From positions 23,312,501 through 23,376,500 of the forward strand of contig NC_079880.1 of NCBI RefSeq assembly GCF_029227915.1: 64,000 nucleotides of DNA. The letters run 5' to 3'. Source of the DNA: Hydractinia symbiolongicarpus (Eukaryota; Cnidaria; Hydrozoa; Anthoathecata; Hydractiniidae). How positions within the stretch are numbered: the stretch's first letter is position 1; each line of letters opens with the position of its first letter. The translations under genes and the position numbers were made by a program. Of this stretch, positions 1 to 64,000 are shown piece after piece. The notes beneath the pieces were generated by a model that saw nothing but the letters and a program-made list of their open reading frames with translations, was not told the origin of the DNA and did not search any database.

Positions 1-274
1 TTTTGATATCATTCGGAAGAGAAAAATTTTAAGCATTTTTCATTATTAAGTCATGTGCCCAAAATAAAGTCATCTTAAGATATTGACCATAATATTTATA
101 ACATAATCAAAACATTTGTCTGCTTTTTCAAACAAAACGTTACATTTCGTTCGATGTTAAAAAAAAACATTCGAAAGTTGTCTATTTCTTGTGTTCTGTT
201 GTGTTGTGAAAATGATGTTTATTATATTTTATATTTTACTCTGCAGTTTGATGATAATATTTTTTCAATAAAAT

Positions 275-1525
275 TTATGGATTGGAGTAAATGCATGTTA
301 TGTCAACAAGATCAAAAAGATTCGTCTCTCGTCGATCCATCAAATAATAAAAACAATAAAGTCTGGGGACATGCAAAGCTGGTAGAAAACATCTAGGCTT
401 TTTGAGACAATGGTATTTCATTTCCAAAGAACTTACTTGAATCATTTGACACGCTTGACTCTGGTGAAGGAATATTAACAAAGATTAAGGAACATAAAGG
501 AAAATGGCATAAAACATGTGCATTGGAAATTTCGAACTTAAAGTAAGAATAATCAATATTATATAACTCGGGTAGAGCGATGTTGTGTCTTTTTTTGTTA
601 GAGCTACTTCAGGAAGGTGTTGATTGTCCAGCTCTTCTTCACAAAAAGTTTTTACTACGTTTGCAGTTGATAACATTGACCACAATCCAAAGACGCAAAG
701 GATTCATGGCACGGGACAGTAATATCAGTCACGCAACTTTTAAAAGAAGCAAATGATGGTGAGATAAGAATCCAAACATTTACAATGAACGATAAAAAAA
801 TCAAAGACTTACCGCAGAAATACACCATCGTTACACCATTTACACTGAAATCGGCGAATATATATCCTCCTGGAGTACAGGTATGAATTACATTTATTTA
901 TGTACCAATTCACTTAATAACTAGTTGTAGAGGAAAAAAAATTAAAATAGAAAAAATTGACATCAGTAAAGTCAACAAATATGACTTTACCGGTCGCACA
1001 TGGAACTGTCTTTGTCGCGATACCACATCTTCATGTCTGGGAAAGGAAAGAATTTTTTTGACACATGGAATGTATTGGATAAAGAAGTTACACTAGTCTT
1101 TACAAGACTGTCACTGATAGACTTTCCAGATGACATCACCGACTTCAAAATGGAGGCAATAGACAAATACGTTGTTTTCTTTTATTCCAAGACGTGCAAC
1201 GCTTTAAGAGTCAACGAAGCAAGAAAAATTCTGTTTAGTCAAAACAGTCGGCCAATCGAGAACATTCCGTCGACACGACAAACAGTGGTTCAACATATTT
1301 TAAGATCTTCTCTTCAATAGAGTAAATGGCAAGTGTTTGCTTCCAACACATGATGCCCGTGATTCAAGTCAGTGGGGGTGGCGATGTACGAACGAAAGTA
1401 TCGTTCCAAAATGGACATCATCACCAGAGGCATCAATGGTGTGTCGTGAGTTAATCAAATGTGGCTGCAAAGCGAATCTGCCATGTACAGATCTCTTTCA
1501 GTGCTCAGCATTGTACAAACAACTG
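275..1525 (+). pseudogene. Broken copy of a multicopy gene family with a Tesmin/TSO1-like CXC tail
   Basis: Several blocks in order look like one invertebrate multicopy family whose function I do not know. An N-terminal block reads WSKCMLCQ near 280 and EHKGKWHKTC near 490, in one frame but broken by stops at 394 and 403. A VDNIDHNP block lies near 665. A 106-residue open stretch at 1000-1320 contains GKGKNFFDTWN and KYVVFFYSKT. A C-terminal block at 1337-1525 has WGWRC, then PEASMVCRELIKCGCK and the start of a cysteine-rich CXC tail. Frames change between blocks, so this is a decayed copy. The family is recognised from memory. A multi-exon gene is possible, but the internal stops argue against it. 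The central part of the same broader family appears separately at 8501-9971. Confidence 0.5.
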
Positions 1526-1877
1526 TTATTATTGATATTTTTGTCTTTAGATATCTTTTCTATAGTTGCTACCTTTATTTTGAAGATAATTGTTGTTTAA
1601 CTACATGTAAACTCAAAGGTACATGTAAAAATTAGGCAAAATCTACATTTTAGGGGTAAAATTTTCCAATATCAAAATATAATACAACGTAATTGGCAAA
1701 AGTTTTTTTTTTCTTTTTAATTGTTTTTATAACCATGTTATAAAAGTATCAATGATGTAAAAGAGTTTAAAATGTTTTCAATGTGTTTGTGTTTGAATAA
1801 CTAGAATAAATTTTAGAATATTTCAAAAAATTACCCCCTGATATTGTATAACATTTTGGTCAATATTTCAAGATTAA

Positions 1878-2046
1878 GAGATAACAAAACAGCAAGCTGT
1901 AGTGATTCGACTAGTCTAATGACTCTTATTTTAAGTGGTACAGGTTAAACCCTCTAAAGATCTCTATGCAAAACAAGATCTCCCTTTTACAAGGATGGTC
2001 TGTACAACCAAGTTAATTGAAAAAGCAACCCTCTGGACAATACAAA
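1878..2046 (+). repeat. Dispersed repeat, direct copy at 63270-63438
   Basis: About 170 bp, beginning GAGATAACAAAACAGCAAGC and ending at CCCTCTGGACAATACAAA, recurs with roughly 90 percent identity and in the same orientation at 63270-63438. I see no terminal inverted repeats or coding potential, so the class is unknown. Confidence 0.85.
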
Positions 2047-2049
2047 TGT

Positions 2050-3035
2050 TGCAACAACAAATTAAAAAAACAACAACTAGCACATGAATTAATAATGAAA
2101 AGTGCTTTAAAATTTTTTCTCTTTCGAATGAGATCAAAATTGACATGATTTGACAAAAAAATTATGGGTTATTTTTGGACCAAATGATGTCACTATGACG
2201 TCATCAGGAAGTCAGGATTTTGGGCACCACTTCTAAATTGATTTTCTTCATAAAGAAGGTTCATGCAAAGTTTGACAGTTAATTCACAAAATAAACAATT
2301 TGATACCTTAACTGCTCTACTACTTATCATTCTAATACTTGAGTATTCTCTTCACCGGTATATTATAACTTAGACATTTAGAATTGGAGCTGTTATATAA
2401 GGGAGAAACAACAAAGAAAATACACACTACCTTCCTAAAATGCAATCACATAAATGGATAACCTTGGAAGTTTTTTTTTATAATATTACCACTAACCAGA
2501 AAGGTTTCAAAAAGACATTAACCCGCCTTTACTTGTAAGAATTTTATAATAACAGGTGTCAGATATGTTTTGTTTCTCGGTAAAACATTTAGCTTTAATC
2601 GTTCCATCTTTTAACTTTAAACTGTAAGCAACTTTGAGGTATGGGATCTATGTAGTTTTTTGAAATGACAATAACTAAACAGATCAAATTTATTATATTT
2701 TTAAGAATTATGTATATGTATTTAAGGTTCTTTGTTATATATTGAAAAACCGGGTCATAAAACCAAACATATATCAGAAATTGATCATTAAATGCGCTAG
2801 ACCTTGTGTTAAGATTAGGTATACGTCGCAAATCGAATTTGCGCAAGTAAATTCGAATGTTGATAAATAATTAAGCCAATCAATCAACGCTTATTTTATT
2901 CACATACTTCTCGAAGATGTTACTAAGCACATTGACAATTAAGAAAAGAGGTTTACAACAGGGTTCAAAAAGAAAAAAGGAACAAAGAAACTTATTAAAA
3001 CAGGTAAAAATTTAAATTGTCTATTTTCTTTGTAA
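2050..3035. other. Stretch without a recognisable gene
   Basis: AT-rich sequence between repeats. Open frames here are short and resemble nothing I know. No splice-consistent exon chain was found. Confidence 0.5.
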
Positions 3036-3038
3036 TTA

Positions 3039-3196
3039 CACTGCAATCTCTCTATCTGGAACTTGCAAGAGAGCAAAAAATTTGTTCGAGATAGAAAAAG
3101 TTCGAGATAAAGAAAGGAAAATACCTTAGGCGGAACACAAGGGGACCGTGACTTTAGTTTGAGATAGAGACTAGTTGAGATAGGGAGATTCAACTG
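3039..3196. mobile_element. Short MITE with TA target duplication (Tc1/mariner or pogo type)
   Basis: A 158-bp non-coding element starts CACTGCAATCTCTCTATCT and ends with its imperfect inverse, AGATAGGGAGATTCAACTG. It is flanked by TA on both sides (3037-3038 and 3197-3198). The ends match over about 24 bp with a few mismatches. No transposase is encoded, so it would depend on a related autonomous element. Confidence 0.6.
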
Positions 3197-3312
3197 TATC
3201 TATAAACTTTCTGTTTTATAAGAACATTTTTGTCGAGAGAACTGTCTTTAGATTTTATCCAAAAAGTAAGAACTAAATAAGAGCAGATTAGTGCCTGAAT
3301 CATTCCTTTTAA

Positions 3313-4047
3313 CCCTATTCGGTCCGGGGTTTTTCGAACATACTATGACCGGGGGGGGGGGGGATTCGGCCCCCCCCTTAATAACTTTTCATAGGGTTGT
3401 TCAAATTGAATCAAACTTGGCACACTTATAGTACGTCATAAAAGAAACAAAATGGCGCCAAAAAAAATTTGCTTGCGTCAGCACATTTTCTGTGACGTCA
3501 TCAAAAGCTTAAAAATTGTTAAAAATGCCACTATCTGCTTAAAATATAATTACTTTTGTTCTAGAGCGAATTTTTACATTCTGTTTGAAGTTTCTGAAAG
3601 CTAAATAAAAGATATTTAACTTATCTTCCGGTTTTTACATGGATCGGATAAAAAATTGCCCGAAAATCCGTTTTTTTCCAAATTTCGGGTAAAATCCGAC
3701 AAAATGGGGAAATCGGATTAGTCACGTGTTCAAATTATTCAAAATGATCCTTCTTAATGAAACAAAGTTGTGTTGCAAGTTTCAAGTTCTAAGGATAATC
3801 CTAACAGGAGTTATTATATTTTCTCCATTATAAGGATTTCATAGAGATTTTTAGGGGCAGTTTCGAGTAATGGCCAATATCAAAGCCTCTGAAAGGCATG
3901 GGACCTAAAAAATTTGCATGCAGGTGTCTAATAGATAAATGTTGAAACTCAGTAAGTATCATAGCCATATAACAAAGCAATAAGGAGTTATTAAAAAAAA
4001 ACCGTCAGGGGGGGGCGGAATCCGCCCCCCCCCCGGACCGAATAGGG
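3313..4047. mobile_element. piggyBac-like non-autonomous element (735 bp, TTAA target)
   Basis: The element starts CCCTATTCGGTCCGGGG and ends with the perfect inverse CCCCGGACCGAATAGGG. TTAA flanks it on both sides (3309-3312 and 4048-4051). A TTAA duplication with 5'-CCC termini is typical of the piggyBac superfamily. The ends carry runs of G and C, and the inside is non-coding and AT-rich. Confidence 0.8.
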
Positions 4048-4173
4048 TTAAAACTAACAACAAAATAAAACAAGTGGTATAAGAATTAACAACACGAGTC
4101 TGAATTTTCTGACAAAAGTAAGAATAATGCAATATATGTATTTTTCTAAAGTTCTCTCTCAAGCTTCAGATAA

Positions 4174-5380
4174 TTGTTTTTACGATTCAACGATTTACAG
4201 GACGCTTTTGATGCTTCCACTATTCAATACGCAGATTATACAACGATTTATAGATCATGTAAACCAGCAAATATTGTGAATACAGAAATTTCCATTAACG
4301 ATACACTAAATGAACTTGACAAATGGGCCGAAGAAAATTCTCTTGCGGCTAATGCAGCAAAAACTAAATTCATGTTGATTTCGACCAAACGCTTGTCCAA
4401 TATTCATATTCCTAATGAACACAGTTCGACGATCAAGCTAGGGAGTACTCCACTCAATCGTGTTGGGACTTGTTCACTATTGGGACTAACAATTGATGAA
4501 CACTTTAAATGGAACGCACAAATCGACAAAACTTTGAAAAAATGTTCTGGGAAAATATCTGTGGTACGAAAGTTGAAGAACTTCACAAGCTTCAGACTAC
4601 GAAAACAGTTAATTGAAACCTTAATTTTTTCTCAAATTGATTATAACGACTTCATCATGTCGCTGACTGAAGCACAAATGAAAAGATTACAAAAACTTAA
4701 AAAAGTTGCATGTAGTTTTGTTATTGGACGTTATGCCAAAATTCAAGATATCATCAAATTAAAATGGCTCCCCATAAAGGAACGTCGTGAATTCAACTTA
4801 TCGAAACTAACGTACAAAGCCATTAATTTCACCAACTGGTCAAGTTCCTGTAAAGTAAATGTACGTATAAAGCGAAACAATCTCCGAAACCAGCATGAAC
4901 TCAGCCTTCATCACTCAATCGATGGTACCTTTCAAGATGAAGCAGCGCGAGTGTTCAACAGTCTACCAGCTAACCTTCGTACTGCTGATTCCTTCAATAT
5001 TTTTTCTAGAAATATTAAATGATATCTACTAGATAAGTCCGTTGCTCGCTTGTCCGATAGTTTATTCTGATAGTTTATCGAATCACTTTTTTTTTCACGC
5101 ATTTATTTCCTTTTCGATTTTTATTTTTATTTTGTTTTCTCTTTCAGTCCATATTTCGCAGCTACTGCCAATTTTTCTTTGCGATGTGTTTCCCTTTGGC
5201 TTGCGCTAACTCCCCATGAATATTTTTTTTGTCATTTAATACTTAATATATATATATATATATATATATATTTAAAATTTTATTGTTGATAACATTTGAA
5301 TTTATTTTATATTATTTTTAACGGGTTGAAGAGCAATTGTAATATATGGATACCCTGAAATACATTTTACTTACTTACTT
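4174..5380 (+). pseudogene. 5'-truncated LINE: reverse transcriptase C-terminal half
   Basis: An open stretch at 4174-5022 (about 280 residues) is the second half of an APE-type LINE reverse transcriptase. It opens just before RT motif C, which reads YADYTTIY where a YADD-type motif is expected, so the second catalytic aspartate is lost. Downstream come LGLTIDEHFKWN and the thumb and C-terminal region ending in ARVFNSLPANLR, as in CR1/Jockey-like elements. The 3' untranslated part holds a TA microsatellite (about 5242-5270) and ends in an ACTT repeat near 5365-5380, a usual LINE tail. The 5' truncation near 4171 is typical of abortive retrotransposition. Confidence 0.85.
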
Positions 5381-6179
5381 GAAGCAACAAAAGCAGTAAT
5401 CACCTTTCCTGTATAATGTTAACAACAGGGCTTAAAAATTAAACGAGTAAAGCAACTTTTTACAGGGAAGAAATAATATTTAGATTCAATACTATAGTTT
5501 TTGAATTTTAAAGTTATCTTCTTGCTATAAAAAACAAAACTAACAACAAAGACTAAAAAAACTCGAAAAATAAGAACAGGCAGCTTCATGTTTATATTTA
5601 CTGGTTCTCATAAAAAACAAGTGATGAAAAAATTATTGTGGTATAACACAGGCACTATAAGTATGGAATGATAATGCAAATACTATTCTTCTGGGTAATA
5701 TGAGAAATCTGTAGCTTGATTTGTATAAAAAACTTTAACGATAAGCTTCATGCGTAAAGTAATTGTTAAATTCGTAGCAACCATTACGGCATCTATAACG
5801 TGAATAAACAAGCCTGTCGTTCGCGAAAACATGCATGCAAAACTTATAATTTTCTTCTCAAAAATATGTCCACAAAATAAAATCAGTATACAACTTGCAA
5901 AAGTTGTTTTAATTCTTTTAAGAACAATGTTTATTCCAATTCAACTCGAGCGTTCTTTTTCATAAAGTCAATTTACAAAAGTCAATTTTATTAGTTCTGG
6001 TTTTCTCAAACATTCAGTAAATTTTTGACAATAGTAATAAACGCATTGTTTTGAATTATTTGCTGAGCAATATTTGTTCCAGTCATGTGCGTGAGAGAAT
6101 CATAACCCACTTAATCTTCCCCCTAAATTTTATCTTTTCAATTTGAAATAAATTATTCATTTTAGCATTTTTTTTTAAG

Positions 6180-6524
6180 ATAGCGATAATGTTAACGACA
6201 CCACCACTACCACAGCCCGCCACGACAATAGCAACAACAAGAACACCAACAATGGTGATGGTAGCAACATCAACGGTCTCTGTAAGCACAAAATATTAAT
6301 CACGTGTTAATTCTAGATTTTCTATTTGTGTTTTTCTCAATAATTTACCGGAAAATTTAAACATTAGTATCATTTTCATACTTTTAGATCCTGATCCAAT
6401 GCTTTTAAAATCTAAAAAGAAGTTTATAAAGGATCGTCAAGCAGAAATGCTTGGGATGTTTGGTGCAAGAATGGTGGCAAAGACCGGGAGGGGTATGTGT
6501 GGATTACCAGCAGTGAATGTATAA
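6180..6524 (+). CDS. Candidate last two exons of an unrecognised gene
   Basis: Two exons fit a splice model: 6180-6281 (acceptor after a T-run ending AAG, donor GTAAGC) and 6388-6524 (acceptor CTTTTAG, stop TAA at 6522-6524). The 106-bp intron keeps the frame. The first exon is rich in Asn, Asp, Thr and Ser. The second is basic, with KSKKKFIKD followed by MLGMFGARMVAKTGRG. An AATAAA-like poly(A) signal follows near 6607. I do not recognise the protein and found no upstream exons. It may be the 3' end of a real host gene, on splice-phase evidence only. Confidence 0.35.
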
Positions 6525-6624
6525 ATTTCAACCCATGTTAATTCGCAAATACGTTTTCTTTGCTGGTGAAATATTTTTTCAATCTTTTGTTGTATTTACA
6601 AGCTTGAATAAAATAAATTAATAA

Positions 6625-7700
6625 ACAATCTTCCGCGTTATGTTTCTTTCAATTTGTCAAACTTTACAAACTTTGTTTCCCTTGCGGAATGAACGGGTTG
6701 AACCTTTAATCCCCACTATCTCTGCAACTGTTTGTCAAAGATACACGATCCTATACATTTTCTTGATCACACTTTCAAGGTCTATACAATGAAGGTAACA
6801 GGAATATAAATTTCTAAAAAATATTTTTGTGTGTTTTGGGGTTAGTCTTTGCTGACGTTAGCCAAATTTTTTAACCCTTATTTCTCCATAGGCGTTGGTC
6901 GAAAACGTATGATCCAGTAGATTATTTCGATCAGAGTTTCTACCTGTACACACTACAGACAACAAATAAACTAATATTTTTGTATCTACCCTGCAGACGT
7001 CAGCAAAAAATCAAAAACAACCTATTTTACCATTGTCTTTCTGGTTAAATGGATTTCTCCACGGGCCTTACCGACTAGTTTAATATATGAAAAAGTAGGA
7101 CTTAAAGGATGCAGCAAAAAAAAGTACAGCTAATACTTTTTACATCGTTCAATGCAACATGCTCAACCAACTTATGTATTGTCTCAGTTTGGCTTTTAAT
7201 TGATTTTAAACTTTTTCATGATCTTATTTCACAAGCGTTTCCTGACCTGACATGCATTCCCAATTTAAACACATGGTCAATGCCTGCTTTCTTTTTTTTA
7301 ACCTGTACATTTGATTATCTTGAAAGATTACTTATAACATCTAGTTTTAAAAGTCTAAATCAGTCTGTCTCTACTCTCTACTCAAAGTAGTTTAAATGCT
7401 TCTTTCACAGCTGAAAATGCATTTAAAGTTTTGCACTGAATTGGTCGAGTACCAACTTGGAAGCATTTAAAAAATATCATACCATCACCATATAATTTTT
7501 TTCTTCTTGAACAATATGCTTTAAAATATCTATATATTTTTCAGAAAACCATACACATTGTCTACAGGGTAACCTATTTCAACTAGTCCTTTTAATAAAG
7601 AGTTTTTAATACTATTACCATCATTCATTTTTTATTAGCTAGCTAGCTAGCAGTAAAACATAAGAAATACAGAGATATAAATTATATGCAAATTTTACTA
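6625..7700. other. Stretch without a supported gene
   Basis: Mostly AT-rich sequence. One 93-codon open frame (7109-7390) matches nothing I recognise and has no splice or family support. A short TAGC repeat lies near 7639-7651. Confidence 0.5.
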
Positions 7701-7710
7701 CAGCTTATCT

Positions 7711-7911
7711 GAAGGCGAATTTAAAGAAAGGTTTAGCAACCACAAAAAGTCCTTTTGACACGAAAAATACCGAAACGAGTGTCGAAATTAATGTGGAGAT
7801 TAATGGCGATGGAACGGACTTTAAAATTTCATGGAGTATTGAAAAACATGCAATGCCGTATATGACAGAAGCGCGTACATGTAACATATGCCTAACAGAA
7901 AAAGTAGTAAT
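7711..7911 (+). pseudogene. Penelope-like element GIY-YIG endonuclease remnant
   Basis: EGEFKERFSNHKKSF in one frame, then after several stops and a frame change DFKISWSIEKHAMPY and CNICLTEKVVIV, match the endonuclease end of Penelope-like retroelements (NNHK-x-SF, then W-x-I, then C-x-LC-x-EK). It is short and frameshifted and no RT is nearby, so this is a fossil. Confidence 0.6.
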
Positions 7912-8500
7912 TGTATGAGCTGAACGGAAGGGACTCTTGAATAAAAAAAAACAGAACTAATTAGCAAATGTCGTCATCGCAATAAATTCACTTACAAATG
8001 GTTGAAACAATCTGCAACAAACAATGTATTTATTTGCTTATCAAAATCTGATAATACAGGAAAGCCAAATTGCTCAAATCAAACCACAACCTAACAATTT
8101 AAGGCGCCAATCGTAATTTCTTATAAAGGCGCTACGTTAGTTTTAGAGGCCAGAAAGTGAACCCTAATTTTTAATTTGTAAATAAAGAACAGCGCAATAA
8201 ACTTGTAACGAACTACCAAAAAACTATGCAAAGTCACGCAAACGATTTTATCACTTATCTCTACGTAAGAAAACCACGAAAGTCTCAATTCATTAAATTT
8301 CTTCAAATCTAAAAGAAAAGTTGTCCATTAAAGCTTTACGTGTGGCGAAGCTAAATCGTCCCACTCGCACTTATCCCTACGTAACATTTGAAAAATAGTC
8401 TTAACACGTGCAGTGAGTGGGGGTAAAAAGCTAAAGGATCGAAAAAAGTAGCAGCAAGCTTGATAACATTTCTCTTAGTTGGTTTTGGGTTAGCAAGGAA

Positions 8501-9971
8501 ATGTTAAACTTGCTTGCAACCATGGGACATATTAGTTATGCCAAGAATGCACGACTGAACCTTCAACAAATGGTTGCCCTCCGCCGAAAAAATCCTTGGC
8601 TCCATCAGAAATTTCAACAAGATTCACATGCTGTTCTAAGATCCAACTGTTACTGGGCAGGTTTATGGTCTGACCTTGTGATCGAACATGCTCTCATGAG
8701 ATCAATCAAAACTAGAGGAGGACTCACCAGAGGGAGAGGGATGAAAAATGATGTGCGGAACCTTTGGGTTCTTAGCTTGAATTCCAGCGCCTCCATTTAT
8801 GAAGCAATGACTGGCGTCTCTGGCGTTACTGTAAAAGTAAGCGAGTTACAAGTCGAGATGGGGGCGTCAAGACGCTCCAAAGATTATACATATTGCAAGA
8901 TCTTCATAGATTGGCTACAGCAAAGAAACCGTTTGTTTATGAAGACACAAATCTTAATTCGCTTTCTTTTGGTTTGACGTCTGATGAAAATGATTGTTTT
9001 TCAGTAGTTGAATGCACAATAAAGCGGAAGAACCAGGTTAAGCCCATCATTTCCTTGCAATCCAAAGTCCAATTGAATAAAGAATCTGTCAAAGTCAATC
9101 CAACGATGTTGTTCACAAGATTGGTAGCCATAGCGCAAAGGGAAAAAGAAGACATCGAATAATTTTTTGCTTTCAAACTAACACAAGAGCCAGTGTCCCT
9201 CTTTAAACAGGGCTTAATGATAAAACCTGTCAAGTCCTCATTACGTAAAGCTGTGATGAACGATGATGAAGCAGTGGAAAAAAATCAAATGCAAATTGAT
9301 CCTTATTTCGTAGACGATGGTGAAGCGCTTTTGCATAGAGTCCGTTGGATCAAAAATTCTACTTTTGATGAACTATTGCAAGTTTACGTTAGTTACGTTC
9401 CACGGCACTATAAGTCTTGCATTGTCTTTGATCGATACGATGGTCCTAGCACGAAATCAAATGAGCACATGCGACGAACAGGTGGTGAAAAACGATGCCC
9501 CAATTTTGATGTTGTTGGTTTCAACAAAGTAACTTTTACCAAAGAAAGTTTTGTGAATAACGAAGATAACAAAACCTGTTTATCAGGCATACCAGCATAA
9601 AACCTTAGCAAGACGGCCAAACATTGAAGATTTGTGATGGTGATGCTGATACAACAATGGCCGCAACAGCACTAAAGGAAGCCGAAACAAACCACCAAAA
9701 AGTAACAGTTGCCGATGATACTGATGTTGCAATGATGCTTCCATACCATTGGCAAGAACAGAGGTTGGATAAAGCCTGGAACATGAAAGTTGTCTGTCAG
9801 AAATGGAACCTTATCTGACAGCATATTCTTTTTGTGCATTCGTTTTCCGGCTGGGATACAACAATGGGTTATGTTTGGGCAGACAACAGGGATGTCAAAG
9901 AAGCTGCCATCAAAGCGTTTCAAATCATTTATGATGGTAACGACTTGACCGATTTATGCAAACTTAGATGA
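8501..9971 (+). pseudogene. Central part of the multicopy CXC-tail family, frameshifted
   Basis: Blocks in order match a large invertebrate multicopy family of unknown function. They are GHISYAKNARLNLQ and RYWAGLW-like SNCYWAGLWSDL, then MRSIKTRGGLTRGRGM (8501-8880), NPTMLFTRLVAIAQREKEDIE (to 9162), LLHRVRWIKNSTFDELLQ and SNEHMRRT (9193-9600), CDGDADTTMAA and VADDTDVAMML (9624-9818), and HSFSGWDTTMGY (9833-9971). Each block sits in a different frame or is cut by a stop, giving at least four disruptions. The N-terminal part and the CXC tail are missing here; separate copies of those parts are at 275-1525. Confidence 0.6.
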
Positions 9972-9974
9972 GTT

Positions 9975-11990
9975 TCTTACATAGTATAATATAACATTTA
10001 TTCACAATACAAAAGGGTTTTCTTCATTTAATCTCAAAGTTCATAAAAATAGGGTGTTGATCAGAGAAGACTTTAGATACAGACATTACCACCAATGCTT
10101 CCTTATCATTTTTGCAGATACAGGAAATATCTCGATATGTGTTGGAAAGGGTTCAAGTTCATCTACAGATAATGAAGTGAAGGATATAAGAGGAAGAAGA
10201 AGTATAAATTTTTAATCACACAAGTGTCCAAGCAATGTCAGTTAAAGTAGAAATTTCTCCATTTTTATAACAATCTTTTGTCTTATAGCTTAAGCAAATT
10301 GATCCAAGCAAATGGGGCTCAAATGATGCCAATAAAGACAGATAAACAAGTCGCCCCTGATATGGTTTTCTCGAAAATGTGGAAATTCACCATTTTTAAA
10401 AATGGCGCATATCTCATTTTCTACAAATGCTATTGATGGGACTTTTTTTTCTAATAATACTTTTTTAATAATCTACATATAATCTACAAGTGTGCCAAAT
10501 TTCAGCTCTATATCATTTTTTTTATGGGTCAGTGTTTTTTTTTACTTTAACGACTGGACTAGAAGACAAAGTGAGCAAACTCTGCCTCCCTACTAGACTG
10601 AGGTAACAAGTCAAACCCAAAGACAAGACAAAAAGTCTACCCCCCTTTGCTACGCTTCTTACATGATCTTAAGAGAGAGAAGGGAGTGAGCAAACTCCTA
10701 CACCACGGTAAACTAACCGCCCAAGGATCAGTTGGGGTAAATTGAAACCGCTAGGAAAATTTATTCCCTTCCCCAATTTGTTTCTGTGGCATGGAAAAAA
10801 GTTAAGTCCTGGTAAAAAATAATATGTAACAGGATGAATTGTTCAAGTGAGATGAATTGACTTCTGAAACACAGCGGTCGTTGCACTGGAGCCAAGGGTT
10901 TCGTTGATCTTTAATAAACGCCCAGTAATGTCCTGCTTTTAAAATACCTGAATGGTTAATGGTGGCGACTAATCTTTACTTGTTGCTAAAAGAAATATCT
11001 TCAGTAGGGTGAGAAAGCACGTTTAGCTCGTGGTGTTTCGTAGGCAGACAGTTCACCGATCTTGTATCTTTAAAAGACGAACCATTAAGTGAGGCATATC
11101 TACGTAACTGAAAAAACAGAATATGTAGAATCAAGACTTGCTTTAGAATATGTAAGCTTTTTTGATTTAAAATTTTATCTCTCTCCTTTGTTCATGTAGC
11201 ATAGATATATGAGGCCATATTTGAGTTCAGTGGTTGACTTTGAATAAAATCTTCACAATTCAAATTTGAAACAAAACAAGATCAGAAACCTCCATAAAAA
11301 ATGCTCTGTTTTGTGTTACCCTTTTCTTTACGAATAACAGGAATAACAATTAGCAAATTGAAGATGACTTGTTAAATTTCTAATTTTTCTTGTCCCCATG
11401 ATCATTGCGTATGTTATCTAGATTTTCACTATCGTGAGTAAAAATGAAAAAAAATAGAAGAGGTGTGTAAGGTATTGTTTTATCAATTCCATTGGAAGAA
11501 GTTTTTTTTTAACATTAAGTACCATGGTATGCAAGAGAACTGCTTTTAAAGATTTCACATTTTTCGTACAATATAATTGCTGGGGAGTCTTATTTCTCTA
11601 GTTCATTTTATTCTTTGTGGTTTGCATACCTGGTGACTTTAAGTTATTGACAGTATTCAAACACTTACTATGCTCAAACCTGGGTAATAGGATTTGGTTT
11701 AATTTATAATTAGATAAAAAGACGAGAAACCAAAGAGCCAAAACAAGTAAAAACCATCCTCCACGAAGAAGTAAAGTATGGTTATTGTTTTTTTACATTT
11801 TGTTTTTTATTTATCTCATAAGTGCTTTAGTTTGTGTATAACATTGATCAACATGCTAAAAATGATAAAACATTTCATTTTTGTAAAATTAAATAAGATT
11901 TTGTGTCATTATTGCTGCAATAAAACTTTAATGTCAATTTGTAAAAGAAACATCCCCGAAAATATTGAAAAATGAAAAAATATAATTAAA
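9975..11990. other. Two kilobases with no recognisable gene
   Basis: AT-rich DNA with weakly repetitive pieces. The segment 10560-10700 contains a degraded piece of repeat R1, with phrases like its tail (AAAGACAAGAC and CCCCCTTTGCT). I found no convincing exons. Confidence 0.4.
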
Positions 11991-12000
11991 ATGTTAGAGA

Positions 12001-12093
12001 ACTCGCATGTCGCCAAATGACGCTGCTATTCAAAAAATTTTAAAAGGTTCATATCCCGCAGGATTTGAAAACAGATTTATCGACAACTTTAAA
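12001..12093 (+). CDS. Candidate isolated exon, weakly SET-domain-like
   Basis: After an AG near 11999, the open stretch MSPNDAAIQKILKGSYPAGF then ENRFIDNFK ends at a GTAAAA donor near 12094. The GFxxxFIDxxKGK pattern loosely resembles the start of KMT5A-like SET domains. There are no neighbouring exons, so this is speculative. It may equally be a chance frame. Confidence 0.2.
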
Positions 12094-12701
12094 GGTAAAA
12101 CTCTTATTGGTTATACGATCGTCTTGTGCGCAAGCCGAAAGATATACGCATTGTACCGTAACTTTGTATGTCCCAAAAGTGAAAGGTTGTATGCTTTATA
12201 ATAAAAATTTTATGTTAGTTTTCTCAGTCTACAGGTTGCGCAACTTACCAAATAGCGACACAAGCACTTGTAGCTAGCAAGTTGTTTATTAGCTAGCAAG
12301 TTGTTTATTTATATGTCTATATTTGCTTATACATATGTCTGTATAACGATTGCTTTGCATGATTATTTAGCCACAAAATATATAATGTTGGGCGTATCCT
12401 CCTTGTGTTTTGATCCCCTTGGCAGCCGTAACAGTAACTGTCCTCCCACAATATGAGTCATCAAGTGTTTTCTAAATCATTTTTTGTTCTTGTTTTAAAA
12501 AAGGTTCCACATAAAGGTAAGCGTAGCGAAACGTCTAAAAATGGTTATTCAACTACAAAAAAATACAACAAAAAACGAAAATTATATAGGAAATACATAT
12601 TATTTTTTTATCACTTTTTTCTAAAATGACAGATTAAACTTGTTTTACTTTTTACATGTTTTTTTACACAAAGATTTACAAGGGGTGGCTAGCTACCCAA
12701 A

Positions 12702-12990
12702 TGATGAACTCAACCTGTTAGGTCTTTGAAAACAAACTACAGGTTATACTCCTCTAGAAAAAAATGCTTCTAAAAGCATAATATTGTCCCCTTTTCAAGG
12801 AATTAATTAAAAATAAGAAAAATAAAAACGACACAACACATTTGAAAAGATGAATAGAACTTAAATTAAGGGCAGGTAGGTTTCGACCCATATTTCTTAA
12901 ACTATGTACCCTGAATGCCTATCTATGTCACCTAGAAAAGGTGTGCAGACAGTCATAAGCAGAAACTAGACATCCCTATCTTCCTTAAGT
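12702..12990. repeat. Repeat family R1, 5' part
   Basis: ACTCAACCTGTTAGGTCTTT, then a TAGAGG/CTCCTCTAG hairpin, then GTACCC...TGTCTA-GTCACCT and AACTAGACAT. The same series of blocks appears at 23506-23895 and, in part, at 22336-22425 and 32893-33072. It is non-coding and the class is unknown; it is possibly a SINE or other non-autonomous element. Confidence 0.7.
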
Positions 12991-13019
12991 AAAGCAGAAT
13001 GAAATACTCAACTTGTTAA

Positions 13020-14264
13020 AGGAGTGGTCTCACGAGATTTTTTTTTTTATTTGCTCTTTGGATTCTCCGCTATTCAATTAGTATAAAGTTTTTATTCTTT
13101 TTTCGAAAAATTGTATATTGATCTTTTAATCAATGCGCAAAGATTGTCTTTTCATTAAGAACTTTTTGCTGTGACGTCATAATTGGTGATGTTAGTTTCG
13201 AGAGAGAGAGAGAAAGTGAGAGAGAGAAAGAAAAGCTTGATACTCAGATCACATATATGAACACAGACACAGCGAAGAAGAATTAGAGTATGATATTTTT
13301 GAAGAAGACAACAATTTTGGAGACGATGAAGACGGCGATAATTAGATGGAAACCTTTGATGAGCTTTTTACAGGCACAGGGCTGCACCTTTTTTTAATTC
13401 GAGACCACTAAATAAGATGATAATAAAAACATTGTAACTAAGAGAGAAACGATGTTTTTAGTAAAACATTGGAAAAGTTTTCGTGTTGGGAGAAACGAAT
13501 GGTGCAAGTGCGATAACTGCAAGATTGAAACTAGGGAGATTGATTGTCTTTGTTGCGCGGAAGTGGATGCATTAACAGACAAACAATTCCAAGGTATATG
13601 TGCTTAAACATATTTTTTTTAAATATGATTAAGCTACATAAAAAGTATTGTTAAAATATGAAATAATAATGATATGTATCGTACAAATATCCGTTGATTT
13701 TTTAGGAATAAAATGTATAACTGAGAATGAGGATTTCAAGCAATTTTGTCTCGTTTTAATATGCTTACACGAGACAAGAGGGAAATTTCTGCAAGACACG
13801 CCTACAAACAAATCTTTTCGGTTTGCTGCTTACAAGCAATTCATTTGGTTCGTTTTCTAACGACTTGGAAAAGGCAATCGCCGAGTTATACCGTCGTGTG
13901 TTGTGCGGAAAATAAGACAAGTTTTCCCTGGAGAGGGTGGTGTCTATGCCCCGTACTCGGAAGAATTAACACAAAAATATATAATATATAATATGTCATT
14001 ATAATTATAGAAAATAAAATAAATATTTCTAATTATGAAATAATTAAATATTTCTAATTATTCTATTTGCTGAATTGTCTTAACACAAAAAAAATCATTC
14101 GCCAACTATGACGTCACGGCTATTTAAACAGGATTGTAAAAAACGGCCGAATAAGAGAAAAAAAACAACTTTTTTTTAAAAAAAGTTTTTTATAATAATA
14201 AATAAAACATTTCCGATAAAATAAGATAAAATTATTTTTTTTGATTTTTCGTGGGACCACTCCT
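13020..14264. mobile_element. TTAA-target DNA element (Kolobok-like ends) with cargo gene
   Basis: The element starts AGGAGTGGTCTCACGA and ends TCGTGGGACCACTCCT, a near-perfect inverted pair of about 16 bp. It is bounded by TTAA on both sides (13016-13019 and 14265-14268). Insertion into R1 is confirmed by the empty-site copy near 35550. TTAA targets with 5'-AGG...CCT-3' ends are as I recall them for Kolobok-type transposons; the superfamily is inferred. No transposase is present, only the P2X7-tail-like frames described separately. Confidence 0.7.
13436..14004 (+). pseudogene. P2X7 receptor intracellular-tail-like domain gene, broken
   Basis: Two exons, about 13436-13593 (donor GTATAT) and 13706-14004 (acceptor TTTTTTAG), join in frame. 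The protein has WCKCDNCKIET, DCLCC and then, across the splice, KCITENEDF, FRFAAYKQF and [13 protein letters not shown]. This cysteine and histidine pattern is that of the cytoplasmic C-terminal domain of P2X7 (P2RX7_C type), which occurs as stand-alone multicopy proteins in many invertebrates. A TAA at 13858-13860 interrupts the second exon just before the RLGKGNRR block. An acidic frame near 13285-13340 may be an upstream exon. The gene lies wholly inside the TTAA-target element, so it is probably cargo. Confidence 0.55.
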
Positions 14265-14997
14265 TTAAGTTTGAGGGTTAAATCATAGAGGTTTTGTTCA
14301 TCCAAAAACAGTGAAAAAAAACACAAAAACGGATACAACAAAGATTGCACAATACCAACCGTGACAACAAACGGTTTCGCCCCAAAGCCTCAACCAAAGA
14401 GTATCAGGACTTCAGGCGGGGCACCTCTATCCGATGTCCACTAAGTGGTCATCAGGAGACCCTGGAATCCTCTTCTGTCATCAAATGTTTTTTAATCCGT
14501 ACAATCTATTGGAATATAAAACAAGAGTTGACTGGGGTATAAGTGGGGTCGTCACACCCAAAGACAAGACTTGTAGGAACTGTAAAACGGGAACTAGGCA
14601 AGTTAAACCCCCTTGCTAGGCGACGTGTTGATATATTTTTACTTTAATTTTTAAATTTTTTTTTTCATTTATTTTATTTTAAACTTCCTGGAAGAAAAAG
14701 ACGTAGAACAGTTTGCTGTAAGTTCCTTCCGAACGTAACAATATTGTGTCACAGCTCTGTCACTACAGAGAAGCCACTGGTCTGTCTTTTGGTCTTGAAC
14801 AATGGATCTATAGTGCACATTATGAAGAGAACCAGAGCGGTTATAAGCGCTCTGATCCTAAAGTGCTTACGGCTTCTTACCTCACGGTCGATGTAAACAA
14901 AAAGGGATAAGAAGTTTAGGAAACAGAAACTGGCGTCACTTGTTTTGAGATACCTTAATCGTTTTCTGTTTAACTTTGTTCTTTTTTTTTTTACTCA

Positions 14998-15062
14998 GGT
15001 AATAAGTGGAGTCGTCACTCTCCAAAGACAAGACTGAGTGCAACCAAGCCCCTTGCCGACAC
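14998..15062. repeat. Repeat family R1, tail fragment
   Basis: GGTAATAAGTGGAGTCGTCA followed by CTCTCCAAAGACAAGAC and AGCCCCTTGCCGAC is the 3' portion of R1. Confidence 0.7.
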
Positions 15063-15064
15063 TT

Positions 15065-16200
15065 TTTAGACAAAATACTCTTGATCCGGCAAAACAACCA
15101 AAATATCTGTGTTGCAATGTAATCAGAAAAAGCACAAGCACGGGTTTAAAAGATGCAAGCACTGAGCATTACCAAGAAGCAGCGGATCGGATGGTTTTAT
15201 AGCCTTTAAACGCCTGAAAAAAATTACTTCTTTTGAAAGAAACAGGCCGCAGTTACTGCGGGACGTGTTATAAGGCAACATGTCTTGGAAGACAGACCGA
15301 CAAAATCAATTCTATCTACTCCTACATGAAAAAGCGCAAAAATAAATGAACATGGCGCAAAATTTTAGGTACAAGAAATTTTTTATACATGCGTGTTAAA
15401 TGATCATGTTTTTCTGAATTTAATCGCGATTTCTAAAAAACTTTACAACTAAGGAAATATATTTTGGTAAACTGTAACGCAATTAATGGAAGAGGCCGTG
15501 TTGATCAAAAAACGCATTTAACACCGCTCACATATTGAATATTGTGCTATTCACATAGAAGGCAAATAAACTTGAGGTAAGTACAACAAGTGATGTGGCA
15601 CTTATTCAGAGTAAGTAGTAGGTTTAATTTTTTGATACGCTCTCCAATTTTTTTATTTTTTATTTTCTGTTACACTAGGGTAAGAGAAGTTTATTTTCCG
15701 ATAAAGATGTTTAACTGCTACGTCAAAAGTGGTCGGATCCTATTGCTAATTCTTCTTTAAAGGGATTCTTAAGGAAATAATGTTTATTTTTCAAAATATA
15801 TTTAAATTTTAAAAATCGTACTTTCTTATCCTAAATTTATCCCTCTTTTCATCTGCGCGCTTCGTTCTTGTGAAAAAGATACATAAAGCACCCTCGTTAT
15901 GAAGATAGATAAGCACAAATACTTCAAAAACGTGCATTCACGTTAACTCTTTGATCCTAAAATAACACTTATAATGACCTTCTTAGGCCCAATATTCTGT
16001 AAATGCATGCTTTGCGATATTGTGTTCCGTCACATATCCTGTACAGATAATGGCTATAGCTAGAACTAATTAGGAACATTCCAGAAGTTAAACAAGTGTG
16101 GGAAAGATAGCAAGCCGCTGACGTTTTACAAACTCATTTTTGCTACTATCATTACTCTCGTTTATTTTTTATTACTATTCATTCACATTTAACTAAAGCA
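15065..16200. other. Stretch without a recognisable gene
   Basis: AT-rich DNA between an R1 tail and the Mutator-like fossil. I saw no open frames of note and no terminal repeats. Confidence 0.5.
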
Positions 16201-16205
16201 TTCCG

Positions 16206-17110
16206 TACAATTGAGGATTGGTATAAGACGCACGATTTTAAAATTAACCACTTCAAATCCTCCGGAGCGATGGGAAGGGTTTGTGCAGTAGAGATGTTTA
16301 GTCAATCAACCAACAGAGATCTGATTCTCCACGAATACCTGGGTGATAACGATACTTCTTCGTACAAAGAAGTTGTTGCTTCAAATCCTTATGGCAACTT
16401 TGATATTGTACCCACTAAATTAGAATGCGTAGGTCAGATGCAGAAATGATTGGGTAAATGATTGGGTACATGGCTGCTCAAAGGAACTAGCACCCCTATT
16501 TCCGGAAAGGAAAGTTGACAGAGTTAATAATCACTTCTTTGCAGAATTTCTACGGTCGCGCTATCCGAGAGAACACCAATAAGTTTTATAACATGAAAAG
16601 TCGGTTGGTGCTATCTTATGGCATTGCACACATTTTGCAGACAATGACTTCCGCCATCGTTTTCGTCCACCATGCCCTGACAGTTGGCGTAGCTTCAAAA
16701 AGGAACAAGCAACTGGAACTAATACATTAAAGAGTCATATAAATATTCCAGAGTGTATCTGGAAGATCATCAGGCCAATCTTCATGAATCTATCCGAAGA
16801 TGATCTCTTTTCAAAATGTTTCCACGGGCACAGAAAGTTGTAATCAAATCATTTGGACAAAATGTCCCAAAAAAATTTTTGTTGAACGACACACATTAGA
16901 AATTGGATTTTACTCTGCAATTTTGCAATAGATTGATGAAGCCCTTGCAAAAAAGAAGGGATTTAAGTACTCTGGACTTTTTTGGGTCGTCAATCCAACA
17001 AAACCGCAAAAGCATACGTGTTGAAGAGAAGAAAGCTTCAAAAGCAGGAAAAAACAGCGTAAAAAGATCCAGAAGATCCAAAAGGCTTTATAGGTGAGAA
17101 CAGGAAAAAG
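16206..17110 (+). pseudogene. Mutator-like transposase fossil
   Basis: A series of broken frames matches the C-terminal half of a Mutator-like transposase family common in invertebrates. The blocks are SSGAMGRVCAVEMF, YLGDNDTSSYKEVVAS, PTKLECVGQMQK, then the start of a FYGxAIR block (NFYGRAIREN at about 16543), CFHGH near 16825, and a basic tail with KKGFKYSGLFWVVNP and SRKKQRKKIQK (16950-17090). Stops and frame changes separate the blocks. The identification rests on remembered family motifs. No terminal inverted repeats were found. Confidence 0.5.
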
Positions 17111-17860
17111 TTTCATATGCTGCTGGTGGATTTTAATGCTTTCTTTTGTTCACTTAGTTTTATATTAGTTTCGTATTAGTTTTTTTTCACATTTTCTCTA
17201 TTTTTCTCTGCTATTTTATGCGGGTTTTTTTTGAAACATCATAATTTGTTTTAGCATCATACTATGGTTCTGAAATTATCAGGATAGCATCTGAAACGTC
17301 TTTAAAAATGAGTTTTCATAGGTTACCAGACGCCAGACAGAAGAAGTTTCGCAATTTTGCAATATTTCGAGACCTGTTGATGTAAATAGAATGATAGTAT
17401 ATGATGGGGGCTACTGTGTTAAACAAGCCTACCAAATTTCCTTTTAACTGTACTTAGTTTTTAATGCGAAATGTTGTCACGACTATTGTTCGAAAACTCC
17501 CTTTTTTCTTGTAAATTTAGCCTGAAAAGGTCGTGACCATGTCTGAATACTTAAAAATTTTGAGCCAGCATGACTTTAAAGTTTTACTTCAATCACTTTA
17601 TGATGAAAAAAAGGTAAAATCAAATTTTAGGTTTTTTCCTAGGCAGTTCATAACGAAACATGCTGTGACTCCGGCGTTGAAAGAGTAAGATATATATAAA
17701 ATAAATTTACTTTTGTGCAAATTCGTGCTCGTTTGGACTACGAAGGAAAACATCCATAAATACATCTGTTCCACGAATACATCAAAATATATGACAGTCA
17801 TGAAAATTGATTACTCTTCATAAAAAAATGATATATTCAACATGTTAAGGTTCCATTTTG
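17110..17860. other. Stretch without a firm gene; one possible small exon
   Basis: AT-rich. A possible exon at about 17521-17613 (acceptor AATTTAG, donor GTAAAA) would encode MSEYLKILSQHDFKVLLQSL plus a few residues. It has no neighbours that extend it. Confidence 0.2.
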
Positions 17861-17867
17861 GTTCTGA

Positions 17868-18510
17868 CCACCGAGCTGACCTCGAGAAGTGGATATAGAA
17901 GTATTTCGCCGCCAGTGCCTTCAATATTTGCAAAAACTAAGCACTGCTGCAGACGATGACAGATGAATCACTTAATATCGCATTCCTTCCGAACGCCGAG
18001 CCAGTTGTTTCACATAAACCAATTCCCGTTCCACATCATTGGAAAGCTACTGTTAAGAGTCCGCTAGACGCTGACGTTGCGCTCGGGATTATCGAATCAG
18101 TCCCGACTAGCACCCCCACGACGTGGTGATCTGGCACGGTGACCGCATCCAAAAAGGATGGTTCACCAAGAAGAACATTGGGCCTTCAGAACCTCAATGC
18201 GGCTATGAGATGAGAAACCTACCCTACACCTTCGCCGTTCAACTTAGTGAGAATAATCACTACCAGAAAAAGAAGAACATTCTCGACGCATGCAACGGGT
18301 ACCAGTGTCGAACTATCACCAGAAGCCAGAGACGGGACGACTGTTATCACCGAATGGGAACGTCACAGATATCTCCGGGCTTCTCAGGATTTTCATGCTT
18401 CCAACGACGGGTACAACAAAAGGTTAGACGATATCACCAAAAACGTATTACGCGTTTCACCGTGTGTAGATGACTCCCTATTATGGCATGATGACATCTC
18501 ATCATCTTTG
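17868..18510 (+). pseudogene. Ty3/Gypsy pol relic, RT N-terminal part (left of Harbinger insert)
   Basis: Frames spell parts of the same Gypsy pol as the better preserved element at 43650-48945: DLEKWI, then PHHWKATVKSPLDADVALGI, PTTW, ARDGTTVITEW and YRYLRA-like RYLRASQDFHASN. RT motif C appears as CVDDSLLWHDD. Several frameshifts and stops break it. The sequence stops abruptly at 18510, where the Harbinger element begins, and resumes at 20443. Confidence 0.75.
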
Positions 18511-18576
18511 AGGAGCTTACGAAATAACACCGGGCATGGCGACGGGACGGCAAATCTCAGTGCTGTGACATAAACG

Positions 18577-19411
18577 TTGAAGTTCCCGTTGTCCGTGTGT
18601 TTGCACTTACGAAATAAGCACGCCTATAAACACTATGTGTATATTCTTAAAGAGATTTGCCTACCCTTGTCGATATGTTACTTAACACATAGATTTGCTC
18701 GTCCAGTTCCTCAACTTAGCATTATAGCAAATCACGTTTTAAAATTTTTATACGACAATTGGAATAGACTGTTCACAAACATACACCACAACTGGATGTC
18801 GCCCAATAACTTGCAGCTTTTTGCAGATCAAATTCATGCAAAAGGTGGCCCTCTTGCAAATTGATGGGCTTTGTTGATAGAACAGTGAGACCTATTAGTA
18901 GACCTAAACATAACCAACAGATTGTATACAGTGGCCATAAAAAGGTATATGCACTCAAATTTTAGTCTGTGGTGGCCCCTACTGGCTTAATAGCTAACCT
19001 TTTTGGCCCTGTTGAAGGAAAACGTCATAATAGTGGCATGATAGCTGATTATGAATTACTCCAAATGCTTAAGCACAGCTTCGCACCTAATGGAGACCCA
19101 CTTTGTATCTATGGTGGTCCATCACATTCACTGACGCCACAACAAACACTATGGAATTTCAAGATGAGTAAGTGCAAATAGCAGTCGAATGGGTTTTCGG
19201 TGATATCTTAAATTACTTTAAGTTTGTTGATTTCAAGAAAAACCTTAAGCTTGGTCTTAGTGCTGTGGGTAAGATGTATGTAATTTGTGGATTACTTCAT
19301 AACTGTAGATGCTGTCTGTATAGTTCAGAAACGTCAAGGTATTTCAACGGTGATCCACGAAATATTGAAAATTATTTGCATAAACAAAATATCTCTGATG
19401 CAATAACATAA
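18577..19411 (+). pseudogene. Harbinger (HARBI1-type) DDE transposase, broken
   Basis: The blocks match the nuclease of PIF/Harbinger elements: RPVPQLSIIANHVLKFLYDN (N-terminal), GFVDRTVRPISRP with the first catalytic Asp, KKVYALKF, VVAPTGLIANLFGPVEGKRH, DPLCIYGG where DP/GDxAY is usual, IAVEWVFGDILNYFKF with the catalytic Glu, and VGKMYVICGLLHN. Stops and shifts occur near 18860, 18963 (TAG) and 19181. The second aspartate region is altered (IYGGPSH), so the protein would be inactive even without the stops. Confidence 0.85.
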
Positions 19412-19499
19412 CTTACATAACAAAGATAAGACCAGTGTAGTCAAACCCCCTTGCTGACATAATTTTTTTTTTTTTTTTAGTTTTTTCTTTTTGACTGTT

Positions 19500-19770
19500 T
19501 TCAGTTACTTCAGGAGTAATACCAGAAACTTCCTCTTCATCCCGGGTACGCCTTTCAAAATTTTCATATAGTGTTCTGAAGTGATGTCTCACAGATCCCT
19601 GAGTAACACAAAATATTGGTTCGGTTCTTCAATTTGGTTCATAACTTGTGCAATTGTTCCCAAATACGCCCACGTTCAGCAGATCCACGCTTAAACTAGT
19701 ACCGTTCTGGCAGTAATATTTCTCTCAATAACACAGTGCCGTGTCCTTCTGTCCCACGCATGGTCTGGCT
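19500..19770 (-). pseudogene. Harbinger Myb/SANT-like accessory protein, broken
   Basis: On the minus strand, LLREILLPE, RGRIWEQLHKL and, in another frame, GSVRHHFRTLYENFERRTRD then EEEVSGITPEVTE match the trihelix/Myb-like DNA-binding partner that Harbinger elements encode next to the transposase. It is convergent with the transposase. At least two frameshifts and internal stops are present. Confidence 0.65.
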
Positions 19771-20442
19771 ATAATAAAATGAAATGTATATTTTTATTAT
19801 GATTATTACATCATTGGACGCTATACATGTAAAATAAATACAAATTACTGGCATGACTTAGCCTTTTCTAACTGGTAACTGAGTGGGAAACATTTTGCAA
19901 TCATAAATTCCTATTCTATAAAAACAAAGCCATAGAGTAGGTAATGAAAAGGACAAATCATCTTCACTTACAAAAATGCTAGCCAAGAACTTTAGCCAGG
20001 ATCCGATGAAAATTGCAACTAGCTACACAATTACAAAGAATGTAAATAATATATACACTTTTTTGCAAACAACATGTTGATGAAAACATTTCAAAAATAT
20101 TTAGCTAGCTAGCTAGATTTGAAGCTAGCTAGACAACACTGGTCTTTAAGGGCCTTGGGTGCTTACAACTAAAACTACTGCCTGACATAGCGCAAAGAAC
20201 TTGTACAAAACACCATGTAAAAGTTCTGGAAATGTCTTTCTGAAATAAAATGAATTTTTAAGCCCATATCTCATAACACAAAAGTCACTTTCTCCTACAA
20301 CGCGAAAATGAAGCTTCTCGCGTCCGGTCCGCCATGAAGAAAAATATTGTGGTGTTGACCCAGCGCTATGCGATTGCGCAGTGAATTGATTTTGCGTCAC
20401 GACGTCGCCGTCGCAGCTCCCGTTGTTATTGCGTAAGCTCCT

Positions 20443-21037
20443 TTTGGCACACGGTACAGTAGGTCAAAATCTGCGGTGATAATGGAGTCGTTTTTAATCC
20501 AAATAAATTCGTTTTCTCTCGTGACGATGTCGAATTTGCAGGGTTTGATGTGACACTGGATTGGCATAAGCCTACTTTTGAATTACTAAAGGCTATCGCG
20601 GAATTTCCTACCCCTACGAACATAACAGGGGTCAGATTCTGGTTTTGTCTTGTAAACCAAGCTGCATATTCCTTTGCTCAAGCACCCGTTATGGCCTCTT
20701 TTAGAGAATTCCTTCAACACAGGCCCATTTTCTATTGGGACGATACTCTCGACCAATTGGCGCAACAAAACAAGACACTTTACGTAAAATCAAAGATGGC
20801 GTCAAAACGTGTCAAATAGATCGCCAGATGTTCCTTGCCATGGACGGAAGCACAAACGGCATCGGATTTACGTTAACGCAAAAGCACTGCTCATGTCAAA
20901 TTATTGACCCACTCTGTGAACCAGGCCATTGGGAAATAGTTTACGCTGGCTTGCTGTTTACAACCGCTGCCGAGCAGAGATATTCCCCGCTCGAAGAAGA
21001 ATCCCTGGCGCTGTTGTTCGGAAGAAGAATGAAAAGT
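20443..21037 (+). pseudogene. Ty3/Gypsy pol relic, RT thumb and RNase H (right of Harbinger insert)
   Basis: This continues the relic at 17868-18510: GDNGVVFNPNKF, then DDVEFAGFDVTLDWHKP, VRFWFCLVNQAAYSFAQAP and the RNase H start FLAMDGSTNGIGFTL, reaching EEESLALLFG. One frame change occurs near 20790. The relic stops at 21037, where the Copia-like LTR begins; integrase and 3' LTR are absent. Confidence 0.75.
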
Positions 21038-21186
21038 AAACTCGCGATATATGTATGACTAATCTGTAGGTTATCTTCACAGTTCTCCTAATAACGCAAC
21101 ACCAAATAAACCTAATTGATTTATACACATACACAATATATACCACTATTCTAAACACAATGATTTCACCAGCAAGATTGGTTCAA
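21038..21186 (-). repeat. Copia-like element, 3' LTR (partial ends)
   Basis: About 149 bp are nearly identical to 23275-23427, for example AAACTCGCGATAT and CAATATATACCACTATTCTA. A few terminal bases are missing on each side: the terminal TGTT at left, and the last bases at the internal boundary. Confidence 0.8.
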
Positions 21187-22430
21187 TTGGTTGGATTTAC
21201 CTTTTGCAACCTACAAATGTGGACTCTCACATAACTTCCACCATGCTTGACAAGTACTTGTTTATTTTCTTGTCCAATTACAGTGCCTGGTCCATGCCAT
21301 TTTTCGTTGTCTTTTCTTTTATAAAAGACTTTATCTCCAGTTACATACTGCACATCATTGTAACACTGGACATAATGCCGCAATACTCTACGTATTAGAT
21401 TCTGCTGCTATGAATGCTCTTCGTGATGCATGCATCACAGCAAGGTTACAGTCTTACTTGAAACTGTATCATTCATGGCTGGTAACTGATCAGTGAGGAT
21501 GCAGGGATAGTCATAGTTTTTACCAAAAACAAGCTGGTTTGGTGAAAATCCATTGTTGTTTGATAAAGAATTCTTGGCACTAATAGCCCAGAAAAGTGCT
21601 CGATTAGGTGTACATTTCGTATCCTCTATAATCTTACTCAGCATTTCCTTATTGATACCATTGTCTCGCTCACATAGCCCATTCGACCAAGGACTTTCGG
21701 CTGCTGTTGTGGAAAATGTTAAATTGCTCACACATTTCTTCATACACTTTATTGATAAATTCTCCTCCATTGTCAGCCATAAACTTTCTTGGTTGACCAA
21801 ATCTTGATAACCAAAGTTCCAAGATAATGTCTGTTATTACATCTTTATCTTTTGTCTTTGTTAACTTTGAAGATGAAAATCTTGTGAAAGTATCTATGAT
21901 ATGAATAAACCACAATGATTGTGAAAGTTGCACTAAATCTAAAGCCACACACTGATTGAATTCCGACGACACTGCTAAGCCAACAATAGGACGTGGTCTT
22001 GGTTTTCTAAGAGTGTGAGACATTATCAATTAATTTCATGATTTTACTTCGATCCTCTAAAAAGGAATTTGATGCTTTAAATAAGAGATTTTAATTTCTC
22101 AGCACTTGGATGACAGAACTGACGATGAAGTTTGACGATCTTGTTTTTGTTGGATTTCTCACTTGCGCATACAAAAGCAACTTGAGGAAGCAAATGGTCA
22201 TAATTCTTTTCATCTAATTCTATTCTGTTGTTGTTTAAAGGTATGCAACAGTGACCTGTGGTGGTAAATTTTAAAAGATGGCATTCTCCGAGAAATAGAA
22301 AATAATTTACAAAGAGGTGGCAAGCCACCGCAATTATGAACTCAACCTGTTAGGTCTTTGGAAATAAGCTAGAGGTTGTACTCCTCTAGAGAAAATGCAT
22401 CTACAAGCACAATTCTCCTTTTAAAATCTA
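21183..22430 (-). pseudogene. Copia-like integrase, frameshifted
   Basis: Minus-strand frames give the zinc-binding start LHRQFCHPSAEKLKSLI, the core with LDLVQLSQSLWFIHIIDTFT and FMADNGGEFINKVYEEM, SPWSNGLCERDN with the catalytic Glu, and a C-terminal GPGTVIGQENKQVLVKHGGS block. At least three frames are needed. The last integrase codons run directly into the LTR at 21186. The RT and RNase H that should follow integrase in a Copia element are therefore deleted. A fragment of R1 (22336-22425) interrupts the 5' side. Confidence 0.75.
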
Positions 22431-22720
22431 AAACTGCATCTGCTTTTCTCAAAGATGTTTGACTTAAAAGCAAAGGTATTTCATTGGGTACAACTTCTGT
22501 TTCTAGATTCACCTCTTTTGAACCAATGATTACAGGTAAGATTACTCGTTTTATGGAACAAACTGCTTCGCTATCTCCAAATTTAAATCTTGTTCCACCT
22601 GGATACTCTTCTGACTGTTTATCACTATCAATATTATCAATGAAACATTGCTACCAATTCTTACAACAGACTGTTTTGGTACAACAACAGTCTAAAACTG
22701 CACATGACAAAGTTTCACCA
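22430..22720 (-). pseudogene. Copia-like protease region
   Basis: CAVLDCCCTKTVC aligns with the aspartic protease start of cnidarian Copia-like elements, normally D-S/T-G-C-T-K-T, but the D-S-G is replaced by D-C-C. It is followed by YPGGTRFKFGDSEAV and EIPLLLSQTSLRKAD. The active-site change and frame breaks suggest it is dead. Confidence 0.6.
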
Positions 22721-22813
22721 ACAAGGGATTGCATTTCACTTTCTTTAATTTTAGAAAAAAATGTACATTTTGGACGACTCTCTTCCTTTTTCCCATCTTC
22801 AGACTCCTGATTC

Positions 22814-23095
22814 TCATAAGAATGGGGACAATTCACAGCCCAGATTAGCGCTTTGTAAAACACAGTACGCCAAAACTCCATCAGGAACTTCCATACGGTG
22901 AACTTGGATTTTGTGATATAATCGTTCAAACTCTATAAGGTAATCATTCATGCTCATCTCAGAGGGTCGTTTATATTTTTCAAAGGTTTCATAAGCCAGG
23001 TACGCAGTTTGATTTTCATCCTTTAAGTAAATTTTGTCCAATCTGTCAGTAATAGCTTTTACCCCAGTTGCGGCACTGATTTGTTCAATTTCCAA
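22814..23095 (-). pseudogene. Copia-like gag fragment
   Basis: AYLAYETFEKYKRPSEMSMN followed by DYLIEFERLYHKIQ is the core of a Copia-type gag (UBN2-like). The sequence continues to about 23260 without a clean start codon. It shares the minus orientation with the protease and integrase. Confidence 0.65.
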
Positions 23096-23261
23096 TTCTA
23101 ATACTGCTAATAGCTGGCCTTTGTTTTTCCGCCTTTAGTTCTGTTAGTGCTTGCCATATCTGAACTTCTTTTTCCAGTCTTTGTAACTGGACTCTGTATT
23201 TAATGATGGTGGGGGTACCCAACTTTTCCACATTTCTCTATGATACTTTGCAATTTTATTT

Positions 23262-23272
23262 CTCCGCTACCA
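23262..23272 (-). other. Primer binding site of the Copia-like element
   Basis: On the minus strand, TGGTAGCGGAG lies two bases inside the 5' LTR end. It is close to the initiator-methionine tRNA complement TGGTAGCAGAG commonly used by Copia elements. Confidence 0.55.
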
Positions 23273-23274
23273 TT

Positions 23275-23427
23275 TGTTAAACTCGCGATATGTGATGACT
23301 AACCTGTAGGTTATCTTCAAAGTTGTCCTTATAACGCAACACCAAATAAACCCAATTGATTTATACACAACGCAATATATACCACTATTCTAAACACAAT
23401 GATTTCACCAGCAAGATTGGTTCAACA
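23275..23427 (-). repeat. Copia-like element, 5' LTR
   Basis: A 153-bp LTR; on the minus strand it begins TGTTGAACCAATC and ends GAGTTTAACA (TG...CA). It pairs with 21038-21186. Flanks are AAAGT at left and CAAGT at right, a possible 5-bp target duplication with one mismatch. Confidence 0.8.
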
Positions 23428-23505
23428 CAAGTAAACCCCACCACCAATTGATTCTTATTAGTAATCGCCTAGAATGGAAGATTCACACAAAGTGCACGCA
23501 CAATG

Positions 23506-24008
23506 ATAAACTCGACCAGTTAAGTCTCAAAATTTATATTTTAGAGGTTTTGCTCCTCTAAAGAATATGCTTATATAAAAGAACGCAATTCTTCCTTGTT
23601 CCAAGGAGATAATGGGCAAAAAAATTGAACAAACAAACAGAAAGAGTAGGACAGGACTTCCATAAAGGGTACAAGGGTTTCAACTCATATTCCTGAACGA
23701 AGGTACCCAAAATGTCTAGCTGAGTCACCTCAAAAGAGGTCTGCAAACAGTCTTCAGCAGGAGCTAGACATTTCTTTTATCCATAACTTTTCATCTGTCC
23801 TACTCCGTACAATCTTGTGTGACTGGGGTAAGAAGTGGAGTCGTCACTCTCCAAGATAGGACCTGGTACAGTCAAACCCCCTTGCTGGCCTTATTTTTAT
23901 TTTGTTTTTCGGTTATATTTTGACTCGGGTAATAAGTCGTCACTCTCCAAAGAAAAGACAAAAAAAAAATAAATAAAAAAAATAAGAATAGTTAAACCCC
24001 CTGACTGC
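23506..24008. repeat. Repeat family R1, one long copy plus a second tail fragment
   Basis: A long R1 copy runs 23506-23895, from the hairpin TTTTAGAGGTTTTGCTCCTC to GTCAAACCCCCTTGCTGGCC. A second tail fragment follows at 23932-24008. The second tail abuts the 3' end of the USP-bearing LINE at 24012. Confidence 0.75.
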
Positions 24009-24011
24009 AAT

Positions 24012-24961
24012 TTACCTAAGCTCTTCAAGGAAAAGGATGTACGTTTGTGCACCATTTAGCAAGCGTTGTTTGCAAGGGACCACTGCTCTGTCGTTGAAAT
24101 GAAACCACTTACCATGTACTTGGTTATAAGCAACATTAGTGTAATGGCTATTGTTCAAATTTCCAGAGTGGTTAATTACAGCCCTTAATTTGTAGTGCTT
24201 GCAACAAGAGACTTCACTTTCTACAGTGATAGGTATAGAAACGGTGCCCGGGTAAGATGTGACAGGAGAACAAACCTTAGACACAAGACCTTTGTTATAG
24301 GCAAAGCGCTTTAATTGCAGAATCAAATTTGAACTGCACTCTGCGACCTCTTTTTCAACCGTCGCAGTTTGGTAATTATTGCAGTAGTGACAGAAGTACG
24401 AGTTAACACCTGACAATTCTTCGCTCTCCAAAAAGTTATCTACTGAAGATTGTACAGATGATGTCAAGGGCAGTTGAAGAAATGGACTTACTTGGTAAGA
24501 GGTGCTAATATTATTGCAAGCGTTGCAAGTAGTGCAGATTTTCACACGAGTGTTGAATAATCTACCAAAGAAAGGAAAGGCTAAGGACAACTCTGGTATG
24601 AGATACTCAAGAATCTCTAGGGCAACTTCCTGAGAGAACGGAAATGAAGAAGGGTTCACTGGAACCTTGAAGGAGGATAATTTGCGTAGAATACTTACAA
24701 AACTTCTACCTATCGCCATATTGGAATCATTTACAGAGATGGCTGTGGCGACTGTGGATAGCACATAAAAACGTCGGAAAATGGAATTATGTAACATGTG
24801 TTGCCTAAATTTAGCAAGCCGCTGTTGCTGCCTAGTGATTCTTGTACAGGCAAGGTAGTGGAGCTCTTTGTTACGCCTTGGGGAGTCGTGTCCTTAAAGC
24901 TAGTGGTCGAAGTTGATTGTGACTTGGATGATTTCTTTAAAACAGGATGAATCCAAGACAA
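24012..24961 (-). pseudogene. USP-type ubiquitin protease domain at the C-terminus of an RLE LINE (copy 1)
   Basis: The minus-strand sequence encodes a nearly complete ubiquitin-specific protease (C19) domain. In order it has the Cys box LLNLGNTCY followed after a one-base shift by NSIF, a zinc ribbon with CTTCNAC and CHYC, the QLKRF box, and the His box AVINHSGNLNNSHYTNVAY with FNDRAVV and YILF at the end. The usual GHY is SHY, with the histidine kept. A Ser/Thr-rich linker (KSSKSQSTSTTSFKD) joins it to the upstream endonuclease domain. USPs cleave ubiquitin from proteins. The only disruption inside the domain is the one-base loss beside the catalytic cysteine. The same RLE-USP order occurs at 34002-35467. 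Confidence 0.85.
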
Positions 24962-24999
24962 AGAATATCAAGATAGCCAGATGTAAAACGACGATCACA

Positions 25000-25870
25000 T
25001 AGATGACTCAGTAAGAGATTTCAGAGTGGAACGCACAGACATGTTAGAAAAGCCGAGGCCTGAGGCAGATTCTAACTGTTTCGGAACAAAATCCCCTAGC
25101 TCCTACTTCAGCAGCAAAGAAATGCACAGACCAATTCTTTAATCTCATGACGGAACAAAGTGACGAGTATTTATCAACCTTAACTCCATGCCAAGTCTCC
25201 ATGTTCTCTTCGCATGGGCAAGCTAATTCAAGGATAATTACAGTTTTGGTCAAGGCAGGAGTTAAAAGTATGTCCGGACGAAGTTACAACAAGATAAGGT
25301 GGTAATATTAAGGTTGAATCTAAGTCTGACAATAATCTCCAATCAGAGGCCAGGTGAAGGATTCCTTGAATTCTTGAACGCTTTTTGATGGGAAGACGTT
25401 TACCAGCTGGAACAAAGGATATTTTGTGACATCTAGAGAATTTTGCTGGCTCGAAATCGGATAAGAACTTCTGAATGGCTGCCACTAACACTCGCAGAAC
25501 AGTATCGTGGCGGTACGTGAATCTACCTTGTGAAAGTGCTAATTTACAAGCGCCTAAAACGTGGGACACGTTACAGGGGGTTTTTTTACATAGGGTGCAA
25601 CATTTGTCCTTTTGAATTCCCCACTTGACAAGATTTGTAGAAGAAGGAAGCGTGCCATAGGTTGCACCGATGCAAAATGAAGATAAATTTTGCGACAGAG
25701 ACAGTAGGTTCTTCCAAGAAAGATCGTATTTAATAAACGAGCACCACTTAGTCCGGTTACCTTGGACATGAAGCTAAACGGCTCCAGCATAATATATGTC
25801 TTCCTCCTTGTCCTGCACAACATCTGATACAAGTTTGTGGTAAGAATGGGTACCAATTGGTGGGACACTG
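25000..25870 (-). pseudogene. RLE LINE (copy 1): zinc finger and restriction-like endonuclease
   Basis: The minus strand reads, in shifted frames, a CCHC-type finger (KCCTLCKKTPCNVSH) followed by GACKLALSQGRFTYRHD, then the PD-(D/E)XK endonuclease with RPDILL, IILELACPCEENME, a GVKVDKYSSL block and EVGARGFCS. This is the C-terminal organisation of R2/NeSL-group LINEs, which cut target DNA with a restriction-like enzyme. The frame ends at 25044 just after RPRLF; one base of shift restores a path through SNMSVRSTLKSLTESS toward the USP linker. Frame breaks are also needed near 25600. Confidence 0.8.
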
Positions 25871-25889
25871 TTATGGCTTACCATTCCCA

Positions 25890-27345
25890 AGCCTGCTCTA
25901 CCAAACTGGTGGAAAACAAGTATTTTCTTGAACTTGAGTTGACTCTCTGCTGATTTTTACTGTCTGATCTACCTTCCAGTGTCCAGCCTTTAAGTGTGGA
26001 GGAGAGTTTGAGACTAGAGGATCAACCGAATCTTGCAGGAGAAGATGGCCACTGATCTTAGCAGACTTTAGCACAGAGGATAGACTTTTTAAAGTTAGAG
26101 GGCATAGCGATGAAGCGGAATACAAACTTATGTTAGAAATAGAGTGATGGAGTCTCAGCCACTTTCTTATAAAGAAAGAAAAATTTTGTTCTAGTGAAAC
26201 AATACGAGATATCGGAACTTCGTAAAATAGAAAAGGCCATCGTATTCGGGGAATTAGAAGATGATGCAAAAACAACACTTTGTGAATGCCTCTATGGAAG
26301 AATTGTCTATGAGTTTGACTTGCTCTACAGCGTTAACAATAACCTGTTGGACAACAGCTGAATCTGACAATGTTGAATATATTTTCCAGCCAACAAACCT
26401 AACTGGGTTTGCGTGAATAGATGGGATTGGTTTTTGCAGGACACAAAAGGGGGACTGATCTAAAACTTTTTCATTAGCTATAACAATGCTTTATGATTTT
26501 GAAGGTCTAAAGCTCATTCCAGCCCAATGAAGGGCTGTTACACAGCGATCCAACAAGTTCTGAGTTTATATTAAAAATATGTCATCCATAAAGGCCTTAA
26601 CCGGAAGATGGTCTGAATCGCCAGGCAAAACACAACTTTTTCAACTCTTCCTTGACGCACACATATTCAATGATTACATTTATAGCTGCCAAAAATAGTA
26701 TGATTGATAATGTACATCCAATAAAAATACCTCTAAAGTGTTGGTGCCATCTGGATGGGGCTGTAAAAAAGAATGACTTGCTCCAGAGGCTGCCATAGTA
26801 GGTGCTAATAAGCCTTATCCAAGACTCTGAAACACCATAGTGACAAAGGGCCATGAAAATGAGTTTATGCGGTAGAGTGGGATACGCATTCGCTACATCA
26901 AGCCATATTGCAGATAGTAGATTTTTCCCAGACTTCGCGTTTCTCAGAGCAGCCCAGACAAGAGAAATATGCTCCCAGCAACCAGGGACTTCTTCCATAC
27001 ATCCTTTTTGAATGGATTTGTTAATAAAGGGATTCTTTGAATGATGTGGTTTTCTAGGCGCTTTGACACAAGTCTGAAAAAAAGTTTTCCTTCCACATTG
27101 AGGAGAGCTATTGGCCGAAAGTCCTTAATGGATGATGGAGATGGAGGCTTATTTTTAGGGATATAAACTTCTGAAGCGACCCTCCACTGAACAGGAATGA
27201 AGGAATTCTTTAAACAAGAATGAAAGGACGCAATTTGAGGACAATTCTTGTTAACAGTGTAAGGTGTTTGGTTCAATTTGGGTGACTATGCATTCCGACG
27301 AGTATGAAGGATGGTTTGAAAGTCCTTGAAATTAAACTTTGAGGA
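25890..27345 (-). pseudogene. RLE LINE (copy 1): reverse transcriptase
   Basis: RT blocks on the minus strand are FNFKDFQTIL, FRPIALLNVEGKLFF, motif A AIWLDVANAYPTLPHKL, FIGCTLSIILFLAAINV and motif C KAFMDD near 26585. These are followed by a thumb/linker region and ISNISLYSASSLCPLTLKSL. Frames are broken at about five places. The copy is cut on its 5' side by the APE LINE at 27345 and appears to resume beyond 31376. Confidence 0.8.
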
Positions 27346-27577
27346 ATAATAATAATAATAATAATAATAAATATTTAAAGTGGCTAGCCCAGAAAATCCC
27401 AAAAACCTATAGTTAGTGGATTGTTTCCACTGGGGGCCACTAGAACAAAAAAGAAACAAAAAATGATAAACCTTAGACTGCCTCAGCTCAATCAAACATA
27501 GTAACATTTATAATCTGTGAAAATTGAAAAGAAAAAGAATAAAAAACAAAAATTAAAAAATTCAAAAGTGATCTCCA

Positions 27578-28447
27578 TTAGAATTTGCCAAATACATTAG
27601 AGATGGAAGTCTTAAACGAAAGCAGACTTCCATCACAGGTCACTTGGTCTGGAAGATTATTCCACACTTTTGCAGCTCTAAATGGGAAGGCTTTTTTGCC
27701 AAATTCCGTGTTGACCAAGGGAAGTGTGAACCTGTTTTTTGAAGCTCCTCTTGTTTGATGATTATGACAGTTTTTTGTCAAAAGGAATTTTGAGCGCATG
27801 TAATCAGGAGCAATGTGATTCATGGCTTTGAAAACTAATATGGCATCGTTTTTGATGAGTAAATTATTCATTGAATATTCCCTCTCTTTCCCAAGAAAGG
27901 TACGGACACATTTTAATCGTTTTTCTAGTTTTCCCAATCTACCTTGGGTGGCACAAGCCCATGCCGAGGAGCAGTAGTTGAAATATGGCATGACAAGTGC
28001 ATTAATTAAAAGGTTTTTTGTGTGAGGTGTTAAACAGGATGCAATGGTTCTAATTTTAGAATATTTAATTAGTATTTTTCTATTTATGTCATTAATGTGC
28101 TTTTCCCATTGCATTTTTTGATCAAATGTTACCCCAAGATATTTAACTTTTTCGCTCCTCTTCAAAGGAATACCCATATAGTTGATAGTTTTGTTCTCAA
28201 CTTTTTTTAACTGGCTGTGGTTGCCGAAAAAGATTGTTTCAGTTTTGTCCGTATTAATAGTCATTTTGTTATTATTCAGCCAGAGGTCGACTTGCGAAAG
28301 TTCTAACTCGACCTGGGAGACAAGGGTATCCAAGTTTTTATGAGACGAAATAATTATTGTATCATCCGCATATAGATGGTGGTAGTTTGAATTGATGACA
28401 GATTTTAAGTCATCAATATACAAAAGAAAGAGCAGGGGCCCCAACAC
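27578..28447 (-). pseudogene. APE LINE RT C-terminal part (shifted frame)
   Basis: This continues the polyprotein after the small deletion: LGPLLFLLYIDDL, an intact motif C LYADDTIII, the thumb with KVKYLGVTFDQKMQWEKHI, and the C-terminus with AAKVWNNLPDQV. The catalytic aspartates are preserved here, so the element is disabled only by the stop at 30549 and the shift near 28450. Confidence 0.85.
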
Positions 28448-31019
28448 AGATCCCTAAAGCGTCTTCATGAAGCAGATCTGATCCTGTGTCGTTTACAAGA
28501 GTCAGCTGCAGTCGGTCCGTTAAGTAGGACTCGAACCAGTCAAAGGCAGCATCTCTGATGCCAAAACACCATAGTTTTTTTAACAAAATTTTATGATCAA
28601 CAGTGTCAAAAGCTTTTTTAAGGTCAATGAGCACAGCACAAACAAAGTTATGTTGGTCGAGCTCAGTAAGAATAAAATCAGAGACATCGACTACTGCAGT
28701 TTCTGTGGAAAAGAGTTTTCGAAATCCGGACTGTCTGTCATTCAGGAAGTTGTGCTCAGAAATAAAATGAGACATTTGCTCATGCACTAACTTTTCAAAA
28801 ATTTTCATAGGAATTGGCAAAATGGAGATAGGCCGATAATTAGTAGGATCTGTTTTATTGCCACTTTTAAAAATAGGCGAGACCCTTTTAGTCTTCCAAC
28901 ATTTAGGTACATAACCAGTAAATAAAGATTTGTTGAAAAGACTTGATAAATAAATACTTAAAACTGACGAACCTGCTTTTAGCAGTCGTGAACCAATTCC
29001 GTCCAAGCCTGTAGCTTTATTAAGTTTTAGTGATCTAATTATTTTTTCGACACTTTTGGTCTCAATACGAGCCCACCGAAAATCGTGTCCGCTAACAGGT
29101 GGATTAACATTAGTAGTGTCAGAAGAAAATTTAGAGGCTAGTTTGGCACCAACACTGACAAAAAATGAATTGAATGTGTTGGAAATTTCTTTTGGGTGAG
29201 AAGTTTCTGTACCATCGTTTTGGACTACTCGTTTTATCGAGGTAGTATTGCCTGACTTATCAGGAACCAGTTTTTTTAGGGTTTTCCAAAGTTGTTTTGG
29301 CCGTTTTTGAAAGTCCTGCAAAACGTCATTATAGTACTCGTTTTTGAGTCGATTTTTGAGACCTATTACCTGGTTCCTTTTTTGTTTGAAAGCTTCCCAG
29401 TCTATGATGGATTTTGTTTTTGATGCTTTCCGTTTCAAGAAGTCTCTTTCTTTGATGGCTATTATTAATTCATCAGTGACCCATGCCTCAACACGGCCAG
29501 AAAATCTATGTGTTTTGAAAGGGGCATGTTTGTCAGCCACTGTTTTAACATTTTTATTCAGTTTCTCACATGCTTTATCAAGGTCATCATAATTATTAAA
29601 ATATGACCAGTCTAAATTCCTGAGGTCCTTCAGAAAAGCCTCTTCACTGAAGTTCTTGTAGCTACGAACCTTGCATGTTTTAGGTTCAAATTTTGGCCTT
29701 TTGAATTTTCTGATCACATAAACTAAATTGTGATCACTGATGCCTAAATCCATGACACCAGTTTTAGAAATACAAGAACTGTTAGAAAGTATCAAGTCTA
29801 TAAGAGTGCTACTATTTTCAGTAACACGAGTTGGCTCCGTAATATGTTGTTTTAGGAAAAGAGTGGAGCATAATTCCTTTATTTTGGAGGAAAGAGCATA
29901 TTTTGAAAGCATGTTACAGTTAAAATCTCCCAAGATAAAAACTTCTTTCTCTTCTGGGAGCTTGTTAAAACACTGTTTAAAATGAGTACACAGGTTTTCG
30001 GTACTCTGCAAATCACTACCTCCAGGTGGCCTGTAAACCCCACACACGTAAATAGGTTTAGTTTTTTTCAGGCACACTTTCACCCATAATGATTCAACAT
30101 TTTCGAAGTAAAGGTGTTTCAAAAGGTGGCTATCCAAGTTTTCATTAACAAAAATTAGAACACCCCCACCTCGTCTATTCCGATCATTCCTATAACAAAC
30201 ATAGCCATCAATTTTAACATCATTGTCAGTGATGGTGTCATCAATTTTGGTTTCACAGATGGAGAATACATCAAGTTTTGTTTGATGTAGCAGAAGTTTA
30301 ACATAGTCTAGTTTGGATGACAGACCATTAATGTTGAGATGGGCCATTTTTAAGCCCTTCCCATTTCTGATTGCCTCAAAATCAAAGTTTTCATCAATAG
30401 TAATATTGATGTTGTCCGGAATTTCGTCACCAAATGACTCCTCATTAGCAAAGGGCAAATTACGAGAAAGACAGGGACTGCAAACGAAAAACAGTTTATC
30501 TTCAGGAGTCTTCATAAATTGTTGATATTTTTTATCAGAAATACGCTCTCATTTTTTATGAGCCCATAATCCACACTTGTCACAAGAAAGTGCTTTTTGT
30601 GTTTTTGCCACAGGTTTTAAGCATGAAGAACAGGGATACTTAACAGGACCTGGGTTGAGGCAGATGTCCCCTGACAAGAGGATTAAAAAATAGAAATACT
30701 TGTGCCTGCTTGGCTTAAGTTTTGATAAAGCCATTAATTTTAATTGGAGAGTGAGCTGGCTTTCAGAAACTCTATTGCAGGCATCAAGTGAAGAGATAGA
30801 AAAGAAACTCCTATCTAGTCGACTCATTTCGTTGTTGTTGGGTGAGCTACTTTTGAACGAAGGTTTTGTATTGCTCAAAAATACAACGAACACAAAAATC
30901 AGTTTTAGCGTAAATGTGGGGTTTCCTACCTGAGTAAAGTTATTTTTAAGTCGTAGAGAGATCATTCTACGGTTATGTGCTCTTCCAAAACTATGTTTGA
31001 AGGTCTGAGGCAAGCCCAT
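28413..31019 (-). pseudogene. APE LINE polyprotein: 2A-like motif, PHD-like finger, endonuclease, RT N-part
   Basis: A single minus-strand frame runs from 31019 to 28413 with one stop (TGA, 30549-30551). The N-terminal part ends in LLSGDICLNPGP, which resembles a 2A ribosome-skipping peptide (NPGP end) but has Cys where the usual Glu sits. A PHD-like finger follows: CSSC, CDKCGLWAHKK, then the TGA exactly where the next Cys is expected, then CSPC. The APE endonuclease has LNINGLSSK, SICETKID, ILGDFNCN and GISDHN. RT fingers and palm follow with NYRPISILP and VLIDLKKAFDTVDH. A deletion near 28447-28455 removes the GVPQ turn and shifts the frame. Confidence 0.85.
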
Positions 31020-31375
31020 TTCCTTACGATGTTACACAGAAGGAGCAGCAGGAACCCACAACACAGCAAAGCTACCATATTAGATGATAGATGGATAAAA
31101 AACTGACTGGGATAAAAACAATTTATTAACAAAAACAATAATTTAAAAAACTTACAAAACAACAAATTAAAGAAATGAAAAGATATAAATAAAGTAAAGA
31201 AGGCAGTACAGTATATAATAAATCAAAAAGGACTTAGCTGTCAAAGCAGGAGCTCTTCAAGCTTTAGTCTTCTTTTTTCTTTCTTCGACTTAGCGCGCCA
31301 AGACCGGAGCGTTTTAGATACGTCCGACCTCAACGAGAGCTAAGCACTTTTTTGACGAGAGCTAAGCACTTTTTT

Positions 31376-32325
31376 CAATCAAATGCAGACGTGACGTTGG
31401 GAGCATTAGGCAAACCAGGAAGAGTTGAAAGCAGTATCTCATATAAGGGATCAATTAACACAGAAGTTTTGTGGGCATCTAGGGATTCTTTAGGAACATT
31501 AAGCCTAATAGAGCATTTGGGATCTAGCAGATCTTTATGAGCCCGATAAAGTTCTTACCAAATTCATGGTTTGCATTGTGGATCTTCCATCGATTTCTTC
31601 TCTTCCGTTCTCCCCGGCGTAATGTTGTTAACTTTAATTTAACATTGCCTAGCGAAGTTTGTAAATGTTCCCTCTACATAAGTCCGACACGTTTTCCAGT
31701 TGTTGAGGAAGAGAATTTTTCTCTTTTACCAACGAAGTGGACTGTAATGCACGTCTGTTTAAACCAGATGGGGCATGTGTGGGTTGAGCCGTAAATCCAA
31801 AGAGAAGGGAAGCATGATGGTAAATTGTGGATTCTAGAATTTCCATTCTCTCTGACAGAGGGTGAGAACCAAACAGGTTGTGGAAAACGGCATTGTTGAG
31901 AGCGCTCCAAGCTTCTGTGTCAGTGGATTATAGCCATGAAATTTGTTTTTTTTTTCTCTATTTTCTTAAGCTTTTCAATATCTGTTGGTTGCTGAGAAAG
32001 AACACTGTGGTTTTTATCCAGGTTAGCTTTTAGCAGCTTAGACTTTTCAGTGGAACCGGCAGCAAGAACATCTTGCAAAACAACTTTACACGGTTTTAAA
32101 TTCCAATTTTTTAAGGAAGTTTCATTTGAGGTTCCTTCCAGTGTCCAGCCTTTAAGTGTGGAGAAGAGTTTGAGACTAGAGGATCAGCCGAATCTCGCAG
32201 GAGAAGATGGCCACTGATCTTAGCAGACTTTAGCACAGAGGATAGACTTTTTAAAGGTAGAGGGCATAGCGATGAAGCGGAATACAAACTTATGTTGGAA
32301 ATAGGAAACCGAAAAGCAGTGATAG
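31376..32325 (-). pseudogene. RLE LINE 5' portion, rearranged
   Basis: Minus-strand coding fragments continue the RLE LINE on the far side of the APE LINE: KDLLDPKCSIRLNVPKESLD and LPNAPNVTSAFD (31385-31540), and LNRRALQSTSLVKEKNSLPQ with SLLFGFTAQPTHAPSG (31640-31850), plus NWNLKPCKVVLQDVLAAGST (31930-32110). The block 32117-32325 is a near copy of 25967-26150 (SNISLYSASSLCPL), which belongs to the RT C-terminal region. It is therefore out of order, and the locus is rearranged. Confidence 0.6.
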
Positions 32326-32541
32326 GAATGTTTTCTTAGATTGATTGCATTTTAAAAGTTTAAAAACGAAAAGCGGCGATAGAAATGTTTTTTTTTAGAT
32401 CGTTTTTTAAAAGTTTAAAAACGAACAGCGGCGATAGAAATGTTTTTTTAGATTGCATTTTAAAAGTTTAAAAACGAAAAGCGGCGATAGAAATGTTTTT
32501 TTTTAGATCGCTTTTTAAAAGTTTAAAAACGAAAAGCGTCA
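32305..32541. repeat. Tandem repeat, about 4.3 units of about 54 bp
   Basis: Units share AACGAAAAGCGGCGATAGAA, a T-run, AGATCG or AGATTGCAT, and TTTTAAAAGTTT. The array begins right at the edge of the rearranged LINE block. Confidence 0.85.
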
Positions 32542-32892
32542 TTTAATAGTTGTGAACAATGCTTCTCGTATGTTTCTTAGATTAAACGCGGTGGAATTTT
32601 AATCAACATTCTCGCGCAATGTATTATAAAACTTTGAGAAAGATTTTTATTATTTAATTACTTCACGCTAATACTTAAGGAAATAGCTTATCAATACATT
32701 TACACAATGCATCTCGCTATTAGAAAAAATATAATTGCTCCAATATTTCTTCGCGAGCGCATTGTTTTTTAACACGCAAATATAAACTCGCAAAACGCTC
32801 AAGGGATTTAATTATAACAAAAGACAAACGACTGCCGTCCTCCACGCAAAGGTGTGATATTAGCGTGTACGCAGTAGATTACATTCAGACTG

Positions 32893-33072
32893 TACTGTAC
32901 AAGGGTTTCTACTCATATTCTTGAACCAAGGTACCCAAAATGTCTATCTGAGTCACCTCAAAAAAGGTCCGCGAACAGTCTTAGCAGGAACTAGACATTT
33001 CTTTCATCTGTAACTTTTCTTCTGTCCTACTCTAGATAAGCCAGTGCAGTCAAACCCCCTTGCTGACATAAT
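32893..33072. repeat. Repeat family R1, 3' part
   Basis: AAGGGTTTCTACTCATATTC, GGTACCCAAAATGTCTATCT and CAGTCAAACCCCCTTGCTGA match the same order at 23690-23895. Confidence 0.75.
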
Positions 33073-33074
33073 TT

Positions 33075-33990
33075 TTATTTTGCTTTAGAATATTCTAGTT
33101 GGATTTTATTTAGATTTAAAGAAAATAATTATCTTCAAAACGAGGATATTCTTAGAAATCTCAGCTATATAAAGGTTCTGACCATAACTGTCAGCTTGGA
33201 ATTGAGGAACTTAACGCATAGAAATATGAAATTAGGTAATTTGTTCTACCATTTGCTAAGAAACTTAGGGATAAGAATCATTTTTAGTACTGACCTCTTT
33301 ATTCGAATTTGGTATAATTAGGAAATTCGGGAAAGGTCTGTTATTTAGCTTATATAAAAGAAACGCATCCATATTTTTTTTAGAATTTTTGGGCAGATTG
33401 AATTTTGTGCATAAAAATAAATCTGCGAAATTCATTACTATAACTTTTGCTCGAAAATTATTTCGCGCGAAATAATAATATTTTTTCCAGTACGCGAAAG
33501 TTACTATCAATAAGGTAATATTTTCCTTTTGCTTGAAATAGCATATTGTGAGCGTATAAAGTAGACTTGTTACATTTACTTGTGTATATCAAATATTAGT
33601 ATAGTTGTTACTGATGAGAACTTGGCATAGTGGAATTATTCATTAGAAGTATTGCAGTTAATACATTTAGCTTGTTAGTTTGTTAGGTCTAGTTTATACA
33701 GTCGCATTAATGTCGCGTGGAAATCAGATCTCGTACAATGTTTCAGTGACAGGAAGCTGATTGCCTATTTACATTATAACATCTTTTGCATTCGTACTGG
33801 TCTGTTGAAATCATTTTGATGCGATGCTATTATACCTGTATAAAGTAGGCCTTAGATATGTTTCTATTTTGTCACGATTTTCATTATTATTTTTTTAAAC
33901 TACCTAGCACTATATACAATAGATCATAATTTTAATGTTAACAGTTAAAGAAGAAAAAAAAAAATCAAATTTGTGAAAGTCGGAATCCTC
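33075..33990. other. Stretch without a recognisable gene
   Basis: AT-rich DNA between an R1 copy and the second RLE LINE fragment. No supported exons or inverted termini were seen. Confidence 0.5.
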
Positions 33991-34001
33991 TTGCTTTTTT
34001 A

Positions 34002-34725
34002 TGCAAGGTTGCCCTGTCGCAAGGCAGGTTTATTTTCAGGCATGATTCTGTCCTTCGCGAGCTTCTTTTCCATCTGAAAAAGTTCTATTCCGAAGTAATA
34101 CCATCCACTAAACAGTGTGTCTGCAAAGTACCCTTTGTCAAGGCAGGTACCTATACCTCAGGCAAAAGATCAAAACCAACAGGTCTCCTGCACCTTGCCG
34201 ACGACTGGGTCTCTTTAGTAGGCCTAGGCAATGCGTTCGTTTTTCCAGGCCATATAGCCATCACCTCTTTAAGACCGGATATTGTGATATATTCTAACTG
34301 TTCTAAGCACGTCATCCTAATTGAGCTTAGTTGTCCTTGTGAGGAAAATATGGAATAAGTAATACGCGGTAACGGGTGGTTGCCACATATATTTGCCATT
34401 GAGGTAGGTGCTAGAGGTTACTCTTCGAAGTCTGTAACTTGCTGTTTAAAATCTCTTGGTTTCAGCAGCCGTGCTGCATTTTCAACTGCACGCAAACTTG
34501 GTGATATGAGCATGAAAGGTTCTTTTTGTATCTAGATTGCCAGAGAGTCGACACAATGGTCCCAGGAGGCTTCAGACAGTAGTTCCCCTTCACCTCGATC
34601 ACAAAACAATCACTTCCCTATTGCAAATTCTTCAACTTTAAAACCACATCAAAATGGCCATCCTACACCCACGCATCCTAATCAAACATCAACCAAGAAC
34701 GCTGTTTCCAACATTCACCCTGGGT
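34002..34725 (+). pseudogene. RLE LINE (copy 2): finger end and restriction-like endonuclease
   Basis: From 34002 one frame reads CKVALSQGRFIFRHDSVLRE, a linker, GHIAITSLRPDIVIYSN and ILIELSCPCEENME. A TAA (34356-34358) follows, and in the same frame VIRGNGWLPHIFAIEVGARG and KSLGFSSRAAFSTARKL. About 15 residues that should carry the H-x-x-K-x-x-KY segment are missing at the TAA, so the nuclease is dead. A TAG follows near 34531, then a Ser/Pro/Asn-rich linker leads in frame into the USP domain. The copy is 5'-truncated near 34000 and lacks its RT. Confidence 0.8.
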
Positions 34726-35467
34726 TGATAAACAAAGGCAATTCTTGCTATGCGAACTCCATTCTTCAAGCATTAACTGACCAGCCAAAGCTCTGCGCTC
34801 ATGAATATGTCCCTTTTAAGTTGCTTGCATTCGGCAATTGACCCATCAATTTTTTGCGGTCCTTGCAAATAAAATGCATGCTCTGGGTAGCACAGAGTTT
34901 TATTACAACAGCCAACAAGATGTCCCTGAAATTTTACAAGTTGTTTTTGATGAGTTGATCGGATCTTCATCTTTGGTGGACGACATTCTATCGGTAACAT
35001 TGACCACAACAACGTCCTGCAATTTTTGCTTTTATTCATGTTTACCTTACCAACGCTTATGTCAATATCAGACTCCTTTAAAAAATTTTTCTAACCTTAG
35101 CTACTTTTAGGCGACAACAATTGGTATTCTCCCCAGTGCTGAGCACAAAAATATCAAATTGTGGAAGTGTTTTAGTTGTCCAATTGTTAAGGTATACATC
35201 TCTTAATGGTTTCATCGCTTAAAGACAACAGGTTGGTTTCGTGCATTCCAAAGAAACATCACGTCTTAGGATGTGTGTTTCAATAAAACATTCAATTTAG
35301 TTGCCACCATCAACCACTCCGGCACTCTTAGGGTAGGCCATTACTGGGCTTTTATCAAGGACAACCATAACACCTGGCTTAAGTGTGACGCTCGTGCCGT
35401 TACTGCGGTGGATTCATCGCAACTTAACAATCGCTCAGCTTACATACTGTTCTTTAGTAGAAGTTAG
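34726..35467 (+). pseudogene. USP-type ubiquitin protease domain of the RLE LINE (copy 2)
   Basis: In the same frame as the endonuclease comes the Cys box LINKGNSCYANSILQALT (catalytic Cys codon 34746-34748). In a second frame come YNSQQDVPEILQVVFDEL and a degraded finger region. The His box is FNLVATINHSGTLRVGHYWA with the canonical GHY, then CDARAVT and SAYILFF, ending at 35467. Stops and shifts lie between the Cys and His boxes. Because RLE, linker and Cys box share one frame, this copy is the best evidence that the LINE polyprotein really ends in a deubiquitinase. Confidence 0.85.
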
Positions 35468-35539
35468 CTTTCTTTTCTGCAAAACAGTTAATTGGGGGAG
35501 AAAAAAAATTTTAAACATTGCAACAAGGCACAATGAAAT

Positions 35540-35800
35540 ACTCAACCTGTTAAGTTAAATCATAGAGGTTTTGTTCCTCCAAAGTTACAGTTAAACTTCC
35601 TTTTCGCAGGATACACAACATCAGTGAAAAAACCCCAAAAAAAACCACACACACACACACAAAGATTGCACAATACCAACCTTGACAGCAAACGGTTTCG
35701 CCCCAAAGCCTCAACCAAGGGGTGTCACGATTCCAGGCGGGGCACCTCTAATCAATGGTCCGCTAAGTGGTCATCAGGAGGCCCTGGAAATTTCCTAGCA
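35540..35800. repeat. Repeat family R1, uninterrupted 5' part (empty site)
   Basis: GAAATACTCAACCTGTTAAG flows directly into TTAAATCATAGAGGTTTTGT and later GGTTTCGCCCCAAAGCCTCA. It thus shows the undisrupted form of the R1 copy at 13003-14636. A CA microsatellite lies near 35648-35661. Confidence 0.75.
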
Positions 35801-36089
35801 GTTGCAATTTACTCCGGCTGACCATTGATTGGTCAACTCACCGTGAAAGTGGAGTTTTCTCACTCCTTTCCCTTCCTTGAGACCATGTAAGAAGGATAGC
35901 AAGGGCGTTTGACGTTTTGTCTTGTCTTTGGGGTTGATCATCCCACGTGTTACCCAGTCCAGTAGGGAGACCAAGTTCGCTAACTTGGGCTTCAGGATTG
36001 ACGATCCTGCTGACCCAGGTTCCTTTTAAAAGAGCCAAATAGGGTTATAATTTTTTTTTCTATTTGTGCTAATTTTTCGACGTTAGTAG

Positions 36090-36610
36090 CATACAACTTC
36101 AATTATGACAAGCTGGTCCATTGCAGCAATGCTCTGTGTAGGGCTGAGTGTTTGACCCATTACACGTGCAAAGCCACTGCCAGAGTCACAAGTTCTGGCG
36201 CAGAGATCGTTGCCTGCCTTTTCTTATCTACGAATTCGTAATGAATTCTTTTGAAATTTATCCGTTAAAGGACATTCACTTTAATAAGTTTTATTTATTT
36301 TATGCACTCAATCGCTTGTTTTTATAGTCTCTAAACTTTAGCTGGTTTTATCATTGTTTTGTTTAATGTTTTCTGTTGTATTCGAAGGTTGTTCTTCTTT
36401 GTTCCTGTGTACTGTGTTACTTTAATGTTACTCAAAGTGGTCATCGTATAATTTGCCAAATCCTTGCAACAAGGAAGATTTCGGATTATTTCGGAATATT
36501 TGGACGGTATAACCTCTACATAGCCATAACCACCTGTCTTTAGACAAGTATTATCATTACAGCTTACTGTTTTGTCACCTCATTATCAATGTACTAAATT
36601 AAAAATTCCT
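36090..36610 (+). repeat. Repeat family R2, long copy
   Basis: Blocks CTGTGTAGGGCTGAGTGTTT, CACAAGTTCTGGCGCAGA, TAATAAGTTTTATTTATTT and TTATCATTACAGCTTACTGT then TTTTGTCACCTCAT match 50885-51312 in order and orientation. Another part matches 49236-49390, and an inverted part matches 63571-63640. It is non-coding and the class is unknown. Confidence 0.7.
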
Positions 36611-36619
36611 GTATATAGA

Positions 36620-37590
36620 AGGCTTTTTAAATTATTTGGCTATATCGTCTGGAAAATATGAAGTACTTAAAAGCACCCTAGCAGTATATCTTAATTACTT
36701 CCAATTAGATTTCTCTTCTGATATTCTATGTATCAAAAATACTAACCCTCCTCTCCAAAGACTGGTGGTTACCGAACATAAGAGCGCTACATAAACAAAC
36801 AGAAACTAAAAATATCCGAAATAAAAATGAAATTGAAGAAAAAACGACCTGTTTTGTGATTTTTGCAACTGCTTCATTTGTATATTTTAGCGAAACAAAA
36901 AAAAGTTGACAATCAAATTGATTGTCAACTTTTATAGTATATCAAGTATATTATCGTTATTGTTATGATTAGTCATATGCATGAATAAAAACCTTATTGC
37001 AAATATTCGTCCTTTTAAGTCACTCTTTATGGTAAATTTATCGAGCACTGTATAAAACATCGCGGGTCAACAGGGTACAGATTGTTTTTGGCCGCTGGCT
37101 CAAGCAATGTGGTGTGGAATGGACGAAGGGGGAAGATGCCACGGAAACATCAACGCCAGACGTGGAATTAAGTAAGAAAATTTTGAACATTGCAGCAAGT
37201 GTCAAAAAGACAGTTAAACTTCCTTTTCGCAGGATACACAATATCAGTGGAAAAAGAAAACACACACACACACACACATACGCACATGAATGACTTATGG
37301 GGACATCAGTGTCAGTCAGCGTTATGGGACAATTCGCATGATTTTTTTTAATTTACTTTTTTTCTTAATTTCAATGGAAAAATTACTTTGTGGTAACAAA
37401 AGACAATATGTAGTGGTCTTATTACCAACATACATCGCTTAAAAAACCTTACAAATTCAAATAAATCAATTTAAATCATACCGGTGTGAGTTAGTGTTAT
37501 GGGCCAATTTTTATTAAACGTATGTAAATTTATATTATATATATTGTTTTTATTACCATCATATTAGAAATACTTTTTTTTGTCAAACAT
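36620..37590. other. Stretch without a gene; one perfect inverted repeat
   Basis: AT-rich. It contains an R1 fragment at 37196-37240, a CA run at 37260-37280 and the palindrome listed separately. Confidence 0.5.
36901..36933. repeat. Perfect 16-bp inverted repeat with 1-nt spacer
   Basis: AAAAGTTGACAATCAA, one A, then its exact inverse. It could form a hairpin or cruciform; no gene boundary is nearby. Confidence 0.9.
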
Positions 37591-37600
37591 ATTTCTCTGT

Positions 37601-37744
37601 CCCATAAGTTGTGTGTGTCCCATAAGTTGTGTGTGTCCCATAAGTTGTGTGTGTCCCATAAGTTGTGTGTGTCCCATAAGTTGTGTGTGTCCCATAAGTT
37701 GTGTGTGTCCCATAAAGTTGTGTGTGTCCCATAAGTTGTGTGTA
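37601..37744. repeat. Minisatellite, eight 18-bp units
   Basis: The unit CCCATAAGTTGTGTGTGT is repeated eight times almost without change; the seventh unit has one extra A. It is open in one plus-strand frame only because 18 is a multiple of three. Confidence 0.95.
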
Positions 37745-38001
37745 TATTTCTTTAGACGTCGGCCACGTCGACACTTGCCTAAGTAGAATTTTCCAATGGG
37801 AAAATTCTGTGTATTTAAAACTAGCTATTGGTCTAAAAGCATTGCATAATTTTATTATATAAGCGTTTAATAAGGTTCCTTTGCGCCCAGGATCCGAATT
37901 TTTTACTTATGATAATACCTTATAGTTTGTTTGCTCACATGCTTTAATTGGAAAAAAATAAACTTTCTCTTGCATTGTGTTGATTTAATTACTTTTTTCA
38001 G

Positions 38002-39431
38002 TATGACTTTAACATGTATACATTGTCGGATTTTGTTATTGGTTCATCGATTGGTGAAGGAAGGTTCGCTCGTGTTCATGAAGCATCTCTTCAGAAAAGG
38101 CCCGTGGCCTTGCGAGTAATAAAACTCAATGAAGCAGCAGCAATAAGCAACAAGAAATTGATTGCTCAAGCGAAAGCTCTTTGTTCTGTTGAGCACAAAA
38201 ACATTGTTAAATGTTTTGGCGCATTAGTTGGGGAAACAAAAGGTTTTGTGTTGGAGCTTTGTGGAAAGAAGATTTACGACATGTTTGAGGAGGTCACTGT
38301 TCGATCACTGCATGGCCTCCTTCAAATATTGGAGGATGATATTTCGTTGGAATGGAGGCTGAAAGCACTGCTAGATGTCAGTGATGGTTTAAATTATTTG
38401 CATGACAAGTCAATCGTTGCCGGTGATGTCAAACCAAGTAATGTTTTAATTTGTGGAGAGGTTGAGAACGACATCACATTCAAAATTGCAGATTATAGTG
38501 TACAGTCAATTCTGCAACAACAAACATCGTTAATGATGTCATCGTATGGTGCTGGAAAGCTGAAGCTTACTCAGTCTTTTACATGGCACCTGAAATGTTG
38601 ACCTCAGAGTGTGGTGCTTCTATTGACAGTTTTACAACACAAACCGATATGTTCTCGTTTTCTATCATGGCATACCAAATTATGTTTCCAAGTAGTGTTT
38701 TACCCATGCATATAACTCCTTTTCAACACATGATAGCTTTGAAAAATCATTGGCGTCCATCAATTCCAGCATTCAAAAACGAATTGTTTAAAAAGGTAAC
38801 TAAGTTAGTCAAGCACGTTCGCAGCGCTTTTAAGAAGCAGATATTCCTGGGAAAAAGGTTGTAGATTTGCATAAAATGTGCATTTTATTTTGTGTCGCCA
38901 ATTGTGGAGATGTGTGCTGTCCGGTAGATAGATAGATAGATAGATGTGCATATTTTACATGGCTAGCCTCACAAATATCGAGGGATATACCCTGTCTATT
39001 ATTTCCAGGAGGGGCCATGGCTTAGATGGAGAGTCCTAGAGTATTTAATGCTCATTTTGAGCTACGCAGACCCAATTAGTAGGGCCCACGCTCTACTAGA
39101 CAACTCCCGGCAACATCCAACGGCTCACACAGTGTGCCATTTCCCCAATTTCCCTCACATGGCTTGGGTTAACCCGGGGCTATGGTAACATTCACTCGCC
39201 CATGTTGAATCGCCGTCAAGAGGAATCGAACCCCGGTCTCCCGCACAGAGTACGAAAGCTATATGAATGAACTCTTCCATAATCTAAATTAAAAGTTATT
39301 TGAAGTTTAATGCAAAAAAATGCTACAAGATTTCTCTTCCTTAGGTACATGGACTAATAGAATTGTGTTGGTTTGAACAGCCGGCAAAGAGGTCATCAGC
39401 CAAAACATTTAACAGTGATTTAGGATATATT
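38002..39431 (+). CDS. Pseudokinase-like protein kinase domain gene (two exons, 5' end missing)
   Basis: Exon 38002-38795 (acceptor TTTTTTCAG, donor GTAACT) and exon 39345-39431 (acceptor TTCCTTAG, donor GTGAGT) both keep phase 0 and together complete a kinase domain of TKL-like appearance. The glycine loop GSSIGEGRFARV is intact. The VAIK lysine is Arg (VALRVIKL), HRD reads AGD in VAGDVKPSNVLI, DFG reads DYS, and APE is present (MAPEML). Subdomain XI LIELCWFEQPAKRSSAKTF is on the second exon. One single-base shift is needed near 38551-38565. The lost Lys, His-Arg and Phe-Gly suggest a catalytically weak or inactive kinase. The intron between the exons holds a SINE. No start codon exon was found upstream; the gene continues into the mini-exons. 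Confidence 0.7.
38920..39290 (-). mobile_element. tRNA-derived SINE in the kinase intron
   Basis: On the minus strand, TACTCTGTGCGGGAGACC is followed by GGGGTTCGATTCCTC, which contains a clear RNA polymerase III B box (GGTTCGATTCC). Then come an unrelated body and a (TATC)n tail at 38926-38945. The A box region is degenerate. A true tRNA gene is excluded by lack of a foldable cloverleaf and by the tail. Confidence 0.65.
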
Positions 39432-39598
39432 GTGAGTATTTTCTTTCTTTCTTTCTGTCTTCTATAATAATTCAGGCTAAAATTTTCATTTCTAAGGGGA
39501 ATATTTTTTCTCCTAAATGAATGCGCAAATTTAAACAAATTAGTTTTACTTGCTCATTATGAGCTACAAAATTGACGTCAACAATATTTTAAGAACTA

Positions 39599-40322
39599 CA
39601 GTATTCTCTCTAATTAGCGGACACCGTTGGTGCATGAACAAAGTGTCCTAAGGTGTCCGTCTTTTGGAAAGTTTTGCAATGTAAGCTCAAAATTTAAAGA
39701 AAATACGATTTTGTATACCAAAATGTGTAACTTAAAAAATTAGCCGGAACACCGTGCTGGACTTAGACACACAAAAAAAAGAAGAAAACAACTAAATTGA
39801 ACGCGTAATATAACTTTTGTTTTAAAAAAACAAAACAAATACCAACATCATAATATCAACTAAATTAACGAAAAGATTTTTTAAAACAACTTTGCTTGGA
39901 GAAAATTTTTTTAATAGATTGTTGTTTAAAGTTCTTGACATGAATAATTTCAAGTCTGTCTTGAGATACCAGTTATATATAAGTTTTATGGACAACAAAA
40001 GTTGATTGACTGGTTTGCGAAAAAAATGTAAAAGCCGACATTTCTTGTTAAGTTTCAAAGTGTTTAAAATAAATATTTTAAAATTATTTAATTTTTCATT
40101 ATTTTTGTATGCTGCTCCCTAATTTTTTGGACTGTCCGCTAATTAGAGAGAAAAAAAAACCTATAGTTTCCATTTCGTGCAAATTGTCCGCTAATCAGAG
40201 TGTCCGCTAATTAGAAAGTTTCTTATGAGACTTTGACCAGAAAACGGCCGGTGCATGGACAAAGTTTCCGCTAATCAGAGGTGTCCGCCTTTTAGAGTGT
40301 CCGTTAATTGGAGAGAATACTG
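39599..40322. mobile_element. MITE with TA target duplication (pogo/Tc1-like), 724 bp
   Basis: CAGTATTCTCTCTAATTAGC at the left and its near-perfect inverse (GTTAATTGGAGAGAATACTG) at the right are flanked by TA (39597-39598 and 40323-40324). Extra inner copies of the GTCCGCTAAT motif occur near both ends. It is non-coding and lies in the next intron of the kinase gene. Confidence 0.8.
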
Positions 40323-40458
40323 TAGCTTAAAGAAAAATATACGAAAGTATACCTTCCTTTTTAAATTTTGCTATTTTGCGCCCCATGGCCATTAGTGTAG
40401 AAGTTAAGAAAGATGAAAAGATGAAAAAGTAATATATTAAATTACGCCATTCTTATAG

Positions 40459-41836
40459 ATCGAAAATACCAGCAGTCTTTCTCCAAAAAAAGGTTCCAAT
40501 GAAGTAGTAAGTTCTTTCCTGAATACTCTACAAGACAAGCGCTACTATGCTTTATTTTGAATTCCATTGAGGGTGGACTAGTACTTGTTAAGAAAATGTA
40601 TAACATCAGAATTGGATTTTTGTTACAGATTCAACCTGCTACCACGCCTTCAATGGTCAATGAAAAGACTAAAGAAGTGGCAAATGTTTCTTTTTAAAGG
40701 GACTGAAAATACTGCTACGAATCCCTAACAAAAGTCTTACATGAAGCCTAATAATGACATCTAAATGCTTGTTATAGATTGAACGCTCCAACACTTCTTT
40801 GTTGAAAAATTGTGAGCGTAAAGAGCCTGAACCAGCGGTGTGTACTTTTTTACCAAATTTGCAAAATGTAGAATAAAATATTTACTCACATATCTGAAAG
40901 ATGTACTACGATTCTTTAATAACAGTCGCACTGGAAATTCATTATACCAAATTTTCATTTTTGCTGCTGATTGACAGTACTAGCACTCCTTTGTCTAACA
41001 AATTTGGTGATAACAAGATCAATGCAATTGCAAGTACTTTTCTTTTACACAATTTACGAAACAAAAAAAGCAATACCACATTATCCGTTTTTACAAGAAT
41101 AGCAAAAAATATTTATGATGCCTTTTTCGAAATTTTGTGAAGGAATCTTATTATATCAAATTTCCATCTTTATTTTAGATTGAAAGTACCAGCACACCAG
41201 CGTGTAATAAAAAATCCAAACCAGTCGTAAGTCTTTTTTTAAAAATAATTTTTAAGTTATAAAACAAAATATTTATTTATGTATTACCATTGCAATTTGC
41301 TTCTGTATGGACATCACAAACAGTCGTACAGAAAATTTATTATATCGAATTTCCAACTTTGTTATAGACTACTAGCACCCCTTTGTTAAAAAAATTTGGT
41401 GAAAAACTGACTGAAGCAGTTGTAAGCACTTTTCTTTTACACTTTTAAGATATCAACCTACTAGAGCATTAAGTGAACTTCTATCAGACAATCATATGGG
41501 GGATTAAATATATCAAATTTACAATTAATTATAGATTGAAAATACTATCACGTCATCGGCGAACAATTTTACCGATCAGGAGACTGCAAAATCAGTAGGT
41601 GTTTTTTTAAACAATTAACCAGAGATAGAACAGAATATCTTATTATATGTTTCGACTTATAGGATGAATGCATGCTATCAGTTGACGTCGAAAATTACTT
41701 TGTGCCAATAAAAGTAAGTTTTGTGATTTTTTCAATAATGATAATTTGCCCTTTTTACAAAACTCACACTAAAACTCACAATCTGTTTTAGAAGCCTACT
41801 ATTAAAGAAATAATTAAAGCTTGCAGACCAGTTGCG
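40459..41836 (+). CDS. Mini-exon array at the 3' side of the pseudokinase gene
   Basis: At least seven short phase-0 exons, each after TTATAG or TTTAG and before GTAAGT-like donors, lie at 40459-40506, 40778-40837, 41179-41226, 41368-41421, 41535-41594, 41663-41713 and 41792-41836 (48, 60, 48, 54, 60, 51 and 45 bp). Two more copies look altered: about 40629 (stop or GC donor) and 40971 (no AG acceptor, GCAAGT donor). Most begin I-E/D-x-T/S (IENTSSLSPKKG, IERSNTSLL, IDSTSTPLSNKFG, IESTSTPACNKK, TTSTPLLKKFGEK, IENTITSS), so they look like duplicated copies of one exon. All are multiples of three, so any can be skipped without a frameshift. They would encode a Ser/Thr/Lys-rich tail after the kinase domain. 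Confidence 0.55.
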
Positions 41837-41916
41837 GTAATTGCATATTGACGTTTACATTCTTTTTAAAACATATATACATGCTTTTTTATCAGACTGT
41901 CCCAAATTCTGGGAAA

Positions 41917-42565
41917 GAGACCTACATGCCAGACGGTGTACCTAATCATATCTATCCATTTCCAAATCGATATGAATTGGAGGAGTGTGGTATGTAATTT
42001 CTATAATTTACTTAAAACTTTAGATTATATACAAGTTAAAAAGAAACCAAAAATATCTAAGTATATACAGAACATGTTCTTGTGCACAAAATCTGTTCTG
42101 TCAAGTAACTGCTACATTCACAAAAAATATATATATACAAAAAATGAATAACTAATTAAACTTAAATTTAAATTTAAGTGTAGCAAATAAATTATTAGTT
42201 TATATATATTCCTTGTAAGTATTTACTTAACAATTGATTTGTAATTATTTTTTTGCACTGGTTTTTGGATAGTGATGACAGCTTTTTATCACTGTGTTGG
42301 TTATTAATTGTATTCCAGCAACGGATTGATTGATATTTTATACTACAAATTCCATACCGAGTGGTACTAACATTTGGAAGTATTAGGTTATTGTTTGATG
42401 CATTTCTAGTATTATGAGTATGAGTATTTGCAACCAGAGTGAAAATGCCTTGCAGAGGTTTAGGCAAATTTTTATGATAATGATCATACGCAAATAAAAA
42501 GTCTTTCAGCTTAATTGTGTCAGGAAAAGTAAGTATTTTTGATTTGTTAAATAATAGAGAAGTAT
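41917..42565 (-). repeat. Duplicated block: integrase last exon plus LINE 3' end
   Basis: About 650 bp are nearly identical to 51957-52608. The block contains the last integrase-type exon (MPDGVPNHIYPFPNRYELEE) on the plus strand, a donor-like GTATGT, and then the 3' end of an APE LINE on the minus strand (C-terminal 90 codons, 42195-42467). Both junctions are shared by the two copies, so the composite moved as one unit. Neither end shows a target duplication. Confidence 0.8.
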
Positions 42566-43585
42566 GGTTTTTAAATCAATATTATTAGTAGGATTTAATC
42601 CATATTAGTAGGATTTAATTTATATTTTATTTGCGGCTTAATGGTAATTGACTTAAAATTACATGGCATATTATGTGATGCACTCGTCTCTCTCCCTAAG
42701 AAGGTTGTCATTTCATCTTAGCTTCTTTTAGCTATCTATGGCGACCTCACGGTAACACATTTTTTATATAATATAGTAATTACATTCCATTTACCTTATT
42801 CCATGAAATACATACATTTGATTTGATTCAAGAGCCAACAATGAATGAACATTGTAATGTAAACTTTTTGGGTTAGTTTATTATTCTTCCACGTTTAACG
42901 TCTATGTTATAAATGGATTTTGTTTATATTAATAACACTGCGCTCGTCCTTAAAAAAAATCATATAAGAAGATTTGATCGCGTAAAAGCGGGTTAAAAGG
43001 CAGAGCAAACTCTGTAAACACGGTAGGCGACGGTCACTAATTTAAAAGTTTTGCTACACGATTTTTCCAAATAAAGTATTTGCGGACTGACCTGTTCATT
43101 TTAACATAAAGAAGCAAATGACTTTAAAGTTTGTCTGTTTTTACAAATTGAAAGGGCATAGAAGAAAAAGAAGTTTCATGGAGTCTATTTTGAACTCATT
43201 TTAGATCTATATAAGAAACATGAGGGTGAGATTAAGAAACATGGCTAGGCTGAAAGTCTAAAACATAATTTTTAAAAATGCAAGGAATACTAACCATTAA
43301 TAATGTAACGGAAAACTTCTTTAATTTTTTCAATAAAATACAAAGTTGTGTTGTCTAAATATCAAAATTTGTGACGCTTCCACCGCAATGACTTCAACAT
43401 AAATGGTTTTAAATATATCATATAGCTCTATGTATATAATTTTTTAACAAATTCAATAAATAAAAGGATTAGCCTGTTTCTATAGCCGCTTCACATTTTA
43501 TATCCTAGTATATACTGAAACCCTGTAAGGTAAAAGAAGAAAAACACGAGTAAGAACTATGAAAATTAAAAAACATTTGAAGCTT
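42566..43585. other. Stretch without a recognisable gene
   Basis: AT-rich. A short direct repeat (ATTAGTAGGATTTAAT) occurs at about 42584-42618. No supported exons were seen. Confidence 0.5.
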
Positions 43586-43589
43586 TTAG

Positions 43590-43649
43590 TGGCCCCCAGT
43601 GGAAACAATCCACTAACTATAGGTTTTTGTGATTTTCTGGGCTAGCCAC
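43590..43649 (+). repeat. APE LINE 3' tail, left part (split by Gypsy)
   Basis: AGTGGCCCCCAGTGGAAACA through GGGCTAGCCAC matches the 3' untranslated region of the LINE at 27345-31376. The remainder, ACTTTAAATATT with (ATT)n, resumes at 48946-48988. Confidence 0.85.
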
Positions 43650-43757
43650 TGTATATTCGTTGATAACTGACTGTTATTCTCTGACCTAACATACTAAGAT
43701 AAAATACAAATCGGATCGGGTTAACTATCGGATAAATATAAACGGGATACATATACA
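43650..43757 (-). repeat. Gypsy 3' LTR
   Basis: 108 bp, TG...CA, matching 48838-48945. On the minus strand it is preceded by a purine-rich stretch (AGTAGGAAGGGACG), the likely polypurine tract. Confidence 0.9.
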
Positions 43758-43892
43758 CGTCCCTTCCTACTGTTTTTTTTTTTTTATTTTTTTTTTTATT
43801 TTTTTTTTTATTTTTTTATTTTTTTATTTTTTTTTTTTACCCTAGGAAAAATAAAAGAAACAAGTGAGGGAAAATATATAAATCCTTCATTC

Positions 43893-46800
43893 CTATTTCA
43901 TAAAAAAATCGTTGTATGGAGACGGTAACCGTCTCTCTCGTGTTGAGCGTCTTGGTAAGGGAGCAGGTGGAGGAGTTGATCCCTGCTCAGTTGAATGTTC
44001 ATTGCTTTCATCGTTATTTGTGTCGTTTGTGTTCATTATTTCTTCTTGCTGTTCTTGTATATGTGGGGGAACAATCGTGTGTTCACCATTTTTAGTTTCT
44101 TTGACATTCAACTTTCTCATTTCCGGTACTAAATCGGGAATAACAACATCTTTGGTGCATTCTTGTGGAATTTTTCGAAGGAACCGGCGGTTTCTTAATG
44201 TTAACCTCTGGCTTCCATCCACAATAACCCTGTATTGTTTGTGAGGTAATGCGTCAGCAATGCAGCCAGTCTTGTCCCATTTATTGGGATGGTTGCCGTG
44301 TTGGTTTTGGATCGCGACCGAATCACCGACCTGTAGGTGTTGTAGCGAGTGTCGATCCCCCTTGTTTGACAGTTCAAATCGACGGGCGTGTGTCATTTCA
44401 CGTGCGTCAGCAAGGTCGGACCACTCCCTTCTGAAAGTGATTGGTTGTGGTAGATGGTCAGGGAGGTTTCTTCCAAACAGTAACTCGGCTGGAGAAATTC
44501 CCATGTCTGGTGCAGGCGTGTTCCGGTGAAGTAGGAGTGCTTTGGTTACTGCTTCGGTATCGAGAGAACCAGTTGGACTGACGTTCGATGTGAGGATGCG
44601 TTTCATGGTTTTTACAGCTACCTCGGCTCTTCCGTTACTTTCCGGTAGGTATGCTGACGATAATCTGTGACGTATTCCCCAGTTGTTGAGGAACGCGTTG
44701 AACTCGTTTGATTCGTATGGCGGACCTCCATCGGATGCAATTTCTTCTGGGATACCAAAGGTGCTGAAGTATTGACGCAGAATGTTTTTGACGGTTGCTG
44801 CATTCGATGAGGCTCGTAGACAGGCGACTTCGGTCCAACCAGAGAAGCGGTCAGTGTAAATCAGGTATCTTTGCCCTACCATATGAAAGATGTCCGTGAC
44901 GGCTAGCTGAAACGGGTAGGATGGTTGAGGTGGCTGTTCGGCTGGTTCTTTCGATTGTGATGGGGCGGTCTCGTTGCATCTTCGGCAGTTGAGACGTTTG
45001 TTTTGTATGTCCGAGTTCATACCTGACCAGAAGAAACGTTGTCTAGCGTTGCTTTTCATTGAGGAAACTCCTTGGTGACCGACATGGAGCTCATCGAGAA
45101 GACGTTGTCGAAGAGATTTCGGTACGAGTGGTATCCCCTTGGAGAAGATTAAATCATTACTGGTATACAGGCGTTCACGTAGAGACCAGAACTCGCGTAG
45201 ATTTGATGGAACTGATTCTTTATTCGTTGGGAATCCCTCTTCGATAAGCTGGCATAGATGGTGGTAATTTTTGTCCGTTTGTGCGTGTTTACGGATAGTT
45301 TCAAGACGAATAGTGTCAGTGGGTCGTTCGAGGGTAATTTCCTCTTCAATGTAGGCGATATGATTGTCGAGGTCAACAGATGCGATGGGTTTCATTCGTG
45401 ACGTTGCGTCAGACGCAGGATTTAGTTCTCCAGGTATGGGGATAACTTTGAAATTGTACATAAGCGTTTTTTCACGGAACTTAAACACTCTAGGATTTTC
45501 GATTTTCTCTAGAGCGCGACTGTTGAAAATAGGAGCGAGGGGTTTATGGTCGACTGTTATGATTAATGAAGGGCAGCCTAGGACGAACATTCTGCAGCTG
45601 TGAAGTCCGAACATAAGGGCTAATGCTTCACCCTCGATAGGGGCGTATCGGCTTTCCGAGTCTCTCGTAAATCGGGAACCAGCGTAAATTGTTTTCCAAT
45701 GATCGGGGCCGCAGAAGACGTCTTCTTTATTTGGGCAATGGCAATGTTTTTGAAACAGGGTGAAACCTATACCGGTTTTTTACCAATCTGTCGATAACCA
45801 GGTCTGGCGGTTGAGCTGAAAAGATTTAACCCCGTCTTTGATAGCGTCAATGATTGCTACCTTCGATCGTTGGAATACAGTTTCTAGGGTATCGTCCCAA
45901 TAAAATTTTTTACCCTTCTCTAATAATTCTCGAAAGGGTGCCATTACTGGGGCTTGGGCAAAGGCGTATGTAGTTTGGTTGATTAAGCCGAACCAGGAAC
46001 GTATATCTTTAATGTTTTTCGGTGTTGGGAATTCTTGGATGGCTTGTAATATTCGAGCTGGTGGTCGGTAACCATCCTCAGTTATATCAAAACCGACAAA
46101 CTCTACAACGTCCCCAGCAAAGTGAAATTTTTCTGGATTAAAGATGATACCGTTTGTTGCACACAGGTTGATGTATCTAACGCAATGCCAAAACGATTTG
46201 GTAATGTCATTATCCCAAAGGATGGAATCGTCAATACATCGAGCTACTCTAGGAAAGTCTTTGGTGATATCATCAAAGCGCTTGGTGTATCCGTCCCCGG
46301 AAGCATGGAAACCTTGAGGTGCGCGAAGGTATCTATAGCGTCCCCACTCGGTGATGAACGTTGTTGCATCACGGGCTTCTTCGGACAAGGCGACACTGTG
46401 ATATCCGTTCCAAGCGTCTAGGACGGTTTTCTTGACTCTTGGGGGTATGGCGCTGACAATATTGAACAGCGTTTGGGTGTGGTGCGTCTCTCGACGAGTA
46501 GCTTTATTCAGCTCCTGGAGGTCGACGGTTCGCCTGGGTGTTCCGTCCTTTTTGGGGACAACGACCATACGAGAACACCATGTTGTTGGGTGACCAGGAG
46601 GAATGGGTTCAATGATCCCAAGCGCCACGTCGGAATCGAGTTGGGATTTCACGGTGTATTTCCAATGATGTGGAATCGGGATTGGGGTGTGTACGGCCTT
46701 GGGTGGATGGTCTGGTAGGAACGATATGCGAAGAGGTTCACCAGCCATTACTTGGAGCTTCTGGTGTTTACATACATTAAACGCGCTACTGGCGTAATAG

Positions 46801-47399
46801 TCTTTAATCCATTTCTCAACATCCATTCGGTGGTCATTTGTTGGCGGAAATGGTAGCTTGTCAGGTAATGGCGGGCATTCTGTTCTAATCTTACAACCAC
46901 ACGGTGCGATGGAGGTGTCTGGTGTGCTGGGTTTAGTTATAGCGGCGTTAACGGAAGGATCGTTGGGAAACGAATCACGTAAAATGTCTAAGCGTTACAG
47001 GGCGGTTTGTGAGAGGTAGGTGGTGCTAACCCCCTCACATATGTATAATAGTTCTGTAGTTTCGCCGTTGGCTTTGATAATATCGACGAGGAGGGTTCCG
47101 ATAATTGTTAGTTTGTTATTACCCACTCCCCTCAGGCGATTTTTTGTAGGTAGAAGCCATCGCTTGGCTTGCGTAATGTTCTTGAGTATATGTGGTCCGG
47201 TAGTGCATATCTGTGCACCGGTGTCGGCAACAGCTTTCTCGTTGACTAGATGTGGGATTTCAGGCCAGTGTTCATTAGGCCGTAGGTTTATATAAGCTTT
47301 CTTGTTTATCTTAATTTCAATGTCTAACGTAGGTGATTTTTCTGGTGTGCTTGGGATAAAACGATTATCGACTAGATCACCATGTGGGAGTCCATCTAG
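43893..47399 (-). pseudogene. Gypsy pol: protease, RT, RNase H, integrase
   Basis: It lies in the same frame as gag after a UGA. The protease has AVADTGAQICTTG (D-T-G). RT has a typical core with FITEWGRYRYLRAPQGFHAS and motif C CIDDSILW, and RNase H begins at LSTDW and continues with KTGIGFTLFQKH. Integrase has the HHCC zinc finger (HVGHQG, CRRCNET), core Asp in AVTDIFH and ASDGGPPY, and Glu in ESNGRAEVAV. There is no chromodomain. TAA stops at 46995-46997 (between protease and RT) and 45780-45782 (start of RNase H) are the only interruptions, each probably one base change. All other codons are open in one frame from 47399 to 43893. Confidence 0.9.
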
Positions 47400-48440
47400 T
47401 CACAATGGGGATGCGGTATCTACTGCTGACAATAGGAATTCGGCAGATTCATCGGGTGGGACTTCAATCGCCGAGGTCTTGGGGCTACGGCAGACGTTAG
47501 CGAAGTGGTTCAACTTATTACAGTTTCTACAAGTCCTACCGTAGGCAGGGCAAGTTGAACGACCCTTTGGGTGGAAGGGCTTTCCGCATCCGATGCAAGT
47601 TTTGTTGTTGTTGTTGGTGGTGGGTGGACGGGATGATGGCTTTGATTTCAAGGCAGATACGTCAGATGTCGACTGGTGTGGTGATTGAAATTCGGATGAA
47701 GCGCGTTCAGTTGATTCCAATGTCAACAGACGGGTTGTAAGCTGGCTCAATGTTGTTAATATTTCCATTTCAGAAAGTACTTTCGATTGATGGGACGAAT
47801 TTCGGAGACCGGCAATCAGCTGAGATCGAATCATTTCGTCAGCGTATGAAGGGTTGCATCCGTTGTCTCCACAGGTTCCAGAGCAACTAAATCTACAAAG
47901 CATAGCTTGGGCTTTCAAACGGCAAATAAATGAGGTAACTGTTTCACCATCACTTTGTTTTAATTTGTAAAAGTGTTGGCGATAAACTTTGGGGTGTACG
48001 GCTTTTACGGATACTGACTTGATGAATCCAACCAAGTCATTCTCAGACGCAGTAAGCAGAGTGTCAGGGCCGATAAAATTAAACAACATCTCGTTTACCT
48101 TTTGAGAGCATGCAGCTCTGAGTTCGTTTCTGACGTCCTGCCCACTCGACAAGCCGGCCATCTCCTTATAGCGGCTCCATTCGTCCTTGAAGATGATCCA
48201 ACGGTTATCGGTGGAATCGGCGTCAATAATGGGTCTCGTAAGCTTTGCACGTGATCTTCCTCCGACAGATGGGTTGGCGGCGGGTAGCAGGGACGGGAGT
48301 TGGGCGAACAGTGTGGTCATTGTTTTTTGCATCTCGAGGTGTTGCTGCTGCATTTGAATGATCATCTCGGCTTGACTAGGGGACGGAGCGGCGGGTAACG
48401 GGGCGGTGGGCGGTATGCCGTTATCTTGTGACATGGTCAA
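47400..48440 (-). CDS. Gypsy gag
   Basis: The 346-residue protein starts at the ATG at 48440. It has a Pro/Gln-rich N-terminus, a capsid-like middle with FVCRLKAQ-type text (TSFICRLKAQAMLCRF), and a C-terminal CCHC zinc knuckle CRNCNKLNHFANVC (C-x2-C-x4-H-x4-C) after a second cysteine cluster beginning CIGCGKPF. It ends at TGA (47400-47402), immediately followed by CTA in the same frame as pol. Gag proteins package the RNA into particles. No internal stops. Confidence 0.9.
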   Translation of the reverse strand: MTMSQDNGIPPTAPLPAAPSPSQAEMIIQMQQQHLEMQKTMTTLFAQLPSLLPAANPSVGGRSRAKLTRPIIDADSTDNRWIIFKDEWSRYKEMAGLSSGQDVRNELRAACSQKVNEMLFNFIGPDTLLTASENDLVGFIKSVSVKAVHPKVYRQHFYKLKQSDGETVTSFICRLKAQAMLCRFSCSGTCGDNGCNPSYADEMIRSQLIAGLRNSSHQSKVLSEMEILTTLSQLTTRLLTLESTERASSEFQSPHQSTSDVSALKSKPSSRPPTTNNNNKTCIGCGKPFHPKGRSTCPAYGRTCRNCNKLNHFANVCRSPKTSAIEVPPDESAEFLLSAVDTASPL

Positions 48441-48823
48441 AACAAAATGGCGGTGTGACCACGGATGAAAATCGGATGAAAACGATTTAGAATGTTTTGT
48501 AACCCCTTTGCAACAATTATGAGCAAAAGAGATATGAAAAGTATGCTGAAGTGAGTTTGTGTGTTTTATACAATATACAAAGTTTCAATAATTAATGGGA
48601 TATTCAAGGTGCGTTCGATGTGACGTGAAGAGACTTCGTTTAGAAGATATAGAATGTTTGTTATGTTTTTGTTGTTGAACGTGTAAACGAGCGTGTAATG
48701 TGTTGAATGTCTGTTTCTGATGTGTTCAGTTTTTACTTACGATGTTTTTTTTTGTTGATAAGAGAGTGCTTGCTTGCGTGCAATCTCACCAATTGATGGA
48801 AAAATATCCAGGAGTCGAAGGCT

Positions 48824-48837
48824 CACTTCTGACACCA
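48824..48837 (-). other. Gypsy primer binding site (tRNA-Leu type)
   Basis: Directly inside the 5' LTR the minus strand reads TGGTGTCAGAAGTG, complementary to the 3' end expected for a leucine tRNA (CACTTCTGACA plus CCA). Confidence 0.75.
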
Positions 48838-48945
48838 TGTATATTCGTTGATAACTGACTGTTATTCTCTGACCTAACATACTAAGATAAAATACAAATC
48901 GGATCGGGTTAACTATCGGATAAATATAAACGGGATACATATACA
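48838..48945 (-). repeat. Gypsy 5' LTR
   Basis: 108 bp, the partner of 43650-43757, ending at the GCCAC duplication. The LINE (ATT)n tail continues beyond it. Confidence 0.9.
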
Positions 48946-49235
48946 GCCACTTTAAATATTTATTATTATTATTATTATTATTATTAAGCTTAAATCGGGA
49001 AAAATTAAGAAACGCCCAGGCTGAAGCCAAGCAGTGTGTTTCTTATAAAATAAAATGTGTAATATAGAAAGTGTTGCGGAGAGGATGCCAAAAAGGCATT
49101 AAGTACGTTAAAGAAAGAGCACGACTTTGGTGGCCCATGACTGCCACTAAGTATTTTGTTTTTGTTTGAAAATTTAATTTAATTTCGCTTTTAAAAATGA
49201 AAATATGTTTTCAAAATAACAACTGAATTGAGTAT

Positions 49236-49390
49236 AACGGTCAATGTTTTTAGGAAATCATTGCAAAAAGGGGGATTTTGCTTTTTGGAAACTCTTTAGA
49301 GGGTTGCAACCTTTAACTATAGTAGAACCAGCTGTCATTAGACAAGAAATATCATTACAGCTAGCTGTTGTGTCACATCATCAATTCGTC
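49236..49390 (+). repeat. Repeat family R2, right part
   Basis: ACGGTCAATGTTTTTAGGAA, AGAGGGTTGCAACCT and ACCAGCTGTCATTAGACAAG match 51158-51305 almost exactly. Confidence 0.85.
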
Positions 49391-49394
49391 TTGG

Positions 49395-50260
49395 CCATGG
49401 CTGCCAATCAGAAATAAAATTAATTTTTAAAATTAAATTAAATTGACTTCTCCCAAATTAAATTGAATTGATTTTGTGCATGGCCCATCGCCTTTAGAGT
49501 TTAGTTGGACTGGCAGCCTTTGTGAAATAGCACATTTCATGTACCTAAATTGAAGTAATTGGCTACCAAGCTTGAAATCAAAATAAGCGTGGCATATTTT
49601 GAAGCATAAGAGTTGACTGGGTGGTGAAGTTAATTACTTGTTTAAGTTCGAGACGATATCTAATGGTTTTCTGGGTTGCTGCCGCTGGGTTACAAGTCTA
49701 CCTTGGTGGTTTCTTGGTCAGCCCAAGCATTACGATACGATTTCACAAGTGTTCATGTCTAAGGTCAAAAAGCTTTTTTGTTCCCAGGTTTGCTGCTTTT
49801 CATTCTTTGTCACAACCTTTCTAAGGGCTGGGTTCCAAGTCTACCTTTCTTAGCCCTGGCTCTGTGCCAGTAGGTAAAAGCAACAACAATACGATTTATA
49901 GTTGTTGACTCTTCTTTTTCCAACGTTTAGCAAAAGTTATTGGTTTTGGCGGTTGGTATCAATGAATGTTGGTGGTGTCTTGCAGGAGGCAGGGGATGCT
50001 TACTCAAGGGCCTGCACCAGATCCCAAGCATGAGTGAATTTCACCAATCCTTATTTTTCCACATTCATAGGTGTTTCTTTCAGTACAACCGAAATCCATT
50101 AGCTTTTTGATCATCCCTGTAAAGGCGAGAATACAGAAGTTCTTCAGTGGCTTCTTATTCTTTGGAGAGAAACCTCCTGTTTTTTCATTCACATCTCTGT
50201 CTTAAAAGGCTAGTTATATCTGCAATGCGATGTAGTTACTCCTATTCTCTCAACATCAGG
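49395..50260. other. Stretch without a recognisable gene
   Basis: Low-complexity AATTAAATT runs at 49410-49465. Two overlapping 67-71 codon frames near 49620-49850 have no recognisable motif. Confidence 0.4.
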
Positions 50261-50264
50261 TTCA

Positions 50265-52040
50265 TTGCATTGCTGGAAGAATGACCTCATTTTCAAAGAA
50301 GGTTTATTAAAGTATGTTACACAAAATTTGAGAAGGGAAGAAATATTAGATTTTGTAAAAAGGGACCATAACCAATATCCGTGGAGCTTACGTACACTAG
50401 ATCGCAGCCTTCGATATTTTAGTATCAATTATACTGATACTACTGTAAGTATCTCTGAAGCAGTGCAAACAGAGATTGACGGACCTGGGTGTTTACTAGG
50501 TTATCGTGCTATGCAACAGAAACTATCTCAAAATAGACGACCTGAATGTACCGAAACATTTGGTAAATATAGTCTTGAGCGCTGGGTGTCCACCAGAGTT
50601 AGAAGATAGACGGCCTAGCACAACAAAGAGAAAAAAAGGACACTTCACAACAAAAGGTCCTAATTAGGTTTGGTTGCTAGACGATCACGACAAGGTGATG
50701 GGGTATCAAAATTCTGCCTTTTCTATTGCAATGCCACCCCTTTGTAAATTATTTTCTTGTATTAATACAGCCAGTAGAAAGATTTTGTGTATAAAAGTAT
50801 GGAGCACAAACTCTAATCCAAAAGTTGTTGGTAAATGGTATTTGGAATATATTTACGGAACTAAAATTCGTGGTGTTACGCCCACGCATATTACCCACAG
50901 CAGGTCCACAGCAACAATTATCTGTGTAAGGCTGAGTGTTGCAGCTCCATAACACATGTGGAAAGCTACAGCCACGGTCACAAGTCCTGGCGCGCAGATA
51001 GTTGTTTGCTTCTTAAACACATTCTCTAAAGAATAATTTTATATTTATCCGTTTAAGGATATTCACGTTATGATAAGTTTTATTTATCTCATTTGTACGC
51101 TTTAATATTTATTGTTTAGTGTTGTGTTCTGTCGCTGTTGTATTTTTCTGCCTTTTACGGTCAATGTTTTTAGGAAATCCTTGCAAAAAGTGGGATTTTG
51201 CTTTTTTGAAATATCTCTAGAGGGTTGCAACCTCTAACTATAGTAGAACCAGCTGTCATTAGACAAGAAATATCATTACAGCTAGCTGTTTTGTCACCTC
51301 ATCATCAATACCAAAGTACCTAAGAGTTGCAAAGGGAAAAGAAACTGGTGTTATGGCAACTATACATGCCTTCCTGAGAAGTAACCACAATGATCTTGAA
51401 GATCCAACAGATTCTGTACAGTATGAGCCATCTACATCTAATCAAGTATTAGCTTTATATTAACCTTCGTAATTCGAAGTTGTGTATATATATTATCTGC
51501 AATATTTTTTTAGATAAACTGATGGTGGCGCGAGTTGCACGAGAGACTTGAAAAATACTATAAACTTGCGTTAATTTGGCTAAAAGACTAAAATCATTAT
51601 GATCCATCGAATGAAGAAGACAGGTATACTCATTTTTTCTCAGAATCTGTGATCAGTATGAAGAAAGAAATTATACATGTTTATCAGTTAAACATAATTT
51701 TTTCTGGATAAAAAAAACAACATTTGCATATTTAGCATAAAAAATATGAAATCTTTTTAAAAGAAATTCCATGAACATAATTATAAAAATATTTTTAAAA
51801 TATGAGCACAAATAATATGCACTAAGTGCTATATAAAATGTGAATATTCACTTTTTCATAGACTATCCCTTGCTTACATTATGATTCTATTGATGCAAAG
51901 AGAAATAGACGAATTCAAGGAAGCAATATGGAACCCTCACGGACATACGAAAGCAGAAAGAGACCTACATGCCAGACGGTGTACCTAATCATATCTATCC
52001 ATTTCCAAATCGATATGAATTGGAGGAGTGTGGTATGTAA
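50265..52040 (+). pseudogene. Integrase-core (DDE) gene of the cnidarian multicopy type, broken and split by R2
   Basis: Blocks match a cnidarian integrase-core family. They are an N-terminal helix-turn-helix region with LRREEILDFVKRDH and LRTLDRSLRYF (50265-50600), LDDHDKVMGYQNSAFSIA then ASRKILCIKVWSTNSNPKVV (50674-50880), after an R2 insertion KGKETGVMATIHAFLRSNHN and YEPSTSNQ (51313-51450), and a last exon QREIDEFKEAIWNPHG, then MPDGVPNHIYPFPNRYELEE, to about 52032 with donor GTATGT. The expected D in DKGTETG is altered (AKGKETG), and frames are shifted in each block. It is related to, but distinct from, the integrase at 56196. Confidence 0.65.
50885..51312 (+). repeat. Repeat family R2, copy inserted within the integrase pseudogene
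   Basis: About 430 bp matching 36090-36610. The integrase reading stops just left of it and resumes just right of it (CCTAAGAGTTGCAAAGG), so R2 is an insertion and therefore mobile or mobilised. No clear target duplication was seen. Confidence 0.7.
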
Positions 52041-52189
52041 TTTCTATAATTTACTTAAAACTTTAGATTATATACAAGTTAAAAAGAAACCAAAAATATC
52101 TAAGTATATACAGAACATGTTCTTGTGCACAAAATCTGTTCTGTCAAGTAACTGCTACATTTACAAAAAATATATATATACAAAAAATG

Positions 52190-55100
52190 AATAACTAATT
52201 AAACTTAAATTTAAATTTAAGTGTAGCAAATAAATTATTAGTTTATATATATTCCTTGTAAGTATTTACTTAACAATTGATTTGTAATTATTTTTTTGCA
52301 CTGGTTTTTGGATAGTGATGACAGCTTTTTATCACTGTGTTGGTTATTAATTGTATTCCAGCAACGGATTGATTGATATTTTATACTATAAATTCCATAC
52401 CGAGTGGTACTAACATTTGGAAGTATTAGGTTATTGTTTGATGCATTTCTAGTATTATGAGTATGAGTATTTGCAACCAGAGTGAAAATGCCTTGCAGAG
52501 GTTTAGGCAAATTTTTATGATAATGATCATACGCAAATAAAAAGTCTTTCAGCTTAATTGTGTCAGGAAAAGTAAGTATTTTTGATTTGTTAAATAATAG
52601 AGAAGTATGGCTGTTTGCAGGTTTGAAGTTCATAATTTTAATTGCTTTATTTTGAAGGGAGATAATTCTATTCAGGTAGGTGCTTTTGTTATGTCCCCAT
52701 ATTTGACATCCATAAGTTAGATGTGATGAGAAGATAGCATGATATATATTAGTTAAAATATTACAGGAAACATAGTGTCTTATTTTAGATAATATCCCAA
52801 TGGATCTGGATAGTTTTACTTTAAGATTATCTATGTGTATATGCCATTTTAAATGTTTGTCCAGAGTGATCCCTAAATATTTAATAGATTCAGAAGGTAA
52901 AATTTTATGGCCGTTGATTTTTATTTTGATATCATAGTCAATAGATTTCTTTGGATGGGTAAAAAGGATGATTTCTGTTTTACTAGCATTTAGGGATATT
53001 TTGTTGGCCCGGAGCCAGTTGCAAAGGAATCTTAGATCAAGGTTTAATTGCTTCCTTATTGATTTTAAATTATCACTAATTGTCAGTAAGTTAGTATCAT
53101 TTTCAAAATGGTGGACTGTTGAGTATTTAATTGCATTGTTTAGATCATTAATATAAATTAGAAATAGTAAAGGTCCAAGTACAGACCCTTGGGGTACTCC
53201 TATTGTTATATTTTGGACATTTGAATCAAAACCATTTATTGAAACATATTGTTTTCTGTTACTAAGGTATGATCTGAACCAGGAGTTAGATAGTCCGCAA
53301 ATTCCATAATTTTCAAGTTTTTTTAAAAGGATTGTATGATTAACAGTGTCAAATGCCTTTTGCAGGTCAATGAATGTGCCACATGCAAAGTTGTTGAAAT
53401 CTAAAGTTTCTCTTATTTTCTCTGTAATACTGAAGAGTGCATTATTAGTGGAATGATTTTGTCGAAAACCAAATTGTAGATCATAAATACAATTGTGATA
53501 GTCTAAAAAATTGTATAATCTGGAGTGCATGAGTTTTTCAAAAATTTTATTAATATTAGAGAGGAGTGATATTGGGCGGTAATTGTTACATTCTAGACTA
53601 GATCCTTTATTTTTATATATAGGTATAATTTTTGCAATTTTTAAGTTATCTGGATAGATGCCAGTCGAAAATGATAGATTTATTATCTCGCATAGGGGTG
53701 TTGATACATTGAATTTAATAAATTTAAAAATATTGCTGGGTATACTAAAAGGTCCGTTTGTTGTATTTTCATTTAAAGAAGATATCAGTGGTATTATTTC
53801 ATTTTCAGTAGTAGGATTGATAAAAAAGAATTGTGATTTGCGTCATTAAGGTAATTATGGAATGGTTTATTAGTAGGTGAAATTTTATTTTGAAGTTTTA
53901 CTCCTACTGTGGAAAAATAGTTATTAAAGCAGTTAGCAATATCAACAGGATTATTGTTAATTTTATTGTTAATTTTTAGGCTAGTAGGAACAGTGGATTT
54001 CATTTTGGATATGCTAATAAAGGTTTTGATTCCGTCCCAAGTTTTTCTAATATTATTCGAGTTTTCAATAAAATATTTTTGATAATGTTGTTTTTTACTT
54101 TTTCTAAATTTCTGTATTGTTTATAATTATTGTGTAACATATTTTTATAATTATCATTCTTTCTGTAATTTATGAATTTTTTCAGTAATTTATGTCTTAT
54201 AGTGATAGATTTACATATTCCTTTTGTAATCCATGGTTTAGATTGTTGCTTCTATTGTTTTTTGACATCTTCTTTAAAGGTATATGCTTATCTAATAATT
54301 GGTTTATTGCATGATTAAATTTATCAAATGAATAATTAGGATCATTTTTACTCAGAGAAATTCCATTATCCCAATTAATTTTAGTTAGGTCAAGTAGAAA
54401 TGCTTCTTCGTTGAATTTTGAATAGTTTCTTTGATAAATATTTTGTTTTTTAGAATTGGATTTTATGTTCAAATTTGGAACCAATAAAAATTGAGGTAAA
54501 TGATCAGATATGGATGAAGTTAGGTTTCCTGAGACACAATTGGAAAATTCAAGACAGTTCGAAAATATAAAATATGTTATCAATTAGCGTTTTAGATCTT
54601 GGTGTTATTCTTGTTGGTAGTGTAATATGTGGTATAGAGAGATTTGAAAACAAATTATTAATGAAATCTGAACTTTGATCGTCTTTACTGATGTTGAGTA
54701 AATTTATATTAAAATCACCGGATATAAAAACACTTTTGTCTTCATTCATAGTTTTGTTAATTATTGGTTGAAAATAGTTAGATTTAAAATCATCAATTGA
54801 CATTCCTGGATGTTTGTACACACAGCCTACAATTGTATTTTTTTTACGAGAACTAATTATTTCAATAAATATAGATTCTAATTCTTTAGATTTGTATATA
54901 TTCAGATCATCTCGAATCTTACAATTAAAGTGATTGCGTCCATATAATAATGTCCCTCCTGCACTGGATTCAGTAGGAGTGTGGAATAGTTGATAGCCTT
55001 CTAGATTAATATCGTAGTTTGGATTCAAATTTTTCATAATTTTTGTATCAAAAATAGCTAAAATGCTAAAATCAAAATTTAAGATATTTAATAAGGTCTC

Positions 55101-55576
55101 AAGATCGTGTTTATGTCTAGATAAAGAAGCTATATTCAGATGAAAAATAGAGAAGAAATTTTCAGATTTAAATTTTGACGAACAGAAGTCATTGATATCA
55201 TAATATTGACAATTAATGGTTGGATTATCATCATCATTAGCTTTATTCATGTTGGATGACAAATTGTTAAATTCTTTTAGAAGAGCCTCGATATTTTCTG
55301 AAGGTTTCATATTAAGTTGAGAAGATGTGTTACATTTAAAATTTATGTTTTTTGAATTAAGAAAAAATTGAACATTATTTAGATTTTGAAAAGGTAGTGT
55401 TTTAGCTGTGCAATCAATACAAAACCATGGTGTTGTGGACTGTTTTAGTAAATTATAACTGGTATTATCTAAGTTGTTACATTTTATATGAATCCAGTGG
55501 TTACAAATATCGCATTGAATTGCTCGGTGGTTATTATTAACTTTTTTTTTTGCAGATTTTACAGGGAAAATTAATC
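52190..55576 (-). pseudogene. APE-type LINE ORF2: PHD-like finger, endonuclease, RT
   Basis: Minus strand. It opens at ATG 55576 with a PHD-like finger (CKIC, CDICNHWIHIKC, WFCIDC), broken by a one-base change in an A-run near 55545. The endonuclease has FHLNIASLSRH, FDTKIM (Glu of ETK changed to Asp), SGDFNINL and SISDHLPQ. RT frames are at 53794-54003 and 52238-53530, with TFIDLQKAFDTVNH, GVPQGSVLGPLLFLIYINDL and motif C HFENDTNLL in place of FADDT, so RT is inactive. Five frames are needed. The 3' end with repeated ATTTAA lies near 52195-52215. Its 5' half is separated by the IS3EU insertion. Confidence 0.85.
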
Positions 55577-55855
55577 ATAGGTTGTTAATTTGTATAAAAG
55601 AAAATAAGTGCTACAGGAAAATAAATAAATAAATATTAAAAATAAAAAAAATAAAAAAAAAAATAAAAAATAAAGATTTAACAAAAAAAAAAAAAAAAAT
55701 GAAAAAAAAAATAAACATATATATATATATATATAAATAAATAAATAAATCACACAAAACACCAAAGGGAAGCTACTTAGTAAATGTTATTCTCACGAGA
55801 ATTAAACTGGTGGTTGAGTGGACACAAAACACACACAGGTATCCCAAGCCAAAGT

Positions 55856-56165
55856 GGACAAAAGTCAATACATAATATATATAAAGTCAATATATATATA
55901 TATAAAGTCAAATTCCATATATATAATCAAATTCTTTTATGTAAAGTCAAAGTACACATATGTAATACATAAAGTCTAATAATTTATATACATCAAATCT
56001 TCTTTATATAAAGTCACTTTATTATATTATATAAAGTCAAAACTAAAACTGTAATATATATGAAGTCCTAAATTATTATATATAATATATATACAAGGCT
56101 AATTTTTATATGCAATGTCTTATATTGTCCCGTGTAAAGTCAAAACATTAAAGTCAAACTAACGA
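55856..56165. repeat. Left subterminal AAAGTCAA repeat cluster
   Basis: About ten spaced copies of (T/A)AAAGTCAA separated by TATATA runs, mirrored in inverse orientation at 61740-61890. Such clusters are usually transposase binding sites; that role is inferred. The TA-rich spacing may also contain the promoter of the integrase gene. Confidence 0.7.
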
Positions 56166-56195
56166 TAACTTTTAACAGATAAAAAGGGAGGGGGA

Positions 56196-57876
56196 ATGGA
56201 AACCAACGCAGGTCACTGTGTGCAGGGTCATAAACAAGTGCTATGCAAGATGGCGGATCAAATTACGATCGAAGAATTCTTACGAGATTTACCTTCCCAA
56301 ATTCGTCTTGCAAGACGACAGCTGTTTTCAAGTGATCTCAACGCATGTGAGTATTGGTACCGACGGACAGATGAATATCTTACAACACTGCAGGTGATAA
56401 GAAATCGTTTCGAGGAAGGAAATGTAAGAGGTACAATCAATGACATTGTTATCAATTTAGATCAAATTGTTTTTGAGATTCAAACCCTTAAAAACCAATT
56501 CGACCTACAAGTAAGTAATCATGATCCGACACCAGCAGTTGCTAGAAGTAGCTGCTCTAGTGAGAATACAGGAGCTAATGGGAGACCACAAAAAATTGTG
56601 GGGAAAAATGAGTTGGAACGTCTGTTTTCAATCCATCGTTCATGGAGCAAAGTGGCTGAAATCATAGGTGTCTCTAGTAAAACTATATCCAGAAGAAGAG
56701 TTGAATTTGGAATGAGCATTTCGAAAAGGTGTGGAGAACGCCAGTTTTACACCAAAATTAGCCAGGACAATCTCGAAAGTATTGTTCAAGAAGTACTCAA
56801 TACTTTACCGAATGCAGGGGAATCATATGTGATAGGAGCTTGTAGATCTAGGAACATCAACGTACAACGCGCACGAATTAGAGAAGCTATTGTTGCAGTT
56901 GATCCGGTGAGTCGAGCATTACGTAGAACCATCAGCATTGTACGAAGAGCATATCATGTGAAAGCTCCTAATTCGCTGTGGTGAGCACATTTAAGTCAAT
57001 TATATATCTCCCCTGTTACTTGACCGACTACTGAATGAATGAATAAATTTCACTTTTAGGCATGTTGACGGACATCATAAGCTCATACGATGGCGCTTCG
57101 TAATTCACGGTGGAATGGACGGTTATAGCAGAATGATAACATACCTTAAATATAGCACTAACAACCGAGCAGACACTGTGTTTAAATTGTTCGAGGAAGC
57201 TATTCGAAAACATGGATTACCATCACGCATACGTGCTGATTTTGGCACAGAGAATGTTGAAATTGCACGTTTCATGTTAAGCTGTCCAGAGAGGGGACTA
57301 AATCGTGGAAGTATGATATGTGGATTGTCTGTTCACAATCAAAGGATTGAGCGACTATGGGGTGAGGTTAAACGCAATGTCGTTCGCCACTTTCAAAATA
57401 TTTTTTACTTTCTGGAAAGACAAGGATTTCTTGATCCTTTGAATGAAGTACATCTTTTTTCGTTACACTACGTATATACAGACCGTATAAACGAAGCTTT
57501 GAATGAGTTGGTCAGGGATTGGGCTTTCCACCCAATGTCAAGTGCACACAATAAATCGCCTCGTCAATTATGGCACGAAGGTATGACAAGAGTGATCGAA
57601 AATGATCCATTGTCTCTAGAAGCCGCCCAAGTGCAAAGTTGGCATGACTATGGCATAGACGAGACTGCCCCTCTGCCAGGGATAAATTCCGACAACGATG
57701 TGGAAATTCCAGAGACACTGTCTCTTTTATGTCATCATCATTCAGTGATTTTAGGAACTCTGGTCAATTCATTACACGATGACGCAAATGAAGGTATCGA
57801 CAACTATCTACAAACTGTCGAATATGCACAAGGACATGCCAATGATTGCTGCATAGGCATAGGCGAGGGCAACTGA
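56196..57876 (+). CDS. IS3EU transposase with integrase core (two exons, intact)
   Basis: Exon 1 is 56196-56980 and exon 2 57060-57876; the 79-bp GT-AG intron (GTGAGC...TTTTAG) splits the Trp codon in NSLWHVDGHHK. The first ATG is at 56196, but ATG 56250 (AAGATGGCGG context, MADQITIEEF) is a likely alternative. The N-terminal 100 residues are helical. A helix-turn-helix (WSKVAEIIGVSSKTISRRRV) is followed by ISQDNLESIVQEVL and the DDE core: Asp in HVDGHHKLIRW, Asp in RADFGTENVE, Glu in HNQRIERLWGEVK. The end has SPRQLWHEG. No stops or shifts were found; about 530 residues. AATAAA lies near 58028. It would cut and join the element ends. Confidence 0.85.
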
Positions 57877-58327
57877 AGTTTTGTACATAAAGATCAGTCA
57901 ACAACCTCGTTCCCAGGGCTTTTGGAGGTTTTGTTATTGGAACACTAATATCTCTGGAGGCCTGGGAACGACATTGTTTAGTGATAACTTTTTGTGTAAA
58001 AAATGGAAACAATGATGAAAGTACGGAAATAAAAGCTTTAGAGTTTTGACTTTATCTACTTTTCCCAGTCCTTCAATTAAAACGCTTTCACTTCACAGGG
58101 ATAAACGCACATTTCGTTGTTTGTTTTTTTTAAATGAAAAAAATCTTTGTGAACATAATAGAAATATAATATATCACAGTAAGGTATACATAAATCGTAT
58201 AAACGCGTGCTGTTTAAGTATTTCCAAGGCATGTAGGCAAATGTCATCAGAGCCTTTTTTTAAAATAATGCACATAACAATAAAAATCCATACAAGGGTG
58301 GAAATGTCAGATCAGTAAACACCTTTT

Positions 58328-61300
58328 TTATACACATGTAAAACTTTTCGATGATCCTTTTCCCAATGAAGCATTGATAACATCACACAAACTCTCATAA
58401 CATTCAAAGCTCGAAGGTAACACAAGTTTGTACATGCACGTATGCGCGAATACTCCATCAGAGGGCTGCTCCGATACCGTCAGTGCTCTTGACAATTTCA
58501 TTTTCGATCCTGTGGAAAAAGCTAATAAATCTTTCAACGTATTCGGAGTTGCATCTGCTAGATAGCGTCGCAAGTACACAGCTACTTCCGAATTTTCATT
58601 TTTGAAACGGAGGTAGTTTAATATTTATGTAGGCGTTGTAATCTCCGTTCCAACAAACAAATGACAAAACAAATCTTCACACTTTGAAACCATCTCTAGA
58701 ACATTCAAAGTTTTCAAACCAGATCGAATTTGGTCTAGAACGAGCGTTCTTTTCCCAATTACATCATGGAATAGAATATTCTGTATGATGCTTTCCTTTG
58801 TTTTAATCTATGGAAAAAACATTTACCTTAAGAAGGAAAGAAATTGTTTGCGGAAGAAATATGTGCGGAAGAAATTTTTGAGGATTAGGGCCAAACCGCA
58901 AAACTTTCTTAAGATGGCAATTTCACATTTTCAGACCAACTATTCTCTAAATTTGGCAAGTACTTTTATTAATTATTGTGATGAGATTGGAAAACTCAAA
59001 TTTATTATTTTATCAGGAGATACAGATACAGATACATACATCAAGTATTTCGGTTGTTCCAGTTTCATTTAATAATTCCATAAAGCCATCATCGGATGTA
59101 ATATCACTGAAATTTCCATCATTGATTTGGTTCAGCTTGAAAGAAAAAATATATCATCATGCATTTGGGAAACACCAAACTGCTCATATCACTGACAAAA
59201 TTCTGAAAACAATACAGTAGATTCAAATTCAGTAAGTAAGATTCTGATATTCATAAACACGTTCATTTTTTGTATATGTAAAAACAATAATAGTACAAAC
59301 AAACAGTCTTACTAAATCTATATAATGCCTTGTTCGGGTAGTCGCATCCTCCACTGATATCAATGGTATGGTTGAGTTTAAATCTCCACTACATATGTAT
59401 TTGTACACAGTAGGTGAGAAAAATGCCGGACCGATCCCAGTTAAAACAATAGAATGGGATATTATCTTTCCAACCAAGTTCATGATACCAGAAATGGTTA
59501 TTGCAGCATTCTGAATTGGCATTTTTCGACCAGTCGGACCTTCAAATAATGCTGGTATACCACTTCCACCAATTAAAAGTTGATTGAAAACGTCAGTGAA
59601 AAACTGCCTAGATACACCACCAGTATCTACTGCTGGTTGCAATTTGTAGCGGATTCTCAGTTGTACTGATGCATCAAATTCAGAATCCTTATAATATGCA
59701 AAGGTATCACCCAAAATGTCCTCGGGCTCAACTTTAAATGTTTTAAATTCAGACGTCAAACTTTTTTTTAAAGTTTCCAATGCTTCTTGTAATGATGTTG
59801 GAACTTTCAATTCTGCTGCTTGCTGGTCGAGCAGGGATCTTCGACCAGATTCTGGAGCTCATGTACACGGTTGGTCACAGTGGAAGTGGACGAAGAAGGA
59901 ACTTGATTGTCAGTATGAGTATCACTAGTACCAGAAGAGGCATTCAAGCTATTACCAAAGCTGAAAATGAAAGAAATCATGTGATATGCCTGCTGCAATC
60001 TGGGCATTTTTTTCCGTAAAAAAATGTTAATAAAAGATGTATTGTACTCTTAGGTTCCAAATAAACCTAAGTGTACATACATACCAACTGTTCATGAAAA
60101 TATCATCTCCAGGCTCAAGATCAGACAACGATTCAACATCTGATATTCCTTGCTAAAAAAAATGCAAATGATTTGTACAGCTCTGATGACAAGAGTCACT
60201 CTTTCTGAGAGATTGACAAAGATCGCTTTAGCTTCAAACTGGCAGCCATTTCTAGTTATAATCATTAAATGGATCCCAAAGTATTTTTACAAGTTGAATT
60301 CATCTGATTAAAAAGAAAAACTTGATTAACATTAAGCAAATATTTTCCTGTAAAAGTTGATTAAACCATTTTGAAATTTTAAATTCCTGGCTTGGCCGCC
60401 ATTACAACCTTCTTCTCCCCTAAAATACCTTTATAGAAGCAACTGATATACCTGTTGTTGTTCCAGCATATCTGTTATCAAGGGTTGTTTCCTTACACTT
60501 TCAAATGGTATTTCACAACTGGGTCTTAGCCATATGATCTTTTGAGAAAATAATCTGTTTCCTTACACTTTCAAATGGTATTTCACAACTGGGTCTTAGC
60601 CATATGATCTTTTGAGAAAATAATCTGGAAATTCTGGCTCCATCAAGCATTTGCCCCTCATTGAGGCATGGTAATTGCAGAGAATTACCCACTGCCAATA
60701 ATATTGTGACACTAAAATAAAAAATAGCACATTCAATAGCACCCTGCCTGCCTGGTCTTTAGCATGTTTCTTCCAAAAAAAGACAAATATATAACTGGTG
60801 TGTGTACCTGATGCTCCAAAGTGTCAAACTGTCAGAAGAGCAAGAGAAAGAGGGCAAGAAGGTTTATTACAACTCCACAGGACATTTTTACAACAATTTG
60901 CAAAGCTCTATACTTACTTTGGATCGTCTAACAGGTCAAGTTTAGCCTTGAATGAGGATTTCAAAAATTCATGAACTTCACGTTCATCCCAACTTTTATC
61001 AAGCTCCAATTCACTACGAATAAAACCTTGCTCCATAAGTAATGCTTTTCTCTCACCTCGAATAATTTTCGTCTCGTTATTATCGGGTAGTAATACCACT
61101 TCTTTTGTGATAAATTTTGCACTATTGCGACTCCTACCACCACTACCAGCTGCTGATGACTTTTTCTGATATTTTTTAGTGTTCTTCTTTGTTGACTTAG
61201 GGTAAAATGTATGCCCCCTTCGAAATCTTGATGGTGAATTTACATTTCTCAGATTATGAGTGCTGAGACTACCCATGACCAACAGCCCCTGGTGTCGTTG

Positions 61301-61550
61301 TGACAGAGGTAGTGGTGGTGTTCTCCTCAACAGCATGATGATGATGATGGTATGTTTTCCTGTCACTGCTTGCAGCTCTTCTCCTGTACAGACTGGACAG
61401 TTCCTCTTGAGGCGTATTATACGATATTCTTGTTGTTCGTTGTGGCATAGGAGAGGCTGAAAGTCTTGAAACACTTTCCCTGAAAGAAGGGTGTGCTAAA
61501 ATTTGCTCCACAAGCGGATCAAGTTCCACGCGTCGTACCTCCTCCGCCAT
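58328..61550 (-). pseudogene. HECT-type E3 ubiquitin ligase gene carried by the IS3EU element
   Basis: Five phase-compatible exons on the minus strand: 60918-61550, 60452-60711, 60085-60152, 59313-59960 and 58328-58807, all GT-AG. The start is ATG 61550 (MAEEVRRVELDPLVEQ). The N-lobe of HECT is on exon 4 (LQPAVDTGGVSRQFFTDVF, LFEGPTG). The C-lobe on exon 5 has DLLAFSTGSKMKL and the catalytic Cys in FAHTCMYKLVLPSS (codon 58436-58438). HECT ligases take ubiquitin on this cysteine and pass it to substrates. Disruptions are a one-base shift in exon 1 (near 61270), a 70-bp tandem duplication in exon 2, a one-base shift in exon 4 (near 59820) and TAA at 58625-58627. It resembles the G2E3-like HECT genes expanded in fish and cnidarians. 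Confidence 0.75.
60487..60627. repeat. 70-bp perfect tandem duplication in HECT exon 2
   Basis: The segment from GTTTCCTTACACTTTC to GAGAAAATAATCT is present twice with a period of 70. Because 70 is not a multiple of three, the frame is lost after IPFESVRKQ; with one copy the exon reads through to a good donor (CAG/GTATAT at 60452). Confidence 0.9.
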
Positions 61551-61639
61551 CTTCTTTTTCTTCTAAGCACGTTTTTTCTTTGAGGTTTAATCTTTGAAGG
61601 GCTGTCCATGGTTATATAATTTTATTTTCGTGAGTGACA

Positions 61640-61890
61640 CTTTATATATAAAACTTTTTTTGAACTTATATATATGTGTTTTGCGATAAAATATATAATT
61701 TCGGGAATGTATATATATATATAATGTATATGTATGGGAATGTATATATATAATTTTGACTTTATATATTAGAATTTAACTCATAATTTTGACTTTATAT
61801 ATAAGAATTCGACTTTACATATAGATTTTGACTTTATTTATAACGATTTAATTTTATATATGGATTCTGACTTTATTTTGACTTTTGTCC
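61640..61890. repeat. Right subterminal AAAGTCAA repeat cluster
   Basis: Inverse-orientation copies of AAAGTCAA (read here as TTGACTTT) with TATATA spacers, mirroring 55856-56165. The HECT gene starts just inside this cluster. Confidence 0.7.
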
Positions 61891-62208
61891 ACTTTGGCAG
61901 GGCATACACAGGGGAGTAAATAAGTTGGATGAAAAGTAGTTTTAGCTTTCAGATTATTAGCTAAAATAATAAATTGGATAATTGTAGAAGTATATACTAT
62001 ATATATAGATGCAAAGAAAGGGAGAAAAACAAAATCAACAAAAATGCAGTCTGAAAGTTTACTCAGCACAAGGTTTGTCATTATGGAAATTTAAAAATGA
62101 CGGTTCACATGAATATACTAGACCAAAAGCGCGCCGTTAAATTCATAATGGTAGAGACAGTAAAAAAGTATCATAAATAAACAGATAATAAGTTAGGTTA
62201 ATACAAAT

Positions 62209-62556
62209 TCAGTTATAGAAATCAAAATCAGGAAACATTCCTACTAATTCATATACATTGTTTATTTTTGTCGGGCGATCATTTTCATTAATTTTCATTA
62301 AAATAGATCCTTTCCAGGAGCAGCATGCATGTATTTTAGCTTTTGTATACAGTTGACGACACATTCCAAGTAACATTAAGTCATATTGGCACAGGTTATC
62401 AGAAATAAAAATATCAGAACTATTCAGGTTAGGAGAAATTGACGTAAGATCAGTATCCTTTAACTTTTTTCTACGTTCCAGAGCAGTCTCGCAGAACTTC
62501 CGGTTTACAAATCGAATTATTGTTCGCTTTGGTTTGTTATGTTTGCGCTTCAGCAT
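62209..62556 (-). pseudogene. LINE ORF1 C-terminal part (host of the IS3EU insertion)
   Basis: 116 codons on the minus strand with RTIIRFVNRKFCETALERRK, ISDNLCQYDLMLLGMCRQ and KIHACCSWKGSILMKIN, the pattern of the ORF1 RNA-binding domain of APE LINEs (L1/CR1 transposase-22-like). It is in the same orientation as ORF2 at 52190-55576. Removing the 6-kb IS3EU element places them next to each other, so they are one LINE. Its N-terminal part is absent upstream. Confidence 0.65.
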
Positions 62557-62806
62557 GAAGAATATGTTAAAGCATAACTCACTTTAAAAAACCAATGAAC
62601 AAATGGAACAAGTAGTTTATAAACTATATTTTACTACATGTTATGCATTTTTTTGTTTAAGTACACAAAATATTTATATAAAATTTTGTTTTCCATTTAT
62701 ACCAATCATTTTACAGAACGTTTTGCAAGTGTATTGAGTAAAAAAATATCATATGCTACTTTAGATAAATTTCCCAAATTCTCCTCCTTCAAAATTACCA
62801 TTAATA

Positions 62807-63112
62807 CTAGCTACTTCTGGTCAAACATAATAATTTCCTTGAATATCCACAAGAAGAAATGAAAGAAAAATGAGCAAAACTTTCTGACAGTATTTGCAAT
62901 ACATCTTGTGGTCTATCAATGATCTGTACATCATTTATATACTTATACCTGAAAACTCCATTTTGGAATAATTCGATTGTAACAATTTCATCGCTCGGTT
63001 TGAATTTACCAAAAGCAACTTTGGAGTACATTAAGTTTTGGCATTCATACCCATTTTGTTTTAATTGATCAGCAAATGTTTCCGCCAAATTTTTTGCCAA
63101 CATGTGCAACAT
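62807..63112 (-). pseudogene. Alpha-kinase domain remnant
   Basis: AKNLAETFADQL, VTIELFQNGVFRYKYIND and ESFAHFSFISS follow the order of the alpha-kinase (eEF2K/TRPM-kinase-like) fold, where VTIE-x-F, F-x-KYIN and FAHF-S/T-F are conserved. The frame then leaves the expected DIQG box (SRKLLCL), so the sequence is shifted or truncated. It may belong with the exon at 63631-63933, which lies upstream on the same strand. Confidence 0.45.
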
Positions 63113-63269
63113 GTTTTGACTTGGGTGGTGCTTTTCATACTTTTTTTGATAAATTCAGTGGTACACTTTTTGGGATATTAAATGTCGGATTTATAATCTG
63201 ATAATTGGGAAAATACTTTTTGTTGACGAGATTGTTTTGCTTTGTTGACTTGTGTTATTTAAAAATTAT

Positions 63270-63438
63270 GAGATAACAAAACAGCAAGCTGTAGTGATTT
63301 GACTAGTCTAATGACTCTTATTTTAAGTGGTAGAGCTTAAGCCCTCCAAAGATCTCTATGCAAAGTAAGATCTCCCTTTTACAAAGATGGTCTGTAAAAC
63401 CAAGCTAATTGAAAAAGCAACCCTCTGGACAATACAAA
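63270..63438 (+). repeat. Dispersed repeat, direct copy of 1878-2046
   Basis: See 1878-2046; same orientation, about 10 percent divergent. Confidence 0.85.
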
Positions 63439-63570
63439 TAATGTGCATACAACAAAAAAAACTGTAAAAGGAATGACATCGCAACAACAAAAAACATATA
63501 TTGACATAAAACGTATATATATATACAAATAAACAAAAACTATAAAAAGGAGGCAAACAACTACCTATGC

Positions 63571-63640
63571 GCCAGGACTTGTAAACCTGGCTGTAGCTTT
63601 ACACGTCTTACGGGATCCCAACACTCAGCCTTACACAGGT
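63571..63640 (-). repeat. Repeat family R2, inverted fragment
   Basis: Its inverse contains GTGTAAGGCTGAGTGTTG and AAAGCTACAGCC followed by CAAGTCCTGGC, as at 50922-50990. Confidence 0.75.
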
Positions 63641-63933
63641 GATTGATGAACTAAAACTATTTTCCTTGATAAATCGATGTGAACTACTTTCAGGTTCGGA
63701 AGTTGAGAGAGCTTTGTGCATGATGGTCCCCTATCAGATGCAAGGATGTCACAAGTCATTTCAGGTGGCACCTTGTCTTTAAAAGGCTCATTACAGGCAT
63801 TTTCAATTGAACATATTGTCACTTCTTCCTCAAAAAATTCGACAAATTCCTGAGGCCCAGTTCGTTCATACTTCTTAGCTTTTCCTGTAGCCTCAGATTC
63901 CAGTGGCTGAACAATAATTTCTTTACAGTTCAA
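63631..63933 (-). CDS. Unrecognised coding exon near the window edge
   Basis: A 100-codon frame with EFVEFFEEEVTICSIENACN and MTCDILASDRGPSCTKLSQL, followed by NLKVVHIDL. It is open further toward 63990 with a Lys/Arg/Thr-rich start. Composition looks coding, and similar text occurs in cnidarian multicopy proteins as far as I recall, but I cannot name a domain. Its 3' end overlaps the R2 fragment. Possibly an upstream exon of the alpha-kinase remnant. Confidence 0.35.
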   Translation of the reverse strand: MNCKEIIVQPLESEATGKAKKYERTGPQEFVEFFEEEVTICSIENACNEPFKDKVPPEMTCDILASDRGPSCTKLSQLPNLKVVHIDLSRKIVLVHQSPV

Positions 63934-64000
63934 AATAGTTGCCCTTTTGGTCTGGCTTGTTCCTCCTCTTTTTCTTCATATCACTTTAAACCTTTTCCAC

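Follow-up and report, generated by a model that had tools for sequence, protein, structure and literature searches.

We propose that the IS3EU-type DNA transposons of Hydractinia symbiolongicarpus carry a HECT-type ubiquitin ligase gene as a regular second gene, which was probably (we put this reading at about 70%) acquired early and has been retained for the advantage that its ligase activity gives the element. The element from which this proposal arose spans 55840-61906 (6,067 bp) of the window, by which we mean the whole 64,000-nucleotide stretch analysed here. The inverted ends, the 6-bp target site duplication (TSD), the mirrored subterminal motif clusters and the intact spliced integrase described in the initial annotation were all confirmed. 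The left terminal inverted repeat (TIR; TATCCC...GTCAA, 55840-55868, plus strand) and the right one (61878-61906, minus strand) were identical at 25 of 28 positions, or at 26 of 29 when lengthened by 1 bp, and they were flanked by identical copies of CACAGG, read directly at 55834-55839 and 61907-61912. A scan requiring TA ends, identical 6-bp flanks and a TIR identity of at least 17/20 returned one candidate in 55001-62800, compared with none in 200 dinucleotide shuffles. Next to the left end, AAAGTC occurred nine times in 326 bp (55840-56165; cluster at 55877-56160, plus strand), whereas its reverse complement GACTTT was absent; next to the right end, GACTTT occurred six times in 286 bp (61621-61906; cluster at 61640-61890, minus strand) and AAAGTC was absent. 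The corresponding shuffles gave a mean of about 0.25 motifs and a maximum of 3.

The transposase of this copy lies inside the ends on the plus strand and consists of two exons with an open frame. Exon 1 (56196-56980) encodes the N-terminal region, for which Pfam gave only weak helix-turn-helix matches (E = 0.13 and worse), and exon 2 (57060-57876, stop included) encodes the integrase core (PF24764, E = 4.4e-70). The D, D and E motifs of exon 2, WHVDG, RADFGTEN and QRIERLW, align across the families, except that L053 lacks the first motif and the L052 copy has a changed second D. IS3EU elements have been described as having an integrase-type DDE transposase, TA..TA termini and, usually, a 6-bp TSD (PMC10045372), and the window element shares the transposase type, termini and TSD length given there; its termini, TAT...ATA, follow the TA..TA rule, and TA ends were also found in its relatives. 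Judged by its sequence, the window element is an IS3EU-type cut-and-paste DNA transposon with a predicted DDE integrase-type transposase.

The HECT gene was found, as initially annotated, on the opposite strand, convergent to the transposase and inside the ends; it comprises six exons rather than the five first reported. These were deduced by reading frames and splice sites and checked against sister copies: exon 1, with the start codon (60918-61550), exon 2 (60452-60711), exon 3 (60085-60152), exon 4, where the HECT domain starts (59313-59960), exon 5 (59040-59135) and exon 6, encoding the C-lobe with the putative catalytic cysteine, HTC (58328-58807), all on the minus strand. On the C-terminal exon of the window copy alone, PF00632 gave E = 0.0024, a score below Pfam's cut-off, whereas the read-through protein from a sister copy gave 5.2e-8, above the cut-off. 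The HECT gene of the window copy is not intact, as comparison with sister copies revealed four lesions. Exon 1 has lost 5 bp, exon 2 contains a private 70-bp tandem duplication (about 60486-60627), exon 4 has gained 2 bp and exon 6 is interrupted by an in-frame stop (58625-58627) ahead of the catalytic cysteine. The exon 1 deletion was absent from the two sister copies covering the site and the other three lesions were absent from three, the duplicated 70-bp unit being single in each of these elements. The three compared sister copies also bear HECT lesions, indicating that the HECT gene of the window family is not maintained now. Substitutions accumulated after insertion in this family were uninformative on selection, with small nonsynonymous and synonymous counts that were near neutral in both genes. 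Since its HECT is dead and its transposase frame is open, the window copy would have to rely on HECT supplied by others, if it uses HECT at all.

Among the HECT proteins of other families in the genome, PF00632 was matched by L047 (E = 4.5e-14), L052 (5.3e-19), L055 (2.7e-9) and L056 (2.2e-10); the pieces of L048 and L054 that were scanned were not recognized as HECT by Pfam and matched a home-made HECT profile (1.9e-6 and 1.3e-11, respectively). The catalytic cysteine of HECT ligases lies in the C-lobe motif TC...L.LP. This cysteine was one of 8 invariant columns among 397 in six HECT proteins, from five Hydractinia families and P0001, a relative from a EukProt species, and the motif was also read in L048 and L054. 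All 50 matches listed by Foldseek for the L047 model were HECT ligases (best E = 2.9e-8), although the TM-scores by target ranged from 0.14 to 0.59, which is low, and confidence in the model was modest (pLDDT 63.6). In the fold of the L047 model, which matched the HECT domains of HUWE1, WWP2 and Smurf1, and in the cysteine motif, these proteins resemble the cellular HECT E3 ligases (HUWE1, WWP2, Smurf, E6AP); they differ in being transposon-encoded, in a sequence identity of only 13-18% in the fold alignments, and in their N-terminal regions, which a profile scan identified as SAM or CUE or left unassigned. From domain, cysteine and fold, the transposon HECT genes are predicted to encode HECT-type E3 ubiquitin ligases. 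A protein search that scored the 7990 candidates sharing most words returned 107 HECT relatives, many without a name; those named came from hydrozoans, octocorals, a stony coral, a sea anemone, bivalves and a hemichordate. The initial annotation had suggested a link to G2E3-like families of fish and cnidarians, and none of the names shown was G2E3 or from a fish; this absence proves little, because the word-sharing preselection also left out P0001, which was itself in the query alignment, and because another search with such a preselection yielded a single HECT relative. At least one protein of the transposon type, LOC130647115, is catalogued as an ordinary protein.

That HECT is standard cargo, as the initial annotation proposed, was supported within H. 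symbiolongicarpus, where seven of the eight transposase families read carry it; the exception was L053, in which sequence reading found neither HECT nor recognizable ends. In six families, with transposases only 28-54% identical, both genes are enclosed by one TIR pair with a TSD. Both lie inside the ends of the L048 (4,296 bp, TSD GTTTTA), L052 (5,770 bp, GATAAA), L055 (6,386 bp, CATCTT) and L056 (4,585 bp, TAAAAT) elements, and inside those of an L047-family element (GCAACT) nested in a window-family copy on C9, the C9 plus copy, which has no interruption, showing the sequence before this insertion. GAAGCT and GAGGTC complete the 6-bp TSDs read in relatives. Imperfect TSDs were seen in L047 itself (a 7-bp direct repeat) and in the C9 minus copy (5 of 6 positions matching), and none was found for L054, L050 or L053.

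The association was also evident genome-wide. With two Pfam searches alone, 37 of 90 merged PF00632 loci lay within 6 kb of a listed PF24764 match, against 0.35 expected. A combined search with family-specific probes placed 85 of 173 HECT loci within 6 kb of a transposase, which is not an unbiased rate, as the probes came partly from families known to pair both genes (P0122, L056); 200 circular shifts, for which chromosome lengths were partly approximated, gave a mean of 1.2 and a maximum of 5. In the input to this search, 33 merged stretches stood for 88 rows, neighbouring exon rows of a second set of matches were merged, ten short N-terminal rows were dropped, five stretches were added, one of them overlapping another input row, and one input used 150 of its 151 matches. 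Outside the 85/173 count, each of seven L048-type transposase matches had HECT sequence within 2.1 kb, although in two of the seven this was only a 116-aa piece. Among the 60 best transposase matches, HECT was found with 28 in the combined search, with 7 in the L048-type follow-up and with 5 by sequence reading; the remaining 20 yielded no HECT with the probes used. Eight of the nine open HECT frames of the L047 type (641 aa) adjoin a transposase. For 88 of the 173 loci, the combined search detected no transposase within 6 kb; this set presumably includes some ordinary cellular HECT genes.

A second species appears to have the same pairing. In the EukProt species, the closest transposase relative, P0002, and the closest HECT relative, P0001, are numbered consecutively within one gene-naming series. 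No match listed in Hydractinia exceeds 68% identity to P0002, and the window family is its best-scoring match, at 59-60%. Among bacterial and archaeal genome contigs, three of 3.4-4.2 kb from a sponge-symbiont MAG carry IS3EU-like transposases; they had no HECT match and are too short to decide the matter. No relatives were confirmed among viral contigs.

Fungal IS3EU elements offer a close precedent. Like the window element, they combine a transposase with an oppositely oriented second enzyme gene, which encodes an alpha-kinase or TET/JBP in place of HECT; their TIRs begin with TAYGG, and for TET/JBP the author proposed escape from silencing (PMC12730594). HECT does not occur in the main text of that paper. 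The main text of PMC10045372 likewise mentions neither HECT nor ubiquitin, whereas in Hydractinia IS3EU HECT is the regular second gene. Kolobok, a different superfamily of DDE transposons, resembles Hydractinia IS3EU in having accessory genes, its lineages encoding distinct proteins such as nucleases, a helicase and KolX (PMC9587614, in whose main text 'ubiquitin' does not occur). HECT was also absent from the main text of PMC4255032. Among the papers that the literature searches listed, none connected HECT with IS3EU or with DNA transposons, although a note in Repbase itself is possible.

We therefore consider how HECT might serve the element. Animal IS3EU elements would have acquired the gene early in their evolution and retained it since its ligase activity would benefit the element, of which HECT would be a working part. 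By analogy with the fungal TET/JBP, its likeliest role would be the ubiquitin-marking of a host factor that silences or blocks the transposon. The more specific proposal that an ancestral, working HECT of animal IS3EU turns host ubiquitin against silencing, and that its amplification has been a main contributor to the large HECT families seen in cnidarians and other marine invertebrates, is tentative, falling a little short of an even chance. Alternatively, HECT could target the element itself, ubiquitinating the transposase or the strand-transfer complex so as to curb excessive activity or to remove the complex from DNA. This appears doubtful, although the gene stands beside the transposase in all HECT-bearing families read and one element suits a regulator better than an essential part. 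When HECT-lacking members were looked for, L049 proved nearly HECT-less, yet it is an internal deletion derivative of the HECT-bearing L055. In L049 the transposase frame is open and the TSD is clean although HECT is reduced to remnants, so the element may be able to do without HECT in cis. However, self-limiting genes would be expected to disappear readily, whereas HECT has been kept in very divergent families.

It is still less probable that IS3EU elements repeatedly captured host HECT genes as passive cargo, with no benefit to the element. Three gene orders recur among the families (convergent, HECT upstream and HECT downstream), a variety that could stem from rearrangement or from more than one capture, and the HECT proteins compared are only 12-32% identical to one another. 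The transposase and HECT trees, both weakly supported, agree only in part: L047 groups with L052 in both, whereas the HECT tree separates P0001 from the window family, though the P0002 transposase is closest to that family. Against repeated capture, a single enzyme class with its catalytic cysteine kept was found throughout, where random host cargo would be expected to vary in kind; the pairing seems to recur in the second species; and HECT is present even with L056, the most divergent transposase fetched (28-31% identity to the others). Finally, the reading that IS3EU elements merely inserted near members of a host HECT family, for which the 88 unlinked loci might speak, was rejected on the enclosure of both genes by TIRs and TSDs in six families, the nested insertion with its known pre-insertion sequence and the shift control (1.2 versus 85 observed).

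A HECT ligase as a regular transposon component would be, as far as the literature searched extends, a type of accessory gene not previously described for animal DNA transposons. HECT-bearing IS3EU elements provide a testable handle on how a transposon might counter host defence or control its own transposase. Their annotation also calls for caution: close to half of the HECT loci that the combined search yielded for Hydractinia adjoin a transposase, and HECT 'expansions' in gene catalogues of invertebrates may therefore be transposon genes. The carriage of HECT by many families suggests that these IS3EU elements tamper with host protein disposal and have multiplied the HECT family in the genome.

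Positions 55840-61906 of the window hold a complete transposon copy, 6067 bp long. The inverted ends that the initial annotation had proposed are real (26 of 29 positions match, and the ends start with TAT), the 6-bp duplication CACAGG is present in the flanks, and the reported mirrored subterminal clusters were recovered as nine copies of AAAGTC and six of GACTTT, against ~0.25 in shuffles. A scan for TA ends with identical 6-bp flanks and 17/20 TIR identity found this end pair once, and 0 in 200 shuffles. The left half encodes the transposase in two exons (56196-56980 and 57060-57876; PF24764 integrase core, 4.4e-70), and the spliced frame is open, as annotated; among five copies compared, the window copy alone is without stops or frameshifts in both exons. 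The HECT gene does lie inside the ends, in the right half and on the opposite strand, convergent with the transposase. Comparison with sister copies of the same family, however, gave it six exons rather than five and revealed that it is broken at four places: exon 1 lacks 5 bp, exon 2 contains a 70-bp tandem duplication, exon 4 has gained 2 bp, and exon 6 is cut by an in-frame stop before the catalytic cysteine. These lesions are absent from the three sister copies compared, wherever those cover the place, and the three copies carry HECT lesions of their own. Elsewhere in the window, a 293-aa ORF with a ubiquitin carboxyl-terminal hydrolase domain (24012-24893, reverse strand; PF00443, 6e-19) adjoins retroelement-like sequence (25228-25773), and retroelement-type ORFs with PHD finger, reverse transcriptase, endonuclease and integrase domains occupy 54549-55574, 52238-53842, 28413-30548 and 43893-45779.

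A PF24764 search of the 481-Mb genome, in which the best 150 of 705 candidates were evaluated, gave 151 matches. Eight loci of varied score classes were sampled from the first 48 matches, a choice that preceded any HECT search result. They represent six families, here named by locus, and HECT adjoins the transposase in four of them (L047; L048; L050/L051/L052; L054), while none was seen beside the transposase at L049 or L053 in the first reading. The L048 and L054 HECT pieces, for which a Pfam scan made no HECT call, match a profile constructed on a pair of HECT proteins, with E-values of 1.9e-6 and 1.3e-11 respectively, and contain the cysteine motif. The full element L055 is 99.8% identical to L049 over 2.5 kb, and most of its HECT falls in the stretch missing from L049; L049 is therefore an internal deletion derivative of L055. 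Both L049 (3582-7191) and L055 (447-6832) have long inverted ends of tandem repeats, reading as FDYALNS/ACAKLFDAL repeats. Unlike the blind sample, L056 was selected on account of its HECT match, and it has both genes. The proposal that HECT is standard cargo is supported in this genome by seven of eight families (the window family, L055 and L056 included); as for members lacking HECT, L049 is a derivative with HECT remnants only, and the exception is L053, where no HECT was found. No TIRs were found at L053 either, so a protein-kinase-domain ORF downstream of its transposase (6417-7262, forward strand; PF00069, 5.2e-10) may be a host gene.

In six families, a single TIR pair flanked by a target duplication encloses the transposase and HECT: the window family, L048 (GTTTTA), L052 (GATAAA; its internally deleted relative L051 has GAGGTC), L055 (CATCTT), L056 (TAAAAT) and an L047-family element on C9 (GCAACT). 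Such elements are mobile: the C9 insertion interrupts a window-family copy within its transposase gene, and the pre-insertion sequence was read in an uninterrupted plus-strand copy on C9. At the ends of L047 itself the direct repeat is 7 bp long, and the ends of L054 match, but no target duplication was found there. The interrupted copy (C9:26484239-26502706) also carries a second insertion of ~6 kb. A UCH-type deubiquitinase ORF (8310-8846, reverse strand; PF00443, 1.4e-20) lies ~250 bp beyond the right end of the L051 element (TIR 3391-8059).

The two genes are linked genome-wide. The PF00632 HECT profile gave 141 matches, merged into 90 loci; at 37 of these a listed transposase match was present within 6 kb, against 0.35 expected. 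Adding family-specific probes yielded 173 HECT and 211 transposase loci; in 85 of the 173 a transposase lies no more than 6 kb away, and in 80 no more than 2 kb. The 85/173 rate is biased because several probes were taken from families in which the pairing had already been seen, and the 37/90 count is less affected by this. In 200 circular shifts the mean was 1.2 HECT loci within 6 kb of a transposase and the maximum 5. Conversely, 89 of the 211 transposase loci lie within 6 kb of HECT. Among the 85 linked pairs, 55 were convergent and 4 divergent; the tandem pairs had HECT upstream in 14 cases and downstream in 12. An L048 HECT probe placed HECT sequence within 2.1 kb of all seven L048-type transposase matches, in two just a piece. 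Among the best 60 transposase matches, 40 have a HECT link (28 in the combined search, L049 by remnant alone; 7 by the L048 probe; 5 by reading the sequence), and HECT was not found with the probes used at the other 20. At 88 HECT loci no transposase was detected within 6 kb; this group presumably contains remnants as well as HECT genes of the ordinary cellular kind. A tandem array at C10:7939548-7947593 contains three L047-type transposase matches on one strand at an exact 3744-bp spacing, with no HECT match in the combined search.

Profiles and fold concur that the transposon-borne proteins are predicted HECT ligases. The domain was matched in L052 (5.3e-19), L047 (4.5e-14, with a CUE domain), L056 (2.2e-10) and L055 (2.7e-9, with a SAM domain), and the L047 model (pLDDT 63.6) matches HUWE1, WWP2 and Smurf1 in their HECT domains; the E-values are good but the TM-scores low. 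Six HECT proteins, five from families here and P0001 from a EukProt entry, share 12-32% pairwise identity, and the catalytic cysteine is conserved among 8 invariant columns of 397. At least nine open HECT frames of 641 aa are of the L047 type, eight of them adjoining a transposase. Over its length, the HECT protein P0122 encoded in this genome matches H. symbiolongicarpus LOC130647115 at 99% identity.

Among the candidates scored, the window-family query retrieved one HECT relative, P0001 (gene14536), and the window transposase has its best relative in P0002 (gene14537); because these numbers are consecutive in one naming series, the two genes presumably lie side by side in the same genome. 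P0002 scores best in the Hydractinia genome against the window family (59-60%; up to 68% in a few partial, decayed matches), indicating that its species differs from that of the Hydractinia genome. L055-type HECT relatives, known here as proteins alone, occur in Clytia, Dendronephthya, Porites, Pinctada, Saccostrea, Mytilus, Argopecten and Ptychodera, among others. IS3EU-like transposases on three contigs of a Cycloclasticus MAG, a sponge symbiont (L057-L059), are probably sponge DNA within the bacterial bin.

IS3EU is a known superfamily, and no description of HECT as its second gene was found in the literature searched: no paper tied HECT to IS3EU or DNA transposons (Repbase was outside the scope), and HECT occurs 0 times in the main texts of those richest in IS3EU mentions (PMC10045372, PMC12730594). 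The HECT tree follows the transposase tree in part, with weak support; L047 and L052 group together in both, and the EukProt species is placed differently. This partial agreement, together with the recurrent gene orders, leaves room for more than one HECT capture. The L049 deletion leaves an open transposase frame with HECT remnants only, which suggests that HECT is dispensable in cis. The main rival account of its role is that HECT regulates the transposase or drives its turnover. In fungi, IS3EU elements bear an alpha-kinase gene in opposite orientation to the transposase, plus TET/JBP, for which silencing escape was proposed (PMC12730594), whereas the Hydractinia second gene is HECT. A HECT ligase would presumably be produced and help the transposon, and by analogy with these fungal elements we favour an action on host silencing factors.
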